Shown here: positions 1-64,000 of the stretch, in pieces
How positions within the stretch are numbered: the stretch's first letter is position 1
How the letters are laid out: the number at the start of each line of letters is the position of its first letter
Assembly: GCA_002699025.1 (NCBI GenBank)
Contig: PABA01000088.1
Span: forward strand, 1-64,000
Source: Sandaracinus sp.
GTDB taxonomy: Bacteria; Myxococcota_A; Polyangia; Polyangiales; Houyiibacteriaceae
Length of the DNA stretch: 64,000 nucleotides
Reading direction: 5' to 3'
The notes under the pieces: generated by a model
Databases searched by the model: none
Seen by the model: only the letters and a program-made list of their open reading frames with translations
Told to the model about the DNA's origin: nothing
Position numbers and translations under genes: made by a program

Positions 1-108
1 CAGGCGGAGCGTCCCGCGACAGCGGGGCGCGAGCCGGAGCGGGGTCCCGCGGGGCCCGTCCCCTCCCCCCGTGCCCAACGTGCCTGCTCGACGACCCCGA
101 AGACCGGC

Positions 109-159
109 GGGCACGGGCAAGGGCAGGGGCACGGGCACGGGCAAGTGCCCGGGCACGGG
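109..159. repeat. GGGCAC/GGGCAG hexamer tract
   Basis: About eight degenerate 6-bp units of the GGGCAC type lie just past the 3' end of the cytochrome gene that ends at 163. The tract ends in a perfect 12-bp palindrome (145-156, GTGCCCGGGCAC) that could fold in RNA. The same hexamer family reappears at 13229-13531. Bases 1-108 show no gene I can support. Confidence 0.7.
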
Positions 160-162
160 TTG

Positions 163-2430
163 TCAGAGCATCCGAAGAAACGCCTCCAAATCGTCCAACG
201 CCGCATCGTCGGCGCCCCCCAGCTCCCCATGGGCGCCGCTCTCCCGTCCGAGCTCGAGCACGCGCCGGAGCGCGTTCGGATGGGTCGCCTCCACGGCGCC
301 GTCCACCACGTCGAAGCCGCCGGCGCCCGAGTGGAGGAGCGGGAAGCGGTCGTGGACGCCGACGAGGCCCGGCGGCGGGAGCGGGTAGGGGGCGTCGTCC
401 TGCATCGCGGGGCGGAGCGGCAGCGCGACGGGCGTGCCGACGTCGTGCAGCCGCCCTCGTGTCGCCGGATCCTGGTCGGTCGTGTGCTCGGGCCCCGGGT
501 GGCAGCGCGCGCAGCCGCGCTCCCGGAACGCGCGCCAGCCCGCGACCGGATCGCCCTCGCGCCCGCCGGGCAGGGTGACGGACTCCGGGAAGCCGCCGTC
601 CGCGCGGCGATGAGGGCTCGGCGGCGCCGTGATCGTCTCCTGGAAGCGCGCCAGCGCGAGCACCTCCGTGCGGCTCGGGTCGGGCCGATGGAAGCGGTTC
701 CGGCCGAGCACGAAGTCGGCCGTGAAGGCGAGGGAGGGGAAGAGCGCCGGCGTGAAGAAGGGCGGCGTCTCCCGCGCCTGCCAGAGGCTCGGCGAGCGGT
801 AGACGTGCATCGGCTGGCCCTTCGTGAAGAGCAGGCCGTCGGCGTCGCCGTCGTGGTGGCAGCCGTCGCAGCTCATGTGCGTGAGCCCGAGGTCCGTGTA
901 GTAGAGCGTCTCGCCCACGCGCCGGCGCGGCTGGCTCGTGAAGGGGAGCCGCCGCCGCCCGCGGAGCCGCAGCACGCCCTCCTCGGCGCGCGTCGTGTCC
1001 AGCGTGACGAGCTCGCGGCTCAGCGCGCAGAGCACGTGGAGCGTGGCTCCCTCGCCGAGCGCCAGGTGGCGCGGCCCCGTGTGGACCTCGAGGCCGGCGC
1101 GGTCCGCCCCGCCGAAGTCCCGCTCCGGGCGCACCAGCCGCACCCCCGCGGGCGGTGGCAGAGCGAGGGCGCCGAGGAGCGCGCCCCGGGCGGCGTCGTC
1201 CGAGGCGGCGAGGGCGGCGGCGTCGAGCACCACGACCCGCCCCGTGGACATGTCGGCCGCGAAGAGCAGGCCCCGCGATCGGTCGTAGGCGAGCCCCTCC
1301 GGGATGCCGCGCTCGATGGAGCGGTGCCGGAGCACGGCGCCGCTCGCGAGGTCCACGACCGAGACCCCGCCGTTCATGCTCACCTCCATGCGGTCCGGGT
1401 TCGGCCCGACGTTGGGGCCGACGCTGCTGACGAAGGCGACGCCGAGCGCCGGCGCGAGCACGACGTCGCGCGCCGCCTTGCCGCCCATCACCCAGCGCTG
1501 GAAGGGCTCGGTCGGCCCGCCCACGATGGTCGTCGCGGCGCTCGGGGCCGTCACCAGGCGCTCGACGCCGTCGTGCAGCACCAGCGCGCCGCTCCCGAGG
1601 GCGCCCGCGAGGACCACGCCGCCCGCCGCGTCGAGGCGGCGCGGGTTGGGCCCGGCGGGGACGGGCGCGCCGAGCGTGCCGCGGCGGAGGTCGAGGGGGT
1701 GGAGCGCGTCCGTGTGGCGCGAGCTGATCCAGGCGGTGTCGCCGTCGACGGCGAGGTCCTGCGGGGCAGCGGGCGCCGGGAGGATGCGGGGCGCGCCGGG
1801 CGCGTGCACCCAGAGGGCCGGGCGGTCCGCGTGGAGCACCAGGAGAGCCTCTCCCCAGCGGGCGAGCGCGACGGGGCCGTCGCCGACCGGGAGCGACGTC
1901 GGGGGGCCGCTCGGCTCGAAGACGTGGAGCGTGTCGGTGTTGCGCGAGGCGACGGCGACCTGCGAGCCGACGCGGGCCAGGGCGTCGGGGCGCGGGTAGC
2001 GCGCGTCGTCGACGAGCGTGAGCGTCGCCTCGCCGCGGAGCCGGCGCCCGGCGGCGTCCTCGAGGTGGGCGGAGACGTCCTGGAGCGTCGCGAGGCCGGG
2101 GCCGTGGGCGCCGGCGGGGAGGGCGGCGCCGCGGAGGTCTGCGTCGATGCGCGTGGTGGCCAGGCGGAGCGGGGGGTCCGTGCCCAGGACGAGCGTGGCG
2201 CCGTCCGGGAGGTGCGCGCCGTAGACGAGGAGCGGGCGGCGCGCGCGGTTCGAGACGAGGCGCGGCCCGACGGCCTCGAAGCGCGCGGTCGGCTCGCGGG
2301 CGTGCTCGGCGGCGCGCTCGGGGGCGGGCTCGGCGGGCTCCCGGCAGGCGGCGAAGAGGAAGGCGAGCAGCGGGAGCGCGAGAAGCCGGAGGACGAGGCG
2401 CGGCGCGCGGCGCGAACGGGCGCGGCTCAC
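163..2430 (-). CDS. Beta-propeller / di-haem cytochrome c lipoprotein
   Basis: Predicted exported lipoprotein of 755 residues. The chosen GTG start gives an Arg-rich n-region, a hydrophobic run (LVLRLLALPLLAFLF) and the lipobox Cys of AACREP. Residues about 40-500 look like a YncE-type propeller, with recurring short strands and phrases such as VASRNTDTLHVF. The C-terminal third carries two CxxCH haem motifs, CDGCH at 521-525 and CARCH at 640-644, as in di-haem cytochrome c peroxidase/MauG relatives. It is the last gene of an operon with a GMC flavoprotein and its small subunit (128-bp gap), so it may take electrons from the flavoprotein at the membrane. The electron route is inference. The upstream frame stays open through the gap, with two other in-frame GTGAGCC starts, so the start is not certain. 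Confidence 0.8.
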   Translation of the reverse strand: MSRARSRRAPRLVLRLLALPLLAFLFAACREPAEPAPERAAEHAREPTARFEAVGPRLVSNRARRPLLVYGAHLPDGATLVLGTDPPLRLATTRIDADLRGAALPAGAHGPGLATLQDVSAHLEDAAGRRLRGEATLTLVDDARYPRPDALARVGSQVAVASRNTDTLHVFEPSGPPTSLPVGDGPVALARWGEALLVLHADRPALWVHAPGAPRILPAPAAPQDLAVDGDTAWISSRHTDALHPLDLRRGTLGAPVPAGPNPRRLDAAGGVVLAGALGSGALVLHDGVERLVTAPSAATTIVGGPTEPFQRWVMGGKAARDVVLAPALGVAFVSSVGPNVGPNPDRMEVSMNGGVSVVDLASGAVLRHRSIERGIPEGLAYDRSRGLLFAADMSTGRVVVLDAAALAASDDAARGALLGALALPPPAGVRLVRPERDFGGADRAGLEVHTGPRHLALGEGATLHVLCALSRELVTLDTTRAEEGVLRLRGRRRLPFTSQPRRRVGETLYYTDLGLTHMSCDGCHHDGDADGLLFTKGQPMHVYRSPSLWQARETPPFFTPALFPSLAFTADFVLGRNRFHRPDPSRTEVLALARFQETITAPPSPHRRADGGFPESVTLPGGREGDPVAGWRAFRERGCARCHPGPEHTTDQDPATRGRLHDVGTPVALPLRPAMQDDAPYPLPPPGLVGVHDRFPLLHSGAGGFDVVDGAVEATHPNALRRVLELGRESGAHGELGGADDAALDDLEAFLRML

Positions 2431-2566
2431 GGGGCCCGGACGACCCCCGCGCGTTCGGCTCTCTCGACCCGGACGGCTCACGCGCGCCCGCAGCCGGCAG
2501 CGCGGAGGGCGCTCGCGCGGGCGGACCACGCAGCGGGGCGAGCGCTCGCGGGCGCGGCTCACGCGG
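2416..2566 (-). repeat. Three copies of a GTGAGCC start-like repeat
   Basis: On the minus strand the motif GTGAGCC followed by G/C-rich sequence occurs at the GMC stop codon (near 2561), near 2482 and at the chosen cytochrome start (2430). The outer two copies share about 16 bases (CGTGAGCCGCGCCCG plus flank). The repeats supply several in-frame GTG codons, so they blur the true translation start. Confidence 0.5.
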
Positions 2567-4277
2567 CCCGGCCCCCGGCCTCGTCCTCCCCGCGCAGCCG
2601 GGCCGCCAGGTGCGCGCCCACCCGGAGGCCGTTGGCGAGGATGGTCAGCGTCGTCGGCACGCCGCCCGCCGTGGGCATGAAGCTCCCGTCGACCACGTAG
2701 AGGTTGTCCACCTCGTGGGCGCGGCAGAAGGGGTCGAGGACGCTCTCCGCCGGGTCCGCGCCGAAGCGGCAGGTGCCGTGCTGGAGCACGAAGGTGGTCC
2801 CGCCGACGGTCTCCACGCGCACGTCCGCCGCCCCCGCCGCCTCGAAGACCTCCGCGCCGGTCCGCGCGACCGCGCGCGAGTGCTCGACGTCGAGCGGGTG
2901 GTGATCGAGCGCGATCTTCGCGACCGGCAGGTCCCACTTGTCGCGCACCGAGTCGTCGACGCTCACGTGCGTGTTCGGCGTCGGCAGGAAGTCCCCGAAG
3001 ACCTCCGCCTCGAGCTCGCGCACGTCCTCGTAGTGCCGCTCGAGCGCCTCCTGCAGGCGCCGCCCCCAGAGCGGCGGCCGCGCGCGGTTCGCGACGCGCT
3101 CCGCCGTGTAGATGGGGGTCCGGTGCGGGAGGATGAAGTTCAGCGTGCCCCCCTTGTCGTAGCCGCCGGCCTTCTCCGCGAGGTGATAGCGGTCCTGCAC
3201 GGAGCGCTGGAGGAAGTGGACCTGGTGGTGCGGGCGGAGGCCGCGCTCGAGGGCGCTCGTCTCGAAGGCGCCGTAGACCTTGGCGAGCGTCGAGAACGTG
3301 AGGTTCTTGCCGACCAGGCCGCTCCCGTTCGCGAGCCCGTTCGGGTGTCGGCCGGAGCGGCTGTTGAGGAGCAGGCGCGCCGACTCGATGGCCGTGGCGC
3401 TCACGACGACCACCTTGGCGCGCTGCTCCCGGGCGGCGCCGCTCGCGTCGTAGTAGCGCACGGAGCGCGCGCGTCCGTCCGGCGCCGTGCCGATCTCGAA
3501 GGCCATGCACTCGGCGCGGAGCTCGCAGCGCCCGGTGGCGAGGGCGGCCGGGAGCAGGGCGCTGAGCGAGCTCGACTTGGCGTCGATGGGGCAGCCGTAG
3601 GAGCCGCAGAAGTCGCAATGGGCGCAGGCCGGGCGGCCCTGGTAGGGCTCCGAGAGGACGGCGCGCGGGGTCGGGAAGGCGTGCAGGCCGAGCTGGCGTG
3701 CGCCGCGGTCCACGAGGCGGGCGAGCGGGTTCGCGGCGACGGGCGGGAGCGGGTAGGGCCCGGAGCGCGGCGGCTCGTGCGGGTGGGCGCCGGCCTGGCC
3801 GCTCACGCCGAGGAGGCGCTCGACGCGGTCGTACCAGGGGGCGAGCTCCTCGTAGCCGATCGGCCAGTCCGCGAGCGAGGCGCCCTCGAGCGCGCCGTAG
3901 CGGCTGCGCATCTCGAAGTCGACCGGGTGCAGGCGGTAGAAGAAGCCGCTCATGTGCACCGTGCCGCCGCCGACGTTGTTGGCGATCCAGCCTTCTTGGG
4001 TGCGGCGTGGGGTGCGGTCGCGCGGGGTCTGGATGAGGTGCGGCTCCTCGCTCGGGAAGGGCGCCCAGTAGTTCCGCCGGCAGACCTCGATCTCGTCGTG
4101 CCGGAAGTCCTCGCGCCGGTACCAGGGCCCCTTCTCGAGCACCACGACCCGCGCGCCTGCCCGAGCGAGGGAGAGGGCCATCGTGCCGCCCCCGGCGCCG
4201 CTGCCGACGATGACGACGTCGCCCTCCTCGCCGGACCAGTCGGGGCCTTCGCGGGACGGGCCGCTCGTCTCAGCCAT
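2559..4277 (-). CDS. GMC-family FAD oxidoreductase
   Basis: 572-residue flavoprotein of the glucose-methanol-choline family, which oxidises alcohol or sugar substrates with FAD. The FAD-binding GSGAGG motif lies near residues 25-30, followed by VVVLEKG at the end of the second strand. A Cys cluster (CAHCDFCGSYGC, about 216-227) resembles the region that holds an Fe-S cluster in FAD-dependent sugar dehydrogenases. The C-terminus has HGTCRFG (about 500), matching the usual HxxGTxRMG region, and VVDGSFMPTAGG. The usual NPT that follows reads PTT, so the second catalytic residue differs. It has no signal of its own and probably rides out with the Tat substrate encoded just upstream, whose stop overlaps this ATG by 8 bp. 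The substrate cannot be read from sequence. Confidence 0.9.
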   Translation of the reverse strand: MAETSGPSREGPDWSGEEGDVVIVGSGAGGGTMALSLARAGARVVVLEKGPWYRREDFRHDEIEVCRRNYWAPFPSEEPHLIQTPRDRTPRRTQEGWIANNVGGGTVHMSGFFYRLHPVDFEMRSRYGALEGASLADWPIGYEELAPWYDRVERLLGVSGQAGAHPHEPPRSGPYPLPPVAANPLARLVDRGARQLGLHAFPTPRAVLSEPYQGRPACAHCDFCGSYGCPIDAKSSSLSALLPAALATGRCELRAECMAFEIGTAPDGRARSVRYYDASGAAREQRAKVVVVSATAIESARLLLNSRSGRHPNGLANGSGLVGKNLTFSTLAKVYGAFETSALERGLRPHHQVHFLQRSVQDRYHLAEKAGGYDKGGTLNFILPHRTPIYTAERVANRARPPLWGRRLQEALERHYEDVRELEAEVFGDFLPTPNTHVSVDDSVRDKWDLPVAKIALDHHPLDVEHSRAVARTGAEVFEAAGAADVRVETVGGTTFVLQHGTCRFGADPAESVLDPFCRAHEVDNLYVVDGSFMPTAGGVPTTLTILANGLRVGAHLAARLRGEDEAGGRAA

Positions 4278-4899
4278 GGTCGGCCTCCTCTCCGCAGGCG
4301 TGCATGCCGCTGCCGCAGCTCGGGTCGACGCCGAGCCAATCCCAGCCGCGGCGCGCGTGGTTGCCGCCGTGGCGCGGGTCGCCGAGGTGCCCCTCGAGGG
4401 CGAAGGCGTGCACCAGCGCGAAGAAGCGCGGCGCCGGGAAGCGCCCGGGCAGGCGCCCGGTCTGGACCCGTTCGAGGAGCGCGTCCTGCCGTGCGGGCGC
4501 GAGCTCGGCGAAGGCGGCGCCGTGCTCGGCGCGGGCCCAGCCGTCGAGGCGCGCGAGGCCGTCGCGGAAGAGGCGCCCCATGCCGCGGAAGTGCGGCTCG
4601 AGGAGCTGGCCGTCGACGTAGCGGAGCACGCCGGTCTCGCGGGCGCCGGGGACGCCCTCGCCGCTCGGCCAGATGCGCGCGAGGAGCGCCGCCATGGTCA
4701 CGCCCTCGGCCTCCGAGAAGAAGCGGAGGGGGCCGCTCGGGGCGGCGCGCGGCGCGGGGGGCTCGGGTGGGTGCTCGGGCGTCGAGGGCGCGGCGGCGGG
4801 GGCGTCGTCGCCGTCGCAGCCCGCGAGGGGGAGCGCGGCGCCGACCCCGAGCGCGCCGAGGCCCCCGAGGAAGCGGCGGCGATGGAGGGGCAGGGCCAT
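4270..4899 (-). CDS. Gluconate 2-dehydrogenase subunit 3-like Tat lipoprotein
   Basis: 209-residue small subunit. The start at 4899 gives a twin-arginine signal (HRRRFLGGLGALGVG) ending in a lipobox-like LAGC, so it is probably folded before export and lipid-anchored. The rest (AALLARIWPSGEGVPGARETGVLRYVDGQL and a following helical region) matches the subunit-3 pattern of membrane-bound gluconate/sugar dehydrogenases, which chaperone and co-export the FAD subunit. The frame stays open up to 4980, but only this start puts the Tat signal at the N-terminus. It is first in the operon with the GMC gene. Two copies of a GTAACC-type dyad lie 60-120 bp upstream. Confidence 0.85.
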   Translation of the reverse strand: MALPLHRRRFLGGLGALGVGAALPLAGCDGDDAPAAAPSTPEHPPEPPAPRAAPSGPLRFFSEAEGVTMAALLARIWPSGEGVPGARETGVLRYVDGQLLEPHFRGMGRLFRDGLARLDGWARAEHGAAFAELAPARQDALLERVQTGRLPGRFPAPRFFALVHAFALEGHLGDPRHGGNHARRGWDWLGVDPSCGSGMHACGEEADHG

Positions 4900-4957
4900 G
4901 CCCCGGGGAACAGCAAGGGGCGTTCCGCGGGGCTGGCGCGACTCAGCGCGAGCCATC

Positions 4958-5023
4958 GTAACCCGTGGGAGCACGGCCACCCCTCGGGCGCGCGTCCGCC
5001 GTAACCGCCGGGGCTACGGCCAC
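4958..5023. promoter_or_regulatory. Duplicated GTAACC-N5-GGCTAC dyad upstream of the GMC operon
   Basis: At 5001-5017 GTAACC is followed after 5 bases by GGCTAC, a dyad with one mismatch. A 23-bp imperfect copy starts 43 bp away at 4958; both copies end in ACGGCCAC. Related dyads sit at 19640-19656 and 41600-41616, each 100-150 bp ahead of a start codon. Read as a candidate operator; no binding protein can be named. Confidence 0.4.
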
Positions 5024-5047
5024 GCGCGCCGCCGACCCTGGGCGTCC

Positions 5048-6226
5048 TCAGCGGGCGAGGGCCGCGGCGACGAGCTCGAGGGCCTCCTCCGTCACCGCGT
5101 GCTCGACCTGGTCGCGCACCACGTGGACGCGGAAGTCGCCGCAGGCCGGGTCGCCGCCGAGCGCCGTGCGGAGCTCGCGCTCCATGGCGCGGAGCGCGTC
5201 CTCGCGCCCCTCCACCGAGAAGCAGCACTCGTCCCGCTCGTTGAAGATCTGGAGCTGCGCCCGGCCCGGACCGCTGGCGAGGAGATAGAGCTCGCGGTAG
5301 CCGGCGAGCCGGTAGAGGGGGCGCTCGCCGAGCTGCTCGAAGTCGCCGAGGTCGCCGCGCGCCTCCTCGCGGAGGTCGAGGGGGAGGGCGCCCGCGATGG
5401 GCACGCTCGTGCGGATGCGCGGGTCGAGGGCGGCGGCGAGCACGGTCGTCCAGCCGCCGCCCGAGAGGCCGACCATGTGCACGGTCGCCACGTCCGTGAC
5501 CGCGAGCGCGTGGCGGATGGCGCGGTGCACGGGCTCCACGAAGAGGTGCATCACCGGGTGGCCCGCCGCCTCCAGCGCGGCGAAGGAGTCGTGGCCGCGG
5601 AGCGGGACGGGCGCGCCCTCGACGGTCGCCTCGGGGAGCTCCGGGTTCGGTCCGGTGAGGGGCATCGCGAGGACGACGACGTGGAGCCCCCGGCCGAGGA
5701 GGTCGCGCAGGATCGGGAGCGCCGCGCCGAAGCCCTGCCCGTGGCCGAGGTGGTAGACGACCAGCTCGCCGCGCGGGGCCGCCGGGTGGAGGAGGAGCGC
5801 CGTCGAGGAGGTGCCGTAGTCCATCGCGAAGAGCAGCTCGTCGGCGCGCGCGAGCTCCGTCCAAGCGTCGAAGGCGGCGGCGGAGACGCCCACCTCCACG
5901 GCGTCGGGCGGGGCGTCCGGGAGCGTGGGGGCCCGGAAGACCTCCAGGACGAGCCGCGCCCGAAGCGCGGGGAGGACGTCCTCCCCCGGGCAGGTGTGGG
6001 GAGGGATGGGCGGGGAGCCCCCCGAGACGGCGAGCGTCCCCGCGTCCCCTGGCGCTTCGGCGGCCCGGCTCGCGTCCGCCGTCCAGCGCGCGTGCTCCGG
6101 CGCGTTCACCGGCGCGCCCGCCGCGACGAGGTCCGCCGCGGCGAGGTCCGGCGCGTCGTCGCCTCGGCCGCATGCGACGAGCAGGGCGGCGAGCCATCCC
6201 CATCGCCGGAGCCTCGTGGCGCGCAT
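5048..6226 (-). CDS. Alpha/beta-hydrolase lipoprotein
   Basis: 392 residues from the ATG at 6226, which gives a clean lipoprotein signal (MRATRLRRWGWLAALLVACG). The frame is open upstream to 6397, but those codons would bury the signal. A nucleophile elbow GLSGGG lies near residue 252, preceded by strand TVHM and followed by a helix, as in alpha/beta hydrolases of the dienelactone-hydrolase/acetyl-xylan-esterase type. A late His near HVVRDQVEHAVT could complete a triad. A pair of Cys (DECCFS) occurs near residue 337. It is probably an outer-membrane or periplasmic esterase of unknown substrate. It is a single gene, divergent from the MopE-like gene at 6318. Confidence 0.75.
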   Translation of the reverse strand: MRATRLRRWGWLAALLVACGRGDDAPDLAAADLVAAGAPVNAPEHARWTADASRAAEAPGDAGTLAVSGGSPPIPPHTCPGEDVLPALRARLVLEVFRAPTLPDAPPDAVEVGVSAAAFDAWTELARADELLFAMDYGTSSTALLLHPAAPRGELVVYHLGHGQGFGAALPILRDLLGRGLHVVVLAMPLTGPNPELPEATVEGAPVPLRGHDSFAALEAAGHPVMHLFVEPVHRAIRHALAVTDVATVHMVGLSGGGWTTVLAAALDPRIRTSVPIAGALPLDLREEARGDLGDFEQLGERPLYRLAGYRELYLLASGPGRAQLQIFNERDECCFSVEGREDALRAMERELRTALGGDPACGDFRVHVVRDQVEHAVTEEALELVAAALAR

Positions 6227-6317
6227 GGGCGGAGCGTAGCAGGGCGGATCCTGCACCGCGGAGGCCCGCGGCACGGACCGCTGGACGGGCTTCATCGCTT
6301 GCCAGTAGCGTCGCCCG

Positions 6318-7919
6318 ATGAAGCTGGCGCACCTGGTCTGGGCCTCCTCGCTCCTCCTCTTGGCCTGCGGCGACGAGGGCGCGCCGCTCGAGGGCATGGA
6401 CGGCGGCGGGGGCCCCGCGGTCTGCGTCGTGGACGCGGACTGCGACGACCTCCTCTACTGCAACGGCGCCGAGGTCTGCGAGCCGGGCTCCGCGGACGCG
6501 AACGCGCTCGGCTGCGTGGCCGGCTCCCGCCCCTGCGCGCCCGGGCTCTGCGTGGAGAGCGAGCGGCGCTGCATGGACGTGGACTGCCCCGACGCGGACG
6601 GGGACGGCTTCGCGAGCGCCGCGTGCGGCGGCGACGACTGCGACGACGCCGACGGGAGCCGCTTCCCGGGCGCGGCCGAGCGCTGCGACTTCGTCGACGA
6701 CGACTGCGACCCGACCACGCTCGGGGATCGGGACGCCGACGGAGACGGGGAGGTCTCGAGCCTCTGCTGCAACGGCGACGCCTGCGGGCCCGACTGCGAC
6801 GACACGGCCGCGGGCGTCGGGCCGACCTCCCCCGAGGTCTGCAACGGCGTCGACGACGACTGCGACGGAGACGTCGACGAGGGCGTGCTGCTGATGGCCT
6901 GGCCGGACTCGGATCGGGACGGCTGGGGCGACGCGGACTCCGTCGTCGAGCAGCGCTGCGACCTGCCGAGCGATCGGGCGAGCCGCGGCGGCGACTGCGA
7001 CGACCTCGACGCCGCGCGCAACCCCGACGCGATCGACGTCTGCGACGGGGTCGACCAGGACTGCGATGGGACGATCGACGAGGGGGCCGACGCGCGCTGC
7101 GACGACGCCCTCGGGCCCCTGACCGTGGGGGCCTGCGTGAGCCCTCCCGACGGCACCGCACCCCGCTGCCACGGGCTCCGCTGCGTCGGCGGCGGCGACG
7201 TCTGCGGCGCATCCCCGAACAACGCCTGCGACGCGAACCTCTGCATGTCGAGCGAGCACTGCGGCGAGTGCGGCCGGGTCTGCCTCGACTGCGCGGGCGG
7301 CGTCTGCCCGGGGGGCGGGCTCTCCTTCGTCAACGTGGTCTACCAGGTCCGCGACTTCCTCGACGACACCCCCGTCGTCGCCGCGACCCGCGTGCTCGGG
7401 AGCTGCGAGCCGACGGCGGGCAGCACCGACGACGGTGGCCTCTTCGTCCTCGGGCGCGAGTCGCCGCCGGACCCGCCCGTCGACGGCGTGGCCTTCTCGG
7501 CGAGCGGCTACCTGACCACGCTCGCGGGCTTCGCCGGCGGCCGGCTGCCGCTCCTCGCCGTGGACGACTACGAGGGCTGGCTCGCCGACCCGGCCGTCGA
7601 TCAGGCGCGGGACCCGGAGCTCGGCGTCGTGATCGTCGAGGGGAGCCTCACCGTGCCCGTGACCGATCTGGTCCACGGCCCGGCCTTCATGCTGCTGCCC
7701 GACGGCTCGATCGAGGCGGCGCCCCCCGAGGGGAGCGGCGTGTTCCCCCCGGGGGCCGTCTTCGTGTACCCGAACGTGCTCCCGGGCACCTACACGGTGC
7801 AGCCCTGGCCGACCGGCTGCATGTCCAGCGACTGCGAGGCGCGGACGGGCCTGCGTGTGGAGGGGGGCGCGCTCGGCTGGGTGAGCTTCGGCTGCAGCGA
7901 CGTCGCCTGCCGCGGCTGA
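6318..7919 (+). CDS. MopE-like Ca-binding repeat lipoprotein
   Basis: 533 residues with a lipoprotein signal (MKLAHLVWASSLLLLACGD). Residues about 35-300 are Cys/Asp-rich repeats of the form CDxDGDG, GDCDD, EVCNGVDDDCDG and VDEG. This is the MopE/putative metal-binding pattern common in myxobacterial surface proteins and likely binds Ca. A second Cys module follows (SEHCGECGRVCLDC). The C-terminal 200 residues form a distinct domain with no motif I recognise. The whole architecture is repeated by the gene at 43670-45292, so the two are paralogues. Probably surface-exposed and monocistronic; function unknown. Confidence 0.8.
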   Translation: MKLAHLVWASSLLLLACGDEGAPLEGMDGGGGPAVCVVDADCDDLLYCNGAEVCEPGSADANALGCVAGSRPCAPGLCVESERRCMDVDCPDADGDGFASAACGGDDCDDADGSRFPGAAERCDFVDDDCDPTTLGDRDADGDGEVSSLCCNGDACGPDCDDTAAGVGPTSPEVCNGVDDDCDGDVDEGVLLMAWPDSDRDGWGDADSVVEQRCDLPSDRASRGGDCDDLDAARNPDAIDVCDGVDQDCDGTIDEGADARCDDALGPLTVGACVSPPDGTAPRCHGLRCVGGGDVCGASPNNACDANLCMSSEHCGECGRVCLDCAGGVCPGGGLSFVNVVYQVRDFLDDTPVVAATRVLGSCEPTAGSTDDGGLFVLGRESPPDPPVDGVAFSASGYLTTLAGFAGGRLPLLAVDDYEGWLADPAVDQARDPELGVVIVEGSLTVPVTDLVHGPAFMLLPDGSIEAAPPEGSGVFPPGAVFVYPNVLPGTYTVQPWPTGCMSSDCEARTGLRVEGGALGWVSFGCSDVACRG

Positions 7920-8104
7920 GCGGCGGTCGCGCGCGTCCGATGCGGCGAACGAGCCCGCGACCCCAGCCGGGCCGGAGGCGTCTCCGCTGGGGGAGGAGAG
8001 GCTGCCGTGACGGGCGGCGGTGACCGGTCCCTCGCGCCGAGCGCGCCTGCGATCGCGATCGAGCCCACCCGCGCGCCAGCGGGGGTTGGGAGAACGCCGA
8101 GCGT

Positions 8105-8599
8105 TCAGGTGCGCCGGCGGCGCTTGCGGAGCTCTCCGATCCCGACGGCGATCAGGATGAGCGCGAGGGTCACGCCCCCGGCGATCCACTCGACCAGCTT
8201 CCGGGACGCCCGCTCGTCGTGCTCGCGCCAGACCTGGTCGATGTTCAGGTTCACGACGTCCACGTGCAAGGCGTAGCGCATGCGGTCGCCGAGGAAGCCG
8301 CCCTGGGGTCCGAAGGCGGCGCGGTGGCCGTCGGGCCCGTCGACGCCGCCGGCGGCCCGGACCATCGCCTGGAGCTCCGCGAGGTCTTCCTCGAAGGTCG
8401 GCACGGCCTCGTAGGGCGGCTCGAGCCCCTCGTCCTCGAGCTGCCGGAGGCGCACCTGCAGCCGCGCGTAGTCGCCGAGCTCGGTGGTGTCGTCGGCCAT
8501 CTCGGCCTCGAGCTCCCGCTGGAGCGCCCCGGAGGTCTCCCCCCCGCAGGCGCCGAGCGCGAGGAGAGCGAGCAGGGCGGAGCAAAGTCGAAGAAGCAT
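8105..8599 (-). CDS. Small lipoprotein with C-terminal membrane helix
   Basis: 164 residues with an N-terminal lipoprotein signal (LLALLALGACGG), a helical middle rich in Glu/Gln/Leu (likely coiled coil, about 25-75) and a C-terminal hydrophobic helix (LVEWIAGGVTLALILIAVGIG) followed by RKRRRRT. Having both a lipid anchor and a membrane helix is unusual and would tether it twice to the inner membrane. It lies 56 bp downstream of the 8656-9159 gene on the same strand and is probably the last gene of a three-gene operon. No family recognised. Confidence 0.65.
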   Translation of the reverse strand: MLLRLCSALLALLALGACGGETSGALQRELEAEMADDTTELGDYARLQVRLRQLEDEGLEPPYEAVPTFEEDLAELQAMVRAAGGVDGPDGHRAAFGPQGGFLGDRMRYALHVDVVNLNIDQVWREHDERASRKLVEWIAGGVTLALILIAVGIGELRKRRRRT

Positions 8600-8655
8600 G
8601 GCGCAGCATACGCGGCCCCACGTCCCCCTGGATTCTCTCCGCCGAGATCGGCGCG

Positions 8656-9159
8656 CTACTGCTCGTCGAGGACGCCGTGGGCGGCGTCGACGGTGAGGAG
8701 GTACGCGGAGGCGAGGTCGCTGAAGATCTCGAGACGGTGGTCGCCGCGGCCGCGGACCAGGACCTCGACCTCGAGGATCCCCTCGTCGCCGGCGAGGCGG
8801 AAGAGGTCGACGTCGCGGTGGAGGACCTCGTCGAAGTCGCGGCAGCCGGTGTCGTAGGCGCGCACGAGGAGCTCGGTGCCCGGGTAGCGCCGGTCGAGGA
8901 GGAGCATGCGCACGCGGAGGACGGTCTCGTCGGTCTCGGTGCGGACGATGAGATCCTCGCCGCCGGGGAACTGGGTGCGGAGGTACTGATCGCGGGTGAG
9001 GGCGCAGCGGGCCGGGCGGCCGCAGGCGGGGACGGCCTGCACGCAGAGGTTCTCGACGCGGCCTTCGGTGAAGATCTGCTCGGCGCTCGCGCAGCCGGCG
9101 AGGGCGGGGAGGAGCAGGCTGGCGAGGGCGACGCGGAGGACGAACGGGATCGAGCTCAT
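8656..9159 (-). CDS. Conserved-type lipoprotein, unknown function
   Basis: 167 residues with a standard lipoprotein signal (LASLLLPALAGCAS). The mature part is rich in short beta-strands (VLRVRMLLLDRR, ILEVEVLVRGRGDHRLEIFSDL) with four Cys that could pair. Its ATG overlaps the stop of the gene at 9156-9728 (ATGA), so the two are translationally coupled. No family recognised. Confidence 0.7.
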   Translation of the reverse strand: MSSIPFVLRVALASLLLPALAGCASAEQIFTEGRVENLCVQAVPACGRPARCALTRDQYLRTQFPGGEDLIVRTETDETVLRVRMLLLDRRYPGTELLVRAYDTGCRDFDEVLHRDVDLFRLAGDEGILEVEVLVRGRGDHRLEIFSDLASAYLLTVDAAHGVLDEQ

Positions 9160-9728
9160 GGGGCGTCTCCGGTGTCGGTGTCACTCGTGCCGCCGAGGCT
9201 CGGGGTACCGCCGCCGCCCTCGGTGGCGGGCTCCTCCCAGCCGATGAGGTCGAGGGGCGCGGCGAAGGTGCCGTGGAGCGAGAGCACGCGCTCGTCGACC
9301 TGGAAGTCGACGTCGAAGCTCCCGCTGGCGGTCTTCCCCTCGCTCGCCTCGAACTCGTCGAGCTGAAGCGTGCCCGTGCGGAAGCGGAGGAGCGGCAGCC
9401 CGTCGTGGGTCTCGCCGGTGACGTCGCCCTCGCTGACGAGCTCGTAGGTGCGCCCGGCCTCGGGCTCGACGGCCCGGTCGAGGCTCACGCGCACCGGCAC
9501 GGCGCCGTGGAGGTCCACGTACTCGATGGCCAGCCCGCTCGGATAGAGCCGCGCCCGCACCCGCTCGAAGCGCAGCGGATAGGCCTCTCCGAGGCTCCCG
9601 TGGAGATCGTCCGCCGGCCCACACCCGCCCGCGCCGAGCGAGAGCGCCGCGAGCCCGAGGAGCAAAGCCCACCGCACGGCACCCGCCCGCGCAGCCGCCA
9701 CGCTCTGCCCCCTCCGCGAAAGCGGCAT
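9156..9728 (-). CDS. Lipoprotein with beta-rich body, unknown function
   Basis: 190 residues starting at the ATG at 9728; signal WALLLGLAALSLGAGGCG ends in a lipobox. The body is beta-rich and plausibly a single sandwich domain; the tail is Gly/Thr/Asp-rich and probably flexible. First gene of the coupled set 9728-8105. Bases 9735-9787 upstream are a purine-rich GGAGAGCGGAG run, repeated in shorter form at 51990-52005. Confidence 0.65.
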   Translation of the reverse strand: MPLSRRGQSVAAARAGAVRWALLLGLAALSLGAGGCGPADDLHGSLGEAYPLRFERVRARLYPSGLAIEYVDLHGAVPVRVSLDRAVEPEAGRTYELVSEGDVTGETHDGLPLLRFRTGTLQLDEFEASEGKTASGSFDVDFQVDERVLSLHGTFAAPLDLIGWEEPATEGGGGTPSLGGTSDTDTGDAP

Positions 9729-9808
9729 CGACCGCGGAAGCAGAGCGCCAGCCCGGAGAGCGGAGCGCGGAGAGCGGAGAGCGTCGTCGCGACCGAAGGG
9801 AGCGACCC

Positions 9809-11221
9809 TCACAGCGGCTCCCGCCGCGCCAGGTGCACCTGCTCGACCCCGTCGCGCTGGCAGCGGTAGGCCACCCGGGCGTCGCCGTCCGGGCCGAACG
9901 CGAGCGCGGGCGCCATGCCGCACTCCTCGCGCGTCTCCCCGCCGGTCACCCGCTCGAGCTCCCACACGCCGTCGTCTTCCCAGGCGAACATCAGCCCGGA
10001 CTCCCGGTCGCAGCTCCCGAGCCCGTCGCTCGCCCGCGCGCAGCGGAACCACGCCGCGCCGAGGCGCCCGTCCCGGTCCACGCCCAGGCTCGGCTCGAGC
10101 CCCTCGTGGTAGCGCGGATCCCCGAGCACCTCGTTCGTCCAGCCGTGCTCGAGCTCCTCGAAGGCCATGTCGTCCTCGAGCGAGTGGAGCCGCGGCACGC
10201 CGCGCCCGGCGTCGTAGGCGAGCACGTGCACCCGGCTCCCGCGCACGGCCAGCGCCGGCGTGCTCGGCATGGGCCCGGCCGCGAGCAGCACCCGCTCCCA
10301 GCTCTCGCCCCCGTCCGCCGTTCGCACGACCCAGAGGCCCTGCTGCAACGCGCCGATCTCCTCGACCGGGTTCACGAAGGCGATCACCAGCCGCCCGCGC
10401 GCGTCGAAGGCGGCCCGGTTGTGGCTCCCGGCGCCCCGCCCCGGGTCGACGGCGACGTGCGACCAGGCGCCGCCCCCGCCGAGCGCCAGCTCGAGGTCGG
10501 CGCGCGTCAGGTCGTCGGTCTGGATGCTCCCGTTGTGGACGTCCTTGTAGGCGAGGGCGAACCGCTCCCCGTCGATGGCCAGCCCGGGCCAGTGCCCGAC
10601 CACCGTGCCGAAGTCGCTCGCCGGCATGCCGGTCGCCGCCTGCGCGCTCTCCTCGACGACCACCTCGGGCGCCCAGCCGGCGCTCCGCCGATGGAGGCCG
10701 AGGTCGTCCGCCTGGCAGAGGCGCCCTTCCACGGGCCCGCCGGTGATCGCGGCGATCACCGGGTCGCTCCCGTCGAGGGCGAGGTCGAGCCCGGGCGGGT
10801 CGCCGGGGGAGAGCACCCGCGCCACCTCCTCCCGGGCCCAGCCGCTCCCGGCCTCGGTCGCGTAGCGGAGCGTCCAGCGCACCTCCTCGGGCACGTCGTC
10901 CTCGACGCCGAGGTCGCAGGGCCCGACGACCTCGCCCTCGGTGGCGAAGTAGGCCACGTGGCTCGCGCCGCCCTCGTCGACCGCCAGACGCACGTGGAGG
11001 CCCACATCGTCGCCCTCGTCGACCACCTCGGTGGCCCAGAGCGCGTCCGCGCCGCCGCCGACGCTCCGGTCCGGTCGCGCGGCCGCGTCGGGCGCGTCCA
11101 TCGCGCCGCTCTCGCCGCAGCCGGGCGCGCCGGCGCACGCCATGGCGAGGACCACCGCGCACACGGACGTCCGCTCTCTTCGCGCGCTGGTCCGCGCGCG
11201 GGCTCGTCTATCTCGGGACAC
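9809..11221 (-). CDS. Lipoprotein with sialidase-like beta-propeller
   Basis: 470 residues from a GTG start that overlaps the upstream stop by 14 bp. A long Arg-rich n-region precedes VVLAMACAGAPGCGE, a plausible lipobox. The body repeats short blade-like units with WVVRTADGGESWERVLL, an Asp-box-like S/T-x-D-x-G-x-x-W motif, and phrases such as LAVDEGGASHVAYF and LGVDRDGRLGAAWF. This pattern is typical of sialidase/exo-alpha-sialidase-like propellers, many of which have no enzymatic role. Coupled to the PPC-domain gene upstream; likely surface-exposed. Confidence 0.7.
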   Translation of the reverse strand: MSRDRRARARTSARRERTSVCAVVLAMACAGAPGCGESGAMDAPDAAARPDRSVGGGADALWATEVVDEGDDVGLHVRLAVDEGGASHVAYFATEGEVVGPCDLGVEDDVPEEVRWTLRYATEAGSGWAREEVARVLSPGDPPGLDLALDGSDPVIAAITGGPVEGRLCQADDLGLHRRSAGWAPEVVVEESAQAATGMPASDFGTVVGHWPGLAIDGERFALAYKDVHNGSIQTDDLTRADLELALGGGGAWSHVAVDPGRGAGSHNRAAFDARGRLVIAFVNPVEEIGALQQGLWVVRTADGGESWERVLLAAGPMPSTPALAVRGSRVHVLAYDAGRGVPRLHSLEDDMAFEELEHGWTNEVLGDPRYHEGLEPSLGVDRDGRLGAAWFRCARASDGLGSCDRESGLMFAWEDDGVWELERVTGGETREECGMAPALAFGPDGDARVAYRCQRDGVEQVHLARREPL

Positions 11222-13586
11222 CGCATCCTCCTCGATCGGGGCCGTAGTCCATGCAGGGCGCCTGGCAGCCGTTCGCCGCCTTCTCGACGCAGAAGCGGTA
11301 GCCCTGGTCCGGGTCCGCGTCGGTCGCGTCGTCCTCGCGGTCGCGCAGCATCAGCAGATAGGCGCCGCCGTGCTCGTGGTAGGCGTAGGCGCAGCTCTCG
11401 GCTTCGGCGCCGACGCCGCCGATGACCCCCCGCGTGCCCGACGCGAGCTCCCGCGAGATCCACCCGCGTCCGCCGTCCCGGTAGACCCAGAGCGCGTGGT
11501 CCACGGGGCCGCCGTCGACCTGGTAGTGGATGCGCAGGTTGCAGTCCTCGCCCGGGCAGGGGTGCTCGAAGAGGAACCAGTCGAGGTCGTGCTCGTAGCC
11601 GATGGAGCCGCTGATCCAGTCGCCGTCCCCGCAGCAGTCGCCGGCGGCGCAGTCGTGCACGGGGATCTCGACGGCGCGCGGGGCGCTCTCCGCGGCGGGC
11701 ACGTCCTCGAGGGTGCGCGGCGTGTAGAGGTTGTTGCCGCGGGCCGTGCCGTCGTGGCCGTCCGGGTCGCGGCGGAGGCGCACGGTCAGCGTGTAGAGCG
11801 CGTCCGGGTCGCCGCCGTTGCCCTGGAAGTCGCCGACGCGCAGGTAGACCGGGCCGTCGTCGAGGAGCGGCGCGACGAAGCGGGCGGTGTTCGGCGGCGG
11901 GGGCTCGGTCGGCGCGTCGGGGACGACGGCGGCGCGGTAGCTCCGCTGGATCTGGTTGGCGCCGCAGAGACCGCCCGGCATGCACACCGTGGCGCCGGCG
12001 CAGACGCCGTCGGGGAGGCAGGTGTTGAAGAGCCCCTCGCACATCCACTGGTGCTCGCAGACCTGCTGGAGGCCCGAGCAGGCGCCGTCCTCGCCGCAGG
12101 GGCTCCCGTCGTGGGGGCGCACCAGGCTGATGGAGGCCTGCACGGCGCGCTGCGTCTGCCACTGCTCCGCGAGGCCGCCGCTCGCCGCGACCGTGACCTC
12201 GGCTTCGATCAGGCCCGCGCCGCCGCAGCCGGTGGTGGGGAGCACGAACCAGTCGTCGTCGCCTTCGGAGCCGACGGTGCCGGTGGCCGTGAAGCTCGTC
12301 CAGCTCCCCTCCTCGCAGCGCTGCGGGTCCGCGGCGAGGGGCGTGGCGTCCGTCGGGTGGTCGTTCGGCTCGTTGCCGTCGAGGTCGTCGAGGAGCTGCA
12401 CGCTCAGCTCGTAGGGGGCGTCCGGATCACCGCGGCGGCCCTGCGTGTCCTCGACGACGACCGTGTAGTCGCCGCCGGCCGGGAGCACGCGCGAGAGCAC
12501 CAGGCTCGTCGGCTCGCCGCGCTCGGCGGCCGGGTTCGTGGCTTCGACGACGAGCTCGCCGGCGCCATCGTAGATGCGGAGGGCGGGGACGATGCCGGTC
12601 TCGCCCATGCCGAGGCGGGCGACGAGGACCTGGCCGGCCTCGCCGCGGAGGGAGTAGACGTCGCGGTCGCCGGCGCAGGCGACGTAGGCCGTGACGACCT
12701 CGCCGAGGCGCGCGGGGGTGGCGCCGGCGACGTCCTCGTTCGGCTCGTTCGCGTCGGGCTCGGGCTCGCTGGTGACGTGGAGCCGGTAGGGGTCGCGGCG
12801 GTCCTGGGCGTCGTCGCCCTGGTCCCGGATGGCGAGGAAGTAGGCCCCGGGGGCGACGCAGTGCGCGTCCTGCAGCGGCCGGCCGGCGTCGTCCGCGTCG
12901 GCGCGGGCGACCACCTCGCCGGGCGCGTCGCCGTCCCGCTCCCAGAGGGCGTAGACGGGCTCGGCGGGGGAGCGGCTCCCGAGGGCCTCGAGCTCGACGC
13001 GGACGACCGTGTCCGAGGCGGGGACGTCGAGCGCGTACCAGTCCTCGTCCTCGAGGGGGCAGAGCCAGCCCATCACCTCGTCGCGCGGATCGTCGGCGAG
13101 GGGGGAGTCGGGCCCGTAGGAGTCGTCGAACTCGCAGGTGCCGACGCGGCCGGCGTCGGAGCCGAAGGTGGGGGGATCGTCGGCGCAGCCGAGGAAGAGG
13201 AGAAAGGGGCAAAGGAGGCGGAAAGCCCCGTGCCCGTGCCCCTGCCCGTGCCCGTGCCCGGAGGGAAAGCGGGGACGAAGGGATGGAGAGGGCTCTCCGT
13301 GGACACGGTACGTGCACGTGCACGTGCCCGTGCTCGTGCTCGTGCTCGGAGGCTTGCGGGCAGGGGCACGGGACGATGGGCTCGTGTCCTGCTCGGTGTG
13401 GCTCGGCGTCCCGCGGGCAGGGGCAGGGGCGTGGGCACGGGCAGGGGACGATGGGCTCGTGTCCTGCTCGGTGTGGCTCGGCGTCCTGCGGGCAGGGGCA
13501 GGGGCAGGGGCATGGGCACGGGAGTCCGCACGGGAGCCGGCTTCGTTCCTTCGCCGGCTAGGGCCAGATGCAATCGACGTCTTCAT
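11208..13586 (-). CDS. PPC-domain lipoprotein with repeat-filled N-terminus
   Basis: 792 residues from the only canonical start in frame (ATG 13586), which overlaps the upstream stop by 29 bp. Oddly, the lipoprotein signal (AFRLLCPFLLFLGC, Cys134) lies over 120 residues inside. Everything before it is encoded by tandem repeats (two 25-residue copies around TPSHTEQDTSPSS, then Thr/Cys and Gly/His runs). The rest holds several pre-peptidase C-terminal (PPC)-like beta domains, recognisable by DEDWYALDV, DRDVYSL, DDDWFVLP and LDWFLFEHP strands with intervening NEPN motifs, plus a Cys-rich insert around CEHQWMCEG. Either the start is non-canonical near 13226, or a frameshift in the repeats has broken it, or the extension is real. 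Likely secreted; role unknown. Confidence 0.7.
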   Translation of the reverse strand: MKTSIASGPSRRRNEAGSRADSRAHAPAPAPARRTPSHTEQDTSPSSPARAHAPAPARGTPSHTEQDTSPSSRAPARKPPSTSTSTGTCTCTYRVHGEPSPSLRPRFPSGHGHGQGHGHGAFRLLCPFLLFLGCADDPPTFGSDAGRVGTCEFDDSYGPDSPLADDPRDEVMGWLCPLEDEDWYALDVPASDTVVRVELEALGSRSPAEPVYALWERDGDAPGEVVARADADDAGRPLQDAHCVAPGAYFLAIRDQGDDAQDRRDPYRLHVTSEPEPDANEPNEDVAGATPARLGEVVTAYVACAGDRDVYSLRGEAGQVLVARLGMGETGIVPALRIYDGAGELVVEATNPAAERGEPTSLVLSRVLPAGGDYTVVVEDTQGRRGDPDAPYELSVQLLDDLDGNEPNDHPTDATPLAADPQRCEEGSWTSFTATGTVGSEGDDDWFVLPTTGCGGAGLIEAEVTVAASGGLAEQWQTQRAVQASISLVRPHDGSPCGEDGACSGLQQVCEHQWMCEGLFNTCLPDGVCAGATVCMPGGLCGANQIQRSYRAAVVPDAPTEPPPPNTARFVAPLLDDGPVYLRVGDFQGNGGDPDALYTLTVRLRRDPDGHDGTARGNNLYTPRTLEDVPAAESAPRAVEIPVHDCAAGDCCGDGDWISGSIGYEHDLDWFLFEHPCPGEDCNLRIHYQVDGGPVDHALWVYRDGGRGWISRELASGTRGVIGGVGAEAESCAYAYHEHGGAYLLMLRDREDDATDADPDQGYRFCVEKAANGCQAPCMDYGPDRGGCGVPR
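13229..13531. repeat. Hexamer tracts plus two 75-bp tandem copies
   Basis: 13229-13260 and 13301-13350 are runs of GTGCCC, GTGCAC and GTGCTC hexamers. 13371-13445 and 13446-13520 are two 75-bp direct repeats differing at few positions, followed by GGGGCA hexamers to 13531. All periods are multiples of three, so the minus-strand frame of the PPC gene stays open throughout. The hexamer family is the same as at 109-159. Confidence 0.85.
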
Positions 13587-15555
13587 CGAACTCCCTCACG
13601 TCCACGAAGTCGGCGTCGGTCAGCGTGATGCGCCCCGACGCGGGGTTGCGCTCGTCTCCGTCCAGCCGGTAGCCGGCCATCACACAGGCGACGCGGTAGC
13701 TCGCGAAGCTCTGGGGGTCGTCGAAGGCGACCTCCCCGGCGTACACGAGGATCCGGTTCCACCCGTTGCCCGGCGCGGCCTCGGCCGCGTTCTCGAGCGT
13801 GGGCACGAGGGTCACGTTCGTGACCTCGAAGTCGTAGCAGGTGCGCCCGTCCTCGAGGCTCCGCGTCTCGACTTGGTAGCGGTAGGCGGTCCGCGAGCGC
13901 ACGGCGCTGTCGTCGCAGGCCAGGTCGCTCCCGCTCCGCGCCTCGGCGCCGTTGGTGAAGCCGTCGAGGTCCGTGTCGGCGAGGTCGTCGGCCTCGCCCG
14001 GGTTGCTCAGGGCCTTCACCTCGAGCCGGTCGGGCAGCCCGTCGGCGTCCGTGTCGGCGCCGTTCTGCGAGGTGCCGTAGAAGATCTCCTCGCAGTCGTT
14101 CAGCCGGTCCCCGTCCCGGTCCTCGTAGTCGCAGCGCCCGTCCCCATCGAGGTCCGGGCAGTCGCAGAAGCCGTCCGCGTCCGCGTCCACGCAGTCGTGG
14201 CCGAGCGCGTCGTGGCAGGGCCGGTCCGGGTCGTCCACGCAGTCGCAGACGCCGTCCACGTCCAGGTCCACCACGCAGGCGCAGGAGCCGTCGCCGTCCT
14301 CGTCGAGGCAGCGGTTCGAGACCACGCAGCGCGCGTCCTCCGGGTCGAGCGGATCGAGCCCGTCGAGCTGCCACTCGATGCGGTCCCGGAGCCCGTCGTC
14401 GTCCGTGTCGTCCACGAGCGGGTCGGTCCCGAGCTCCTGCTCGAGCGCGTCGATGAGCCCGTCCCCGTCCGAGTCCACGAGGAGCTCCCCGCAGCCCGGC
14501 GCCTCGTCCCCGTTCACGTCCACGAAGTCGAGCGGCCCCGGCGTGCCCGCGAGCCCCTCGAGCTGCGCCGGGTCCACCACGGCCTGCTCGTTCACCACCG
14601 AGAGGCTCTGCAGCGTGAAGACCCGCCGGATGGCGTTGAAGTCGACGTGGAGGAAGTTCAGCGACTCGCCGCTCGGGAAGGAGCGGAAGCTCCCCCCGCC
14701 GAGCTCGGCCATGCGCTGGAGCATGCGCTGCGCCTCCACGTCCTCGGCCGGGCCACTCCCGCCGCTGAGGAAGGCCGTGTGGAATTCGAAGGTGCCGACG
14801 TGGAAGCGGTCGGCGAGCTCGTTCAGCGCCTCGACGCTCTCGAGGATGTTCTCCTCCGAGCCGTCCTCCACGCTCCCGCTGTCCGGGTCCGGGAGGCCGT
14901 CGCTGATGAAGACGACCACGTACTTGCTGAGCGGCAGCGACTCGAGCGAGGCCCCCTGCATCTCCGTGCGGAGCTGGAAGAGCGCCTCCGAGAGCGCGTT
15001 GACGTAGTTAGTCGTGCGGTCGGTGACGGCGAGGCGGGAGGTCGCGCTCGCGAGCTGGTCCCGGTCGGCGGTGAAGTAGGAGTCCGGGAGGTCGTCGCCG
15101 TCGCGGTCGACGGGCGTGAGGCTGTAGGCCTCGGCGCTGAAGCGGAGCATGCCGACCCGCACGCCCTCCGGGCTGCCCTCGAGGAGCGTCTCCCAGGTGT
15201 CGCCGACGGCACGCTCGCGGCCCGTCACGCCGCTCACCGGGTCGGGCGCGTCGGTCACGCGCATGCTCTCGGAGGCGTCCACCACGAAGAGGACGCGGAG
15301 CGGGAAGACGCGGCTCTCGGGGGTCGCCGTGCAGAGCGTTCCGTCGACGCGCGCCTTGTCGTCGCGGACGGAGGGCGGCGTGGGGAGCGGGTCGAGGCCC
15401 GCCTCGGTGCAGGCGAGGGCGCCGAGCGTCAGCAGGGCGAGGCCGGCGCGGACCGTCGTCGCGCGGCGCGCCTTCGCCCGGGCCATCGCCCGTTCCGTCG
15501 CCCAGGTCGTCGCCGCGCGGGTCGCCTCTTCGTGGATGGTGATCGCGCGCTTCAC
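13558..15555 (-). CDS. VWA-domain/TSP3-repeat lipoprotein (A)
   Basis: 665 residues from GTG 15555, which overlaps the upstream stop as GTGA. The ATG at 15486 (MARAKARR, then LALLTLGALACTEAG) would give a more ordinary lipoprotein signal. A von Willebrand A domain follows with an intact MIDAS start (FVVDASESM) and the strand YVVVFISDGLPDPDSG. Residues about 330-520 hold TSP3-like Ca-binding repeats (DSDGDGLIDALEQELGTDP, DTDADGLPDRLE) with Cys/Asp modules (CDCPDLDGDGRCDYEDRDGD). The C-terminal domain ends DVDCIWP and resembles that of lipoprotein B. Likely surface-anchored and metal-dependent. Confidence 0.85.
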   Translation of the reverse strand: MKRAITIHEEATRAATTWATERAMARAKARRATTVRAGLALLTLGALACTEAGLDPLPTPPSVRDDKARVDGTLCTATPESRVFPLRVLFVVDASESMRVTDAPDPVSGVTGRERAVGDTWETLLEGSPEGVRVGMLRFSAEAYSLTPVDRDGDDLPDSYFTADRDQLASATSRLAVTDRTTNYVNALSEALFQLRTEMQGASLESLPLSKYVVVFISDGLPDPDSGSVEDGSEENILESVEALNELADRFHVGTFEFHTAFLSGGSGPAEDVEAQRMLQRMAELGGGSFRSFPSGESLNFLHVDFNAIRRVFTLQSLSVVNEQAVVDPAQLEGLAGTPGPLDFVDVNGDEAPGCGELLVDSDGDGLIDALEQELGTDPLVDDTDDDGLRDRIEWQLDGLDPLDPEDARCVVSNRCLDEDGDGSCACVVDLDVDGVCDCVDDPDRPCHDALGHDCVDADADGFCDCPDLDGDGRCDYEDRDGDRLNDCEEIFYGTSQNGADTDADGLPDRLEVKALSNPGEADDLADTDLDGFTNGAEARSGSDLACDDSAVRSRTAYRYQVETRSLEDGRTCYDFEVTNVTLVPTLENAAEAAPGNGWNRILVYAGEVAFDDPQSFASYRVACVMAGYRLDGDERNPASGRITLTDADFVDVREFDEDVDCIWP

Positions 15556-17774
15556 GGCGCCTCCTCCATGGGCTCGCTCGCGGCCGGCGCGCCCGGGCAG
15601 CAGGGGCTCGGGGCCTCGCCCTCGCCGGTCCAGCGCCCGCAGGCGCCGCAAGTCTCGGCCACCGCGTCGAGCAGCGCGAGGAGGCGCTCGAGCTCCCAGG
15701 GCCGGTGGCAGTCGCGTTCCGGGTCGAAGACCTCGATGGGCGTGAAGAGCGCGGCCGGGTGGTCCGGCATGCGCGGGCTCCCGTCGTTGCGAAGCGCGTC
15801 GCCGAGCAAGTCCCGCAGGTCCGCGTTCGGGTAGGCGAACTCGCCGAGGGGCACCTGCTCGGGCATGCACGCCTCCACCGCGTCGCGGAGCCGGTTCCGC
15901 GAGAACTCCCCGGCGAACGCGCCGTCCGTGAACCAGCCACAGCTCGCGCCGAGCGCGTCGAAGCGGTCCAGGATGGTCTCCCGGAGCCCGCCCCAGGCCT
16001 CCTCGGTCACGTCGATGAGCCCGCTCGAGGGGTGCTTCACGCGCCCGCCGAGGTAGAGCGCCTCGAAGCAGGCGACGCTCGTCGTCGTCTCGGCGCCGCC
16101 GAGCATGGCCGGCTGCTCCTGCGCGTAGACCAGGATCCGGTTCCGCCCGCGGGCCTCGGGGAGGGGCGTGACCACCAGGGGCACGCGGCGCACCTCGAAG
16201 CGGTGGCAGCGGCGCGTGGCCGTGCGCCCGTCGGCGTCGGTGACCTCGTGCCGGCCGAGGTCCTCCAGGCCGTACTGGATGCGCTCGTTGCGCCAGGTGT
16301 CCTCGTCGGGCGCGCTCGGGTCCGTGCCGCCGCGCGCCTCGTCGCCGTTCGCGACGCCGTCGAAGTCCCGGTCGGAGAGCGCGTCGTCGCCGCGCGGGTC
16401 CGTGCCGAGGATGACCTCGAGCCCGTCGGGGATGCGATCCCGGTCCGTATCCGGCCGCCGCGCGTCGGTCTCGATGCGGTCCTCCTCGCAGTCGCGGAGC
16501 CCGTCGCCGTCGAGGTCGCCCGTGTCGAGGCAGCGCACGGCGGGCGCGTTCGGATCCGTCGGGTCGAAGCCGTCGCCCGCGAAGGCGCGCTCGAAGGCGT
16601 CCGTGTAGCCGTCGCCGTCTCCGTCGAGGCTCCGCGGGTCCGTGCCCTCGGCGCTCTCGAGCTCGTCCACGAGCCCGTCGCCGTCCGTGTCCACGCGGAG
16701 CTCGCCCTCGACGTAGCGGGCCTGGCCGTTGCGGGCGAGCAGGCCTTGGAGCGCCTGGGGCGTGTCGAGCGCGCGGAAGTCGAACTGGAGGAAGGAGTCG
16801 TCGTCGGTCGCCAGGTTGGCGTCGCGGAAGGCGCCGTTGCCCTGCTCGGCCATGGCCGTGAGCAGCGAGCGCGCCTGGGTCTCCTCGTAGCCGAAGGCCG
16901 CCGCCGCGTCGCCGCCGCAGACTCCGTCCACGACCTCCTGCGGCGAGAAGAGGAGCACCGTGTGGAGCGTGATGGCGCCGACGCCGTAGACGTCGCGGAG
17001 CGCGAGCACCTCGTCGACGCGCCGGAGGATCTGCCCGGGCGCGTTGTAGGCCGGGCAGCGGCCGTCGAAGTCGACGTACTCGCCCTCGGGGATCTCCTCG
17101 GTGGTGTTGCAGATGCCGTAGAGGTTGTCGGGGTGGAGGGCGTTGTCCGTGATGTTCTCGCAGTCCGGATCGGAGCCGTCCTCGAGGCCGTCGCCGTCGT
17201 TGTCGACGCCGTCGCTGCAGTCCGAGATGGTGTCCTCGCAGCCGGCGAGGCAGCGCGGCGTGGGGACGCCGTCGGAGAGGAAGACCACCACGTAGCGGGT
17301 GCGCGCGCGCTCGGCGGGGCCGACGGCCTCCATGTCCTCTTCGAGCATGCGGACGGCCTGGGCGAGCGTGCCCTGGTAGTCGGTGGCGGGGCCGAGGCCG
17401 CCGGCCGGGTCGAGCATGCGCCCGATGGCGCTGCGGTCCCGGGTGAAGGGCTGGACGCGGGCCCAGCTCGAGAATCCGATGAAACCGACGGAGGTGTCCG
17501 GCGCGTCCGTGAGGTCGTCGGTCAGGTCGCGGAGGGCCTCGAAGCGGCGGTTGCGGCTGTCGGTGCACTGCAGCGAGGTCGACTGGTCCACGAGGAAGAG
17601 GACCTTCACGGGGAAGCGGATCTCGGCGTCGGGCTGGGCGCAGAAGTCGCCGCGGATGTCGACGAGGTGGTCGAGGTCCTCGGCGATCTCCATGTCCGTG
17701 GGCTGGAGCCCGGCGGCGGTGCAGCCGGCGAGGGCGAGCAGCAGCAGGCGAGAGAGGGCAGGGCGGGTGGACAT
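15552..17774 (-). CDS. VWA-domain/TSP3-repeat lipoprotein (B)
   Basis: 740 residues with a compact lipoprotein signal (RLLLLALAGCTAAG). The VWA domain has FLVDQSTSLQC (DxSxS MIDAS) and YVVVFLSDGVPTP; it is interrupted by a Ca-binding insert (DCSDGVDNDGDGLEDGSDPDC). TSP3 repeats occupy about residues 360-490 (DTDGDGLVDELES, DTDRDRIPDGLE). The C-terminal domain carries EARGRNRILVYAQEQ, matching NRILVYAGE in A and NRILLFFAET in the 19773 protein, so the three are paralogues. It is co-translated with A. A G/T-rich tract (C/A-rich in the transcript) lies 87-154 bp upstream. Confidence 0.85.
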   Translation of the reverse strand: MSTRPALSRLLLLALAGCTAAGLQPTDMEIAEDLDHLVDIRGDFCAQPDAEIRFPVKVLFLVDQSTSLQCTDSRNRRFEALRDLTDDLTDAPDTSVGFIGFSSWARVQPFTRDRSAIGRMLDPAGGLGPATDYQGTLAQAVRMLEEDMEAVGPAERARTRYVVVFLSDGVPTPRCLAGCEDTISDCSDGVDNDGDGLEDGSDPDCENITDNALHPDNLYGICNTTEEIPEGEYVDFDGRCPAYNAPGQILRRVDEVLALRDVYGVGAITLHTVLLFSPQEVVDGVCGGDAAAAFGYEETQARSLLTAMAEQGNGAFRDANLATDDDSFLQFDFRALDTPQALQGLLARNGQARYVEGELRVDTDGDGLVDELESAEGTDPRSLDGDGDGYTDAFERAFAGDGFDPTDPNAPAVRCLDTGDLDGDGLRDCEEDRIETDARRPDTDRDRIPDGLEVILGTDPRGDDALSDRDFDGVANGDEARGGTDPSAPDEDTWRNERIQYGLEDLGRHEVTDADGRTATRRCHRFEVRRVPLVVTPLPEARGRNRILVYAQEQPAMLGGAETTTSVACFEALYLGGRVKHPSSGLIDVTEEAWGGLRETILDRFDALGASCGWFTDGAFAGEFSRNRLRDAVEACMPEQVPLGEFAYPNADLRDLLGDALRNDGSPRMPDHPAALFTPIEVFDPERDCHRPWELERLLALLDAVAETCGACGRWTGEGEAPSPCCPGAPAASEPMEEAP

Positions 17775-18074
17775 GGGGTGTCGGGGGAGGGGAGGGAAAG
17801 GGAGCGTCGCGTCGGGCCCCGGGGAGAGGGATGGATGTGGCCGGGGCCCGACGCGGGCTCTGTGTGTGGGTTGGGTGTGTGTTGGCTTGGTTGGGTGTCT
17901 GTTGTGTTGGCTGGATGTGGTGTGGGGGAGTCGGTCGGGGTCAGCGCGGCGGAGCGCGCTCTCTCGCGTGTCGGATGGGACCTCTCGGTCAGGGCGTCGC
18001 CGGCCTCGGGGGCCGCGGAGTAAAAGTGACGCCCGCGCGCAGTCCGCCCTGTTGAACCCGCGCGCGGGCGCCGA
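17775..18074. other. Intergenic leader with C/A-rich tract
   Basis: A 300-bp gap between two minus-strand genes. 17861-17928 is a low-complexity run that reads as C/A-rich, G-poor sequence on the transcribed (minus) strand, so it would be an unstructured 5' leader for the VWA operon. A 12-bp palindrome CCCGCGCGCGGG at 18057-18068 follows the upstream gene and may be its terminator, though no clear T-run follows. I see no gene in the gap. Confidence 0.5.
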
Positions 18075-19454
18075 TCACCGCCGCCTCCGCCGACGCCCGA
18101 AGGCGCCGAAGGAGAGGGCGGCGAAGATCCATGCGGCGGAGGTCGCCGCGCCGGTGCCGGCCGCGGAGCAGCCGCCGCCGCCCGTCTCCATCACCGCGCC
18201 GTCGGCGACGATGGTGGTGACGTGCTGGGCCTGCGCGTCGAGCTCGCCGGTGACGAGGTCGGCGCCGAGCGTCGAGACCGTGACCTGGAGCTGGTACTCG
18301 CCGGCCCGGTCGGGCGTGAAGGTGACCTCGCTGCCCGGCTCGTAGACGTACTCGTGGCTCACGGAGGTCGACGACTCGCCGACCGGGTTCGCCACCGTCG
18401 CGCTCGAGCCCGAGGGCGCGCCCACGACGGTCCACTGGTAGCGCACGGGCTGCCCCTCGCGGTTGACGAAGAGCGGCACGCGGAAGGCCTCGCCCACGGC
18501 GCCGAGGAGGGCCGGCGCGTACACGTCGAGGCTCCCGGTCGGGTCGAGGCAGTTGTCCTCGTCGCCGAAGACCACGTAGCAGTAGGTGCTGTCGCAGAGG
18601 TCGCCGCGGCCGTCCCGGTCGATGTCGACCTGGTCGGCGTTCACGACGCCCGAGCAGTTGTCCGCGAGGTTCAGGATGCCGTCGCCGTCGCGGTCCGGGT
18701 CACAGGCGTCCCCGAGGCCGTCCACGTCGAGGTCCACCTGCTCCGGGTCGTAGACCGCGGGGCAGACGTCCGGCCGCAGCGGGTCGATCTCGCTGATGCC
18801 GTCGCCGTCGAGGTCCGGGAAGCAGGCCGAGAGCTGGTCCGAGCTCGGCTCGCTCACGGCCGCGTTCATCGGGCACGAGTCCTCGAGGTTCAACAGGCTG
18901 TCGCCGTCGATGTCCTCGTCGCAGGCGTCGCCGTAGCCGTCGCCGTCCATGTCCGGCTGGACGTCCAGGCCGGTCGGCACGGGGTTGGGCACGGCGGCGC
19001 AGTTGTCGACGGCGTCGAGGATCTCGTCGCCGTCCATGTCGTCGTCGCAGTGGTCGCCGAGGCCGTCGCCGTCCAGGTCGAGCTGACCGAGGTTGGCGAT
19101 GGCCAGGCAGTTGTCGCAGCTGTCCCCGACGCCATCGCCGTCCCCGTCGCTCTGGTCCGCGTTGTGGAAGCGGACGCAGTTGTCGAAGGGGTCCTCGATG
19201 CCGTCGTTGTCGTAGTCGTCGGCGTTCTGGTAGGTGTCTCCGAGATCGGTGTTGGCGATCAGGATGCTGCCGCCGCCACCGCAGCCGCAGCCTCCGCCGC
19301 CGCTCATGTCGGGCGTGCCGCACTCCCCGAAGCGGTTGTCGCACTCGAAGCCGGGGCTGTCCTGCGCGCCGGCCGCGAGGGGAATGCCGAGGGCCAGCAG
19401 TGACGCGGTCCCCCAGGTACGAATCCATCGAATCATCTCTATCGAGCTCCTCAC
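18075..19454 (-). CDS. TSP3-repeat secreted protein with MYXO-CTERM-like tail
   Basis: 459 residues. An N-terminal signal peptide ([19 protein letters not shown]) is followed by a Gly/Cys patch (GGGGCGCGGGG) and about eight thrombospondin type-3 Ca-binding repeats (DxDxDGxxD...DNC; residues about 75-290). A beta-sandwich region follows that could be PKD/Ig-like ([25 protein letters not shown]). The C-terminus has Gly-Gly-Gly-Cys, a hydrophobic helix ([14 protein letters not shown]) and six Arg, the layout of MYXO-CTERM sorting tags. That suggests processing at the Cys and surface anchoring. It lies 300 bp upstream of the VWA pair on the same strand. Confidence 0.85.
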
Positions 19455-19772
19455 CAGGGCGGGTGTGCCGAGGAGCAGTGCAAGGCCGGTGCCGCGCCGC
19501 GCCGCGCTCGAGGTCGTGACCCGATTCGCTCGGGGCGCGCCTCCTTAATGCGCGAGGGCGCTCCCGCGCGAGGCCCGCCGCGAGGCGAGCGCGGGGCGTA
19601 CACGGCCCGTTTACGTCCGGAGCGATCGGCGACGCGCTCGTAACGGGATCGGTTACCCGAGCTCCGTCGCGCCGCCGGGGGCTCCCTACGCGCGCGCGAG
19701 ATCCCACCGAGCGATCCGCGTCGTGGCGGGCGTCGGCGCGAAGCCGGTCCGCGCTTTGCACTGCTCCGGGGC
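19455..19772. other. Divergent intergenic region
   Basis: 318 bp between divergent genes. It holds the GTAACG-N5-GGTTAC dyad at 19640-19656. At 19745-19760 there is a weak sigma54-like GG-N10-GC arrangement, but it would start transcription almost on the start codon. No gene or hairpin with a T-run was seen. Confidence 0.4.
19640..19656. promoter_or_regulatory. GTAACG-N5-GGTTAC dyad
   Basis: Six-base half-sites separated by 5 bases with one mismatch, 117 bp upstream of the GTG at 19773 and 186 bp upstream of the divergent start at 19454. It matches the dyads at 5001-5017 and 41600-41616 in sequence and spacer length. Confidence 0.4.
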
Positions 19773-21755
19773 GTGCCCGCCCTCCGCCCGACCTCGCTGG
19801 CTCTCGCGCCCCTCGCCGCCGCGCTGCTCGTCGCTTGCACCGACACGCAGCTCTTCCGCGACGACGGCACGCTCTACGAGGCCGACCGGCTCACGCTCCG
19901 CGGTCGCGTCTGCGCCGAGGACACGCGCCAGGCCACGCTGCCGACGCGCGTGGTGCTGATCGTCGACCAGGCGACGGGCCCGCTCTTCGCGGACTACGAC
20001 CCGGGCGCCACCCGCGTGCCGCTGCTCCGGAGCTTCATCCAGTCGCGCCTCGCGGACCCGGACGTGAGCTTCGCCGTCGTCGGCTACGGCGGGCTCGCCA
20101 CCATTCACGCGCCGACGGAGGGCGACTTCACGCGGAACCTCGGCGAGCTCCTGAACGCCGTCGACCTGCTCTCGCTCCCCGAGCCCTGCGCCGCGGACGA
20201 CCTCTGCCGTGACCCGGTCGCCGCGCTCCGGAGCGCCCGCGCGCTCATCGAGGGGGACCTCGCGAACACGCCCCCCGGCGAGCGTGTGCTGACCCAGTAC
20301 CAGGTCCTCTGGGTGCCCGCCGGGCCGCCCGCCCCCCTCGCGCCGGCCGCGCTCTGCTGCGCGCCGGACGACACGGCCTGCCGCGCCGCGGGCGACGCCC
20401 CCTCGGCCGAGTGCCAGGCGCAGCTCGAGCTCGAGACGGCGACGGACCTCCTCGGCGCCGTGCATCGGCTCGGTGCGCTCGGCGCGAAGCTCCACGTGAT
20501 GCACCTCGCAGCCGACGCGCCCGAGGTGAACGACGCGCTCGAGGCGCGCTTCGGCGACCTCACCTTCGCCGTCGGCGGCACCTACCAGCGCTTCGCGACG
20601 CCCGCGGCCTTCGACGGGCGCGCCTTCGACGTGCTCTCGGAGCGGCCGACGCTCCGCGCCAAGACCCTCCTCGTCGCCAACCAGAACGCGCTGCCCACGG
20701 GGGAGGGCGTCGCCGTCGACTCGGACGCCGACGGCCTGAGCGACGCGCAGGAGGCGGCCTTCGGCACGAGCCCCGGCGACCCGGACACGGACGGCGACGG
20801 CGTGAGCGACCTGGTCGAGGTGCTCGTCGACTTCGATCCGCTCACGCCCGAGGAGCCCATCGCCTGCCGGCGCGTCGAGCCGGGCGACACGGATCTCGAC
20901 GGGCTGAGTGACTGCGACGAGGCCGTCCTCGGGACCGAGCCGACGCTCGTGGACACGGACGGGGACGGGCTGCCGGACCCGCTCGAGGTGCTCGGCTTCG
21001 TCGACTACCTGCACGCGGACGCGGAGGACGACGCGGACGGCGACGGCGTCGCGAACGGCGACGAGATCCGCATGCGCATGCACCCGCGCTCGGGCGACAC
21101 GGGGCTGCACCTCGCCGAGGGGTACCGCTACGAGGTGGAGGACGAGGGGGTCGTGCGCGAGCTCTTCGCCGAGAGCCCGCGGCGCCTCGACGCCGTGCAG
21201 ACGCTCGAGGTCGGGCCGGACACGACGCCCGGTCGCGGGACCATCCTCTTCCGCGCGGACGGCACGCTCGCCTGGCAGGACCCGGGCGACTCGGAGCCCG
21301 GCGAGCCGGTCGCGATCGTCCCGCCCATGGCGAGCCCCGACGAAGAGGTCGAGCTCGTCCTCTGGGCCGCCGAGAGCGCGCCGCCCGTGCCCGACGCCGA
21401 GGGGAACGTCCCCGACCCGGCGCCCGGCTCGTGGATCCGCGTCCGCGTCCAGCCCTGGCTCCTGCCCCCGGCCGAGGTCGTCGAGGCCCTGCCCGTGGCC
21501 TACCGGGAGCGCCACTGCCTCCAGTACACGGTGCGCAACGTCCGCCTCCTGCCGACCGCCGGCTACGACGACGGCCGCGACGTCGGCACCAACCGCATCC
21601 TCCTCTTCTTCGCGGAGACGCCCGCCGGCGCGCCCCCCACGGCGCCGGGCCCGGTGCGCATCGCGGAGATCCCCGTGTTCTTCGAGCCCCCGGCCCGCCG
21701 CTTCCCCGACGGCCCGGTGCTCGAGGTCCTCGACGACGAGTTCGTCCGCCGCTGA
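19773..21755 (+). CDS. VWA-like/TSP3-repeat lipoprotein (C), MIDAS-deficient
   Basis: 660 residues from a GTG start; signal LALAPLAAALLVACTD ends in a lipobox. The VWA-like fold begins VVLIVDQATGPLF, so the DxSxS metal site reads DQATG and is probably lost. TSP3 repeats follow at about 305-430 (DSDADGLSDAQEAAFGTSP, DTDGDGLPDPLEVLG). The C-terminal part shares NRILLFFAET with paralogues A and B. It lies 23 bp upstream of the TolQ start with no terminator visible, so it appears to be the first gene of the TolQ/ExbD/AgmX operon. That ties the VWA family to the motor cluster. Confidence 0.85.
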   Translation: MPALRPTSLALAPLAAALLVACTDTQLFRDDGTLYEADRLTLRGRVCAEDTRQATLPTRVVLIVDQATGPLFADYDPGATRVPLLRSFIQSRLADPDVSFAVVGYGGLATIHAPTEGDFTRNLGELLNAVDLLSLPEPCAADDLCRDPVAALRSARALIEGDLANTPPGERVLTQYQVLWVPAGPPAPLAPAALCCAPDDTACRAAGDAPSAECQAQLELETATDLLGAVHRLGALGAKLHVMHLAADAPEVNDALEARFGDLTFAVGGTYQRFATPAAFDGRAFDVLSERPTLRAKTLLVANQNALPTGEGVAVDSDADGLSDAQEAAFGTSPGDPDTDGDGVSDLVEVLVDFDPLTPEEPIACRRVEPGDTDLDGLSDCDEAVLGTEPTLVDTDGDGLPDPLEVLGFVDYLHADAEDDADGDGVANGDEIRMRMHPRSGDTGLHLAEGYRYEVEDEGVVRELFAESPRRLDAVQTLEVGPDTTPGRGTILFRADGTLAWQDPGDSEPGEPVAIVPPMASPDEEVELVLWAAESAPPVPDAEGNVPDPAPGSWIRVRVQPWLLPPAEVVEALPVAYRERHCLQYTVRNVRLLPTAGYDDGRDVGTNRILLFFAETPAGAPPTAPGPVRIAEIPVFFEPPARRFPDGPVLEVLDDEFVRR

Positions 21756-21778
21756 GCGGCGGAATGGAGATAACCCCC

Positions 21779-22621
21779 ATGCGACACGCCCTGAAGTCCT
21801 TCCTCCCCTCCCTCGCGCGCCCCACCGCTCTGCTGGCGGCGCTCCTCGTGCCCACGCTCGGCGCCTCCCTCGCCTCCGCTCAGGAAGAGGCGGCGGAGTC
21901 CGAGGCGGCCGCGGAGAGCGGCGGCGGCGGCATCGGCGTCCTGACCGACTACCTCGCCGACGGCGGGGCGGCCATGTACGTCATCCTCGCGCTCTCGCTG
22001 ATCGGCACGGCGCTCTTCCTCGAGCGCGCCTTCGACCTCTACGTCCTGCAGAAGCTCCCGACCAAGAGCCTGCTCGGCAAGGTCATGAACGCCGTCGAGC
22101 GTCGCCGCTGGGCCGACGCGCTGAACGCCTGCGACGTCCGCTCGGCGCACCCGCTGGTCCGCGTGCTCAAGGCCGGCGTCCTCCGCGCGGATCGGCGCGG
22201 CAAGGAGATCGAGCAGGCCATGGAGAAGGAGATGCTCGAAGCCATCCCGAAGCTCCAGAAGCGGGTCGGGCTGATGGCGCTCCTCGCGAACGCGGCGACC
22301 CTGACGGGCCTGCTCGGCACCATCTTCGGCCTCATCACGGCCTTCAACAGCGTCGCCGCAGCCAGCGCCGCCGAGCGTCAGGAGGCCCTCGCGGCCGGCA
22401 TCTCGCAGGCCATGTACACCACGGCCTTCGGCATCGCCGTCGCGCTCCCGCTGCTCTTCATGCACCACTTCCTCTCGAAGCGGAGCGAGAAGATCATCCT
22501 CGAGGTCGAGGGCGGCGCCTCCGCGCTGCTGGTCGCCCTCGCCGGTGAGGTCGACGAGCGCACGCCGCCGGCCCGCGCCGAGCGCGGCGCGCCCGTCATG
22601 CCCCAGCTCGCGGGAGCGTGA
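21779..22621 (+). CDS. TolQ/ExbB/MotA proton-channel subunit
   Basis: 280 residues from the ATG at 21779, backed by GGAG at 21766-21769; an in-frame ATG at 21764 would overlap that site. It begins with a cleavable-looking signal (LLVPTLGASLASAQ), then TM1 near AMYVILALSLIGTALFLERAF, a cytoplasmic loop, and TM2/TM3 with ATLTGLLGTIFGLITAF and AMYTTAFGIAVALPLLF. These carry the conserved Thr and Gly positions of the TolQ/ExbB family. It should form the proton-conducting pentamer around the ExbD/TolR partners encoded next (8-bp gap). In Myxococcus the related AglR works with AglQ and AglS as the gliding motor. Confidence 0.92.
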   Translation: MRHALKSFLPSLARPTALLAALLVPTLGASLASAQEEAAESEAAAESGGGGIGVLTDYLADGGAAMYVILALSLIGTALFLERAFDLYVLQKLPTKSLLGKVMNAVERRRWADALNACDVRSAHPLVRVLKAGVLRADRRGKEIEQAMEKEMLEAIPKLQKRVGLMALLANAATLTGLLGTIFGLITAFNSVAAASAAERQEALAAGISQAMYTTAFGIAVALPLLFMHHFLSKRSEKIILEVEGGASALLVALAGEVDERTPPARAERGAPVMPQLAGA

Positions 22622-22628
22622 GGCCGCC

Positions 22629-23219
22629 ATGCCCTTCGCCCGCTTCCGCCACCGCGCCGAGGAGGTGCAGGAGCTCGATCTCCTGCCGGTGATGAACCTC
22701 TTCATGGTGCTCATCCCCTTCCTCCTGATGGGCGCCGCCTTCTACCAGATCGGCGTCATTCCGAGCTCGGTCGCCGCGCACGCCCCCGACGAGGAGGCCG
22801 AGCTCCCGCCGACGGATCGCGTGACGCTGCACCTGGTCGTCAAGCCCGACGCCATCGAGCTCTCGGCCACCAACGCGGCCCTCGCGCCCGAGGACCTCGA
22901 CGCGCTCGCCTGGGCCCAGGACGGCGCCCCGAGCTCCTGGGACCTCGACGGGCTCCAGGCCCAGCTCGCGTCCATCAAGGGGCGCTACCCGGCCAGCCAG
23001 ACCCTGGTCGTGCTCCCCCACGACGAGCTCGGCTACGAGCCCCTCGTCGAGCTCCTCGATGCGACGCGCGAGCGCCCGGTGGGCGAGGACGAGCACGGCG
23101 AGCCCACCTACGAGGACCTCTTCCCCGGCGTCGTCTTCAGCCGCTTCGTCGAAGGCGAGGCGGGGGAGGGCGAGGGCGAGGGCGCCGCGGACGACGGCGC
23201 CGCGACGGAGGCCGGGTGA
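22629..23219 (+). CDS. ExbD/TolR-family protein with Asn in place of the proton-binding Asp
   Basis: 196 residues: short cytoplasmic N-terminus, one TM helix (about 20-43) and a periplasmic ExbD-like domain (LHLVVKPDAIELS, LVVLPHDELGYEPLVELLDA), ending in an acidic Gly/Glu/Ala tail. In ExbD/TolR the helix starts PxxD, the Asp being essential for proton flow; here it reads LPVMNLFMVL, with Asn. The partner at 23219 keeps the Asp. So this subunit may be structural or provide asymmetry. The stop overlaps the next ATG by one base. Confidence 0.9.
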   Translation: MPFARFRHRAEEVQELDLLPVMNLFMVLIPFLLMGAAFYQIGVIPSSVAAHAPDEEAELPPTDRVTLHLVVKPDAIELSATNAALAPEDLDALAWAQDGAPSSWDLDGLQAQLASIKGRYPASQTLVVLPHDELGYEPLVELLDATRERPVGEDEHGEPTYEDLFPGVVFSRFVEGEAGEGEGEGAADDGAATEAG

Positions 23220-23704
23220 TGCGCAGCCGCTTCCTGAAGCCGCAGAAGGCCCCGGGCCTGATGCTCACCTCCCTCCTCGACATGTTCACGATCATCCTGA
23301 TCTTCCTGATCGTCAGCTTCGACGCGGAGAGCTACGACTTCCGCCTCGCCGAGGACGTGACGCTCCCCGAGAGCGCGACGCGCACGGAGCTCACGCCCGC
23401 CGTGAACGTGGCGATCACCCGCGGCCGCATCGTGGTCGAGCAGGACGAGCTGCTCGCCATCGAGGAGGGCCGCGTGCGCGAGAGCGACTACGACGCCGGG
23501 GAGATCCCCGAGCTCGTGGAGGCGCTCCGCGCCGAGTACGAGGCGCGCTTCGGCGAGGACGCCACCGCGCCCGACGACGTGACCGAGCCGATCGTGGTCG
23601 TCCAGTCCGATCGCTCCCTCGACTACCGGACGCTCTACGTGGTGCTGCGCTCCGCGGCGACGGCCGGCTTCTTCAAGTACCGCCTCGCGACGATGAAGTC
23701 ATGA
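23219..23704 (+). CDS. ExbD/TolR-family protein (intact Asp)
   Basis: 161 residues. After a short basic N-terminus (RSRFLKPQK) the TM helix reads LTSLLDMFTIILIFLIVSF with the conserved Asp, so this is likely the proton-responsive stator partner of the TolQ protein. The periplasmic domain (VNVAITRGRIVVEQDE, PIVVVQSDRSLDYRTLYVVL) matches the family. A GTG three bases upstream is an alternative start. Its stop overlaps the next ATG (ATGA). Confidence 0.92.
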   Translation: MRSRFLKPQKAPGLMLTSLLDMFTIILIFLIVSFDAESYDFRLAEDVTLPESATRTELTPAVNVAITRGRIVVEQDELLAIEEGRVRESDYDAGEIPELVEALRAEYEARFGEDATAPDDVTEPIVVVQSDRSLDYRTLYVVLRSAATAGFFKYRLATMKS

Positions 23705-24195
23705 CCCTGCTCCGCGCCCTCTTCCCCTTCGCCTTCGGGCTCCTCTTCGCCCTCTCCGGCGTCGTGCTCCCGGTCTCCACCGCGGACGCGCAAGACCGCG
23801 TCGAGCAGGACGACGGCGCCCGCGCCCGCCGGGCTCGCCGCGCCCGCGCTCGCCGCCGCCGCGCCCGCGCCCGCCGCCGGGCCCGCGCCCGCGAGGAGGC
23901 CCGGAACGCGCGCGAGGCCGACGACGCGACGCCCGACGCCGAGGACGTCGCCGGCGCCGAGGGCTCGGCCGAGGACGCGCCCCCCTCCCTCGCCGAGCAG
24001 CGCTCCAACAACCTCGAGTTCGACGAGCGCGTCATCCGCGGCGAGACGGCCGGGCAGGGCGCCATCGTCCTCTTCCAGCGCGGCGGCGAAGCCTTCGAGC
24101 CGCTCGCGCGCGTCCGCCGCTCCTTCCTGAAGGCCACCATCCTCGCCGTCTTCGGCGAGCCCCCCGCCACCCCGGAGGCCGACGATGCCGACTGA
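23701..24195 (+). CDS. Small periplasmic protein with Arg-rich tract
   Basis: 164 residues. Signal peptide (LLFALSGVVLPVSTADAQ), then a strongly basic run at about 42-65 (Arg/Ala repeats), an acidic linker and a conserved-looking C-terminal segment (NLEFDERVIRGETAGQGAIVLFQRG). The last part looks like a small folded module; I do not recognise a named family. Its place between ExbD and the AgmX/PglI protein, with overlaps on both sides, makes it a likely periplasmic part of the same machine. Confidence 0.8.
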   Translation: MTLLRALFPFAFGLLFALSGVVLPVSTADAQDRVEQDDGARARRARRARARRRRARARRRARAREEARNAREADDATPDAEDVAGAEGSAEDAPPSLAEQRSNNLEFDERVIRGETAGQGAIVLFQRGGEAFEPLARVRRSFLKATILAVFGEPPATPEADDAD

Positions 24196-27115
24196 GCAGA
24201 TGCACGAGGACGCGCCCCAGCTCGCGGGCGGCGGCACGGCCTCCGCGCGCACGCAGCTGCTGCTGCGCGAGATGTGGTCGCGCCCGGAGGACTTCGCGGC
24301 GCTCCTGAGCCTCCGCGATCACCTCCTGGAGGAGGGCCGCGTGAGCTCGCTGCTCCGCGCCGTCGAGTGGTGGGCCCAGCGCGCGCCGGACGAGCGCTCG
24401 GCGGCGCGCGGGATGTTCGCCGTGGCCGAGGCCCTCCGCGTGCGGCGCCTCGACCCGGAGGCGGCCATGGGCCTCTACGAGGAGGTGCTCCGGCGCGAGC
24501 CGCTCCACGCGCCGACCCTGCAGCGCCTCCGCCGCATGGCCACGGCCCACCGCGCGCCCGAGCGCCTGGTGGCGCCCCTCCAGCGCCGGGCGGAGGCCCT
24601 CGCCGTGCGCCACACGGCGGCCGACGCCTGCGCCGCCGCCTGGAAGGAGCTCGCCGAGCTCCGCGCCGTCGACCTCGGCGACGAGGACGGAGCCATCGAC
24701 GCGCTCCACCGCGCCGTGCAGGTCGCGCCGGGGGACGCCGGCACGCTCCTCCGCCTCGCCGGCCTCTACGAGGCGCGCGCGAGGCGCGGCGACGGTTCGA
24801 ACGCGCAGGCCGATCGGGTCGCCGCCGCCGAGCTCCTCTGCGCCCTCGCCAGGGTCGACGAGGACGAGGCCGGCGCGCACCTCGGGCGCGCCCTCGACGC
24901 CTGGCCCGGGCACGCGAAGGCCATGGCGCTCCTGGAGGAGGCCACGCCGTCCGCGCATCGCGCCGCGCGCCTCATGGGTCGCTGGGTGGCCTTCCTCGAG
25001 GCGAACCCCTCGAGCGACGAGAGCGCGCCGCGGCGCCTCTCGCTGGCGCGAGCCCTCGAGGCCGGGGGGCGCTTCGCCGAGGCCCTCGAGGTGCTCGAGC
25101 CCCTGCGCGCGACCGGCGGCCCGGCCGTGCAGGCCGTGCGGGAGCGCCTCGCCAAGCAGCTCTGGGCGACCGAGCAGCCGACGCGGGTGGGCCCGCAGCC
25201 GAAGCGCGGGACGGACGCGAGCATCGTCGCGCTCCTCGACGAGCTCGAGGCCGAGGCGGAGGGGCCGACCGAGGTCTCGGCGATGAGCGCGGACGTGCGG
25301 GCGCGCCTCCGCGGCCCGGCCCCGGCGGCGACGCGGGACGTGGTCGTGGGCCGGCCCGTGCCGTCCGTGACGCCGCTCCCGACGGTCGTGCCGGCGCGCT
25401 CGGAGCCGGTCGACGAGGCGCTCGAGAAGACGCTCCCCTCGAAGCCGCCGCATTTCGGTCAGGACCCCTTCGCCGACGAGGAGGCGCCGACCGCGCACCG
25501 GGCCCTCGAGGGGTCGCCTCGCCCGGCGCAGGGCGACGACGAGGTCGACGAGAACGCCTCGACGATCGTGCGCGATCGGCCCCCGGAGCTCGAGGCCCTC
25601 GCGCGCCGGCGCCGCCGCGACGCCACGGCGGCGCAGCGGCCCTCGAAGAAGCCCGCGGCCCGGAAGGAGCCCACGCCCCCCTCCACGCCGCCGGCGCTCC
25701 CGGAGGCGCGGGGCGGGGTGGCCGCGGTGCCCTCGACGAGCGAGCCGACCGAGCCGCTCCCCCGTCTCCGCGCGCCGAAGGAGGGCGTCGAGCCGCGGCT
25801 CTGGGACGACGCGGAGGAGGACGAGGACGTCGTCCTGGCGCCGGACGGTCCGCCGGTCGCCAAGGCGCTCCGCGCCACCACCCTCGACTCGGGCGCGCAG
25901 GCGCCGCTCGCCGCGGACCTCGTTCGGCTCCGCGACGGGCGCACCGTGGGCACGACGGCCCTCCCGCTCCGCCCCTGGGGCCGCGCCGTCGCCGGGACGC
26001 CCTTCGTCGTCGCGCGCCGGGGCGAGGCCGTGCACCTCCAGCTCCGCTTCCCCGTGGAGCAGGGCGACCTCCGCCGCGGCGGCGTGCCCGAGGCGCTCCC
26101 GCCCATGGGCCGGTGGGTCGAGCTCCGCGCGGGCGACGTCGCCGAGCTCGAGCTCGAGGGGACGACCTACCACCTGCGCGTGCATCGCCGCCACGCGGTC
26201 CCCGCCGCGGGCCGGGAGGAGCTGCCGACCAGGCGCTTCCTCGGCGCGGCTGGCGCGTCCTTCGGCGCGCACCTCCTCGCCATGCTCGCCTTCGTCGCCC
26301 TCGGCGTCTGGGGCGGGGTCAGCCTCGAGGTGGAGGAGCGCTCGCGCGAGGAGATCTTCGCGGAGGCGCGCCTCGCTCCCGAGCCGCCCCCGGAGCCCGA
26401 GCGCCCCGAGCCGCGCCCCCAGCCGCGCCGCGCGCGCCCCGAGCCGCCGAGCGAGACGCGCACGCCCGTGCCCCGCGCCGTGCGCCGGCACCTCCGCCGC
26501 GCGCGTCGCTCCGGCAGCGCCTCCTCGCGCCTCGCCTCGGCCCTCTCGGAGGGCGCCGCCTCCCAGGGCACGACGGACCTCGCCGAGGTGGTCTCGAACA
26601 TCGACGCCGTCCGCGGCGACGCCCGGAGCGCCGCGCTCAGCGTGCACGGGGCGCTCGCCGACCTCGGCGACCACGGCGTGAACCTCGCGAGCCGGGCCGC
26701 CCGCGACATCGAGACGGTCGGGTCGGAGACGGCCACCCGGAACCTCGAGGGTGTGCGGGCGAGCGGCAGCGGTCGCACCCGCGGTCGCGTCCGCGGCGTC
26801 CGGGCCCTCGCCCGCGTGCAGGGCAGCCTGAGCCGGGGCGAGGTCGTCTCGGTCATCAACCGGCACATCGCCCGGGTGCAGCGCTGCTACGAGCGCGCCC
26901 TCGCGAGCCAGCCGGATCTCTCCGGTCGCGTGCGCTTCGCCTGGACCATCCGCCCGAACGGGCGCGTGAGCGGCGTGCGCCAGGCCGGCGGCTCGCTCGG
27001 CAGCGGCCGGGTCTCGAACTGCATCGGCGGCGTCATCCGGCGCATGCGCTTCCCGCGTCCCCGCGGCGGCCCGGTCGCCGTGACCTTCCCCTTCGTCTTC
27101 CAGCGCGCGCCCTGA
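24185..27115 (+). CDS. AgmX/PglI-type TonB-like protein (GltG/GltJ-like)
   Basis: 976 residues. Residues about 15-340 are TPR-like helical pairs (cytoplasmic), then a low-complexity linker. A beta-rich region at about 575-680 (PFVVARRGEAVHLQLRFP, GTTYHLRVHRRH) precedes a single TM helix near 690-712 (AHLLAMLAFVALGVWGG). A Pro/Arg/Glu stretch in the periplasm follows, then a C-terminal AgmX/PglI domain at about 884-976 (VINRHIARVQRCYERAL, VRFAWTIRPNGRVSGV). This is the layout of Myxococcus GltG/GltJ, which reach from the TolQR motor to the outer membrane. Such domains resemble TonB C-termini and probably contact the barrel encoded next. The ATG overlaps the previous stop by 11 bp. Confidence 0.88.
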   Translation: MPTEQMHEDAPQLAGGGTASARTQLLLREMWSRPEDFAALLSLRDHLLEEGRVSSLLRAVEWWAQRAPDERSAARGMFAVAEALRVRRLDPEAAMGLYEEVLRREPLHAPTLQRLRRMATAHRAPERLVAPLQRRAEALAVRHTAADACAAAWKELAELRAVDLGDEDGAIDALHRAVQVAPGDAGTLLRLAGLYEARARRGDGSNAQADRVAAAELLCALARVDEDEAGAHLGRALDAWPGHAKAMALLEEATPSAHRAARLMGRWVAFLEANPSSDESAPRRLSLARALEAGGRFAEALEVLEPLRATGGPAVQAVRERLAKQLWATEQPTRVGPQPKRGTDASIVALLDELEAEAEGPTEVSAMSADVRARLRGPAPAATRDVVVGRPVPSVTPLPTVVPARSEPVDEALEKTLPSKPPHFGQDPFADEEAPTAHRALEGSPRPAQGDDEVDENASTIVRDRPPELEALARRRRRDATAAQRPSKKPAARKEPTPPSTPPALPEARGGVAAVPSTSEPTEPLPRLRAPKEGVEPRLWDDAEEDEDVVLAPDGPPVAKALRATTLDSGAQAPLAADLVRLRDGRTVGTTALPLRPWGRAVAGTPFVVARRGEAVHLQLRFPVEQGDLRRGGVPEALPPMGRWVELRAGDVAELELEGTTYHLRVHRRHAVPAAGREELPTRRFLGAAGASFGAHLLAMLAFVALGVWGGVSLEVEERSREEIFAEARLAPEPPPEPERPEPRPQPRRARPEPPSETRTPVPRAVRRHLRRARRSGSASSRLASALSEGAASQGTTDLAEVVSNIDAVRGDARSAALSVHGALADLGDHGVNLASRAARDIETVGSETATRNLEGVRASGSGRTRGRVRGVRALARVQGSLSRGEVVSVINRHIARVQRCYERALASQPDLSGRVRFAWTIRPNGRVSGVRQAGGSLGSGRVSNCIGGVIRRMRFPRPRGGPVAVTFPFVFQRAP

Positions 27116-27165
27116 GCCTCTCCCCCGCGCCTCACCCCCGCGCCCAACCCCCACCCGCGTCCCCC

Positions 27166-27170
27166 GGAGG
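27166..27170 (+). promoter_or_regulatory. Strong Shine-Dalgarno before a TTG start
   Basis: GGAGG lies five bases before the TTG at 27176. It decides the start of the barrel gene, since no ATG precedes the signal peptide. Confidence 0.6.
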
Positions 27171-27175
27171 ATCCC

Positions 27176-27811
27176 TTGAACGCCCTGCACCGCCTCACCC
27201 TCGCCCTCGCCGCCGCGGCCACGCTGGCCACGGCCGCCCCGGCCGCCGCCCAGGAGGCCGCCGAGGAGGGCTACGCCTCCATGGCCGTCCAGAACCGGCG
27301 CTACGCCCAGCGCCACGAGTTCGACGCGCACTTCGGCGTGCTCCCCCTCGACGCCTTCACCAAGGGCCTCACGCTCAGCGGCTCCTACACCTTCCACCCG
27401 ACGAACCTCTTCGCCTGGGAGGTGCTCCACGGCCTGAAGTCCTTCCATCTCGACACGGACCTGCGCGAGGAGCTCGAGCAGCTCAGCGTCGCGCCGACGC
27501 CCTTCGAGGTGCTCGACTGGATGGTCACCTCGAACCTGGTGCTCAAGCCCATCTACTGGAAGGGCGCCTTCCTCAACCGCTCGGTCCTCCACGGAGAGGT
27601 CTCGCTCGTCGTCGGCGGCGGCTACGGGCGCTTCTCGCGGAGCGGGCGGGCGGTCATCGACGTGGGCCTCGCGCTCCGCCTCTTCGCGAGCGAGACCTTC
27701 AGCGTCCGCCTCGACGTGCGCCACCACATGTTCCTCCGGGACACGCCCTTCAGCGGCGGCGGGCTCGACCACGAGCTCTGGATCGCCCTGGCGTTCGGGC
27801 TCGGAGCCTGA
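27176..27811 (+). CDS. Outer-membrane beta-barrel domain protein (OMP_myx_plus-like)
   Basis: 211 residues starting at TTG behind GGAGG. Signal peptide (LALAAAATLATAAPAAAQ) is followed by QNRRYAQRHEFDAHFGVLPLDAFTKGLTLSGSYTFHPTN-type strands (quoted in part), which match the small myxobacterial outer-membrane barrels next to Glt genes (GltA/GltB/GltH class). Alternating hydrophobic strands continue to the C-terminal LWIALAFGLGA. It is probably the outer-membrane anchor or pore of the cluster. It lies 60 bp after the AgmX gene and 3 bp before the TPR lipoprotein. Confidence 0.85.
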   Translation: MNALHRLTLALAAAATLATAAPAAAQEAAEEGYASMAVQNRRYAQRHEFDAHFGVLPLDAFTKGLTLSGSYTFHPTNLFAWEVLHGLKSFHLDTDLREELEQLSVAPTPFEVLDWMVTSNLVLKPIYWKGAFLNRSVLHGEVSLVVGGGYGRFSRSGRAVIDVGLALRLFASETFSVRLDVRHHMFLRDTPFSGGGLDHELWIALAFGLGA

Positions 27812-27814
27812 GCC

Positions 27815-29236
27815 ATGACGCGCCCCGCCCCGTACGCCTCGCTCGCTCTCCTCCTCGCCGCCTGCGGCGCGACCGACTGGGCCGCCGACCCCGAGCGCGC
27901 CTTCTCGGGCGCCGTCGAGCGGAACGTCGAGGAGGACTGGGGCGAGTCCGCCAACGCCGCGCACGCCTTCCGGGCCTCGGCCACCGTCGACGACCCGCGC
28001 TGGGACCGCGCCGGCATGATGCTCGCGCGCGGCCTCGAGGAGCTGGGGCTGAGCTACGCGGCCTCGCTCCACTACCTCGACGTGGCCTCCGCGCGCCGCG
28101 ACGTGACCCTCGTCGACGACGCCGTCGCCGGCCTCGAGCGCATCCTCCGCGACCACCCGCACGACGGCGAGGTCCTCGTGCGCGGCTTCCTCGCGACGGC
28201 CGAGATCGACGACCTCGGCGAGGCGACGCGGGGCTGGGTGCGCTACCTCCAGGGCCTCGACAGCCTGCGCCGGGGCCAGCTCGCCTGGGCCGTGACGCAG
28301 TTCGGGCGCATCCCCGAGACGAGCGACTACGCCCCCCGCGCCCGCTTCGCCAGCGCCGTCGCGCTCCTCGCCCACGGCCGCTTCGCCGACGGACGCGCCG
28401 CCCTCGAGGCGCTCCTGGACGACCCGCTGCTCACGGACGAGCTCCGCCAGGAGACGCAGATCGCGCTCGCGCGCCTCGCCATGGACGAGGAGCGCCACGA
28501 GGACGCGGCGGCCCTCTACGACGAGGTGAAGGAGCTCGCGCCGGAGCGCCCGGAGCTGCTCCTCGAGACGGCCTGGGCCCACTACCACTCGGGCGACTCG
28601 CGGCGCGCCCTCGGCTTCCTGCTCGCGCTCGACGCGCCCATGTACGGCGACCTCATCGCGCCGGAGCGCTATCTCCTCGAGGCCTTCAGCCTGCAGCGGC
28701 TCTGTCAGTTCGATCCGGCGCGCACGGCCGCCGTGCGCCTCCGCGCCCGCCACGGGGACGCGCTCGAGGATCTGCACCGGGGCGTCCCGCCCGCGCGCTC
28801 CGAGGCGCTCCGGGCCGCCGCGCGGCGCCGGGGGGCCGGCCGGGAGATCGCGCGCTTCGTCGACCGGCTCCGCCTCGAGCGGGCCCGCGTCGCCGAGGCG
28901 GGCCGCGAGCTCGGCGAGCCGCTCCAGCACGCGCTCCTCGCCCTCTACGACCGCGGCCTGGCCGAGGCCACGCGCCGGGAGGAGGCGGTGCTCCGCGAGG
29001 AGACCGAGGCCCTCGCCCGCGAGCTGGTCCGCGCCGAGGACGGCGTGCGCCTCGTGCTCCACGACCTCGGCGTGGGGCTCCTCCGCGGGCGCCAGCGCGT
29101 GCCCGGCCCCGACGAGGTCGAGGCGCTGGTCGTCGAGGCCGGCGACGAGGCCGTCGGCTACGCCTTCGCCGGCGAGTTCTGGACCGACGAGCTCGACGAC
29201 CTCGTCGTCACCATCGAAGACCGTTGCCTGGAGTGA
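27815..29236 (+). CDS. TPR lipoprotein of the Glt-like cluster
   Basis: 473 residues with a lipoprotein signal (YASLALLLAACGATD) and TPR-like helix pairs across about 50-330 (YLQGLDSLRRGQLAWAVTQF, LLETAWAHYHSGDSRRALGFL), then a Glu/Arg-rich helical C-terminus (likely coiled coil) ending VVTIEDRCLE. It resembles GltE-type periplasmic TPR lipoproteins in layout. Coupled tightly to the barrel upstream and to the larger TPR gene 14 bp downstream. Confidence 0.82.
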   Translation: MTRPAPYASLALLLAACGATDWAADPERAFSGAVERNVEEDWGESANAAHAFRASATVDDPRWDRAGMMLARGLEELGLSYAASLHYLDVASARRDVTLVDDAVAGLERILRDHPHDGEVLVRGFLATAEIDDLGEATRGWVRYLQGLDSLRRGQLAWAVTQFGRIPETSDYAPRARFASAVALLAHGRFADGRAALEALLDDPLLTDELRQETQIALARLAMDEERHEDAAALYDEVKELAPERPELLLETAWAHYHSGDSRRALGFLLALDAPMYGDLIAPERYLLEAFSLQRLCQFDPARTAAVRLRARHGDALEDLHRGVPPARSEALRAAARRRGAGREIARFVDRLRLERARVAEAGRELGEPLQHALLALYDRGLAEATRREEAVLREETEALARELVRAEDGVRLVLHDLGVGLLRGRQRVPGPDEVEALVVEAGDEAVGYAFAGEFWTDELDDLVVTIEDRCLE

Positions 29237-29250
29237 CTGGAGTGATCGGA

Positions 29251-32200
29251 ATGACCCGCCCCGCTTCCCCCCTCGTCGCCGCTCTCCTCGGCGCCCTGCT
29301 CGCCGCCTGCGCCGGCAGCTCCGTCGCGCCCCGCGACGCGAGCGAGGTCGAGCTGCTCCGCATCCGCATCGCCAAGGCGCGCCACGCCATCGACGAGACG
29401 CGGACGGCCATCGCGACCTCCCAGGGCGCGCCCTACCTGCCCGAGCTCTACGCGCGGCTCGGTGCCCTCTACAGCGAGGAGGCGCGCTACCACTACCGGC
29501 TCGCCGCGGCGCGCTCGGCCGACGCGCGCCCGGACGCGCTCCACGTGCCCCAGGTGCGCCTCCTGAAGGAGCGCGCCATCGGCGTCTACCAGCAGATCCT
29601 CCGCCGCTTCCCGGGCGCCCCGAACCGCGACGAGGTCCTCTTCCACCTCGCCTTCGAGCACCGCGAGCTCGGCGAGCACGGGGACATGGTCGGCGCGCTC
29701 CGGCGCCTCGTCGACGAGCACCCCCACAGCCCCTTCCGGCCCCAGGCGGCCATCGTGCTCGGCGACCACCTGCGCGACCAGCAGGACCTCGAGGGCGCGG
29801 CGCGGGCCTACGCGATGGTGGCGGGCGGCGACGCGGGGAAGGCGGTGGCGCTCGCGCACTACCGGCTCGCGTGGATCCACGTGAACCGGGAGAGCTGCCC
29901 GGCGGCGCTCCGCGAGTTCGAGCGCGCCGTCGCGGCCTACGACGCGGCCGGGGAGGCCGTCGACGAGGAGACGCTCGAGATCGGCGAGGCCATCGACGTC
30001 CGCCGCTCGGCCATCGTGGACATGGTCTACTGCTATTCGCAGGAGCGGCCGCATCGGCGCGCGCTCCGCGACTTCCGCGCGCTCGCCGGCGACCGGGCCA
30101 CCTACGTGGCGGCGCTCCGGCGGCTCGCGCGGCGCTACGCGCTGATGGACAACGCCCACGCGACGCTGCCCGTGGTGCGCGAGCTGCTCGCGCTGGCGCC
30201 GGCCTCGGAGGAGCGCCTCGACGACGCCCGCGCGCTCCACACGGCGCTCCGCGGCGCCGCGGACTGGGACCGCATCGACCGGGACGTGCGGCTGCTCCTG
30301 GGCACGGTCGAGCGCACCGTGCAGCGCCTCGACGTGGAGGGCGAGGAGCGGGACACGCTGCGCGCCGAGTTCGAGGTCTACGCGCGGGATCTCCTCACCC
30401 GCGCGCAGGACGGAATGCGCGAGACCCGGAACGCGGCGCGGAAGGTGCGCCGCGCCGAGGCCCTCGCCGCCGCCTACGCGCACTACCTCGACCGCTTCGG
30501 CGTCGCGCCGGAGGGTGAGCTCGGGGAGCACGAGCTGGACATGCGCATGAACCTCGCGGACGTGCTCGCCGCCGCCGAGCGCCCCTACGCGGCCGGGCAG
30601 CGTCTCGTCGAGGCGGCCGAGCGCATGGAGGACCCGGAGGCGCGGCGGCAGGCGCTCTACGACGCCGTCGGGCGCTTCAGCGAGGCCCTCGAGACGCGGG
30701 ACCACGACCGGGACGAGTACGGCGACCGGAGCATCGCGCCCTCGGCCCTCCGGAACGCGGCGGCGCAGCTCATGCGGCACGAGCTCGAGCCGGACCAGCT
30801 CCGGCGGGTGCGCTTCGCGCTGGCCCAGAGCTACTACGACCAGGGCCGCTACGCCGAGGCCATCGATCGGCTCACGGCGCTCGCCTACGAGTTCCCCCAG
30901 AGCGAGGAGGCGCAGGCGGCCGCGCGGCTGGTGCTCGACAGCTACAACACGCTCGACGACGCCTTCGGGCTCATGCACGCCGGGCGCCGCTTCCTCGCCG
31001 AGGGCACGCCCGTGCCCGGGCTGCGGAGCGAGCTCGAGCCGCTGGTCGCGGCCGCCGAGCAGCGCATGGTCGACGAGGTCAGCCTCGAGCAGGCCGGCGA
31101 CGACGGGGGCGACCTCGAGCCGCTCCTCGAGCTGGCGCGGGATCACGAGGGCACGGACCTCGGCGAGCGCGCGCTCATGAACGCCTTCCTGGCGGCGCGG
31201 GCCGCGGGCGACACGGCGCAGATGTACACGCTCGGCGAGGAGCTGGCGCAGGCCTACCCGAGCTCCGAGCAGCTCGCGGGGGTGCTGAGCACGCTCGGTC
31301 AGATGGCCGTCGGGCGCTTCGAAGTCGACGAGGCGCTGACCTTCCTCGAGCGGGCGGCCGAGGCCGGTCACGAGCGCCAGGGCGCGCTCCGGGTCGCCGC
31401 CGGGCAGCTCCTCGAGGCCCTGGGCCGCGAAGACGAGGCGCAGGCCGCCTACGAGGCGGCGATGGGCGGGGAGGGCGCGCCGGAGGAGGCGATGGTGCAG
31501 CTCGCGGCGCTCCTCGAGCGGCGCGGCGACGCCGACGCGCTGGTGAACCAGCTCGCCGAGCTGCCGAGCGCGCCGCCCGAGGTGCGCGCCCGGGTGGGCC
31601 TGGCGATGGTGGCGACCGGGCGCGGCGTGGAGGCCGAGGAGGTCTTCCAGCAGGTGCTGGCGACGGCCTCGACTCCGGAGGCGCTCGCGCGCGCTCACTA
31701 CGGGATGGCGGCGCTCCTCCAGGCGGCCCTCTCGCAGTTCGGCGCGCTCGAGGGGCCCGAGCTGGTGGAGGAATACCTGGCCGTCGTGGACCTCGCGCAG
31801 AGCTCCTACATCGAGGCCGTGCGCCAGGGCGACCCGGCCGTGGGGGCGCTGGCGCTCGGGCGGCTCGGCGCGCTCGCCGACGAAGCGGCGGCGGCGCTGG
31901 GGAGCGCGAACCTGGACGGCTTGGACGCGGAGATGCGCCGGGTGATCGAGCGCGGCCTCGGGCAGCGGGCCGAGGCCTACGCGCAGACGGCGACCGAGGC
32001 GCGGGCCCAGTGTGCGAACCGCGCCTGGGAGAGCCACGTCTTCACGCCGGGCGTGCGCCGCTGCCTGCGGGGGGAGTCGGCGACGGCGGTGCTGCCCGAG
32101 GCCGACCGGCTCGAGCGCGGGGGCGGACGGACCGTGGACGGGGCCGACGAGACCCGGGCGCGGGTCGCCCAGAACCCCGAGGATCTCCAGGCGCTCCGGG

Positions 32201-32517
32201 CGCTGGCGGCGCGGCATCTCGAGGCCGGCGACGCGCACACGGCGCGGCTGGTGCTGCAGGCCATCGCCGAGCGCGGGCCACGGCCGGAGGACCTGGAGCA
32301 GCTCGGCGTGGCGAGCGCGCGGATCGGCGACCACGCGGGGGCGCTCCGGGCCTTCGCCCGCGCGGCGGACGCGGGGAGCGCGTCGGCCCGGGAGAAGCTC
32401 GAGGCGACGCTGCGGGAGCTCGGGCTCCGGGACGCGGCGGCCGAGGTCGGGCGGCGCTTCGGCCAGGAGCGGCTCGCGCGAGGCCCGGGCCCGGAGGATG
32501 CGGGGGGCAGGCGATGA
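29251..32517 (+). CDS. Large TPR lipoprotein of the Glt-like cluster
   Basis: 1,088 residues from the ATG at 29251; the frame is open far upstream, but this start gives the lipoprotein signal (LVAALLGALLAACAGSS). Almost the whole mature protein is TPR/tol-pal-like helical repeats (DEVLFHLAFEHRELGEHGDM, RFALAQSYYDQGRYAEAIDRL, PYLPELYARLGALYSEEA). It would form a long periplasmic superhelix, in the manner of the large TPR subunits of the Glt complex (GltD/GltI class). The stop overlaps the next ATG (ATGA). Confidence 0.85.
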   Translation: MTRPASPLVAALLGALLAACAGSSVAPRDASEVELLRIRIAKARHAIDETRTAIATSQGAPYLPELYARLGALYSEEARYHYRLAAARSADARPDALHVPQVRLLKERAIGVYQQILRRFPGAPNRDEVLFHLAFEHRELGEHGDMVGALRRLVDEHPHSPFRPQAAIVLGDHLRDQQDLEGAARAYAMVAGGDAGKAVALAHYRLAWIHVNRESCPAALREFERAVAAYDAAGEAVDEETLEIGEAIDVRRSAIVDMVYCYSQERPHRRALRDFRALAGDRATYVAALRRLARRYALMDNAHATLPVVRELLALAPASEERLDDARALHTALRGAADWDRIDRDVRLLLGTVERTVQRLDVEGEERDTLRAEFEVYARDLLTRAQDGMRETRNAARKVRRAEALAAAYAHYLDRFGVAPEGELGEHELDMRMNLADVLAAAERPYAAGQRLVEAAERMEDPEARRQALYDAVGRFSEALETRDHDRDEYGDRSIAPSALRNAAAQLMRHELEPDQLRRVRFALAQSYYDQGRYAEAIDRLTALAYEFPQSEEAQAAARLVLDSYNTLDDAFGLMHAGRRFLAEGTPVPGLRSELEPLVAAAEQRMVDEVSLEQAGDDGGDLEPLLELARDHEGTDLGERALMNAFLAARAAGDTAQMYTLGEELAQAYPSSEQLAGVLSTLGQMAVGRFEVDEALTFLERAAEAGHERQGALRVAAGQLLEALGREDEAQAAYEAAMGGEGAPEEAMVQLAALLERRGDADALVNQLAELPSAPPEVRARVGLAMVATGRGVEAEEVFQQVLATASTPEALARAHYGMAALLQAALSQFGALEGPELVEEYLAVVDLAQSSYIEAVRQGDPAVGALALGRLGALADEAAAALGSANLDGLDAEMRRVIERGLGQRAEAYAQTATEARAQCANRAWESHVFTPGVRRCLRGESATAVLPEADRLERGGGRTVDGADETRARVAQNPEDLQALRALAARHLEAGDAHTARLVLQAIAERGPRPEDLEQLGVASARIGDHAGALRAFARAADAGSASAREKLEATLRELGLRDAAAEVGRRFGQERLARGPGPEDAGGRR

Positions 32518-33170
32518 GTCCGAAGAGAGGAGCCGGGATGCCGAAGCGCTTCGGGAGGCCCTTCATGAAGTGGATGCGGAAGCCGGGCAGGCCGTCGAGC
32601 GCGAGGCGCGCCGCGATGGCGTGGGTGATCGGCGCGCTGGCGATGGGATGCGGCGCGAGCGTGGAGGCGCTCGACGCGCGGGACCCGACGCTCCCGGTGG
32701 AGACCCGGAGCTGGATCGCGGGCGCCGAGGACGGCGTGATCGTAGCGCGGGCCGAGCTCGACATGGCGAAGGGCGAGCGCCGGCGCGTGGCGCGCTGGGC
32801 CGCGCGGGTCGAGGAGAGCCTCGAGGGGGCGCTCGACGGAGCGCTCGAGGCGCTGGTCGAAGCGCGGACGCGGGAGGCCGAACTCGCCGTCGAGGAGGCC
32901 GAGGTCGGCCTCGAGCTCGCGCTCGCCAAGCAGGAGCTCGTCTACGCGGAGAGCGCCGTCCGGCACGACCGGGCGAGCTACGACCTCGGGCCGCTCCGCG
33001 AGGGCGTCGACGCGCTCCGCGAGCGGGCGCGCGAGGCGGGGAGGGCGACGAGCCGGGCGGAGATGGAGAGCCAGACGGCGGCGAACGCGTTCTGGGAGGC
33101 GTACGGGCGCTACGCGGCGGGGGGCGGCGACACGACCGAGTTCTGGGTCGCCGGGGTGCTGCCGGAGTAG
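32514..33170 (+). CDS. Coiled-coil lipoprotein, end of Glt-like operon
   Basis: 218 residues from ATG 32514. Several in-frame Met follow (32538, 32565), and the true start may be one of them, because the signal AAMAWVIGALAMGCGAS lies about 34 residues in. The mature part is largely a long Glu/Ala/Arg coiled coil (about 75-190). It is translationally coupled to the TPR gene. No family recognised; the coil suggests a structural or spacer role in the periplasm. Confidence 0.75.
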   Translation: MSPKRGAGMPKRFGRPFMKWMRKPGRPSSARRAAMAWVIGALAMGCGASVEALDARDPTLPVETRSWIAGAEDGVIVARAELDMAKGERRRVARWAARVEESLEGALDGALEALVEARTREAELAVEEAEVGLELALAKQELVYAESAVRHDRASYDLGPLREGVDALRERAREAGRATSRAEMESQTAANAFWEAYGRYAAGGGDTTEFWVAGVLPE

Positions 33171-33499
33171 GGCGGGCGAGGGGCTCGGAGTTGGAGCCCG
33201 ATGGGGATCGTGGAGTTGGCGTTGGAGCTGGATTCGGGTTCGGACGGGGATGACGGAGCTGAAGCTGGAACTGGATCGGGATGGGGACGGCCGCGTCGGC
33301 CGCGCATGAGCCAAGTCCCGCGTTAGGGCATGCGCGCCGCCGCCCGCTCTCCCTGGCGGGCGGAGTCCGCCCGCCGTGGCGTCCCCCACCCGGAGGCGAT
33401 CCCCCAACGCATGGCCTGCCTGCTCTCCTGCGCGACTCCTCCGAGCGTCTCGCCCCACCGTCCGCCCGGGAGGGCGGGCCATGGATTACTCTCTCCCGC
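33171..33499. other. Intergenic region with GGAGYTGGA repeats and palindrome
   Basis: 329 bp. 33186-33290 is a degenerate G-rich tract built on GAGTTGGAG/GGAACTGGA-like words. A perfect 21-bp palindrome with a single central base at 33355-33375 (arms GGCGGGCGGA and TCCGCCCGCC) may end the upstream operon, though no T-run follows. No gene seen. Confidence 0.5.
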
Positions 33500-35164
33500 A
33501 TGACCCGCTCGCGTGTGATCGCATCCTCCGCGCTGACGGCGCTCCTGCTCCTGAGCGCCTGCGGCGACGACGACGCCCGCATCGAGATGGACGCCGGCAC
33601 GGACGCCGGCACGGTCGACGCAGGTTCGGCGGATGCCGGTTCGGCGGACGCCGGTGCCGACGCCGGCGCTCTCGAGGACGCGGCGGCGGACGCCTCCGAG
33701 CCGGGCGCGCCCACGGCGCTCTCGGCCGAGGTGGACGCGCGCATCGAGACGGCCTTCGTGGGCCAGCTCGAGGGCACGGACCCCGACGGCGACGCGCTCA
33801 CCTTCGCCGTCGTGAGCGATCCCTCGAGCGGCACGCTCGCGGTGGAGGCTGACACGGGCGCCTTCACCTACACCCCCGAGGACGGCTTCACGGGGGAGGA
33901 CGCCTTCACCTTCGAGGTCAGCGACGGGGGCGAGACGTCGGCGCCCGCGACCGTCTCCCTGACGGTCCACTACGTGACGAACGGCACCCTCGATCCCACC
34001 TTCGCCGGAGACGGCGTCCAGGTCGGCCCGGTGAGCGCGTCCTTGCTCTCGGATCTCGTCGTGCTGGACGACGGCCGCATCGTGGCCGCGGGGAACTCGA
34101 CGAGCGCCGACCTGCTCCTGGTCGGCTACGAGGCCGACGGGGACGTCGACGCCACCTTCGGGTCGGGGGGCACGGTCGTCGCCGACATCGCCGGTGGCTA
34201 CGATGGCTTCGGCGCCCTCGCGCGTCAGAGCAGCGGTCGGCTCATCGCGGTCGGGCAGGCCGGCGGCGCGAGTCGGGACATGCTCGCCGCGGCCTACTCC
34301 GAAGACGGCGCGCTGGACACGGACTTCGGTACGGACGGCTACGCGATCCTGGATTTCGATGGGGGGTCCGACTCGGCGAGCGCGCTCGTCGTGCTCGCGG
34401 ACGACTCGATCCTCCTCGGCGGCTACTCGGTCGGAGAGAGCGGCGACGAAGACTTCACGGTCGCGCGCCTCGGCGCGGACGGGGCGTTGGACACGAGCTT
34501 CGGCACCGATGGCTGGGCGCGCGTCGACTTCGAGGGCGCCGACGACCGGGTCGAGGCCATGGTGGTCGACGGGATGGGGCGCATCGTCCTGGCCGGGGAC
34601 GCGGACTTCGGGGATGGGAGCGTCGAACACATCGCGGCGGCGCGCCTCTTGGCCGACGGGACGCTCGACGCGAGCTTCGGGACCGACGGCGAGACCGTGG
34701 TGGAGCTCGGCGAGCTCTCGGCGGCGCAGGCCGTGGAGCTGGGCGCGGACGGGCGCATCTGGCTGGCCGGTAGCCGGGACGATGGGACGGCGGACGCCAT
34801 GGTGGTGGTCGCGCTCGGGCCGGATGGAACGCTCGACACCCGCTTCGACGAGGACGGCTGGGTGACCGTGCCCTTCGGAGACAACCAGGCGTACGCGCAG
34901 GACCTCCTCGTGCAGCCGGACGGGAGCCTGCTCGTCGTCGGTAGCGCGCGCACCGGGGCGTCCGCGCTCGTCGCGGCCATCGCCTCGCTCCTCCCCGACG
35001 GCTCCCCCGACGAGGGCTTCGACGAGGACGGCTGGGCCACGTTCGCCTTCGGCACGCAGGACATCTTCTTCGCCGTGCGCCGCCAGCCGGACGGCAGGGC
35101 GCTGGCATGCGGGTGGGCGCGGAGCGGGCAGCTGGAGCCGCTGATGGTGCGCTTCGCGCGGTAG
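33500..35164 (+). CDS. Delta-60 repeat lipoprotein with cadherin-like domain
   Basis: 554 residues from ATG 33500 (signal SSALTALLLLSACGDDD). An Asp-Ala-Gly-rich linker (DAGTDAGTVDAGSADAG) leads to a cadherin/VCBS-like domain (about 75-155, DPDGDALTFAVVSDPSSGTL). About seven delta-60 repeats follow, with the recurring phrases LDTSFGTDGW, DDGRIVAAG and VVLADDSILLGG, which form a propeller or barrel. The family is typical of myxobacterial surface lipoproteins; no enzyme motif. Single gene, convergent with the sigma54 activator. Confidence 0.88.
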   Translation: MTRSRVIASSALTALLLLSACGDDDARIEMDAGTDAGTVDAGSADAGSADAGADAGALEDAAADASEPGAPTALSAEVDARIETAFVGQLEGTDPDGDALTFAVVSDPSSGTLAVEADTGAFTYTPEDGFTGEDAFTFEVSDGGETSAPATVSLTVHYVTNGTLDPTFAGDGVQVGPVSASLLSDLVVLDDGRIVAAGNSTSADLLLVGYEADGDVDATFGSGGTVVADIAGGYDGFGALARQSSGRLIAVGQAGGASRDMLAAAYSEDGALDTDFGTDGYAILDFDGGSDSASALVVLADDSILLGGYSVGESGDEDFTVARLGADGALDTSFGTDGWARVDFEGADDRVEAMVVDGMGRIVLAGDADFGDGSVEHIAAARLLADGTLDASFGTDGETVVELGELSAAQAVELGADGRIWLAGSRDDGTADAMVVVALGPDGTLDTRFDEDGWVTVPFGDNQAYAQDLLVQPDGSLLVVGSARTGASALVAAIASLLPDGSPDEGFDEDGWATFAFGTQDIFFAVRRQPDGRALACGWARSGQLEPLMVRFAR

Positions 35165-35208
35165 GGAGCTGGAGTCGGGTCGTCATGGAGGGCCCGACCG
35201 CAGGGCGG

Positions 35209-35222
35209 GCTCCTCGAGGAGC
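35209..35222. terminator. Palindrome between convergent genes
   Basis: A perfect 14-bp palindrome (GCTCCTCGAGGAGC) in the 101-bp gap between convergent genes ending at 35164 and 35266. It could stop transcription from either side, but has no T-run, so a terminator role is only suggested by position. Confidence 0.3.
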
Positions 35223-35265
35223 GCCTGCGGGCCCCTACGGGTTCCTACGGGCCCCTCGCTAGTAG

Positions 35266-36630
35266 CTAGTCCCCGCGCTTGATGCCGTGGCGGCGCAGCA
35301 GGCGGTGCACGTAGACGCGGTGCAGGCCGGCGGCTTCGGCGGCGCTCGAGATCTGGTCGTGCTGCTCGAGGAGGGCCTCGAGGTAGCGGCGCTCGAAGTC
35401 GGCGATGGCTCGCTTGCGGGCGTCCTGGTAGGGGATGCTCGCGTCGACGACGGCCAGGGGCTGTTCCTCCTTGGCGGCGAAGTCGGCGTGGAGCGGCATC
35501 TCCGTGTCGAGCACCAGGCAGCGCTCGAGGTAGTTGCGGAGCTCGCGGATGTTGCCGGGCCAGCTCCCGTAGCGCAGCCGCCGCAGGAAGGGCTTGGCGG
35601 TGAAGCGCTCGATCTCCTCCGGGCCGGCGCCGAGGCGCTCGAGGATGGTCGGGACGAGCACCTCGAAGTCGTCGCCCCGCGCCCGGAGCGGCGGCAGCGT
35701 CACGCGGATGACGGCGAGCCGGTAGTAGAGGTCCGAGCGGAAGTGGCCGTCGTTGACCTCGGCGCGCAGGTCCCGGTTGGTCGCGGCGACCACGCGCACG
35801 TCGACGGGGATGCGCTGCGTGCTGCCGACCCGGCGGATGGTGCGCTGCTCGAGCACGCGCAGGAGCTTCGGCTGCAGGTCGGTCGGCAGCTCGCCGATCT
35901 CGTCGAGGAAGATGGTCCCGCCGTGCGCCTCCTCGAAGGCGCCCTTGCGCGTCGAGACGGCCCCGGTGAAGGCGCCCCGCTCGTGGCCGAAGAGCTCGCT
36001 CTCGATGAGGTTCTCGGGGATGGCCGCGCAGTCGACGACCACGAAGGGCCCGTCCGCGCGCGTCGACGCGGTGTGGATCGCCGCCGCCGCGCCCTCCTTG
36101 CCCGTGCCCGTCTCGCCCTCGATGAGCACGGTCACCTCGGACTTCGCGCAGCGCGAGAGCATGCCGAAGACCCGGCGCATGGGGAGCGAGCGCCCGACGA
36201 GCTCGCCGAAGCCGTCCGTGCCGCTCATGTCGATGCGCACGGACTCGCTGCCGATGCGGAAGAGCAGGCTGCTGCTGCCGATGACGATCTGGCTCCCGTC
36301 CCGCAGCCAGGCGTCCTCGACGCGGAGGCCGTCGACCACGGTGCCGTTGCTCGAGCCCATGTCCTGGATGCGCACGCCCTCCTCCGTCGAGCGCAGCTCG
36401 CAGTGGAAGCGGCTGACGGTGGGGTCGCCCTTCAGGACGAGGTCGTTGGAGGGGTGCGAGCCGACGGTGCAGCGCTCGCCCTCGGCCGTCACGGTCGCGC
36501 CCTTGTCGGGCCCGTCGACGACCTCGAGGCCGAAGCGACGGAGCTGGACGCTGTCCTGCCAACGGGGTGGCGCCGTCGGGACGACGCTGGTGTTGGCCTG
36601 GGTCGCGTCTCCGCGTTTGTCCTGCGCCAC
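35266..36630 (-). CDS. FHA-domain sigma54-dependent transcriptional activator
   Basis: 454 residues from a GTG. An FHA domain at about 45-125 ([33 protein letters not shown]) should read phosphothreonine and so link this regulator to Ser/Thr kinases. The AAA+ domain follows: GETGTGKE Walker A, GAFTGA loop for sigma54 contact, [10 protein letters not shown] Walker B, RSDLYYRL and SWPGNIREL. The C-terminal Fis-type helix-turn-helix ([21 protein letters not shown]) binds DNA. It is divergent from the kinase at 36760, a likely functional partner. Target promoters cannot be named. Confidence 0.95.
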
Positions 36631-36759
36631 GGGCGGATGCTAACACACGGGCTGGTCGATGAGCGCCGCCCTTCCGCCGCGCCGCGGGCTCTCCGCGGCC
36701 CGCCTCCTCCCCGCGTCGCCTCCGGCGTGCGTGCGCCCGGCCGGCGCCGACGGGTGACC

Positions 36760-38016
36760 ATGGCGCGCGGTCCGACGTCCGAGCCGGCCGCCTCCGAGCT
36801 GCCCCCCGAGCAGTCCGGCGTGTGGACCCCCATGACCCGCCCGGACGGGCGCGCCACGGCGACGCGCCTCGGCCGCTACTGGCTTTTCTGGCAGATCGCC
36901 AAGGGCGGGATGGGCACGGTCTACGTGGCGCGCATGAAGGCCTCGCGGCGTGGCTACGATCGCGTCGTCGCGCTCAAGCGCATCCACGACCACCTCGCCC
37001 GGGAGGACACCTTCCGGAAGATGTTCCTCGACGAGGTGCGCATCGCCTCGCGGCTGACCCACCCGAACGTCGCCGGCGTGATCGACTTCGGCGAGGACGA
37101 GGGCATCGCCTGGTGCACGATGGACTTCGTCGTCGGCGAGGCGCTCGCGGGGGTGCTCGAGAGGATCCACGCGCCCGAGGCGCCCCTGCCGCTGGAGCGC
37201 TTCGACTTCGTGGCGGCGCGCATCGTCGCGGACGCGGCGGAGGGCCTCCATGCGGCGCACGAGCTTCGCGACGACGACGATCAGCCGCTCCACGTGGTGC
37301 ACCGGGACGTGAGCCCGCAGAACATCCTCGTCGGCTTCGACGGAGTGACGCGCATCGTGGACTTCGGCGTGGCGAGCGCGCTCCATCGCCTGCATCGGAC
37401 GGCGACGGGGGAGTTCAAGGGGAAGCTCGCGTACGCGCCGCCGGAGCAGGTGCACCAGGACAGCGTGGACCGGCGCGCGGACGTGTGGTCGCTCGGCTGC
37501 GTGCTCTGGGAGATGGTGACGGGGAAGCGGCTCTTCCCGCACGAGAAGATGTACGAGCTGGTCGACGCCGTGACGACGCAGCCGCTGCCGGCGCTGCGGG
37601 ACGTGCGCCCGGACGCGCCCTTCGGGCTCGACGAGATCCTCTGGAAGGCGCTGCAGCGCGATCCGGCGCGGCGCTATCAGACGACGCGGGAGCTCGCGCG
37701 GGACCTGAACCGCTTCCTCGCCGAGGAGGGGCAGGCCGTGGGCCCGGCGGAGGTGGCGGAGATGATGGCCGCGCTCTTCCCCGGCGAGGAGCCGCGGCGC
37801 CGGAGGCTCCTGGGCGCGGTGCGGAAGGCGCCCATCGACGCGAGCGGGCCGACGGCGCACTTCGACGCGATCGTGTCGGAGACGCAGAGCGCCGTGCGGA
37901 GCGACGAGATGGACACGGTGGTCGACCTGAAGCGGCCCGTGCCCTGGCCGTGGCTGCTCGGCGGGCTCGCCGCTGGCGCCGCGGTGGCCGCTCTGGTGGC
38001 GGCGCTCCTCGCCTGA
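36760..38016 (+). CDS. Membrane Ser/Thr protein kinase
   Basis: 418 residues. The kinase domain (about 40-305) has all key motifs: AKGGMGTVYVAR Gly loop, VALKRI Lys, HRDVSPQN catalytic loop (the HRDVSP form common in myxobacteria), VDFGVA, APPEQ and DVWSLGCVLWEM. A linker leads to one C-terminal TM helix (WLLGGLAAGAAVAALVAALLA) with nothing beyond it, so the kinase faces the cytoplasm and has no periplasmic sensor. The start is the ATG at 36760; a GTG lies 6 bp upstream. Divergent from the FHA activator, which may bind its phosphorylated targets. Confidence 0.93.
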   Translation: MARGPTSEPAASELPPEQSGVWTPMTRPDGRATATRLGRYWLFWQIAKGGMGTVYVARMKASRRGYDRVVALKRIHDHLAREDTFRKMFLDEVRIASRLTHPNVAGVIDFGEDEGIAWCTMDFVVGEALAGVLERIHAPEAPLPLERFDFVAARIVADAAEGLHAAHELRDDDDQPLHVVHRDVSPQNILVGFDGVTRIVDFGVASALHRLHRTATGEFKGKLAYAPPEQVHQDSVDRRADVWSLGCVLWEMVTGKRLFPHEKMYELVDAVTTQPLPALRDVRPDAPFGLDEILWKALQRDPARRYQTTRELARDLNRFLAEEGQAVGPAEVAEMMAALFPGEEPRRRRLLGAVRKAPIDASGPTAHFDAIVSETQSAVRSDEMDTVVDLKRPVPWPWLLGGLAAGAAVAALVAALLA

Positions 38017-38046
38017 GCCCAGCTGCGCCCGTTCGGCGCGTCGGGC

Positions 38047-39750
38047 TCAGCGTTCGCGCTGCGCGTCGAAGGCGTCGACGGGCAAGAGCCGCGGCGCGCC
38101 CTCGGTCTCGGGGGCCGGAGCCCGCGCCGGCTCCTCCATGCGCGCCCGGCGAGCGCGCCGTCGCCGGGCGGCTCGACGTCGCGCCCGCCGGTCGGCCTCC
38201 TCGTCGGCTCCAGCGCCCGGCTCGGCTTGGGCTTCGACGTCCGCTTCGGCTTGGGCTCGGGCCTCCGCTTCGGCTTGGGCTTCCGCCTCCGCTTCGGCTC
38301 CGGCTGGGGCTTCTGCCTCCGCTCGAGCTGGGGCTTCGGCTCCCTCGGCCGCTCGGGGTCGGTCTCGGACTTGGTCTTCCGCTTGGGCCCGAGCTCCGGC
38401 TCCCGAGGCCTCCGCTTCCGCTCGGTCTCGGGCGTCCGCTGGGCCCCCAGTCTCCACCGCCTCGGCCGCGTCGCTCTCCCCCGCCGGCGCCAAGAGCGCT
38501 CCGGCCGCCCCCGCCGCGACCCCGAGTGACACCACCGCCGCCGCGAGCCACGCACCGCGCCGCGCCGGCGCCGTCGCCACCGGCCGGGGCCCGCTCTCCT
38601 CGAGCGCCACGCGCCCGGTCGACAGTCGCGCCGCCGGCCGAGCCATGGCGGCCCGCACCCGTTCCTCGAGCTGCCGCGCCCGCGCTCCCGCGAGCGAGCG
38701 CACGTGCGCCGCCACCTCGCTCGGGTCGGCCACCCCCACGCTCACCGCCAGCGCCTCGCCGAGGTGCCGCGCGAACGTCGCCGCCGAGTCGGTCCGCTCG
38801 GCCGGGTTCCGCGCCAGCGCCCGCGCGATCACGTCGGCGACCTCCCGCGGCACGCCGGGCCGCTCGGCGTCGACCCGCGCGATCTCCCCGTAGGCGACCT
38901 CCGCCGCGAGCGCGAGCGGGTTCTGGGCGCCGAAGAGGCGCCGCCCCACCAGGCACTCCCAGGCCACGGCCCCGAGCGAGAAGACGTCGCTTCGCTGGTC
39001 GAGGGGCTCGCCGTCGAGCTGCTCCGGCGAGAAGTAGGCGAGCTTGCCCTTCACCTGGCCGCTCTCGGTCCGCGAGTGGCGCTCCACGGCGAAGGCCACG
39101 CCGAAGTCGCTCAGGCGCGCGCGCCCGTCGAGCCCCACGAGCACGTTGTGGGGGGTCACGTCCCGGTGGATCAGGTGCAGCGGCTCGCCGTCGACCCCGC
39201 GCGCCTCGTGCGCGTCGGCGAGCCCATGCGCGATCTGCATGGCCAGCGTCGCCGCCACGCGCACCGGCAGGATCCGCCCGCGGGTGCGCGCCTCCTCGAG
39301 GAGGTCGCGGAGCGTCGCCCCGAGGACGAGCTCCATCGCCATGTAGAGGGTGTCGTCCTCGCGTCCGAGGTCCAGCGTCGACACCACGTGGGGGCTGTGG
39401 ACGCGCGAGGCGAGCGTGGCCTCGTCGAGGAACATGGCGACGAAGCGCTCGTCCCGTGCGAGGTGGGGAAGCATGAGCTTGAGCGCGACGGGCTTCTGGA
39501 ACCCTTCGGCCCCGGCGAGGCGCGCGGCGTACACCGTGGCCATGCCGCCCGAGGCGATGGGGAAGAGGATCTCGTAGCGCCCGAGCAGGTCCCCACGGCG
39601 CGGCTCCTGGTGACGGGAGGACGCACCCTCGTCGAGGTCCCAGGAGCTGGAGACGCCGCCCGGGCCGCGCAGGAGATCGGCGCTGGAGTCGCTGGTTGCC
39701 ACCCTACGATCGGTCACCTTAGCATGGCCCGGACGGCGCGACGTGTGCAC
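38047..39750 (-). CDS. Ser/Thr protein kinase with Ala/Glu repeat tail
   Basis: 567 residues from GTG 39750; GTGs at 39717 and 39702 are equally possible. The kinase domain (about 57-320) is intact: ASGGMATVYAAR, VALKLM, HRDVTPHN, SDFGVA, SPEQL, DVFSLGAVAWE. After a juxtamembrane region comes one TM helix (AWLAAAVVSLGVAAGAAGALL), then an acidic Ala/Glu/Gln repeat tract (EAEAEAQAEAEARAQ-type, DNA about 38205-38410) and an Arg-rich cluster. The tail would sit outside the cytoplasm and may contact the cell wall or nucleate charge interactions. It converges with the neighbouring kinase across 30 bp. Confidence 0.92.
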   Translation of the reverse strand: MHTSRRPGHAKVTDRRVATSDSSADLLRGPGGVSSSWDLDEGASSRHQEPRRGDLLGRYEILFPIASGGMATVYAARLAGAEGFQKPVALKLMLPHLARDERFVAMFLDEATLASRVHSPHVVSTLDLGREDDTLYMAMELVLGATLRDLLEEARTRGRILPVRVAATLAMQIAHGLADAHEARGVDGEPLHLIHRDVTPHNVLVGLDGRARLSDFGVAFAVERHSRTESGQVKGKLAYFSPEQLDGEPLDQRSDVFSLGAVAWECLVGRRLFGAQNPLALAAEVAYGEIARVDAERPGVPREVADVIARALARNPAERTDSAATFARHLGEALAVSVGVADPSEVAAHVRSLAGARARQLEERVRAAMARPAARLSTGRVALEESGPRPVATAPARRGAWLAAAVVSLGVAAGAAGALLAPAGESDAAEAVETGGPADARDRAEAEASGAGARAQAEDQVRDRPRAAEGAEAPARAEAEAPAGAEAEAEAQAEAEARAQAEADVEAQAEPGAGADEEADRRARRRAARRRRARRARMEEPARAPAPETEGAPRLLPVDAFDAQRER

Positions 39751-39872
39751 CGATGCCCCCAGCCTTGCTGCTCGAGAGACGCCCGCCGCCGGGCTCGGAG
39801 CGACCGTTCGGTGCCCCCCCGAGCGGGGGAGGCGGAGCCGCCCTCGAGGAGGCGCGACGCCCCGGCGACTCG

Positions 39873-40016
39873 CCGGGTACGGCCGTGCGTTGTCTCACGC
39901 GCGACTCCGTCCCGGGTACGGCTGTGCGGCATCTCACGCCCGATTCCGTCCCGGGCACGGCCGTGCGTCATCTCACACCAGATTCCGTCCCGGGTACGGC
40001 TGTGCGTCACCTCACG
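39873..40016. repeat. 39-bp tandem repeat array (3.7 copies)
   Basis: Copies begin at 39873, 39912, 39951 and 39990, an exact 39-bp period; the last is cut by the start of the gene at 40016. Each copy starts CCGGGTACGGC and contains GTGCGTCATCTCAC with minor variants. The array lies between the divergent starts of a kinase gene and a TPR protein gene. It is open in two forward frames and one reverse frame, which follows from the period being a multiple of three. Confidence 0.92.
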
Positions 40017-40771
40017 TGGTGGTGCGAGTCGCTGCGCGCCTGCGGGCGGGGCTCCTCGCCGCGGCGTTGACGGCGCTCTTCGCGCCTGCCGCCGCCGACG
40101 CCCAGGAGGCTCCCGAGCAGGCGACCGAGGAAGCCGACGCCGATCCCGCCCGCGAGGCGTTCCTCGAGGGGGAGCGCGCCGCCCGGCAGCAGCGCTGGGC
40201 CGACTCGGCGCGGCTCTTCGACCGGGCCCACACCCTCAGCGGGGCGCCCGCGGCGCTCTTCAACCGGGCCATCGCTCTCCGCAACCTCGGCCGGGAACGG
40301 GAGGCCCGCGAGGCCTTCGAGCGCGTCCTCGCGGCGGAGGACGTCGACGACGCCACCCGGGAGGAGGCGCGGCGGCTCCGGGACGAGGCCGACGCGCGGG
40401 TGGCGGCGCTCCTGCTGCTGAACCTCGAGCCGACGGAGCGTCACGAGGTCTCCGTGGACGGGGTGGACCGCCACGACGACGTGAGCCGCCCACTCCGCCT
40501 GGAGGTGGATCCGGGCGAGCACGTCGTCGAGGTGCGGCGCGAGGCCCACGTGCCCTACCGCTGGCGCGGGCAAGTGGAGCCGGGCGGTGAGCGCTCGCTG
40601 GCCGTGACCCTCGATCCGGTGCCGGAGCGCGGGCCGCGCGGCTGGGTGATCGCCCTGGTGGCCGTCGGCGCCGCCGTGGCTGCGGTCGCCGTGGGGGTGG
40701 GGGTTCGTCAGGCGCGCGACGAGGGGACGCAGATCGCGCCGGAGACCGAGCGCGTCCTGAGGATCGAGTGA
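40016..40771 (+). CDS. TPR/PEGA-like periplasmic protein with C-terminal TM
   Basis: 251 residues if translation begins at one of three consecutive GTG codons (40016, 40019, 40022). The frame is open back to 39743 through the 39-bp repeats, but only this start gives a signal peptide (LLAAALTALFAPAAADAQ). Residues 40-135 form TPR-like helices (FLEGERAARQQRWADSARLFDRA); 140-205 look like a PEGA-type beta module (LEVDPGEHVVEVRREAHVPYRW). A C-terminal TM helix follows (WVIALVAVGAAVAAVAVGVGV). Such proteins often accompany myxobacterial Ser/Thr kinases, and one is divergent here. The stop overlaps the next GTG. Confidence 0.78.
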   Translation: MVVRVAARLRAGLLAAALTALFAPAAADAQEAPEQATEEADADPAREAFLEGERAARQQRWADSARLFDRAHTLSGAPAALFNRAIALRNLGREREAREAFERVLAAEDVDDATREEARRLRDEADARVAALLLLNLEPTERHEVSVDGVDRHDDVSRPLRLEVDPGEHVVEVRREAHVPYRWRGQVEPGGERSLAVTLDPVPERGPRGWVIALVAVGAAVAAVAVGVGVRQARDEGTQIAPETERVLRIE

Positions 40772-41442
40772 GGGCCGCGCGCGTCACGATGGCGCTCGCC
40801 GGGCTCCTCCTCGGCAGCTGCGTCGGGGGCGACGGCAACGCCGGGCTCGAGGTGCGGCTCCGCCTGCCGCCCATGCCGGCGGGGACGACCGTCTGGGTCG
40901 CGGCGGCGCGGGGCAGCGCCTTCACCTTCGACCGCCCCTGGATCGTCGAGGGGGACCAGCGCCTCGAGTCCCTCGCCGTGTACCCGGAGGCGAGCGACGG
41001 GGCCGACCTGAGCTTCAGCGTGCTCGCCGAGGAGCCGGGCGAACTGCGGCTCCGCGTCTGGCTCTGCCCGCCCGAGGGGATGCGCGCCGAGCCCTGCGAC
41101 ACGACCGAGCCGGGCGTCTTCCCGCACTACTGGTTGCTCTTCGAGCGCCCGTTCTTCGAGGGGCGCGCCGCGCGCTGGCATGCGGCGGCGCCGAGCGCCT
41201 TTCCCGACGAGAGCGGCTGGCGGGAGGGGGCCTTCTGGGAGGCCGAGCCGGCCCTGCCCTGGGACGAGCTGCCCCCGCTGCGGGCGCCGTGCGACCCGGC
41301 CGCGGGCGAGTGCATGGGGCCGACGCGCATCGACGGGTGTCGCGTGTGGGTCCCCGCGTGCCGCCAGCTCAGCGGGGGCAACGAGTGGCCGCCCGGTCAG
41401 CGGTTCTGCGTCGACGACGTGCACGACGCCGACGACTGCTAG
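40768..41442 (+). CDS. Lipoprotein, unknown function
   Basis: 224 residues from a GTG overlapping the upstream stop (GTGA). Lipoprotein signal MALAGLLLGSCVGG. The N-terminal half is a beta-rich domain (LEVRLRLPPMPAGTTVWVAAARG) resembling the stretch LQVLLRTDLTPQVEFVWIEVAL at the start of the RCC1 lipoprotein at 41764, so the two may share this domain. The C-terminal half has several Cys that could pair. Co-transcribed with the TPR/PEGA-like gene. Confidence 0.75.
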   Translation: MRAARVTMALAGLLLGSCVGGDGNAGLEVRLRLPPMPAGTTVWVAAARGSAFTFDRPWIVEGDQRLESLAVYPEASDGADLSFSVLAEEPGELRLRVWLCPPEGMRAEPCDTTEPGVFPHYWLLFERPFFEGRAARWHAAAPSAFPDESGWREGAFWEAEPALPWDELPPLRAPCDPAAGECMGPTRIDGCRVWVPACRQLSGGNEWPPGQRFCVDDVHDADDC

Positions 41443-41467
41443 CGCAGGCCCGCCGGTCTGGCGCATG

Positions 41468-41492
41468 GCCGGATTCCTCCGAGGAATCCGGC
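41468..41492 (+). terminator. Palindromic hairpin after the lipoprotein gene
   Basis: Perfect 12-bp arms (GCCGGATTCCTC and its complement) with one central base, 26 bp past the stop at 41442. The position suits a terminator, though no T-run follows; it could instead be a protein-binding site. Confidence 0.45.
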
Positions 41493-41599
41493 ACGCGAGG
41501 GCGCATCCGGTGCGTCAGCCTGGTCCCGTTCAGCCTGGTCCCGTTCGTGTCGTGCGGAAGAGGAGCGCTGGGGGCGCGCACCCACGGATCGGCGGCGCC

Positions 41600-41616
41600 G
41601 TAACCGGAGGGGTTAC
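41600..41616. promoter_or_regulatory. Perfect GTAACC-N5-GGTTAC dyad
   Basis: Perfect 6-bp half-sites with a 5-bp spacer, 148 bp upstream of the RCC1 lipoprotein start. It is the best of three related dyads in the window. Confidence 0.45.
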
Positions 41617-41763
41617 TGAGCTGGGGTCCGTGGGGGTGTCGTCCCGAATCATCGGCGCGGCACATGGGTTGCAAACCCCCGCGCGACCGGTGCGCGGTGG
41701 TGCGTCCGGGGATGGAACGCGGGGCCCGGCCCCGCCCGAGGCGTGAGCGAGAACGAGTAGACG

Positions 41764-43569
41764 GTGCGGAGCGTGGGCCTGATGTCGTGGGGGGGCCTGC
41801 TGAGCGTGATCGCCGCGGCGACCCTGGTCGCCGGGTGCGAGATGGGGCGGGCGTCCACCTCCGGGCGGGCGGACCTGCAGGTGCTCCTGCGCACCGATCT
41901 GACGCCCCAGGTCGAGTTCGTCTGGATCGAGGTCGCCCTCCCGGAGACGGGCGAGGTGATGCGCCGCGCCGCCGTGCCCGTCGCCTACCACCGGGCTGCG
42001 GAGGTGGCGTACTTCCGCGATCTCCGCCCGAGCCCGGAGCGGCTGGTCGAGGTGCGCCTGCTCCAACGCGACGGCTCCGTGGTTCTGAAGCGTCCGCTGG
42101 TCTTCCCCCACCGAGGCCGCCTGGCGGTGACCGCGCGCCTGACCCGAAGCTGCCGCGAGCACGATTGCCCCGCCGCCTGCCACGGGGGCTTCTGCGTGGA
42201 CCCGCGCTGCATCGACGGAGACGAGGTCCTCTGCCGAGAGGGCCCGGACGCGCCCGACGTGCCCCGACCCGGGCACGTGCGCGAGTGCGACACCGTGGCC
42301 GACTGCGCGCTGCCCGTCGCCGCCTGCGCCATCCAGGTCTGCGACGAAGGGCTCTGCTGGGCGTTCCCCGACGACGGCGCCTGTCCCGAGGGCCGCCTCT
42401 GCGCGCCGGACATCGGCTGCCGGGAGGCCCCGCCGCCGCTCGAGGTGGACGCGGGCATGCCGGACGCGGGGCCGCCCCTCGAAGACGGCGGCGGCGGCCC
42501 GGCGCTCTGTCCGCCCCTCCCGCCGATCGGCCTGAGCGGCGAGGAGGTCGTCGCGGGCGAGGGCTTCGCCTGCGCGCGCGGCGGCGGGCAGCTCCACTGC
42601 TGGGGCGCGAACGACCGCGGCCAGCTCGGGGACCTCGAGACGGGCGGCCCGGCGCCGAGGGCCGTCGCCGTGGGCGCTCCGGACGCGCTCTGGGCCGGGG
42701 CGGCGCACGCCTGCGCCCGGAGCGCCGGCGCCGTGTGGTGCTGGGGCGCGAACGAGACCGGGCAGGTGGTCTCCGGCGCGGGGGCGGTCGCGCCGCCCAC
42801 GGACATCGGCCTCAGCGAGGTCCTCCAGCTCGGCGCCGGCGCGCGGCACAGCTGCGCCGTGCGCGGCGATGGCTCCCTCTGGTGCTGGGGCGACAACGCC
42901 GAGGGGCAGCTCGGCGTCGGCGATCGGGAGCCGCGCGACGCGCCGGTGAAGGTCGACGCCATCGCCGGCGCGCGCTTCCTCGGCGCGGCCGACCGGGTGA
43001 CCTGCGCGGCGGCGGACGGGGGCGTCTTCTGCTTCGGCGCCGACGAGATCGGCGTGCTCGGGCTCGAGGGCGTCCTCGAGGCGCTCGTGCCGACGCTGCT
43101 CTCCGAGCTCGTCGGCGTGAAGGCGCTCGCCCGCGGCGCCGACCACACCTGCGCGCTCCACGAGGACGGGCGCGTCTCCTGCTGGGGCGCGAACGCCGAG
43201 GGGCAGCTCGGCGACGGGAGCGGCGCCGACCGCGCCTTGCCCCGCTACGTCGTCGGCCTCGAGGGGGTCGTCGCCATCGGCGCCGGCCAGGCCCATAGCT
43301 GCGCGATCACGGGCGGCGGCGCGCTCTGGTGCTGGGGCGACAACGCCTCCGGACAGCTCGGCGACGGGTCCTTCGACGATCGCGACGCGCCGGTGCGGGT
43401 CGTGGGCGCAGGGGCCGCGGACGTGGCGCTCGGCGCCGATCACACCTGCGCCGTGATCGATGGCGGGATCTACTGCTTCGGTGCCGCGGAGGACGGTCGC
43501 CTCGGCGTCGCGCGCGCCGCCCCGAGCCCCTGCCCGCTCCCCGTCGACGCGCCCGACCCGATCCTGTGA
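41764..43569 (+). CDS. RCC1-repeat lipoprotein
   Basis: 601 residues from GTG 41764, with a lipoprotein signal (LLSVIAAATLVAGCEMG). An N-terminal beta domain (about 35-125) is followed by a Cys-rich module (CPAACHGGFCVDPRC) and an Asp-Ala-Gly-Pro linker. About seven RCC1-like blades then form a propeller, each with the signature HSCAVRGDGSLWCWGDNAEGQLG or close variants (quoted in part). Paired Cys in each blade (C-A and W-C-W-G) are typical of secreted bacterial RCC1 proteins. Probably a surface binding protein; ligand unknown. Confidence 0.9.
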   Translation: MRSVGLMSWGGLLSVIAAATLVAGCEMGRASTSGRADLQVLLRTDLTPQVEFVWIEVALPETGEVMRRAAVPVAYHRAAEVAYFRDLRPSPERLVEVRLLQRDGSVVLKRPLVFPHRGRLAVTARLTRSCREHDCPAACHGGFCVDPRCIDGDEVLCREGPDAPDVPRPGHVRECDTVADCALPVAACAIQVCDEGLCWAFPDDGACPEGRLCAPDIGCREAPPPLEVDAGMPDAGPPLEDGGGGPALCPPLPPIGLSGEEVVAGEGFACARGGGQLHCWGANDRGQLGDLETGGPAPRAVAVGAPDALWAGAAHACARSAGAVWCWGANETGQVVSGAGAVAPPTDIGLSEVLQLGAGARHSCAVRGDGSLWCWGDNAEGQLGVGDREPRDAPVKVDAIAGARFLGAADRVTCAAADGGVFCFGADEIGVLGLEGVLEALVPTLLSELVGVKALARGADHTCALHEDGRVSCWGANAEGQLGDGSGADRALPRYVVGLEGVVAIGAGQAHSCAITGGGALWCWGDNASGQLGDGSFDDRDAPVRVVGAGAADVALGADHTCAVIDGGIYCFGAAEDGRLGVARAAPSPCPLPVDAPDPIL

Positions 43570-43669
43570 AGCGCGCCGAAGGGCGGCGGGTCGCGCTCGC
43601 CGTCAGCGGGCCGCAGGTCGGGCACCGCGCGGGTGGTCGCCCGAGCGTTCGTGGTCCCGGGTGACGGCG

Positions 43670-45292
43670 TCAGGAGCAGGTGACGCCGCCGCAACCCCCG
43701 ATGGGCACGTAGCTGATCGTGCCGGCGCGCACCCGGAAGCTCCGGCTCCCCGCGCAGCCGTTGATGGTGCACATCGGCGAGTCGTACTCCATGCGCACCC
43801 GACCGGCGGGCACGTTGACGAAGACGATGGAGCCCGGCGAGCCGCCCCGGCCGGGCGTGACGCTCCCATCCTCGGCGACGAAGAAGGGCGGGCTGCTCGG
43901 CTGTTCGACGGGCGGGTCGGGCTCGATCAGGAGCTCTGGGTAGAGGCGGACGGGGGCGCCCCAGACGCTCGCGTCGTGCCGGATGACGACGATCCCCGTC
44001 CGCTCGTCCCAGCTCAGGTCGACTTCCGGCGCCGTGAGCCAGGCGTCGAGCTCCGCGCGCGTGAAGAAGACGATGGCGCGGTGGGTGAGCGTCGGCAGGT
44101 AGCCGTCGCGCTCGACGAGCAGATCGGGCCCGACCGGCCCCGTGTCCCCGCCGAGCGTGCCGACGCCCATCTCGTCGGTGACCGTGCTCCGCGAGCGGCA
44201 GGTCTCGTGCTCCCGGACGCCGACGCCCACGATCGGGCCGTCGGGATCGATCAGGGCGAAGGCGAAGCCTGGCGGTGCGATCATGTCCGCCGTGCAGACG
44301 CCATCTTCGCAGGCGGCTCCGCAAGCGCGCCCGCAGAAGTCGCAGCTCCGCGTGGCGCGGCACACGTCGACCTCGCAGCCGTCGCTCGGGTCGCCGTTGC
44401 AGTCGCTGAGCCCGGGGAGGCACTCGCCGTAGCGGCAGCTCGCCCCCGCCGTGCCCGCTCCGTAGCAGAAGCCCCCGGCGGCTGAGCTCCCGAGCGCCAC
44501 GGCGCAGGCCGCGTCGCCGGACTCGTCGAAGCGCCCGTCGCAGTCGTCGTCGGCGCCGTCGCATCCGTCGACGGCACCCGGGTTGTGGAAGGGGTTGGCG
44601 TCGTCGCAGTCACCGCCCCGCGTCGCTGCGCCGCTGGGCACCACGCAGACGCTCTCGGGCGTGCCGTCCACGTCGCCCCAGCCGTCCCGGTCCGCGTCCG
44701 GCCAGGCCTCGGCGCGCACGCCCTCGTCGACCATGCCGTCGCAGTCGTCGTCGACGTCGTTGCAGACCTCGACCTGCCCGGGCTGCACCGCCGTCTCGTC
44801 GTCGTCGCAGTCGGTGCCGCAGAGCTCGCCGTTGCAGCAGCTCGTCGGGGCGAAGCCGTCGCCGTCGGCGTCGCGGTCACCGACGGTCGTCGGATCGCAG
44901 TCCTCGTCGACGCCCGCCTCGTCGCAAACCTCCGGCGCGCCGGGGTAGACGGCGGCGTTCGCGTCGTCGCAGTCCGTGCCTCCGCAGGCGGCGTCCCGGG
45001 CGCCGTCCTCGTCGGCGTCGGGGCAGCTCGTGAGGCAGGTGTCTTCGACCTCGTCGCAGGCGAGGGGGCAGGGCGGATCGCCGACCACGCAGCCGCGCGG
45101 GTTCGCGCCGGGGGCGCTCGGGCTGCAGGTCTCGACGCCGTTGCAGTAGAGGCCGTCGCTGCAGTCGCCGTCGTCCACGCAGGCGACGAAGCCGCCGTCC
45201 GCGCCGGGGAGGGCGCCGCCGTCATCGTCGCCGCATGCGGCGAGGGCCGCGAGGGCGAGCAGAGGGAGGGAGCGTCGGAGCGAGCGGGTCAT
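43670..45292 (-). CDS. MopE-like Ca-binding repeat lipoprotein (paralogue)
   Basis: 540 residues with a lipoprotein signal (RSLPLLALAALAACGDDD). The order of modules matches the 6318 protein: CxDDGDCSDGLYCNG, CPDADEDGARDAACGGTDCDD, EVCNDVDDDCDG with VDEG, then a Cys module (CDFCGRACGAACEDGVC). A C-terminal domain of about 200 residues ends in a Cys-rich GGCGGVTC. The repeated Asp/Cys motifs likely bind Ca. Divergent from the small CxxC gene at 45409; convergent with the RCC1 gene. Confidence 0.82.
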   Translation of the reverse strand: MTRSLRRSLPLLALAALAACGDDDGGALPGADGGFVACVDDGDCSDGLYCNGVETCSPSAPGANPRGCVVGDPPCPLACDEVEDTCLTSCPDADEDGARDAACGGTDCDDANAAVYPGAPEVCDEAGVDEDCDPTTVGDRDADGDGFAPTSCCNGELCGTDCDDDETAVQPGQVEVCNDVDDDCDGMVDEGVRAEAWPDADRDGWGDVDGTPESVCVVPSGAATRGGDCDDANPFHNPGAVDGCDGADDDCDGRFDESGDAACAVALGSSAAGGFCYGAGTAGASCRYGECLPGLSDCNGDPSDGCEVDVCRATRSCDFCGRACGAACEDGVCTADMIAPPGFAFALIDPDGPIVGVGVREHETCRSRSTVTDEMGVGTLGGDTGPVGPDLLVERDGYLPTLTHRAIVFFTRAELDAWLTAPEVDLSWDERTGIVVIRHDASVWGAPVRLYPELLIEPDPPVEQPSSPPFFVAEDGSVTPGRGGSPGSIVFVNVPAGRVRMEYDSPMCTINGCAGSRSFRVRAGTISYVPIGGCGGVTCS

Positions 45293-45342
45293 GGGCCTCC
45301 GAACGGGACGGTAGCCCGAAGCGGGGGGCGCTCGGAAACTGC

Positions 45343-45372
45343 TTGACGAAGTTGAAAGTCGATTTCAATAAA
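45343..45372 (+). promoter_or_regulatory. Promoter with Fur-box-like dyad in the spacer
   Basis: TTGACG (45343-45348) and AATAAA (45367-45372) form -35/-10-like elements 18 bp apart, in an unusually AT-rich pocket. Between them lies TTGAAA-N5-TTTCAA (45352-45368), whose 7-1-7 core TGAAAGT-C-GATTTCA matches 11 of 15 positions of the classic Fur consensus. A repressor bound there would block RNA polymerase. It reads toward the 80-residue gene at 45409. Confidence 0.5.
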
Positions 45373-45408
45373 GAAGGACGGGTCGCACCGACGGCCCGGG
45401 AGGCAACG

Positions 45409-45651
45409 ATGATCATGACGGCTCGACGACTTCTGGCATCTGGCTCCGTGGCGCGCGTGGAGCGCTGCCGTGGCTGCGCGCGCACCCTGATGGTCCACGT
45501 CGGGCCGGTCAGTCTGCGCTTCGACGCGAAGGCGCTCCGCTCGCTGCACCGCACGCTCGGCGACGCGCTCGGCGCCCTCGACGCGGAGCGGGAGGACGGG
45601 CAGCTCGCTCTCGCGACGGCTTGGGGCCGCCCGCAGCGCGGTCAGGGCTGA
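45409..45651 (+). CDS. Small CxxC protein, possibly iron-regulated
   Basis: 80 residues from the ATG at 45409, with GGAGG at 45399-45403. Cytoplasmic, with a CRGC motif near residue 20 followed by a strand-strand-helix pattern (LMVHVGPVSLRFDAKALRSLHRTLGDAL). The short CxxC-plus-beta-plus-helix layout recalls small Zn- or iron-linked proteins in other phyla, but I cannot assign a family. The upstream AT-rich promoter with a Fur-like dyad suggests induction under iron limitation. Convergent with the ArsA-like gene 12 bp away. Confidence 0.7.
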   Translation: MIMTARRLLASGSVARVERCRGCARTLMVHVGPVSLRFDAKALRSLHRTLGDALGALDAEREDGQLALATAWGRPQRGQG

Positions 45652-45663
45652 GCGGCGGCCGGG

Positions 45664-46848
45664 CTACGCGCCGACGACGCGGGGCGCGTCCATGGGGTGG
45701 GGGGCTTCGACGCGTCCCGCTCGGTCGCGTCCCGCCTCGTCGCGTGCTGCCTCGTCGCGCGTCGCCTCGTCGCGTGCCGCCTCGCTCCGTGTCGCGAAGC
45801 CGAGCGGCTCGAGCGCGCTCGCGAGCGCGTCGGCGAGCCGCAGCACGATGGCGCGCGGCTCCCGCTCCTCCAGCGCGGGCAGCACCCGCGGCGCGAGCCC
45901 GACCCCCGCCGCCAGGGCGTCCCGGGCCCGCTCGCTCCGGCGCACGTCGGCCTCCCGCTCCGCGCGGAGCTGGGCGAGGGCCGCATGGGGCGAGCCCCCG
46001 TCCTCCGCCCGCAGCCAAGTCGGCAGCTCGAGCGAGGCCCGGTTGAGCCACGCGGCCTGCGGCCGGACCCCCGCTTCCCGAAAGGCGCCGGCGAGGTGGA
46101 TGGCGTCGGCCACCGAGGAGCCGGTCGGCGCCGCCACGAGCACGCCCCGCGCGTCGCCCCCGCCGAACCACTCGTGGGCCCGTCGCGCGCGTTCCGCGAA
46201 GGCCTCGCGCGCGCCGGCCAGCGTCGCGAAGAACGCGGCGCCTTCGGCGATCACCTCGGCCGGGAGCACCCGCCCGACCGCGTCCTCGACGCGCTGTCGC
46301 GCCCAGCCCAGCCCGACCGCGTCCATCCAGCTCCGCCGCGCGCCGCCGAAGCGGGCGAACCACTTCACGGTGCGCCCGCTGAGCACGCGCGCCAGCTGAG
46401 TCGGGTAGGCGAGGAAGTCCAGGGCGTGCCGGCTCGGCGCCGTGTCGAGGACGAGCGCGTCGGGCGGGTCGTCGGCCAGCCGCTCGGCGAGCCAGAGCAC
46501 GGAGGCGATCTCGTGCATGCCCGCCGGCGCCTCGCGGAAGATGCGGTAGACGGCGTTCTGCTCCATGCGCGCGCGGTCCTCGGCCGGGAGGAGCCGCTCG
46601 AGGAGCCGCGGGAGCACGGCGCCCGGCTCGGGCATCAGCGCGCTCAGCCGCCCTGCCTCGGCGCCGCCGAACGAGACGGGCTGGGGCTCGGTCGAGAGCG
46701 GGACGCCGAGGGCGTCGGCGAGGCGTCGCGCCGGGTCCACGGTGACGACGACCGCGCGCTGGCCGGCGCGGGCGAGGGCGAGGGCGAGGGCGGCCGAGCT
46801 GCTGGTCTTGCCGACCCCACCTCCGCCGGCGACGAGGATGACCCTCAC
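45664..46848 (-). CDS. ArsA/GET3-family ATPase lacking the signature Lys
   Basis: 394 residues from a GTG overlapping the upstream stop (GTGA). Deviant Walker A near residue 8 reads GGGGVGKTS: the P-loop Lys is present, but the signature Lys of KGGVGKT is Gly. Switch motifs follow: VVTVDPARRLADALGV and LVLDTAPSRHALDFL. Family members are dimeric ATPases for tail-anchored proteins or anion pumps. The C-terminus carries a pentapeptide repeat (EAARD-type) encoded by a 15-bp DNA repeat at 45709-45783, followed by a His/Pro tail. It most likely pairs with the protein encoded just upstream. Confidence 0.88.
   Translation of the reverse strand: MRVILVAGGGGVGKTSSSAALALALARAGQRAVVVTVDPARRLADALGVPLSTEPQPVSFGGAEAGRLSALMPEPGAVLPRLLERLLPAEDRARMEQNAVYRIFREAPAGMHEIASVLWLAERLADDPPDALVLDTAPSRHALDFLAYPTQLARVLSGRTVKWFARFGGARRSWMDAVGLGWARQRVEDAVGRVLPAEVIAEGAAFFATLAGAREAFAERARRAHEWFGGGDARGVLVAAPTGSSVADAIHLAGAFREAGVRPQAAWLNRASLELPTWLRAEDGGSPHAALAQLRAEREADVRRSERARDALAAGVGLAPRVLPALEEREPRAIVLRLADALASALEPLGFATRSEAARDEATRDEAARDEAGRDRAGRVEAPHPMDAPRVVGA
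45709..45783. repeat. 15-bp repeat in the ArsA-like gene 3' end
   Basis: Five copies of a 15-bp unit (GTCGCGTGCCGCCTC-like on the plus strand) in register with the reading frame, encoding five EAxRD-type pentapeptides. The complement resembles the 15-bp unit in the receptor gene at 48288. Confidence 0.85.
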
Positions 46849-47696
46849 GCCGCCACCCCCTCGAGCGTCGAGGCATCGCCTGGGGCGAGGCCGGGCCGCA
46901 GGAGCCAGCGGGCCGCGAGCTCCGGCTCGGGATCGCGGGCCGCGCGGGGGAAGAAGCGCACCGGCGCGGGGGCCGCCTCCCGGGCGGCGCGGGCGGCCAG
47001 GTCCCGGGCGGCGCGCCGCTCCGCGCGGGCGGCCGCGAGGGGCGCGTCCAGGGCGGCGTCGGGGAGGTCCTTCAGCGCGGGGAGCGGCGCGGGCACGCGG
47101 TTGACGACGAGCGCGCCGGCGGGGGCGTCGCTCGCACGGAGCGCCTCGAGCAGCTCGGCGGTCTCGCGCCAGACGAGCGGCTCGGGGAGGCCGACGACCA
47201 CGACGGCGGAGCGCTCCGGGCGGAGCAGCTCCTCCTCGAGCCGGACGGTGAAGCGGTGCGCGGCGCCGGCGCGCGTGAAGCGGCGGAGCTGGTCAGCGGC
47301 CCGGAGCCAGGCGAGGCCGTGGCCGGTCGCCGGGAGCTCGACGACGATGCGCGTGTCGGGCGCCTCGGCGGCCCAGCGGCGCACCTGCTCGAGCAGCGCG
47401 AAGGCGCGGATGGCCTGCGCCGCGTCCAAGAGGCGCTGCACGGCGCTCCGCCCGAGCACCGCCTTCGCGAGCGTCCGCGACCCGAAGAGCTCCGTCGCGG
47501 CGGCCTCGAAGGCGGCGTCCACGTCGAGCGGGCGCACGTCGAACGAGCGCGCGCCGCCGCGCGGCGGGTCGATGGCGGCGAGCAGCGCACGCTCGCCGCG
47601 CGCCACGGCCGCGGCGGCGAGGCCGGCGGCCACGGTGCTCTTGCCGACCCCGCCCTTGCCGGTGACGAGGAGAACCTGTGGAAGTGCGTCGATCAC
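46845..47696 (-). CDS. ArsA/GET3-family ATPase with intact signature Lys
   Basis: 283 residues from GTG 47696. Walker A reads VTGKGGVGKST with both the signature and P-loop Lys. Switch regions are diverged: AAIDPPRGGARSF replaces the usual DPAHS, and IVVELPATGHGLAWL corresponds to the DTAPTGHTLRLL region. It is shorter than typical ArsA. Translationally coupled to the larger partner at 45664, suggesting a heterodimer in which only this subunit supplies the trans-acting Lys. Divergent from the cobalamin riboswitch; client unknown. Confidence 0.87.
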   Translation of the reverse strand: MIDALPQVLLVTGKGGVGKSTVAAGLAAAAVARGERALLAAIDPPRGGARSFDVRPLDVDAAFEAAATELFGSRTLAKAVLGRSAVQRLLDAAQAIRAFALLEQVRRWAAEAPDTRIVVELPATGHGLAWLRAADQLRRFTRAGAAHRFTVRLEEELLRPERSAVVVVGLPEPLVWRETAELLEALRASDAPAGALVVNRVPAPLPALKDLPDAALDAPLAAARAERRAARDLAARAAREAAPAPVRFFPRAARDPEPELAARWLLRPGLAPGDASTLEGVAA

Positions 47697-47845
47697 GGCG
47701 TGCCCTCACGCCGCGTGCCCCGCCGGAGGCTGGGGTCGGTCCGTCGGTCGGCCCAGGGGCGCGGGTTGACAGGCGGCGGGCCGTCCCGCAGCGTCGGGGA
47801 GCGAGTCGGGTCGAAGGCCCGGCGGGTGGGTTGCTCGGTCGCGCG

Positions 47846-48057
47846 CGTCGGAGACGTGTGCGTCGAGGGCGCGCCCGGCGAGCTGGAGACGGGGGATCGG
47901 GAGAGACAGCCCGATCCTCGGAGAGAGGGAAGCCGGTGAGAATCCGGCGCGGACCCGCCACGGTATGCGGCCCAACACCCTCGCCACGAAGCCACTGGGC
48001 AGCACGCCCGGGAAGGCGGCGAGGGACACGGCCACGAGCCCGGAGACCTGCCCGACG
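47846..48057 (+). ncRNA. Cobalamin riboswitch
   Basis: All signature parts are present. P1 arms CGTCGG (47846-47851) and CCGACG (48052-48057) pair. The conserved core GGGAAGCCGGTGAGAATCC begins at 47927 and continues into CGGACCCGCCAC. The B12 box GCCACGAGCCCGGAGACCTG lies at 48031-48050. It precedes a B12 uptake operon, so it should repress it when adenosyl- or other cobalamins are bound. A TTGACA at 47766-47771 might be the -35 of its promoter; the -10 is weak. Confidence 0.93.
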
Positions 48058-48129
48058 TCGCACTCCCACATCGCCTCGGGGATGGCGATCGGAGACGGTC
48101 GGCGGTCCCTCATCCGTCCGACCCTCTCG

Positions 48130-48163
48130 GATCGGGCTTCTTCGCGGCGGAAGAAGCCCGATC
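48130..48163 (+). promoter_or_regulatory. Riboswitch expression-platform hairpin
   Basis: Perfect 14-bp stem (GATCGGGCTTCTTC and complement) with a GCGGCG loop, ending five bases before the TTG start at 48168. Its 3' arm contains the only purine-rich ribosome-binding candidate (CGGAAGAAG). Only GCGTTTG follows, so control by hiding the ribosome site is more likely than true termination, although either is possible. A smaller GGTCGG/CCGACC hairpin lies just upstream. Confidence 0.7.
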
Positions 48164-48167
48164 GCGT

Positions 48168-50519
48168 TTGCGCCTCCTCCTCGCCAGCCTCGCCGCCCTG
48201 CTGCTCACCGCCCCCGCGGCGGGGCAGGCGCCCGTGCGCGACGCGGGGGGCGGCGAGGAAGAGCAGGGCCGAGCGCCGTGCCAGCCAGCGCGAGGCCGCG
48301 GCGCGCGAGGCGGTGACGCGCGAGGCGGTGGCGCGCGAGGCGGTGACGCGCGAGGCGGTGACGCGCGAGGTGGTGACGCGCGAGGCGGTGACGCGCACGA
48401 ATTTGGCGCGCAGGGTGACCCCTGCGCCGAGGCCGGAGACCATCGTCGGCGGGCCCGCGCGTCCGGCGCGGTCCCCGCGCGGGTGGAGAGCGACGCGACG
48501 ACGGATCCGCTCGAGGCGAGCGAGGGCACGCCGGAGACCGCCGAGCGGCGCGAGCCCCCGCCCGACGATGGCGCCGTGGCCACGGAGGGCGGCGCGGACG
48601 CGGAGCCGAGCTTCGGTGCCACGGCCCAGATCGAGGCGCCCCTCGCCGCGACGAACGACCTCGACGCGACCGCCGCGGGCACGGAGGTCTCCGCCCGCGA
48701 CCGCAGCGCCGCCGACGGCACGGTCCAGGAGCTCCTCTTCGAGATCCCCGGCACCCACGTCGTCCAGACCGGCGCCCAGGGCGCCTTCTCGAGCGTCGCC
48801 CTCCGCGGCGCCGAGCTCGGCCAGACCACCTTCCTCCTCGGCGACCTCCCCCTCAGCGGGCCCGACACGGGCGCCGTCGACCTCAGCCTCTTCCCCCTCG
48901 CCGCCTTCGAGCGCGTCGAGGTCTACCGCGGCGGCGCCCCGGCCTGGCTGCACACCAGCGCCATCGGCGGCGTCGTCCGCCTCGTCCCGCGCCAGGTCAC
49001 CCGCCCCACGCTCTGGGCGACGGCCACGGGCGGCAGCTTCGGCTCCTGGCGCGCGGACGTCGGCTCCGCCCTCCGCGCCGGCCGCACGCGCCTCGTGCTC
49101 GGCGCCGGCGCCGACGGCAGCCGCGCCGACTACCCCTTCGAGTACGACAACGCCACGCGCTTCGATCCGAGCGACGACGAGACGCGCCGCCGCGCCAACG
49201 CCGACACGCTCGGCGCCCACGCCCTGGCCCACCTCGAGACCGAGCTCGCTCGCGGCCGCCTGAGCGCCGTGCTCCTCGCCACCTCGCGCCGCGGCGGCGC
49301 GCCCGGGGCCGGCGCCAGCTACGCGCTCCGCGCTCGCCGCAACGACGTGCGCCTCCAGGGTTCGCTCGCCTACGTGCACCGCTTCGAGCGCGCGCGCCTC
49401 CAGCTCGCCGCCGGCGGCGGCTTCCAGCGCCACCGCTTCACCGACCGCTACGGGGAGGTCGGCCTCGGCCGGCAGGCCACCGACGATCGCTTCGGCCACG
49501 GCTTCGCGCGCGTCGCGAGCGTCATCGCGCTGCACGAGGTGCTCGACCTGACGCTGGTCGGGAGCGCGCGCTGGGACGGCTACCGCCCGGAGAACGTGCT
49601 CGGCTTCGAGGAGAGCGACTCACAGCGGACCAGCCTCGCGGGCGGCGCGGAGCTCCGGCTCCACGGGCGCCTCGGCGGTTGGCGCTTCGAGCTCCGCCCC
49701 TCCGCGCGCCTCGTCCGCTCCCGGACCGAGACGCACGGCTACATGGGCTTCCGCGGCGAGGAGCAGCGCTTCGAGCAGGGGGTCACGCGCCCGACCTTCC
49801 GCGTCGGCGCCGCCATGAGCCCCGTCCCGGCGCTGACCTTCACCACGTCGGCCGCGAGCGGCGTGCGCCTCCCCTCCATGCTCGAGCTCTTCGGCAACCG
49901 CGGCGCGCTCCTCCCCGCGCCGGACCTCGACCCCGAGACCGGCCGCAGCCTCGACGCCGGCGCCGTGCTGCGGGGGCGCGCCGGGCCGCTCCGAGGCGCG
50001 GCCGAGCTCCGCGTCTTCCACCTCGCCCTCGACGACCTCATCCGCTATCGGCAGACCTCGCAGTACACGGCGAAGGCCGAGAACGTGCTCGAGGCGAGCG
50101 TGCGCGGGCTCGAGGCCGGGCTCCGCGGGCGCCTCGGCCCGCACCTCGGCCTCCACGGCGCGCTGACCTGGATGGACGCGCGGGCCCCCGGCGGCGCGAC
50201 GCTGAACTGGCGACCGCGGCTCCAGGCGCAGGTGCAGCCGGAGGTGCGCACGGGGCCGCTCGGGCCGCTCCGCGACCTCGTCTTCTTCGCGTCGCTCATC
50301 CACCGGAGCGCCTTCTTCCAGGACCCGGCCAACCTGGTCGAGGTCGAGGCCCGGAGCTGGCTCGGCGCCGGCGTGCGCGTCGACCTCGCCTGCGGCGTCT
50401 CCGCCCACTTCACGGCCCGCGATCTCCTCGATCAGCGCGGCCAGGACTACGTCGGCTTCCCGCTCCCGGGGCGCCGCTTCGCCTTCACGATCCGCTACCG
50501 CATGGAGCTCGCACCTTGA
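48168..50519 (+). CDS. TonB-dependent cobalamin receptor (BtuB-like)
   Basis: 783 residues from TTG 48168, the only start giving the signal peptide (RLLLASLAALLLTAPAAGQ). A 15-bp DNA repeat (48288-48392) then encodes ARGGD pentapeptides, followed by an acidic linker to about residue 150. The plug domain (about 180-290) has VQELLFEIPGTHVVQTG, FSSVALRGAELGQTTFLLGDL and VEVYRGGAPAWL. The rest is a 22-strand-type barrel ending FAFTIRYRMELAP, with the typical DLLDQRGQDYVGFPLPGR region. The riboswitch and downstream btuCDF genes point to cobalamin. The long repeat-bearing N-terminus is unusual. Confidence 0.92.
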   Translation: MRLLLASLAALLLTAPAAGQAPVRDAGGGEEEQGRAPCQPARGRGARGGDARGGGARGGDARGGDARGGDARGGDAHEFGAQGDPCAEAGDHRRRARASGAVPARVESDATTDPLEASEGTPETAERREPPPDDGAVATEGGADAEPSFGATAQIEAPLAATNDLDATAAGTEVSARDRSAADGTVQELLFEIPGTHVVQTGAQGAFSSVALRGAELGQTTFLLGDLPLSGPDTGAVDLSLFPLAAFERVEVYRGGAPAWLHTSAIGGVVRLVPRQVTRPTLWATATGGSFGSWRADVGSALRAGRTRLVLGAGADGSRADYPFEYDNATRFDPSDDETRRRANADTLGAHALAHLETELARGRLSAVLLATSRRGGAPGAGASYALRARRNDVRLQGSLAYVHRFERARLQLAAGGGFQRHRFTDRYGEVGLGRQATDDRFGHGFARVASVIALHEVLDLTLVGSARWDGYRPENVLGFEESDSQRTSLAGGAELRLHGRLGGWRFELRPSARLVRSRTETHGYMGFRGEEQRFEQGVTRPTFRVGAAMSPVPALTFTTSAASGVRLPSMLELFGNRGALLPAPDLDPETGRSLDAGAVLRGRAGPLRGAAELRVFHLALDDLIRYRQTSQYTAKAENVLEASVRGLEAGLRGRLGPHLGLHGALTWMDARAPGGATLNWRPRLQAQVQPEVRTGPLGPLRDLVFFASLIHRSAFFQDPANLVEVEARSWLGAGVRVDLACGVSAHFTARDLLDQRGQDYVGFPLPGRRFAFTIRYRMELAP
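48288..48392. repeat. 15-bp repeat in the receptor N-terminus
   Basis: Seven copies of GCGCGAGGCGGTGAC with few changes, in frame, encoding ARGGD pentapeptides. In another frame the unit reads EAVTR, close to the EAxRD of the ArsA-like protein. Confidence 0.88.
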
Positions 50520-51913
50520 TCCGCAGCACCGCTCTCTCTCTCGCGCTCGCCCTCGCGCTCGCCTGCGGCGACGACGACGGCATGAGCCTCCCCGACGCCA
50601 CCACGGACCTCGACGGGGGCGCGACCCTCGATGGGGGCGGGGAGGACGCCGGCCCGCCCGCCGATGGAGGCAGGGACGCCGGCCCGCCGCCGCTCTGCCC
50701 GACCGACACCCCGGTGCTCGACGCCGCCTCCGGGACGCCCGCCTTCGCCGTCGTCGGCAGCGACTACACGAGCACCTCCCTCGCGCTCCTCGGCGCCGAC
50801 GGAGCCGTGCTCGACGAGGGCTGGATCGACTCGGGCACGACCGACCCGGGCCTCGTCTCCACGCTCGGCGGCGACGTGGTGGTCGCCTCGAACGGCCCCG
50901 CCGGCACGATCACGATCGTCGACCGCTTCGGCGTCGACGTCCTCTCGCGCTTCTGCCTCGACGGAAGCCTCGTCGGCCAGCTCCGCGCGACCGCGGTCGA
51001 GGGGTGGGGGCCGAACCCGCGCGACTTCGAGGTCGTCGACGCGGACGAGGCCTGGGTCTCCCGCTACGAGCCGAACCCGGCCGAGGACGCGCCGACGCTC
51101 GAGCGCGGCACCGATCTCCTCGGCGTGAACCCGACCACCATGGAGCTCGACGGGGGCCGCGTGGACCTCACGGTCTTCAGCGAGACCGTCACGGGCCTCG
51201 ACGGCGAGGGGATGGAGACGGATGTCGCCGTCGCCGCCCGGCCCGACGCGATCGTGCGCCGCGGCGACTTCCTCGTCGTCGGCCTCGACCGGATCCCCGT
51301 CGACCTCTTCGGCGAGGCCCGCGGCTACGGCGACGGGCGCGCGGCCCTCGTCGACCTCGCGGACGGATCGGTGGAGCCCATCGAGCTGAGCGGCCTGGCC
51401 AACTGTGGCAGCGTGCAGGCCGTGCCCGGCAGCGAGACCGACGTCATCGTGGCCTGCAGCGGCTACAGCACCATGGGCTTCGGCGACGCCGCCGGCGAGC
51501 GGATGACCACGGGGCTGGTGCGCCTCCGCGTCTCGGCCGAGGGCGAGGTGAGCGAGGAGCAGCGCTGGGCCGCGACCGACGACGACGACTCCATCGTGGC
51601 CGTCGGCGGCCTGGTCGTGCTCGGCGAGGACGACGTGGTGGGCGTGGCGCCCGGCAACTTCGCGGACGTGAACGACCGGCTCGTCCGCACGAACATGGCG
51701 ACCGGCGTGCAGGAGGTCGTGGCCACGGCGGGCGGCTCCTTCGTGCTGGGCGGCGGCGCCACCGACGGCGCGGGGCTCCTCCTCGTGCCGGACGCGACCG
51801 ACGGCGAGGCGGCCGTGCGCGTCTTCACCGTGACCGCCGAGGCGATCACCGAGGGCACGGCCCTGCCGGTCGGCCCGACGACCCTCCCGCCGCGCTCCAT
51901 CCACCCGCTCTGA
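50516..51913 (+). CDS. Propeller-like lipoprotein of the B12 operon (BtuG-like candidate)
   Basis: 465 residues from a TTG overlapping the receptor stop (TTGA). Lipoprotein signal LSLALALALACGDDDG, then an Asp/Gly/Pro linker. The body is beta-rich with repeated blade-like phrases (FAVVGSDYTSTSLALLGADG, STLGGDVVVASNGPAGTITIVDRFG, LVDLADGSVEPIELS), consistent with a seven-bladed YncE-type propeller. In Bacteroides, BtuG is a surface propeller lipoprotein that caps BtuB and captures B12; the gene order and coupling here suggest the same role. That is an inference from context and fold impression. Confidence 0.78.
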   Translation: MIRSTALSLALALALACGDDDGMSLPDATTDLDGGATLDGGGEDAGPPADGGRDAGPPPLCPTDTPVLDAASGTPAFAVVGSDYTSTSLALLGADGAVLDEGWIDSGTTDPGLVSTLGGDVVVASNGPAGTITIVDRFGVDVLSRFCLDGSLVGQLRATAVEGWGPNPRDFEVVDADEAWVSRYEPNPAEDAPTLERGTDLLGVNPTTMELDGGRVDLTVFSETVTGLDGEGMETDVAVAARPDAIVRRGDFLVVGLDRIPVDLFGEARGYGDGRAALVDLADGSVEPIELSGLANCGSVQAVPGSETDVIVACSGYSTMGFGDAAGERMTTGLVRLRVSAEGEVSEEQRWAATDDDDSIVAVGGLVVLGEDDVVGVAPGNFADVNDRLVRTNMATGVQEVVATAGGSFVLGGGATDGAGLLLVPDATDGEAAVRVFTVTAEAITEGTALPVGPTTLPPRSIHPL

Positions 51914-52016
51914 GTCGCGTGATGGGTCGCTCCGCTCTCTCTCCGCCCCTCGTCTCCCGCCGCGTCCCCGCGCGGCCGGGGCGCGTGGGCGCGGAGAGCG
52001 GAGCACGGGGGGGGCC

Positions 52017-53036
52017 ATGAGCGACGCCTCCACCGAGCCTCGGCGGCGACGCGCCGGGGCGGTCCGCCTCTACGCGGCGCTCGTCGCGCTCGCCGCCGCG
52101 GCCGCCTTCGCCTCCCTCTCCGTCGGCGCGGCCGACCTCGGCGAGGAGGCGCTCCGCCAGACGCTCCTCTCCCTCCGCGGCGCGCGCCTCGTCGGCGCGT
52201 CCCTCGCCGGCGCGGCGCTCGCCGCCGGGGGCGTGCTCGTCCAGGGCCTCTTCCGGAACCCGCTCGCCAGCCCCTCGATCCTCGGCACCACCGCCGGCGC
52301 CGCCCTCGGCGGCCAGCTGGCGCTGCTCCTGGTCCAGGGGCTCGGCCTCGGGATCGGCTTTTCGCCCGAGATGGCGCTCCCCCTCGGCTGCCTCGCCGGC
52401 GCCGGGCTCTCCCTGCTGATCCTGCTCGTCTTCCTCCGCGCGACCGACGACCTGCTCGCGCTCCTCCTCACGGGCTTCATCCTCGGCTCGCTCTTCTTGA
52501 GCCTCGGCGGCTTCATCACGAGCCTCGCCCAGGACGACTGGCAGCTCGGCCGCGCCGTCGTCGCCTTCTCGCTCGGCGGCCTCGGCGGCGTGGGCTGGGG
52601 CCAGGTGCTCGCCGCGCTCCCGCTCTTCGCCGTCGGCCTCGTCGCGGCCTGGGGCTGGGGCCGCCCGCTCGACCTGCTCCTCGCGGGCGAGGACGAGGCG
52701 CGCACGCTCGGCGTGGACGTCCGCGTCGTCCGCACCTGGACCGCCGTCTGGGTGAGCGCCCTGGTCGCCGCGGCCGTGGCCCTCGGCGGGAACGTGGCCT
52801 TCGTCGGGCTCATCGTGCCCCACGCGCTCCGGCCCTTCGCCGGCGTGGCCCACCGGCGCCTCCTGCCGGCCGCGGCCCTCGCCGGCGCCGTCTTCGTCGC
52901 GGGCTGCGACGTGCTCGCGCGCGCCATCCCCTCGCGCGGGGAGGTGCCCCTCGGCGTCGTCACCGGCCTGGTCGGCGCGCCGATCTTCCTCTGGCTCCTG
53001 ATCCGCGCCCGGCGGGAGGAGCGCGGCGATGTCTGA
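52017..53036 (+). CDS. btuC: Cobalamin ABC transporter permease (BtuC, FecCD family)
   Basis: 339 residues with about nine to ten TM helices (AALVALAAAAAFASLSVG through PIFLWLLIRARR). The FecCD signature NVAFVGLIVPHALRPFAG is present, as is an NPLASPSILGTTAGAALGG-type stretch near the start (quoted in part), typical of BtuC/FhuB. It should form the inner-membrane channel as a homodimer with BtuD. The ATG overlap region and the 8-bp overlap with btuD show tight coupling. 103 bp separate it from the lipoprotein gene; this gap holds a purine-rich stretch but no hairpin. Confidence 0.93.
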   Translation: MSDASTEPRRRRAGAVRLYAALVALAAAAAFASLSVGAADLGEEALRQTLLSLRGARLVGASLAGAALAAGGVLVQGLFRNPLASPSILGTTAGAALGGQLALLLVQGLGLGIGFSPEMALPLGCLAGAGLSLLILLVFLRATDDLLALLLTGFILGSLFLSLGGFITSLAQDDWQLGRAVVAFSLGGLGGVGWGQVLAALPLFAVGLVAAWGWGRPLDLLLAGEDEARTLGVDVRVVRTWTAVWVSALVAAAVALGGNVAFVGLIVPHALRPFAGVAHRRLLPAAALAGAVFVAGCDVLARAIPSRGEVPLGVVTGLVGAPIFLWLLIRARREERGDV

Positions 53037-53829
53037 GCGCGTCGACGAGGCGAGGGCCCCGGCGCCGGCCGTCCGCGCCCGGGGCTTGACCGTGCGTCGG
53101 GGCGCCCGCGCCGTCCTGGAGGACGTCGAGCTCGAAGCAGCGCGCGGAGAAGTGCTCGCGCTCCTCGGGCCGAACGGCGCCGGCAAGAGCACGCTCCTCC
53201 GCGCCCTCGCGGGGCTCCTCCCCCTCGCCGAGGGCCACCTCGAGCTCGCCGGCGGCCCGCTCGCGGCCATGGCGCCGCGCGAGCGGGCCCGGGCGCTCGC
53301 CTACGTGCCCCAACGCTCTCTCCTCCGCTCCGCGCTCCTCGTCGAGGAGGTCGTCGCGCAAGGCCGCTACGCCCACGGGCGCGCCCTCGGGGGGCTCCAG
53401 GGGCGGGACGCCGAGGCGGTCGACCGCGCCCTCGCCGAGGTCGACGCGCTGGCCTTCCGCGGGCGGGCCTTCCCGCGCCTCTCGGTCGGTGAGCAGCAGC
53501 GCGTGCTCCTCGCGCGCGCCCTCGCCACCGAGGCGCCGCTCCTCCTCCTCGACGAGCCGACCGCCCCCCTCGACATCGCGCAGGCCCTCGCCACCTTCGA
53601 CCTGCTCCGGCGCCTCGCCGACGCGGGGCGCGCCGTGGTCGCCGCCGTGCACGGGCTCGACGCGGCGCGCCAATTCGCCGATCGCGCGCTCCTGCTGCAT
53701 GCGGGCCGGGTCGCCGCGAGCGGGCCGGTGGAGGAGGTCGTTGCCCCCGAGCCCGTCCGGCGCGTCTACGGCGTCGAGCTCCTCGAAGGCGCCGCGCTCG
53801 GCTTCCGCCGGGAAGGGGAGGGCGCGTGA
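53029..53829 (+). CDS. btuD: Cobalamin ABC transporter ATPase (BtuD)
   Basis: 266 residues. Walker A GPNGAGKST near 45-53, Q-loop YVPQRS, signature LSVGEQQ (the usual LSGGEQ with Val), Walker B LLLLDEPTAPLD and H-loop AAVHGLD. It is a standard iron/B12-type importer ATPase. It overlaps btuC at its start and btuF (GTGA) at its end. Confidence 0.93.
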   Translation: MSERVDEARAPAPAVRARGLTVRRGARAVLEDVELEAARGEVLALLGPNGAGKSTLLRALAGLLPLAEGHLELAGGPLAAMAPRERARALAYVPQRSLLRSALLVEEVVAQGRYAHGRALGGLQGRDAEAVDRALAEVDALAFRGRAFPRLSVGEQQRVLLARALATEAPLLLLDEPTAPLDIAQALATFDLLRRLADAGRAVVAAVHGLDAARQFADRALLLHAGRVAASGPVEEVVAPEPVRRVYGVELLEGAALGFRREGEGA

Positions 53830-54758
53830 GCCGGCTCGGCCTGCTCAACCTCGGCGCCCTCCTCGCGGCCCTCGCCGGGACCCTCGCGCTCGGCGCGCGC
53901 GGCGCGTCCTTGCGCGACGCGGCGCCCGCTCGGTCTTCCTCCGAGAGCCTCCGCGACGCCACCGGCGTGGCCGTGCCCGTCGCCCCCTACGCGCGCGTCG
54001 TCAGCGCGAGCACCGTCGCCGACCAGGTCCTGCTCGAGCTCGTCGCCCGCGAGCGCGTCGCGGCGCTCACGGCCTACGGCGCGCGCACCAGCCCGACTCC
54101 CTGGCGCTACGCGGGCCTGGAGACCATCGACGCCCTCGACGACCTCGAGGCGATCCTCGCCCTCGAGCCGGACCTCGTCGTCGTGAGCAACGTCGCGAGC
54201 TCCCGGCGCGTCGCGCGGCTCCGCGAGGCCGGCCTCCGCGTCTTCGACCTCGGCCCCATGGGCGGGCGCGCGACCTTGCTCGAGGACGTGCGCCAGCTCG
54301 CCGCGCTCCTCGCCGTCCCGGCGCGCGGGGAGGCCCTGGCCGAGCGCTTCGCCCGGCGCCTCGACGCCGTCGCGCCCCCGCCCGGTCCCGACGCGCCGCG
54401 GGCCCTCTACGTGCAGCGGCTCGGCGCCGAGATCTACGGCGGCGCCGCGGGCACGAGCTACCACGACGTCCTCGAGGCGGCCGGGCTGCGCGACGCCGCC
54501 GCCGAGGCGGGGCGCGAGGGCTGGCCGCGCTACGCCGCCGAGGAGCTGCTCGCCCTCGATCCGGACCTGCTCGTCACGCCCGCCGGCGGCGAGGAGGCCG
54601 TCTGCCGCTTCCCCGGCCTGGACGCGCTCCGGGCCTGTCGCGGGGGGCGCGTCGTCGGCGTGGACGACGCGCTCCTCGGCGATCCGGGCTTCGGCATGCT
54701 CGGCGCCGCCGAGGCGCTCGTCGACGCGCAGGCCCGGCTGGACCCGCCCGGGCGTTGA
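53826..54758 (+). CDS. btuF: Periplasmic cobalamin-binding protein (BtuF-like)
   Basis: 310 residues from a GTG overlapping btuD. The N-terminal hydrophobic segment (LLNLGALLAALAGTLALGA) lacks a lipobox, so it is a cleaved signal or membrane tether. A type III binding-protein fold follows: RVVSASTVADQVLLELV, LEPDLVVVSN, LREAGLRVFDLG, ALYVQRL and LDPDLLVTPAGG. It should hand B12 to BtuCD. Confidence 0.88.
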   Translation: MSRLGLLNLGALLAALAGTLALGARGASLRDAAPARSSSESLRDATGVAVPVAPYARVVSASTVADQVLLELVARERVAALTAYGARTSPTPWRYAGLETIDALDDLEAILALEPDLVVVSNVASSRRVARLREAGLRVFDLGPMGGRATLLEDVRQLAALLAVPARGEALAERFARRLDAVAPPPGPDAPRALYVQRLGAEIYGGAAGTSYHDVLEAAGLRDAAAEAGREGWPRYAAEELLALDPDLLVTPAGGEEAVCRFPGLDALRACRGGRVVGVDDALLGDPGFGMLGAAEALVDAQARLDPPGR

Positions 54759-54809
54759 GCCTCGCGCGGGCGTCCATCGACAGCGGGATGGGTGCTTCCG
54801 GCAGGCGAC

Positions 54810-54842
54810 GCGAAGGGGGCCGCTGGAGCCGCCCCGCTTCGC
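54810..54842 (+). terminator. Hairpin between the B12 operon and kinase gene
   Basis: GCGAAG plus GGGGC pair with GCCCC and CTTCGC around a 10-base loop, with one bulged G. It sits 52 bp after btuF and 20 bp before the kinase start, so it may end the B12 transcript or shape the kinase leader. No T-run. Confidence 0.4.
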
Positions 54843-54862
54843 GCACTATCGTGGGCCCCCTC

Positions 54863-56950
54863 ATGCTCGAGGATCGCTACCGCCGCGACACCCGGCTGGG
54901 CGCCGACGCCTCCGGCACGCTCTACGCGGGCTGGGACCAGCGCCTCGATCGGCCGGTCACGGTGAAGGTCCTCACGGGTCTCGAGCGCGGGGGGCGGCGG
55001 CGCCGCCGCTTCGAGCGGGAGGCGCGCATCCTCGGCTCGCTGCGCGCTCCGGCGTTGGTGCCGCTCTACGACGTCGACGTGAGCGCAGACCCGCCGTACA
55101 TGATCTTCGGGCCGATCCCCGAGCTCAGCCTCGAGCAGCACATCGAGCACCACGGTCCGCTCCCTCTCGAGCTGGCCCGCGCCGTCCTCGACGCCCTCGC
55201 GGAGACGCTCGCGGCGACGCATCGGGTCGGCTTCGTCCACCGGGACCTCCACCCCGGACACGTCTTCCTCGAGCTCCCCGAAGACGGGCCGCCCGTCGTG
55301 AAGCTCCTCGGCTTCGGCCGCGTGCGCGCCATCGGCGACGCGGCGACCTTCAGCGAGTGCGACGACGTCTCGATGATCCCCGTCTACGCGGCGCCCGAGC
55401 TCTTCGTCGAGGACGAGAGCGATCCGCGCACGGACGTCTACGGCCTCGCCTGCATCGCCTACCGGGCCCTCACCGGCGAGCGCCCCATCGATCTGCGCGG
55501 CGCCTCGAGCGTGGCCGCCGCCATCATGACCCTGATGCGGGCCAAGCCGCGCCCGCCGAGCGAGCTCCGCCCCGAGCTGCCGCCGGCCGTCGACTCCGTG
55601 CTCGGCGCCGCCCTCGCGAAGACGCCGGGGGAGCGCTTCGACTCCGTCGAGGCCTTCCGCCGGGCCCTCGACGCGGCCCTCTCGGGGGCCGGGAAGCCCT
55701 CGAGCCTCCCCCCGCGCCCGGTCGTGCCCGCCGTAGGCGAGATCCTCGACGGCTCCTATCGGATCGTCGGGCGCCTCGGCAGCGGAGGGATGGGTACGGT
55801 GCTGCTCGCGAAGGACGTGCGGCTCCAGCGTCTGGTCGCGATCAAGCTGCTCCACGCCCTCTCCGCCGAGCGGCAGGAGCGCTTCCTCGGGGAGGCCCGC
55901 GCCATGGCGCGCGTGTCGCATCCGAACGTGGTCGGCGTGCACGACTTCGGCGTGCATCAGGGGACGCCCTTCGTCGTCATGGAGCACGTGCCCGGGCGCA
56001 CCGTGCAGGAGCTCCTCGACGCCAGCGCCCGGCGGGGTGGGAGCGCGCGCCTCCCGCTCGAGGACGCGCTGGCGATCCTCGACCAGGCCGCCGCGGGCAT
56101 CGCCGCCGTGCATCAGGCGGGGCTCGTGCACGGCGACGTGAAGCCCTCGAACATCCTCGTTGGCCCCGCCTTTCGCGTCTGCGTCGCCGACTTCGGGCTG
56201 GTGCACGCCGCCGACCAGTGGGTGCGCGGCACGGAGCGGGTGCCCTCGGGGACGCCGGCCTACTGCGCGCCCGAGCGCGTGGAGCACTGCGTCCGGCCCG
56301 ACCTCGCGTCCCGCGTCGACGTCTACGCGCTGGGCGTCACCGCCTTCGAGCTCCTCACCGGGCGGCTGCCCTTCGACGACCCGGACCCGAACCCCTGGCG
56401 GACCTTCGAGCTCCACGTGAAGGCCCCCGTGCCGAAGGCGAGCGAGGTGGCGCCGGAGCTCGGCGGCTGCTTCGACCCGGTGCTGGCCGCGGCGCTCGCG
56501 AAGGATCCGGCGGAGCGCACGGCGAGCGCCGAGCGGCTCCGGCTCGAGCTCTCCCGCGCGGCGCGCACCTGCCTGCGCCGCCGGGAGACCCCGCCGCGCG
56601 TGCTCGTGGCGGACGCGGACCAAGGGCACCGCGAGCTGCTCTCGCTCGAGATCGAGGAGCTCCAGCCGGACGCGGAGATCGAGGTCGTGGACGGCGCCGC
56701 GGCTTTGCTCGAGGCGCTCGAGCGCGCGCCGGTGGACGCGGTCGTGCTGGACCTGGAGCTCGCCGGCCTCTCGACGCTGGCGGCCATCCGGGCGCGCTCG
56801 GCGACGCCGCCGCCGATCCTCGGCTTCGCGGCCGACCCCGGCGCGTCGGATCACGCGGAGCTCTCGGCGCTCGGCGTGCGGGCGGTGCTCGAGAAGCCGG
56901 CGGACCGGAACCTCCTCGCGCTCAACCTCAAGCGCGTGCTGCGGCGCTGA
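54863..56950 (+). CDS. Tandem pseudokinase-Ser/Thr kinase-receiver fusion
   Basis: 695 residues, no TM. Domain 1 (about 5-275) has a kinase fold with VTVKVL Lys and HRDLHPGH at 126, but Asn of the catalytic loop is His and the DFG Asp is Gly150 (LLGFG). It is likely inactive. Domain 2 (about 296-565) is a good kinase: GSGGMGTV, VAIKLL, HGDVKPSN at 423 (HGD instead of HRD), ADFG at 442-445, APERV. Domain 3 (about 578-695) is a two-component receiver with phospho-acceptor Asp630 (VVLDLEL) and Lys678 (LEKP). So a histidine kinase could tune the Ser/Thr kinase through the receiver. The frame is open upstream; an alternative GTG lies 12 bp earlier. Confidence 0.9.
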   Translation: MLEDRYRRDTRLGADASGTLYAGWDQRLDRPVTVKVLTGLERGGRRRRRFEREARILGSLRAPALVPLYDVDVSADPPYMIFGPIPELSLEQHIEHHGPLPLELARAVLDALAETLAATHRVGFVHRDLHPGHVFLELPEDGPPVVKLLGFGRVRAIGDAATFSECDDVSMIPVYAAPELFVEDESDPRTDVYGLACIAYRALTGERPIDLRGASSVAAAIMTLMRAKPRPPSELRPELPPAVDSVLGAALAKTPGERFDSVEAFRRALDAALSGAGKPSSLPPRPVVPAVGEILDGSYRIVGRLGSGGMGTVLLAKDVRLQRLVAIKLLHALSAERQERFLGEARAMARVSHPNVVGVHDFGVHQGTPFVVMEHVPGRTVQELLDASARRGGSARLPLEDALAILDQAAAGIAAVHQAGLVHGDVKPSNILVGPAFRVCVADFGLVHAADQWVRGTERVPSGTPAYCAPERVEHCVRPDLASRVDVYALGVTAFELLTGRLPFDDPDPNPWRTFELHVKAPVPKASEVAPELGGCFDPVLAAALAKDPAERTASAERLRLELSRAARTCLRRRETPPRVLVADADQGHRELLSLEIEELQPDAEIEVVDGAAALLEALERAPVDAVVLDLELAGLSTLAAIRARSATPPPILGFAADPGASDHAELSALGVRAVLEKPADRNLLALNLKRVLRR

Positions 56951-58025
56951 GCGGGCCCGGGCCGCGGCCGCGCGCGGAAGGCGGAGCCGGCGCGGCGGCG
57001 GAGGCAGACGGGCCGGGGTCGGAAGAGCGGGCGGACGAGCCGGGCTCCGATGAGCCGGGCTCCGATGAGCCGGACGCCGATGAGCCGGACGCCGGGGAGC
57101 CGGGCTCCGATGAGCTCGGTGCGGAGGGCGACGCGGCGCTCGGCGGCCTCTGCTGGAGCCAGCGGCGGACGGCGGGGAGCCCGACGCGCAGGAAGACCGG
57201 ATGGCCGAGCTCCGGGAAGGCCTCCTCGACCTCCGCGCGGAGCGTCGCCGTCGACGCGTCGGGGTGGGCGCGCACGAGCGCCTCCACCCGATCGAAGTAG
57301 GCGCGCTGCGCGCGGAGGAGCTCGGGGCCTCCGCTCGCGCCCCGACCGGGGTGTAGCCAGCGCGGCGAGAGCGCGGCGAGCTCGTCCAGCCGGGCGCGCC
57401 AGGCGTCGAGGTCCCCGAGCTCCATCCAGGCGTGGTGCCCGTTCGCGAGGAGGTCGCCCACGAAGAGGTGGCCGGCATGCTCCACGACGAGCTGGGCCGT
57501 GCTCACGCCGGGCCCCAGCACGTGCACGCGGAGGCGGAGCCCGGCGAGCTGGAGCGTCTCCGTGTGGTCCGGGAAAGGCGTCGGCGCCGGCGTCTCGGCG
57601 GGGTAGTCGGGGGCGTAGCGCGCTTCGAACCAGCGCCGGCGGATGGCGTCCACCTCCGGGATGGCGGCCGCCACGGAGGTCGCCGTCCAGACCTCCACGC
57701 CCGCGGTCTGGAGCGCCGGCGTGCCGTTGAACTTGTCCGGGTTGGCGTGGAGCACGAGCGCGTGGGTGACGGGCTGGCCCGTGGCGCGTTCGGCGGCGGC
57801 CTTCGCGCGGAGCGCCTCCGAGGGCGTGAACTGCGTATCGATCAGGACCGTGCCCTCGGGGCCGGCGATCCAGAAGCTGTGCGTGCGGAAGGCGCGAGGC
57901 CCGCTGGTGTAGACGCCGACGCCATCGCCGAGGTCGGGGCCGGGGCGAGGCGCGGGGGAGGGCGGCGCCGCCGACGAGGACGCGCCGCAGGCGGCCAGGA
58001 GGAGCAAGAGGGGGAGGGGGCGCAT
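56928..58025 (-). CDS. MBL-fold lipoprotein with altered metal motif
   Basis: 365 residues with a short lipoprotein signal (PLPLLLLLAACGASS). The metallo-beta-lactamase fold is clear (FWIAGPEGTVLIDTQF, LFVGDLLANGHHAWMELG), but the HxHxDH metal loop reads HANPDKFNG, so the usual two-metal site is changed. The C-terminus carries Ser/Glu/Pro/Gly pentapeptides (SSEPG) from a 15-bp repeat and then Ala/Pro-rich sequence. Its 3' end overlaps the converging kinase gene by 23 bp. Substrate unknown; a non-canonical enzyme or binding protein. Confidence 0.82.
   Translation of the reverse strand: MRPLPLLLLLAACGASSSAAPPSPAPRPGPDLGDGVGVYTSGPRAFRTHSFWIAGPEGTVLIDTQFTPSEALRAKAAAERATGQPVTHALVLHANPDKFNGTPALQTAGVEVWTATSVAAAIPEVDAIRRRWFEARYAPDYPAETPAPTPFPDHTETLQLAGLRLRVHVLGPGVSTAQLVVEHAGHLFVGDLLANGHHAWMELGDLDAWRARLDELAALSPRWLHPGRGASGGPELLRAQRAYFDRVEALVRAHPDASTATLRAEVEEAFPELGHPVFLRVGLPAVRRWLQQRPPSAASPSAPSSSEPGSPASGSSASGSSEPGSSEPGSSARSSDPGPSASAAAPAPPSARGRGPGPLSAAARA
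57037..57126. repeat. 15-bp repeat in the MBL gene 3' end
   Basis: Six copies of GAGCCGGGCTCCGAT and variants at exact 15-bp spacing, in frame on the minus strand, encoding SSEPG-like pentapeptides. Confidence 0.88.
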
Positions 58026-58147
58026 GGCGAGAGCCTGCGACGCCCCGGGGCCCGGCGCCGTCGCGGGCGCGCCGAACTCCGTCGCCGGTCCGCCAGCCCA
58101 TACCGCTGGCGTCGAGCGCTGCCGGAGCGATGTCCGCGGCCCGTGTT

Positions 58148-58316
58148 CTGGGCTTTTGTTCTGGGCTCCTGCCCTGGGCTCCTGCTCTGGGCTCCTGCTC
58201 TGGGCTTGTGTTCTGGGCTCCTGCTCTGGGCTTGTGTTCTGGGCTCCTGCTCTGGGCTTGTGTTCTGGGCTTCTGCTCTGGGCGCGTGCTCTGGGTCTAA
58301 GCTCTGAGTCGATGCT
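58148..58316. repeat. 13-bp tandem array ending on the AraC start codon
   Basis: Thirteen units begin at 58148 and recur every 13 bases to 58304; the core is CTGGGCTCCTGCT with a variant CTGGGCTTGTGTT that alternates in the middle. The last two units decay, and the final one (CTGAGTCGATGCT) contains the ATG of the AraC gene at 58312. The array fills most of the 286-bp gap between divergent MBL and AraC starts. Confidence 0.93.
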
Positions 58317-59097
58317 CGACGTCGACGCCGTGGATGCCCCCGCGTTCGTGCTCGAGGACGCGCTCGCGTCCGGCCTCGGGCCGACCCACGTCCACGCCCG
58401 GCATCAGCTCCTCTACGCGGCGTCGGGCTACCTGCGTCTCCGCGAAGGGGGCGAGGGGGCGCGCGACCACGCCCTCCCCCCGCATCGCGCCGCGTGGATC
58501 CCGGCCGGGTGCGCGCACGCGGTCGAGGTGCGCCGGCCGAGCGCGCTGACGACGGCGTACTTCGACCCGGCAGCGTTCGACCCCGCTGCGTTCCCGCCCG
58601 CGGCCGCGCTCGCCGTCTTCCCGATGCCGCCGGTGGGACGCGAGCTGCTCCTCTACGCGCGCCGCTGGGGGCCGGACCACGTCCCCTCGCCGACCGGTCG
58701 CTCCTGCTTCGGCGCCCTCGCGCGGCTCGCGGGCGAGTGGGCGGCGGCGCCCCAGCTGAGCCTCCCGCGCGCCCGCACGCTCGAGCTGCGTCGCGCCCTG
58801 GCCGCCCTCGAAGAGGAGCTCGCGCGGCCCTGGACCCTCGACGCGCTCGCCCGCCGCGCCGGGCTCTCGGCGCGGACGCTGAGCCGCCGCATGAAGGACG
58901 AGCTCGGCGAGGGGCTCCGCGCGTACCTGGGGCGCCTCCGGGTGCACGCCGCCCTCGAGCGCCTCGCCTCCCCCGGGGCGAGCGTGAGCGCCGTCGCCGC
59001 CGACCTCGGCTTCGCCTCCCCCTCCGCCTTCGCCCAGGCCTTCCGCCGTCACGTCGGCGAGACGCCCTCGGCCTACGCGCGTCGCGCGTCTCCGTGA
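58312..59097 (+). CDS. AraC-family transcriptional regulator
   Basis: 261 residues from ATG 58312. The N-terminal cupin-like sensor (HVHARHQLLYAASGYLRL, HRAAWIPAGCAHAVEV) has the His pattern of cupin AraC proteins. Two C-terminal helix-turn-helix units follow: WTLDALARRAGLSARTLSRRMKDELG and VSAVAADLGFASPSAFAQAFRRHVGETPSAYARR (quoted in part). It is divergent from the MBL lipoprotein, a likely target. The leader is an exact 13-bp tandem array, which could serve as repeated operator or as a length-variable promoter element. Frame is open upstream through the array, but the signal-less cupin begins here. Confidence 0.9.
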   Translation: MLDVDAVDAPAFVLEDALASGLGPTHVHARHQLLYAASGYLRLREGGEGARDHALPPHRAAWIPAGCAHAVEVRRPSALTTAYFDPAAFDPAAFPPAAALAVFPMPPVGRELLLYARRWGPDHVPSPTGRSCFGALARLAGEWAAAPQLSLPRARTLELRRALAALEEELARPWTLDALARRAGLSARTLSRRMKDELGEGLRAYLGRLRVHAALERLASPGASVSAVAADLGFASPSAFAQAFRRHVGETPSAYARRASP

Positions 59098-59103
59098 CGC
59101 CGC

Positions 59104-59595
59104 TCAGCGCGTGCTCGCCGCGCCGTCGCGCTCGGACGCAGCGGCCTGCGCGCGCCGGCGCTGCCAGATCCCGAAGGCGAGGCCGCCGACGAAGAGCACG
59201 CCCTGGCTCGCGAGCCAGAGGAAGAAGCCGGGCCCCCAGCCGACGAAGTCCAGAGTGACGACGCCGCCCTCGTTCGGGGCGAGGCCGTGCACGAGCTGGA
59301 GGCTCTGGAGCGCGATGGCGAAGCCGAGGCCGGCGAGGACGGCGGCGGTGAAGCCGCGCCGGAGCATCATCAGGATCAGCGCCGTGAGGAAGAGCGGGTT
59401 CGCGTACCAGCCCCAGAGCGGCGCGGCGCTGTTGCACGGGCCCATCCAGCCGCAGGCGAGGTACTGGTAGCCGACGTAGACGTCGTCGTTGCCCGTGAAG
59501 TAGGTCGCCGGAAGCGCGGAGCCGGCGAGGAAGAGCGCGAGGGCGCCGAGGGCGATGCCCAGCGCGGCGCGCCGCTCGATGCGCTTTCGCTCCAC
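59104..59595 (-). CDS. Small integral membrane protein, unknown
   Basis: 163 residues with four predicted TM helices (about 11-30, 66-82, 84-103, 124-146) and a basic C-terminus (WQRRRAQAAAS). The loop after TM1 has aromatic residues and two Cys (YQYLACGWMGPCNSA). No family recognised. Downstream of the 59606-61543 gene by 10 bp, so probably its operon partner. Confidence 0.75.
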   Translation of the reverse strand: MERKRIERRAALGIALGALALFLAGSALPATYFTGNDDVYVGYQYLACGWMGPCNSAAPLWGWYANPLFLTALILMMLRRGFTAAVLAGLGFAIALQSLQLVHGLAPNEGGVVTLDFVGWGPGFFLWLASQGVLFVGGLAFGIWQRRRAQAAASERDGAASTR

Positions 59596-59605
59596 GGGCG
59601 GGAGC

Positions 59606-61543
59606 CTACCACCCGCGCGGCGGGGGGCGCGTGGCGGAGTCGGAGGCGGGGTGGGGTCTCGAGAGCTGGCCCCGCTCCTCGAAGACCTTCGCCACCGGCA
59701 GGAGGAAGTCGAGGCCCCCGCTCTGCGCCAGCGCGTCGAGCGAGCGGAGCGCGGCCGTCACCCGATCGCCGTCGCAGCCGATTAGATCGAGCGCGCCGCT
59801 GACGACGAAGTCGCTCGCCCCGGGCAGCACGTCGAAGGCGCCGAGGAGGAGGTCGATGATGTTGCAGACCTGGTTCGGCTCGAGGTCCGCCATCAGGTCG
59901 AGGGCCGTGTAGGCGACGGTCTGCCCGCCCGTGAAGGGCACCTCGCCGCAGTGGGCCACGTCGAGGAGCTCGATGACCTGCTCGAGGGCCGAGCGGTTGT
60001 CCACGTCGACGCCGCCCATGCGGTAGGTGCGTGGCATGTCCCAGTCGACCGGCGTGCTCATGGCGAGGTCCGGCGGCTCGGGCGAGCAGGCGTCGGGCTT
60101 CTCGAGGTCGCGGTAGTCGACGATGTAGGAGAGCTGCTCGGGGAAGTCGCGCGCCGTGTCGCCGAGGTCGTCCACGACGCCGAGGAGCACGCGGGGGGTC
60201 GACTCGCCGCCGGCGTCCGCTTCGAAGACGCGGCTCATCAGCGGGAGGAGCTCCACGCCCGTGTCGAGGAGCTCGCGGTCGGTGAGGGAGAGGTCCGTCG
60301 TCTCGAGCGCCTCGATCACCTGGCCGATGGCGACGAGGAGGTCCTCCGCGAGCTCCGGGTCCTCCTCCACGAGCGTGGCGATGGTGTCGACGAAGGCCTT
60401 CGCGCGCTCGTAGCGGGCGACCTCGAAGAGGACGAAGGCCGCGTCCGCGATCGGGTGGTCGTCCTCCGGGTAGGCGAGGCAGCCCGGGCCGTCGTCGCAG
60501 GGCTGCGGGTCGCCGAGCACGGCGTCGGCCACGTCCGCGAGGTCGTGGTGGAGATCCGCGTCGAGGGCGTCGCGGCCGATCTGGAGCACGTGCCCGAGCG
60601 TCGTCTGCTTCACGTCGACGTACTCGAAGAGGTAGCCGCCGTCCGGGGCGAGCGCGCGCCCGTCCGCGTCGTAGCCTTCGCCGCGCCCGAAGGGCTCGAC
60701 GGCGATCGGATCGCCGTCGCCGTCGACGAAGCGCCCCTCCGCGTCCACGTCCGCGAGCCCGTCCCGGTCGCCGTCCACGAAGGGGGCGGGCATGCGGCCG
60801 TCGAGGTCGCTCCGGCGCACGCGGGGGAAGCCGCGCTCGTCCGCTCGGACGACCCAAGCCGGCGCGCCGTAGCCGTCGTCGTCCTCGTAGCCTTCCGTCT
60901 TCAGGAGCGCCTCCGCGAGCCCGGGCACCTCGAGCTCGCCGCAGGCGCTCGGCTCGCCGACGTCCTCGAGGTTCCGCGCGGCGAGCTCGAGCAGGGCGCC
61001 CACCACGTCGTCGTCGCCCACCGGCTCCTGCGCGAGCCCGGCGAGGGCGTGGATGCGCTCCTCGAGCAGCGGGTCGGCGAGCACGCGGCGCATCAGCTCG
61101 ATGGCGTGGCTCCCCTCGAGCACGGTGCGCGCCTGGCTGACGTTCAGCGCGGACTGGAGCGTGAGCCGGTCCGGGTCGAATTCGTCGTCGATCAGGAGCG
61201 CGAGCGCCTCGGCGACCGCCTCCGTGAGCGCGGGCAGGTCGCCGCTGTCGACGACGGGGAGGATGGTCCCGCCGAGGAGCTCCGGGAGATCGTCGACGAC
61301 GTCGTCGCTGATGGCGTGGTCGAAGGTCTCGACGAAGCGCTCGCGATCGAGGGCGAGGGTCTCGCCGTAGGTCGGGCCGCACTGCTCGGCGCGGCTCAGG
61401 TTCGAGTGGAGGACCTCGTAGACGAGCTCCCCGAGCGTGAGCGGATCCCCGGCCCGCGGGTCGGCGAACTCCGGCTCGTTCGCGCAGGACACGTTCCCGA
61501 AACAAAACCCCAAGCAACACAACGTGGCGATGCAGCGGCGCAT
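59606..61543 (-). CDS. Large lipoprotein, unknown function
   Basis: 645 residues from ATG 61543, giving MRRCIATLCCLGFCFGNVSCANE, a Cys-rich lipoprotein signal. The mature protein is mostly helical with acidic residues (VEDDPELAEDLL-type helices) and a Ca-loop-like region near 240-275 (DGDRDGLADVDAEGRF). A Cys-containing C-terminal helical part ends PPPRGW. No known family or enzyme motif. A good sigma70-type promoter lies 110-138 bp upstream. Confidence 0.8.
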   Translation of the reverse strand: MRRCIATLCCLGFCFGNVSCANEPEFADPRAGDPLTLGELVYEVLHSNLSRAEQCGPTYGETLALDRERFVETFDHAISDDVVDDLPELLGGTILPVVDSGDLPALTEAVAEALALLIDDEFDPDRLTLQSALNVSQARTVLEGSHAIELMRRVLADPLLEERIHALAGLAQEPVGDDDVVGALLELAARNLEDVGEPSACGELEVPGLAEALLKTEGYEDDDGYGAPAWVVRADERGFPRVRRSDLDGRMPAPFVDGDRDGLADVDAEGRFVDGDGDPIAVEPFGRGEGYDADGRALAPDGGYLFEYVDVKQTTLGHVLQIGRDALDADLHHDLADVADAVLGDPQPCDDGPGCLAYPEDDHPIADAAFVLFEVARYERAKAFVDTIATLVEEDPELAEDLLVAIGQVIEALETTDLSLTDRELLDTGVELLPLMSRVFEADAGGESTPRVLLGVVDDLGDTARDFPEQLSYIVDYRDLEKPDACSPEPPDLAMSTPVDWDMPRTYRMGGVDVDNRSALEQVIELLDVAHCGEVPFTGGQTVAYTALDLMADLEPNQVCNIIDLLLGAFDVLPGASDFVVSGALDLIGCDGDRVTAALRSLDALAQSGGLDFLLPVAKVFEERGQLSRPHPASDSATRPPPRGW

Positions 61544-61652
61544 CACACCCCCCGGCGGCCGCGCTGGCGGCCTCACACACCCCGGTTCGACACGGATCGG
61601 CGTGGGCCGACCCGGAGAATCACCCTAGCGCATCAGCGGTAAGGTGGGATTC

Positions 61653-61702
61653 GTTCTACTGGCCGAGTGACCGGATTTCAACCGGATTGACGCAATGCGT
61701 CA
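61653..61702 (-). promoter_or_regulatory. Promoter plus TGACGCA-N-TGCGTCA dyad
   Basis: On the minus strand TTGAAA (complement of 61676-61681) and TAGAAC (complement of 61653-61658) lie 17 bp apart and head toward the lipoprotein gene. Six bases upstream of the -35 is a perfect 7-1-7 dyad, TGACGCA-A-TGCGTCA (61688-61702), a candidate activator or repressor site. Two direct copies of ACCGGATT also fall here. Confidence 0.5.
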
Positions 61703-61812
61703 GGAAAGGGGCGGCTTCGAGTCGCGATCCGTTCGGAAACCGGGGTGGACGGGGCGGCGCGCCGGGGGCTCGGGCCGGTCGCAGACGAGTCCAGCCTCCA
61801 CGGCGCGGGCGC

Positions 61813-64000
61813 TCACTTCGTGGTCATGACCGTGCGGCCGTCCCAGTCGTCGGGGGGCGGCGCGGCGGTGTACTCGTCGCAGCGGGCGGCCATGCGCTCG
61901 CTCGAGACGTCGCCGCCGAGCGCCGCGCCCGCTTCGCGGAACTTCGCCGCCGCCTCCTCGAAGCGTCGGTCCCGGTACGCGGAGAGCGCCTCCGCGTAGC
62001 GCCCGACGGCCGCCACCGTCTCCGCGTCGACCTCGCCCTTCCGCCCGACGAGCTCGTGGATGAGCACCGCCTCGTCCTTGCCCTTCACGGCCACCCACTC
62101 GAGGGGTCGGAAGACCATCGCGTCGCCGACCGCTTCGGCCGTCGCGTCGCCGACGAGGATCGTCGTGCCGTAGTGCTTGTTGAGGCCCTCGAGGCGCGCC
62201 GCGAGGTTCACGGCGTCGCCCATGACCGTGTAGTTCAGCCGGTCCGGCGCGCCGATGTTCCCGACCAGCACCGGCCCCGTGTTCACGCCGATGCGCGTGT
62301 CGAGGCGGGGCAGGCCCTTCGCGTCCCAGCCCGTCTGCATCTCGGCGAGCTTCGCCCGCATGGCGAGCGCGCCTTCGCAGGCTGCCCGCGCGTGCTCCGG
62401 GTTCGCGCGGGGGGCGCCCCAGAAGGCCATCACCGCGTCGCCGATGTACTTGTCGACCGTGCCGCCTTCGCCGCGGACGGCGGCGCTCATGCCGTCGAGG
62501 TACTCGGCGAGCACCTCGACGAGCACGTCGGGGGCCATCTTCTCGGCGACCGTGGTGAAGCCGGCGATGTCGCTGAAGAGGATGGTCAGCTCCTCCTCGC
62601 GTCCGCCGAGGGCGGCCTCCTCGCCGCTGAGGAGTAGCTCGCGCACGACCTCCTTGGGGACGTACTTGCCGAAGGAGCGGAGGCTCCGTTTCATGCGCGC
62701 GGTGGTGTCGCGCATGTCGTTGACCTCGCGCACGAAGCTCTGGGTCGAGGCGACCTCGCCTTCGAGCTCGAAGCGCCCGATGCGCTCGAGCTCGGTGACG
62801 ATGCGTCGCAGGGCGCCGCTGACGCGGTTCGAGAAGAACGCGCCGAAGAGGATCGCGAGGAGGGCGGCGAGGCCGCCGATGGCGAGCGTCTGCCAGGCTT
62901 GCGCGCGTACGTCGCCGAAGAAGTCGTCCTCCGGCACGACGACGAGGACCTCCCAGTCGATGCCCGTCTCCGCGGGGAAGCGCTCGACCATCGCGAGGTA
63001 GGGGCCGGCCGTGAAGGCGCCCTCGTTCGCGTCGGCGCGCGCCTCCCAGGCCCGGCGCAGCATCGCGTCGGGGTGCCCGGCGGCGCGGGCGACGACGAGC
63101 TCGCCGTCGATCTCCGTGGTGGTCTCGCCGCCCGGGTGTCCGACGACCTGCCCGTCGCTCGTGAGGACGTAGACCTCGCCGTGCTCGCCGACCTCGAGGG
63201 TCGCGAGGAAGGCCGAGAGGTCGCTCATCTCGTACTCGACGGCCCAGACGCCGCGGAGGCGTTCGCCCTCGCGGTGGGCGCGGGCGTACATGAAGCCCGG
63301 CTGGCGCACGGTGGCGAAGACGAAGGGCTCGACCCAGACGCCGTCGTCGCGGGCGGCGGCGGCGGCCCGGTACCAGGGGCGGGTGCGTGGGTCGTAGTCG
63401 CCGTGGGTGGGGGCCGCGTGGAGCACCCAGCCGTCGCCGCTCGGGACCAGCTCGCGGAGGATCGTGCCGGTGTCCGTGGCGGTTCGCCAGACGCCGCGGA
63501 GGGCGCCCTCCGGGTCGCGGTGGACGGCGACGTAGGTGCCGTCCTCGCCGCCCCAGCTCGCCCAGGTGAACTCCGGGTTGGCCTCGATGGCGGCGCGGAA
63601 GTGGTCGAGGAGCTCGGTGGGCGGGTGATGGCCGGGCGGGTCGCCGGGGCCGGGTTCGATGGGGGCGTCTGCGCTGCCGTCCGAGTCCGCGGCTCGGGCT
63701 CGCGTTGCGGTGTCTTCGTTCGCGGCAGGGCCGCCGACCGGGTCGCCATCGACCGGGTCCGTGCCCGGCTCCGCCCGGGCGCTCTCTGCCGCGCGCTCGG
63801 CGAAGGGCCCGAGGTCGAGGCGTCCGCTCGTCGCCTGCTGGCGGGTGAGCTCCACGTACGGTGGGGCGGGCTCGAAGTAGCGCAGCGCGCGCTGGGTGGT
63901 GGCGTGGGCGAGCTGCTCGGCGAGATCGCCCCAGAGGTCGTCGACGATGCGGCTCGAGCTCCCGTAGGCGAGGGCGCCGACGCCTCCGGCCGCGAGGAGG
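61813..64000 (-). CDS. Cache-HAMP class III adenylate cyclase (N-terminus beyond the window)
   Basis: At least 729 residues; the frame is open to the right edge of the window, so the true start lies outside. The last visible bases encode a TM-like segment (LLAAGGVGALAYG), then an extracytoplasmic dCache-type sensor (YDPRTRPWYRAAAAA, GVWAVEYEMS, YVLTSDGQVVGHPGG), a second TM (TLAIGGLAALLAILFGAFF), a HAMP/coiled linker and a class III cyclase domain. The latter has ILFSDIAGF and IGDAVMAFWG metal Asp residues, DKYIGD Lys, and NLAARLEG for transition-state Asn/Arg. A TPR-like C-terminal tail follows. It should make cAMP in response to a small ligand. Confidence 0.92.
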   Translation of the reverse strand, partial: LLAAGGVGALAYGSSSRIVDDLWGDLAEQLAHATTQRALRYFEPAPPYVELTRQQATSGRLDLGPFAERAAESARAEPGTDPVDGDPVGGPAANEDTATRARAADSDGSADAPIEPGPGDPPGHHPPTELLDHFRAAIEANPEFTWASWGGEDGTYVAVHRDPEGALRGVWRTATDTGTILRELVPSGDGWVLHAAPTHGDYDPRTRPWYRAAAAARDDGVWVEPFVFATVRQPGFMYARAHREGERLRGVWAVEYEMSDLSAFLATLEVGEHGEVYVLTSDGQVVGHPGGETTTEIDGELVVARAAGHPDAMLRRAWEARADANEGAFTAGPYLAMVERFPAETGIDWEVLVVVPEDDFFGDVRAQAWQTLAIGGLAALLAILFGAFFSNRVSGALRRIVTELERIGRFELEGEVASTQSFVREVNDMRDTTARMKRSLRSFGKYVPKEVVRELLLSGEEAALGGREEELTILFSDIAGFTTVAEKMAPDVLVEVLAEYLDGMSAAVRGEGGTVDKYIGDAVMAFWGAPRANPEHARAACEGALAMRAKLAEMQTGWDAKGLPRLDTRIGVNTGPVLVGNIGAPDRLNYTVMGDAVNLAARLEGLNKHYGTTILVGDATAEAVGDAMVFRPLEWVAVKGKDEAVLIHELVGRKGEVDAETVAAVGRYAEALSAYRDRRFEEAAAKFREAGAALGGDVSSERMAARCDEYTAAPPPDDWDGRTVMTTK

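Follow-up and report, generated by a model that had tools for sequence, protein, structure and literature searches.

The analysed locus of Sandaracinus sp. is a myxobacterial mts (thrombospondin-like) cohesion locus, identified by its minus-strand neighbours, and it is probably joined to a proton-driven Agl/Glt-type machine of its own that acts on the Mts adhesins. The window, i.e., the whole stretch of DNA under analysis, comprised 64,000 nt (GCA_002699025.1, contig PABA01000088.1, positions 1-64,000, forward strand). Ten genes, all on the plus strand, span positions 19773-33170 in the order VWA1, TolQ, ExbD1, ExbD2, an Arg-rich protein, AgmX, an outer-membrane barrel, TPRa, TPRb and a small lipoprotein, neighbouring genes overlapping by up to 11 bases or being separated by up to 66. 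The first-pass annotation had listed these ten genes as packed with overlaps, and all of them were found in that arrangement. Lipobox cysteines were visible in VWA1, TPRa, TPRb and the last gene of the block; the profile searches returned no family above cut-off for the Arg-rich protein and the last small protein. The synteny comparison proposed by the first-pass annotation was carried out in relatives and revealed that the gene order of the locus is preserved across several families of the class, so the block is not a chance arrangement. The conserved unit reaches leftwards beyond the ten genes, to approximately position 8656. The block does not encode the Glt gliding machine itself but a paralogue of it, likewise of the Agl/Glt type.

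The minus-strand neighbour previously described as a MYXO-CTERM-like TSP3 protein was identified as MtsC, a MYXO-CTERM TSP3 cell-cell cohesion protein (18075..19454). It scored 517.6 bits against NF047638, above the equivalog cut-off of 350 that marks an mts cohesion locus, and 23.0 bits against the MYXO-CTERM model (cut-off 20). The two VWA paralogues expected on the same strand were also present, both with a DxSxS motif. VWA2 (15552..17774) is a lipoprotein combining a VWA domain, with a DQSTS metal motif, and TSP3 repeats; its synteny matches that of M. xanthus MtsD, to which it corresponds by position only, as its score of 151.2 bits lies below the MtsD cut-off of 800. VWA3 (13558..15555), a second MtsD paralogue with a DASES metal motif, adjoins VWA2 in relatives too. 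With VWA3 and VWA1 scoring 119 and 116.7 bits, respectively, none of the three reached the MtsD equivalog cut-off, and the VWA genes of the locus are MtsD relatives. The mts side further includes two conserved minus-strand proteins for which no family could be named (11208..13586 and 9809..11221), with orthologues at the same place, and a small conserved lipoprotein (8656..9159, minus strand), which is retained in relatives and whose counterpart sits between VWA1 and TolQ in several of them.

The lead gene of the block encodes VWA1 (19773..21755, plus strand), an MtsD-like lipoprotein with a TSP3_bac score of 35.7 bits and a lipobox cysteine that is invariant in 17 orthologues. The Pfam search of VWA1 returned TSP3_bac only and no VWA domain. 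The AlphaFold model (mean pLDDT 85.9) matched VWA domains of the PDB in Foldseek, and the VWA label originally given to this gene therefore stands. The protein combines the VWA fold with TSP3 calcium repeats and has a beta domain at its C-terminus. Its metal site reads DQATG in place of the DxSxS retained by VWA2 and VWA3 and has thus been lost. A VWA adhesin would be expected to possess this site, and its degeneration in VWA1 counts against the reading that we prefer.

The motor is encoded by three consecutive plus-strand genes. TolQ (21779..22621), a TolQ/AglR-type proton-channel subunit, scored 91.5 bits against PF01618 (MotA_ExbB; cut-off 22.9) and 61.1 bits against the TolQ equivalog model, below its cut-off of 221; alignment to TolQ 8odt indicated that both channel threonines, T181 and T215, are retained. 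ExbD1 (22629..23219) and ExbD2 (23219..23704) are ExbD/TolR-like, with PF02472 scores of 32.1 and 41.8 bits (cut-off 25.4). In ExbD1 the proton-carrying Asp is replaced by Asn23 (codon AAC, 22695-22697), and Asn occupies this position in 11 out of 11 type-A (close) loci. ExbD2 retains Asp21 (codon GAC, 23279-23281; aligned with ExbD 7ajq), as do all type-A loci. The D28N substitution in AglQ stops the Agl motor (PMC3858216), and the fixed change in ExbD1 is its natural counterpart. This change implies that a single proton site is enough for a motor with two ExbD proteins, and it puts the working of these stators directly to the test.

In the tree, the TolQ of the window fell into clade A. The motor TolQs of clades A and B were placed among AglR-type TolQs, apart from Tol-Pal/ExbB (support 96/91), and formed their own lineage (support 81/86). 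The dedicated motor thus represents, with moderate support, a third AglR-type lineage, and the tree together with the two ExbD genes assigns it to the Agl-Glt type. The topology test did not reject a grouping of clade A with clade I (p-AU 0.137); this and the moderate support for A+B count against the preferred reading. When the TolQ of the window and one AglR-type TolQ from M. xanthus were searched against the PDB, only Tol-Pal and ExbB entries were matched. A third TolQ of one relative (G023, L263) was considered as its missing dedicated motor and rejected, since its long branch falls within neither clade A nor clade B. Had the block served general envelope maintenance in the manner of Tol-Pal, and had the adhesin genes come to lie beside it by chance, its TolQ/ExbD parts and the weak ybgF/CpoB-type matches among its TPR proteins would be explained. 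This is very improbable, given that TolQ does not group with Tol-Pal TolQ, that no TolB or Pal gene lies in the block and that the adhesin genes are kept beside it in most relatives, across several families. An ordinary Tol-Pal system was rejected on the tree placement.

AgmX (24185..27115, plus strand) is a GltG-like transducer that scored 92.5 bits against NF033768 (myxo_SS_tail; cut-off 40). It is composed of a cytoplasmic N-terminal TPR region, one membrane helix, a periplasmic linker and an AgmX/PglI C-terminal domain, and the GltG model (74.5 bits) matched the C-terminal domain only. The membrane helix carries a TonB-like His696 (codon 26270-26272). This His was aligned in 19 out of 19 genomes with a dedicated motor and was absent from that column in 4 out of 4 without one, as well as in Glt-type GltG. 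Present or absent along with the motor, this residue probably lies at a motor-transducer contact. The single helix with a conserved His and the periplasmic TonB-like C-terminal domain make AgmX a transducer of the TonB/TolA type, as defined by these two features rather than by the full SHLS motif. The gene preceding it encodes a small exported Arg-rich protein (23701..24195, plus strand), whose diagnostic motif FDxR(L/V)xxGQTAxSGA(I/V)xLFxR was found, among all fetched loci, only in loci of this kind.

The remaining plus-strand genes encode an outer-membrane set: an OMP_myx_plus beta-barrel (27176..27811; TIGR04565, 70.5 bits, cut-off 60), TPRa (27815..29236), a TPR lipoprotein distantly related to GltC, TPRb (29251..32517), a large TPR lipoprotein, and the small lipoprotein (32538..33170; lipobox AMGC), kept at the same place in several relatives. 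TPR family matches were found in both TPRa and TPRb. The best M. xanthus match of TPRb was the TPR protein beside mts (E 1.3e-91), followed by a match at 4e-24. In M. xanthus, the mts locus (MtsC, 597 bits; MtsD, 1350 bits) was described by Zhang 2007, as cited in PMC11980579 and PMC6593220. It is adjoined by a similar divergent AgmX-barrel-TPRa-TPRb cluster with an Arg-rich protein, in which no TolQ/ExbD motor was found; a dedicated motor is thus not universally needed, which counts against the preferred reading. From the four gltD-like loci of that genome, whose record carries no MXAN tags, this cluster is probably the Glt-like cluster G5, the function of which was unknown as of 2011; mutation of its gltD homologue MXAN_1327 had no visible effect on motility (PMC3169522).

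These data bear on whether the motor might drive MtsC and the VWA/TSP3 lipoproteins to the surface rather than move them there later. In agreement with such an export or assembly role, synteny has persisted with lipoproteins that probably need to be brought to the surface, and a barrel with TPR lipoproteins would suit a translocation or assembly site. We consider it unlikely, as MYXO-CTERM proteins reportedly reach the surface via type II secretion (Sah 2020, cited in PMC11980579), so MtsC would have no need of it, and as M. xanthus lacks the motor in cis and the MXAN_1327 mutant is motile.

The first-pass annotation had further called the block the parts list of the Agl-Glt complex, possibly ancestral. 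The tree placement of the AglR-type motor favoured this. The profile comparison that the annotation proposed came out against it for the Glt models: AgmX scored far below the GltG (cut-off 650) and GltJ (54.6 bits, cut-off 450) equivalogs and TPRa below GltC (50.6 bits, cut-off 450). Taken strictly, the claim did not hold, and no GltI-, GltJ- or CglB-like gene was recognised within the block. Better homologues of GltC (278 bits) and GltG (458 bits) are encoded elsewhere in the same genome, so the block is not its best Glt match; an ancestral Glt was rejected, and the block is a paralogue. The same observations make it improbable that the block is Agl-Glt proper, serving as a second gliding machine in which the VWA proteins play the part of CglB, despite its AglR-type motor and GltG-, GltC- and GltD-like parts and despite CglB, the Glt adhesin, likewise being described as a VWA protein (PMC13104615). 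For TPRb, moreover, the M. xanthus gene beside mts is a far closer match than the other gltD-like genes, and the mutant of the probable M. xanthus counterpart glides. The neighbours are mts cohesion genes, the most telling clue and one that the first-pass annotation had overlooked, so cohesion is a likelier output than gliding.

Across relatives, 20 of the 24 loci examined had a dedicated motor inside the cluster, where it occupied one of two alternative positions; for three of these 20, this depends on joining contigs. Of the four loci without a motor in the cluster, two belong to genomes that encode a clade-B motor at another site. In G120 and G289, the motor seemed to be missing at a contig edge, and AgmX, the barrel, the TPR genes and the motor were present on another contig. 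A TolQ-first search of 116 genomes yielded four clade-A TolQ genes, all with VWA1 just upstream. Relatives with VWA genes unlinked from TolQ were thus looked for and not found, and the AglR-type motor, the GltG/TonB-like transducer, the outer-membrane barrel and the TPR lipoproteins are genetically tied to the VWA/TSP3 proteins, as had been proposed.

The preferred reading, a cohesion locus with its own motor, draws on gene content, synteny, motor lineage, the loss of the ExbD1 Asp and the AgmX His that tracks motor presence. We infer that the encoded proteins form a complex that transmits force to the adhesins and moves them. TolQ with ExbD1 and ExbD2 would constitute a proton-driven inner-membrane motor acting on AgmX through its TonB/TolA-type helix His; the periplasmic arm of AgmX would reach the outer-membrane set (barrel, TPRa, TPRb, small lipoprotein and VWA1), which may hold or move the calcium-binding surface proteins MtsC, MtsD (VWA2) and VWA3. 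The result would be cell-cell cohesion under proton-driven tension or movement. The co-retention of motor and cohesion genes in relatives suggests that cohesion can be actively powered. A more specific version is possible and is offered tentatively: the third Agl-type motor lineage may be an active cohesion device in which an asymmetric ExbD pair, a single member of which is able to carry protons, pulls via a TonB-like helix on calcium-binding adhesins, so that cells grip with regulated proton-powered force. In M. xanthus, MtsC reportedly takes part in cohesion and in social motility (PMC11980579), but the MXAN_1327 mutant is motile; the two halves may therefore be only loosely coupled. If the preferred reading is true, the proton gradient powers cell-cell adhesion in these bacteria, and the Agl/Glt family serves a third purpose in addition to gliding and the assembly of spore coats.

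The analysis links two previously separate subjects: one is the mts cohesion locus, the other probably the M. xanthus Glt-like cluster. Cluster G5 shares Glt-type envelope genes with the block, and the M. xanthus mts locus shares MtsC, MtsD-like VWA/TSP3 paralogues and the neighbouring genes, whereas in the AgmX encoded there the helix His is missing and an FHA-like domain is present. The Agl-Glt gliding machine (AglRQS plus GltA-K) likewise combines one TolQ and two ExbD proteins with a VWA lipoprotein; the block differs in its low Glt-model scores, the AgmX His, the Asp-to-Asn change in ExbD1 and mts proteins instead of CglB. Tol-Pal/Ton systems have a channel of the same TolQ/ExbB type, and their transducer likewise carries a His in the membrane and a TonB-like domain at its C-terminus, whereas the block has a TolQ of the AglR group and no TonB-dependent receptor. 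The Agl-Nfs sporulation machine is also a Glt paralogue driven by an Agl-type motor (PMC3858216), but Nfs borrows AglRQS in trans, while the block has a dedicated motor in the cluster.

The best reading of the block is a proton-driven envelope machine acting on the adhesins of mts, the Myxococcus xanthus cell-cell cohesion locus. As the first-pass annotation had described, ten packed genes occupied positions 19773-33170, all on the (+) strand, with junctions of -11 to +66 bases. Pfam and NCBIfam assigned TolQ to MotA_ExbB (91.5 bits), ExbD1 and ExbD2 to the ExbD family (32.1 and 41.8 bits, respectively), AgmX to the AgmX/PglI C-terminal domain (92.5 bits) plus TPR, the barrel to OMP_myx_plus (70.5 bits, cut-off 60) and the large lipoproteins TPRa and TPRb to TPR families; the Arg-rich protein and the last small protein had no above-cut-off match in either database. 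The lead protein, VWA1, matched TSP3 only in Pfam, with no VWA match; its AlphaFold model (mean pLDDT 85.9, pTM 0.80) resembled VWA domains in solved structures, which bore out its earlier VWA label. The Arg-rich protein (23701-24195 (+)) carried a motif that was confined, across all fetched loci, to loci of the same kind, a marker for finding more. A delta-60-repeat protein (33281-35164 (+)), encoded immediately 3' of the block, was not recovered at relatives' loci. Downstream, an NtrC-type sigma-54 activator with an FHA-like stretch (35266-36630 (-)) is a candidate regulator; its homologues (43-46% identity) lay near the mts locus in loci L052, L064, L065, L072 and L250.

The MYXO-CTERM TSP3 protein previously noticed beside the block was identified as MtsC (18075-19454 (-), 517.6 bits, cut-off 350), adjoining the block and bearing a MYXO-CTERM tail; by its neighbours, the locus is mts. 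VWA1 and its (-)-strand paralogues VWA2 (MtsD by position) and VWA3 scored 117-151 bits with the MtsD model and did not reach its cut-off of 800. VWA2 and VWA3 kept a DxSxS metal motif in almost every sequence that could be read at this site. Because VWA1 has lost this motif (present in 0 of the 10 closest sequences), its product, encoded by the gene fixed to the motor, is more likely to serve as a connector than as the metal-dependent adhesin. A small conserved lipoprotein (8656-9159 (-)) varied in position among relatives: its homologue lay between VWA1 and TolQ in L049, L053, L054 and L055, adjoined TolQ in L261 and adjoined MtsC in other loci.

A search of 290 genomes of the class gave VWA1 homologues (E <= 1e-30) in 25, and the motor position was scored in 24 loci, chosen by VWA1, with readable surroundings. 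The motor lay between VWA1 and the Arg-rich gene (type A) in 11 (genomes G000, G031, G009, G090, G172, G190, G178, G155, G131, G125 and G141) and 3' of the TPR genes (type B) in nine (G181, G211, G208, G164, G169, G214, G236, G120 and G289). Seventeen motor-bearing loci were on single contigs, and G141, G120 and G289 depended on joining contigs. No motor was found in the cluster at four loci (G023, G117, G133 and M. xanthus); G117 and G133 carried a clade-B motor at another genomic site. In the reverse search, starting from TolQ in 116 genomes of the order, window-type TolQ occurred in four. The refuting result set beforehand, VWA genes unlinked to the TolQ block, was not found in either direction, with the motor in the cluster at 20/24 loci and VWA1 directly upstream of TolQ in 4/4 genomes.

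A tree of 60 TolQ-family proteins split AglR types from Tol-Pal/ExbB types (support 96/91). The AglR types comprised clades I and II, with one M. xanthus member each and found in nearly all genomes searched, and clades A and B, which hold the motors of mts genomes. A and B formed one clade with moderate support (81/86), the alternative of A with clade I not being rejected (p-AU 0.137). In the window's own genome, clade I and clade II motor sets were divergent and adjacent (L063, contig C69), an arrangement recurring in many genomes of the order. The window TolQ kept both channel threonines, T181 and T215 (aligned to TolQ 8odt), and ExbD2 kept the proton-carrying Asp. Asn replaced this Asp in ExbD1 at 11/11 type-A loci, the distant G125 and G141 among them; Asp was present in both ExbD proteins of type-B motors and of both M. 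xanthus AglR-type motors. The AglQ D28N (Asp-to-Asn) substitution abolished proton conductance and paralysed Agl-Glt and the sporulation machine Agl-Nfs (PMC3858216). Because the ExbD1 change resembles this inactivating one, the type-A motor, judged by its residues, must use ExbD2 alone if it runs, possibly within a mixed ExbD1-ExbD2 pair.

AgmX has a single membrane helix, then a periplasmic linker and a TonB-like C-terminal domain. Where the genome has a clade-A or clade-B motor, the helix His (His696 in the window) aligned in every AgmX protein (19/19); two of these have the motor in trans, and the remaining 17 are of type A or type B. Among the 17 is L057 (G203), where the contig stops short of the motor and a clade-B TolQ lies on another contig. 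In one additional locus, L260, the sequence falls short of the helix. Three Myxococcaceae-type loci and G023 had no His at this column; no clade-A or clade-B motor was seen for these four, the search being genome-wide for M. xanthus and G023. G023 AgmX has a His at the helix edge. M. xanthus GltG, like its paralogue, also lacked the His at this column, a difference from window AgmX. TonB/TolA-type force transducers share a conserved membrane SHLS motif (PMC12204202); the comparison with AgmX covered the His of this motif. Most relatives had an FHA-like AgmX N-terminus; in the window (24185-27115 (+)), G031, G009 and G023 (L047, L048 and L050 among the loci) it was TPR-like, the FHA domain being swapped for a TPR-like region in that genome group. 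The own genome held 34 matches to NF033768 (AgmX/PglI C-terminal domain) versus six TolQ-family genes; therefore, many of these proteins must either share a motor or work without one.

In the proposed chain, the motor would act through the AgmX arm on the barrel and TPR lipoproteins, then on VWA1 and finally on MtsC, MtsD and VWA3, and the work on the adhesins could be tension, movement or exposure. The main rival is that the machine exports the adhesins. M. xanthus poses the greatest difficulty for the reading as a machine acting on the adhesins: its cluster has no motor, and the mutant of the probable G5 cluster is motile. Scanning public genomes gave the M. xanthus locus (L083). One of its strands encodes MtsC (597 bits), MtsD (1350 bits, against a cut-off of 800) and additional VWA paralogues; the other, divergently, encodes AgmX (217 bits with the GltG model), the barrel, TPRa (87 bits with the GltC model), TPRb and the Arg-rich protein. 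These have counterparts in the window. For window TPRb, the best M. xanthus match was the TPR gene beside mts (E 1.3e-91), ahead of the next at 4e-24. L079 (BNCN01000002.1, titled Comamonas sp.) had a layout nearly identical to that of the M. xanthus mts locus; the organism name of this record looks wrong. No TolQ-family gene was found on the M. xanthus mts contig, whereas the window cluster has TolQ/ExbD. Since the M. xanthus genome has four gltD-like loci, this cluster is probably, though not provenly, G5, a Glt-like cluster of unknown function with the gltD homologue MXAN_1327, mutation of which had no motility effect (Luciano 2011, PMC3169522).

The block proteins widely missed the cut-offs of the GltC, GltG and GltJ models, and other contigs of the own genome encoded better homologues of GltC (278 bits) and GltG (458 bits), which ruled out Glt proper. 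The block is no member of Glt proper, yet it works like an Agl/Glt machine.

Follow-up and report, generated by a model that had tools for sequence, protein, structure and literature searches.

A TolQ-type operon of Sandaracinus sp. with two ExbD subunits, the first carrying asparagine at the proton-binding position

We describe an operon of Sandaracinus sp. in which a TolQ-type gene is followed by two adjacent ExbD-like genes, the first encoding Asn at the position of the proton-binding Asp and the second encoding the Asp itself. Sequence comparison shows this Asn/Asp pair to be genuine, conserved and of long standing. Related operons in several bacterial groups retain the acid in the partner alone, which suggests a motor that is asymmetric by design and has a single proton site in place of two. 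It is fairly probable, in our view, that a TolQ-type proton motor is encoded here, one whose ExbD pair is obligately asymmetric and whose protons would be carried by the second subunit alone.

The operon and its two ExbD subunits

The window, the whole stretch of DNA analysed here (64,000 nucleotides), contains a likely operon on the + strand that spans positions 19773-32517 and includes the following genes:

19773..21755, + strand: TSP3-repeat protein, probable lipoprotein, opening the likely operon (PF18884, 35.7 bits)
21779..22621, + strand: TolQ/ExbB/AglR-type pentamer protein (PF01618, 91.5 bits)
22629..23219, + strand: first ExbD-like subunit; Asn23 occupies the Asp site and Pro30 lies at +7 (Pfam, alignments)
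23216..23704, + strand: second ExbD-like subunit, which retains the conserved Asp (PF02472, 41.7 bits)
23701..24195, + strand: small protein of no known family, lying after the ExbD pair and before the GltG/J-like gene
24185..27115, + strand: TPR protein with an AgmX/PglI-type (GltG/GltJ) C-terminal domain (NF033768, 92.5 bits, cut-off 40)
27176..27811, + strand: probable outer-membrane barrel protein (translation read by eye)
27815..29236, + strand: TPR lipoprotein, weakly GltC-like (NF033756 GltC, 50.6 bits, cut-off 450)
29251..32517, + strand: long TPR lipoprotein, closing the likely operon (TPR families)

The product of the first gene resembles MtsD, involved in cell-cell cohesion (NF047639, 116.7 bits, below the curated cut-off of 800), and a homologue of this gene also lies upstream of TolQ in near relatives. 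The TolQ-type protein scores below the cut-off of the Tol-Pal TolQ equivalog (TIGR02796, 61.1 bits vs 221). No Pfam or NCBIfam match was found for the small protein encoded at 23701..24195, and a similar ORF occupies the same place in near relatives. The TPR protein that follows it is a candidate force transducer, and scores below the cut-offs of both GltG (74.5 bits vs 650) and GltJ (54.6 bits vs 450). Just past the operon, the segment 33281-35164 encodes delta-60 repeats (DUF5122 beta-propeller) and cadherin-like domains, possibly those of a surface protein.

The first ExbD gene runs from the ATG at 22629 to the stop at 23219 and encodes 196 amino acids, with the TM helix ELDLLPVMNLFMVLIPFLLM. 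Asn23 is encoded by AAC (22695-22697), and Pro30, at +7 from it, by the codon at 22716-22718. The protein scores above the cut-off of PF02472 (ExbD/TolR; 32.1 bits vs 25.4). In a family profile alignment Asn23 coincides with the Asp found in ExbD and TolR chains of solved structure, and MAFFT pairs it with the Asp in the adjacent ExbD and in two paralogues. The ORF reading and both alignments therefore bear out an earlier note on this DNA, which had placed an Asn at the proton-binding position of ExbD. Because Asn23 replaces the proton-binding TM Asp of ExbD/TolR proteins, the subunit is best classed as a member of this family by descent, and not as a proton-binding ExbD. Its neighbour bears the motif LTSLLDMF, with the Asp codon at 23279-23281, and in the reading frames of the window the start of the second ExbD overlaps the stop of the first.

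The predicted model of the first ExbD (mean pLDDT 76.8) comprises a single TM helix (residues 19-39) together with a periplasmic domain. The top VIA-align match of this domain is TolR (5by4, Z 9.5), and ExbD (8pek) is matched with Z 7.7; because unrelated folds reach up to Z 8.9 on the scale for this model, these values lend moderate support to a predicted TolR/ExbD-like periplasmic fold. A Foldseek search with the model gave 0 matches at E <= 0.001, and TolR/ExbD was absent among the 50 matches listed.

Distribution of the ExbD pair

Two-ExbD operons were collected with a TolQ bait profile built from 12 sequences, all from Asn-type operons; it favours the TolQ kin of such operons, and the ExbD residue is invisible to it. 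We searched 235 genomes of the phylum of Sandaracinus sp., 185 from the class to which a Marinobacter genome belongs, 60 of the phylum of a Chitinispirillaceae genome and 198 of that of a Desulfobacteraceae genome, the groups being named after the titles of their centre loci. The census loci are the best-scoring matches and, for the own phylum, 80 further stretches from lower down the matches listed, with site residues assigned by HMM alignment. This gave 177 operons, identical copies retained, from genomes that were not picked for Asn.

The first subunit carries Asn in 133 of these operons, Ser in 11, Gly in five, Ala in three, Cys in two and Asp in 23; it is therefore non-acidic in 154/177 (Asn 133, and Ser, Gly, Ala or Cys 21), and the second ExbD has Asp in 177/177. 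Neither the order Asp/Asn nor a pair with both subunits non-acidic was seen among the operons read. In the own phylum (L130-L239), 114 TolQ starts comprised 74 Asn/Asp, 22 Asp/Asp, six Ser/Asp, three Ala/Asp and three Gly/Asp pairs, and six starts left out of the 177 (five lacked ExbD and one had just a single Asp ExbD). All 29 TolQ loci of the gamma group (the Marinobacter class) were Asn/Asp. The Fibrobacterota-type group (n=27) had Asn/Asp in 24 and Gly/Asp in two loci, and Asn alone in one; the Desulfobacterota-type group (n=25) had six Asn/Asp, five Ser/Asp, two Cys/Asp and one Asp/Asp pairs, and 11 loci without two ExbDs. Across these last three groups, 12 rows were left out of the 177 (Asn alone 1, none 6, single Asp ExbD 5). 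Two loci, L343 and L344, have Cys at the Asp site of the first ExbD and Asp in the second. Tandem TolQ-like genes were observed upstream of Asp/Asp ExbD pairs at L159, L178, L195 and L204.

A scan of named genomes placed Asn-type loci in contigs titled Myxococcota/Myxococcales, Desulfobacteraceae, Chitinivibrionales, Fibrobacter, Nitrospinae, Marinobacter and Pseudomonadales. The best 80 of its 109 loci were kept, and Asn was found in 57/57 of those listed, with a search pattern that itself included Asn and was thus biased for it. These 80 loci, and L240-L269 from genomes found via the same scan, stand outside the 177; together with the TolQ-baited operons they make up a set of 256 distinct operons.

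Closer to the window, a search of 144 genomes of the order gave three close orthologues of the first ExbD (45-50% identity), each with Asn. In the own genome, with both strands read, the TM motif is readable in 12 ExbD proteins, of which 11 have Asp and one, the first ExbD of the window, has Asn; a thirteenth Pfam ExbD match covers model positions 47-124 only and so lacks the motif. Further Agl-like ExbD genes of this genome, all with Asp, are clustered at G000:C69:11016-17677 (L005-L008, L012, L047).

The three orthologues and the census agree with the natural Asn/Asp pair that the earlier note had proposed, and the confinement of Asn to one strain, which it had named as evidence to the contrary, does not hold, given the 133 baited operons with Asn in the first ExbD. 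The pattern is in fact stronger than that note claimed, because Ser, Gly, Ala or Cys can also stand in the first subunit, whereas Asp in the second is constant. An artefact or a strain quirk was considered as the source of the Asn and rejected, since the residue is common to many distant operons.

Hallmarks and history of the non-acidic subunit

Within the 256 distinct operons, Pro at +7 is found in 224/229 non-acidic first subunits vs 0/27 of the Asp type. Asp and Glu are absent from positions -5 to -1 and +1 to +12 in 229/229 distinct non-acidic first subunits, so that no neighbouring acid in this range, a possibility raised against the original reading, could replace the proton site. One position further out, at -6, the non-acidic first subunits have Asp in 143/229, vs 0/27 of the Asp type. 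This could hint at a displaced acid and counts against an asymmetric pair: the Asp at -6 (Asp17 here) might bind a proton in the first subunit, which would then still provide a second site. We regard this as quite improbable, because position -6 is Asn in 79/229, close relatives of the window included, and because the site precedes the TM proline and lies six residues nearer the cytoplasmic end of the helix.

That other residues can take the place of Asn (Ser, Gly, Ala or Cys, in 21/229 distinct non-acidic first subunits) was also counted against the asymmetric pair. Such replacements, in several lineages, might be expected if the Asp of the first ExbD were no longer needed and the site were drifting without functional meaning. 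Decay of this kind is hardly credible in view of the retention of Asn in 208/229 and of the near-invariant Pro at +7, the small size of every substitute residue, and the TolQ tree, which holds only two changes between Asp and a non-acidic first subunit.

This unrooted tree (69 rows, thinned from 184) groups the Asp/Asp rows into one clade of 12 and one long branch, and the Ser, Ala and Gly types are nested among Asn. On an ExbD tree of 228 rows, weakly supported with 102 of 225 inner branches open, a single change separates first from second subunits, which points to two old, distinct subunits. The two genes lie close together: the stop codon of the first ExbD precedes the Asp codon of the second by a median of 84 bases (n=263). 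No single ORF was found to hold two ExbD domains that both bear a TM segment. At +11, towards the outer end of its TM helix, the second ExbD has Lys in 72/229 operons of the non-acidic class; in the 27 Asp/Asp operons Lys lies outside the seven commonest residues listed.

In the TolQ-type protein, Thr181 (22319-22321) and Thr215 (22421-22423) align with T145 and T178 of E. coli TolQ, as counted along an alignment to solved TolQ; the accessible text of PMC12965293 describes these as proton-path threonines. Both columns are Thr in 100% of all operon classes among the 256 distinct operons, and the pore threonines of 5:2 rotary proton motors are accordingly present in the window protein as Thr181 and Thr215. 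Two further columns differ by class: 174 is Thr in the non-acidic class and mostly Met or Val in the Asp/Asp class, and 214 is Thr in the former and mostly Cys or Asn in the latter. These class-specific threonines may reflect pore tuning, a reading confounded with descent. Position 224 of the window TolQ is Pro in the non-acidic class and mostly different in the Asp/Asp class, and the three sites together may mark an altered pore.

A putative asymmetric motor and its relatives

The first ExbD would be a dedicated non-acidic partner, with Asn in the window, and the second the bearer of the sole proton-binding Asp, both forming a heterodimeric axle inside one TolQ pentamer. The Asn site (or Ser, Gly, Ala or Cys) would be permanently uncharged, much like the protonated state. 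Because only the second subunit would load and release protons, about five protons rather than ten would pass per turn, one for each TolQ passed; the steps would measure close to 72 degrees and the maximum torque would be roughly halved (estimated with a torque relation given in the available part of PMC9389320). Force would probably reach the outer membrane through the downstream GltG/J-like protein.

The asymmetric pair is supported by the non-acidic first subunit in 154 and the Asp of the second in all of the 177 operons, by the lack of an acid nearby and by the intact TolQ threonines, and also by Pro at +7, the one-change split of the ExbD tree, the close gene spacing and the overlapping frames in the window. 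Counted against it were, in addition to the Asp at -6 and the variable Asn, the lack of an ExbD-ExbD fusion among the ORFs found and a census drawn from an Asn-type-derived bait profile and best-scoring loci only.

The main rival to the asymmetric pair is that the two ExbDs form separate homodimeric complexes, the Asp-ExbD homodimer with TolQ being the motor and the non-acidic ExbD forming a passive complex or serving as a factor for assembly, plugging or peptidoglycan binding. According to the available text of PMC9389320, homo- versus heterodimer is unknown even for AglQ/AglS, and the predicted TolR-like periplasmic domain of the first subunit appears well formed and could work alone. Two complexes nevertheless seem unlikely to us, given the ordered ExbD pair behind one TolQ in 177/177 operons and a non-acidic subunit whose TM helix is still of the pore type and has a near-invariant Pro peculiar to it.

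As to known systems, the operon has the gene order of the AglR-AglQ-AglS/Glt core complex, with one TolQ-type and then two ExbD-type proteins and a downstream GltG/J-type C-terminal domain, as well as GltC-like and TPR proteins. It differs in that its first ExbD has Asn and only its second Asp, whereas AglQ and AglS of Myxococcus xanthus are described with Asp in both in the accessible text of PMC9389320; the Asn is thus no feature of that pair. The other Agl-like clusters of the own genome (contig C69) are likewise Asp/Asp, unlike the window operon. Because the Asp of the first ExbD is missing and the NCBIfam equivalog cut-offs of GltG, GltJ and GltC are not reached, the products being related to these proteins but not the same, we file the operon as a related asymmetric variant of the AglRQS/Glt core complex; by its gene content it belongs to an Agl-Glt-like envelope machine. 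Luciano et al. (2011) placed such a core complex in Deltaproteobacteria, Gammaproteobacteria and Fibrobacteres, with its function outside Myxococcus unknown (PMC3169522, available text).

The operon shares with TolQ-TolR and ExbB-ExbD the threonines of a TolQ-type pentamer and a predicted TolR/ExbD-like periplasmic fold. In those systems a single ExbD/TolR gene supplies a homodimer whose two copies each have Asp, whereas the window operon has two different ExbDs, one without Asp. Tandem exbD1-exbD2 genes behind one exbB, with different roles and belonging to a TonB system, are described for Xanthomonas campestris and Flavobacterium psychrophilum (PMC3551730); they are alike in arrangement, and the part of that description available mentions no missing Asp. 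The structure of MotB D22N of Campylobacter jejuni, where Asn mimics the protonated state (PMC9389320, available text), concerns a laboratory change in both copies, whereas the Asn of the window is natural and occurs in one subunit only. In the accessible text of PMC9389320, PMC12215075, PMC12965293, PMC3169522, PMC9120999, PMC3551730 and PMC12204202, the Asp is a conserved feature or is undiscussed, and the open-licence literature searched, within its accessible text, yielded no description of a natural non-acidic ExbD or an asymmetric pair.

Returning to the asymmetric pair, we put forward tentatively, and with somewhat more doubt than belief, that there is a widespread natural class of TolQ/ExbB-type motors with a heterodimeric axle and a single proton site, each turn taking about five protons in 72-degree steps. 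If true, such single-site motors would break the two-Asp alternation of current rotary models and represent a natural half-gear 5:2 motor. The Asn/Asp pair would offer a ready-made one-site motor, with its sites on separate genes, for work on step size, proton count and torque, and a natural, conserved pair of one Asp and one neutral subunit bears on the question of whether AglQ and AglS form homo- or heterodimers.

Follow-up and report, generated by a model that had tools for sequence, protein, structure and literature searches.

BtuG1, BtuG2 and BtuG3 of Bacteroides thetaiotaomicron are propeller lipoproteins with an N-terminal linker, and the btuB and btuG genes of Bacteroides are adjacent to each other under cobalamin riboswitches (PMC6143338, PMC10404256). 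In a survey from 2018 of 313 human gut genomes, BtuG was found in Bacteroidetes only (PMC6143338). Its further features are a very tight binding of cobalamin, a stable complex in which it caps BtuB at the cell surface, and an export signal of Bacteroidetes lipoproteins that follows the cysteine. Two other kinds of lipoproteins need to be considered. XusB is a xenosiderophore lipoprotein of the DUF4374 family that binds ferric siderophores (PMC13142918), while BtuJ/DUF4465 proteins are cobalamin-binding lipoproteins of riboswitch operons with a jelly-roll fold (PMC12751083, PMC13398666).

The window studied here, a stretch of 64,000 nucleotides from Sandaracinus sp., contains a lipoprotein gene (LIP) that was put forward in an original prediction as a candidate BtuG analogue in the Myxococcota. 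LIP resembles BtuG in having a lipoprotein signal with an anchor cysteine, an N-terminal linker and a predicted propeller, and in that its gene adjoins btuB in cobalamin-riboswitch loci. BtuG is also its best structural match in the PDB when the overall fold is compared. However, there is no detectable sequence relation between the two, whereas the BtuG family itself was collected by BlastP, and the host of LIP belongs to a different phylum from that of the BtuG export signal.

Operon structure and a probable need for vitamin B12

On the forward strand of the window, a cobalamin riboswitch is followed by the genes for a BtuB-like receptor, LIP, a FecCD permease, an ATPase and a BtuF-like binding protein (Table 1). 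The lipoprotein ORF was confirmed at its predicted coordinates, including the signal peptide and the lipobox-like motif, and the predicted riboswitch upstream of the receptor gene was recovered, with no other RF00174 match detected in the host genome of 9.24 Mb. The overlap of LIP with the receptor gene was likewise found. LIP starts with TTG at 50516 and stops at 51911-51913, and its start shares the tetranucleotide TTGA with the receptor stop codon TGA at 50517-50519; GGAG at 50504-50507, ahead of the LIP start, is a plausible ribosome site. The permease, ATPase and binding protein genes overlap each other by a few bases.

Table 1. Positions of the riboswitch, the genes and the LIP segments of the operon in the window.
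Feature	Position	Strand	Evidence
Cobalamin riboswitch aptamer (RF00174)	47926..48049	+	Infernal 76.4 bits, E 4.6e-17, gathering 31.5
Perfect 14-bp hairpin (GATCGGGCTTCTTC/GAAGAAGCCCGATC), between riboswitch and receptor start	48130..48163	+	sequence
BtuB-like TonB-dependent receptor, 783 aa	48168..50519	+	PF07715 and PF00593
LIP, candidate BtuG-like propeller lipoprotein, 465 aa	50516..51913	+	ORF, 4-base overlap with receptor gene, propeller-like model
LIP signal peptide and lipobox-like ALALA/C17	50516..50566	+	translation
LIP acidic low-complexity Gly/Asp-rich linker, residues 18 to ~60	50567..50689	+	translation
LIP predicted propeller domain, modelled residues 59-465	50690..51910	+	AlphaFold2 model
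FecCD-type permease (BtuC-like)	52017..53036	+	PF01032 E 3e-68; best NCBIfam model BtuC, below cut-off
ABC transporter ATPase (BtuD-like)	53029..53829	+	PF00005
Periplasmic binding protein (BtuF-like)	53826..54758	+	PF01497 (Peripla_BP_2) E 1e-15; BtuF model E 3e-7, below cut-off

The hairpin between the riboswitch and the receptor start has a fold of -67 kcal/mol (z -3.2 versus shuffles) and is likely to represent an expression platform that hides the ribosome site of the receptor. The heptamer CCCGATC at 47910-47916, 5' of the aptamer, is complementary to GATCGGG of this hairpin, a possible alternative pairing for riboswitch switching. Two adjoining ArsA-type ATPase genes on the reverse strand (45664-47696) are divergent from the B12 operon. 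Tandem repeats with a 15-bp unit are present at 45707-45784, 48288-48396 and 57037-57115, and the array at 48288-48396 is located in frame inside the N-terminal part of the receptor.

The receptor contains a plug at approximately residues 179-269, followed by the barrel. Its best NCBIfam model is TIGR01779 (TonB-B12), with 82.6 bits and thus far under the cut-off of 599.7, and it also matches NCBIfam siderophore receptor models. The best PDB sequence matches of the receptor are all E. coli BtuB (E ~5e-13). For the ATPase, the top NCBIfam scores were obtained with heme, corrinoid and F420-0 ABC ATPase models, all below their cut-offs.

The host genome, which is 96% complete, encodes metH (1700 bits). 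The models for metE, cobB and cobQ gave no match in this genome, where assembly gaps could hide genes, and the host is probably a B12 scavenger. The presence of metH, the lack of matches to metE, cobB and cobQ, and the single cobalamin riboswitch together suggest that the host depends on imported B12, with this operon as the riboswitch-controlled route for it.

Sequence features of the LIP family

Alignments of 23-49 relatives show a conserved family, so the LIP ORF is not a chance reading frame. The anchor cysteine is present in 22 of 23 aligned members, and a simple lipobox rule picked out 69 of 79 members of the family. In the window, the residues from the anchor cysteine onward are CGDDDG; the length of the linker differs among the relatives. 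Two cysteines, Cys297 (51404-51406) and Cys314 (51455-51457), are invariant in all 23 aligned members, and the same alignment shows many further conserved residues. The net charge of the LIP propeller is -44, with a family median of -24. BtuG2 is also negatively charged (-18), a likeness to be read with the reservation that such genomes may commonly encode acidic lipoproteins.

LIP matched no Pfam family, no NCBIfam family and, by phmmer, no PDB sequence. When all PDB sequences were searched with the LIP family, by phmmer and with two profiles, BtuG was likewise absent at E values up to 10. The Pfam model of XusB (DUF4374) gave no match in any aligned member at E values up to 0.1. Although the DUF4465 family includes some Myxococcota members, LIP differs from BtuJ both in its predicted fold, a propeller rather than a jelly-roll, and in that no LIP member matches the Pfam model DUF4465.

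Distribution of LIP and its pairing with BtuB

LIP was identified in 68 of the 97 genomes of the host's family and order by a single-query search, and in 61 of 286 genomes sampled across the Myxococcota by a profile search. A contig scan with the single sequence retrieved no relative. With a narrower LIP alignment as the query, 27 loci were obtained, the broad alignment being without a usable stretch. The named relatives are from metagenome-assembled genomes labelled Myxococcota, Myxococcales, Deltaproteobacteria, Sandaracinaceae and similar, including Myxococcales bacterium SG8_38.

A cobalamin riboswitch is located on the same strand within 9 kb upstream of 43 of the 71 LIP matches, as compared to approximately 0.08 expected by chance. 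In one large genus and several others, LIP has a riboswitch of its own about 90-330 bases upstream, and many of these genes adjoin a separate riboswitch-BtuB unit. Outside the window, 37 riboswitch-BtuB operons were readable (another five, truncated at contig ends, were not included), and LIP is adjacent in 28 of these and not adjacent in nine; the nine genomes concerned all carry LIP elsewhere. Another 20 loci, mostly from other families or classes of Myxococcota, showed LIP directly after BtuB in 19 cases, the lone exception starting at a contig edge, and the riboswitch was visible in the fetched stretch at 15 of them. The count of 37 operons and the neighbourhood map are based on an iterated profile, although most of the loci were also found by the single-query search; the divergent members L152 and L155 rest on the iterated profile. 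Thus, the co-occurrence with riboswitch-btuB, which had been set out beforehand as a check, holds across both the order and the phylum, and LIP is far from absent from most of the operons.

The map based on the iterated profile also showed a locus (L101 in genome G036) where two LIP copies flank BtuB, in the order riboswitch, LIP, BtuB, LIP. Considering all genera with LIP, BtuB or the riboswitch is found beside the gene in 28 of 35, and neither of them in the remaining seven, in which some members may have another function. Loci with neither BtuB nor a cobalamin riboswitch nearby include L109-L113, L116, L118 and L120 of families f11 and f12. The scanned neighbours at the f11 and f12 loci contained no transport genes, and these members are possibly unlinked partners or proteins with another function.

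Cobalamin-riboswitch operons of the order repeatedly contain a second lipoprotein family, here called LIP2 (L104:6511-7254 plus 37 other ORFs). It is often encoded between the riboswitch and BtuB or LIP, and was not seen in the window. All 28 scanned members match the NCBIfam model NF033170 (LIC_13355 family lipoprotein), and the operon context suggests a role in B12 for this family. The structure model of LIP2 had a pLDDT of 31 and was built with four sequences only.

Predicted fold and comparison with BtuG

An AlphaFold2 model of LIP, built with 23 relatives, is all-beta with 28 strands (pLDDT 92.7, pTM 0.92). This is consistent with a seven-bladed beta-propeller, the blade number being derived from the 28 strands as seven times four. 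In a comparison of the model with 350,542 PDB chains, the top three matches were 8okv_D, 8bmx_D and 8okv_B, with E values of 1e-9 to 3e-9. These entries represent BtuG3-CNCbl (8okv) and BtuG2-CNCbl (8bmx) (PMC10404256). The superposition is moderate, with TM scores of 0.54-0.59 by query and 0.64-0.71 by target, an rmsd of 6-8 Å and 11-13% identity. Close behind BtuG are the lactonase-like propellers 3scy and 3fgb at ranks four and five, and XusB at rank six. According to the model, the propeller fold is right and BtuG is the nearest structure, but the PDB ranking by itself proves neither function nor descent. The blade-like beta repeats noticed in the original prediction are borne out by this high-confidence model, with seven-bladed propellers as its best matches. 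The proposed comparison with BtuG gave the expected outcome, and the model does not show a non-propeller fold.

The lower-ranked matches bear on two other explanations. Lactonase-like propellers among the top five, together with the genera that have LIP copies away from BtuB and the riboswitch, would fit with LIP being a propeller enzyme or a structural lipoprotein with an unrelated function that is simply co-regulated with the operon. We regard this as very improbable, because in many families LIP recurs immediately after BtuB, and in several genera it is preceded by its own riboswitch. LIP could also capture another ligand, such as a siderophore, heme or a B12 precursor or analogue, in which case the receptor would not be strictly a cobalamin receptor. 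XusB is, like LIP, a propeller lipoprotein, and it works with a TonB-dependent transporter; moreover, the receptor in the window scores far below the TonB-B12 cut-off and matches siderophore receptor models too. The gene of XusB, whose ligands are ferric siderophores, has genes for a TonB transporter and for PepSY proteins as neighbours. However, XusB ranks below BtuG. A cobalamin riboswitch controls the operon, or LIP itself, across the phylum, the closest PDB sequence to the receptor is BtuB, and the host probably needs imported B12. Another ligand is therefore decidedly unlikely. Riboswitch, receptor and BtuB pairing all count against both explanations.

Proposed role and origin of LIP

We consider it likely that LIP is an outer-membrane accessory lipoprotein of the B12 uptake system, acting as a BtuG-like, cobalamin-capturing partner of BtuB. 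The computed results, namely the operon with its riboswitch, the lipobox, a predicted propeller fold to which BtuG is closest, and the conserved pairing with BtuB, all point in this direction. LIP is not classed as BtuG itself, although it probably works in the same way: it shares the fold, lipoprotein and neighbourhood features but lacks the sequence homology; the binding of cobalamin and the complex with BtuB are ascribed to it by analogy.

Following the same analogy with BtuG, LIP would be surface-located, bind cobalamin, contact BtuB and hand its ligand over. At low cobalamin, the riboswitch would permit expression of the operon, and the receptor and LIP would be produced together through coupled translation. 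LIP would then be lipid-anchored via Cys17 and tethered by its acidic linker, so that the propeller could sit on BtuB at the cell surface. One face of the propeller would bind cobalamin with high affinity and subsequently pass it to BtuB, which would import it with TonB energy. The FecCD, ATPase and BtuF-like proteins would finally take cobalamin across the inner membrane.

The lipobox and the operon are equally compatible with an outer-membrane lipoprotein that faces the periplasm, and the computed results fit an anchor in either leaflet. Such a protein might take cobalamin from BtuB on the inside, or aid in the assembly of BtuB or the docking of the ABC transporter. We consider this unlikely, given that the operon already encodes a periplasmic binding protein of the BtuF type and that BtuG and XusB, surface lids or capture proteins that serve TonB receptors, are among the best structural matches.

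The fold match and the co-occurrence with riboswitch-btuB thus support the candidate BtuG analogue. The suggestion of a parallel solution held in part: LIP has no detectable sequence relation to BtuG, but an independent origin did not follow, since the structural match is close enough for distant common ancestry. LIP and BtuG may share such an ancestor within the propeller superfamily. Conversely, B12 uptake with a lipoprotein lid may have arisen independently in the Myxococcota, where a propeller family unrelated in sequence, and maintained together with BtuB phylum-wide, would have converged on the fold and job of BtuG; this is possible, but we find it somewhat doubtful.

As for the newness expected in the original prediction, the literature searched mentions no counterpart of BtuG in the Myxococcota, although papers outside the open literature could contain one. 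LIP is best read as a partner of BtuB that captures B12 in the manner of BtuG, which would be new outside Bacteroidetes as far as the searched literature goes. Its predicted fold and its recurrence with BtuB across the Myxococcota suggest that lipoprotein-assisted capture of B12 extends beyond Bacteroidetes. If this is true, the unannotated LIP protein family would gain a role. Should environmental bacteria have such a counterpart throughout a phylum, the lid device would be peculiar neither to the gut nor to Bacteroidetes, and LIP offers a second case for how lids transfer their ligands to TonB-dependent receptors.
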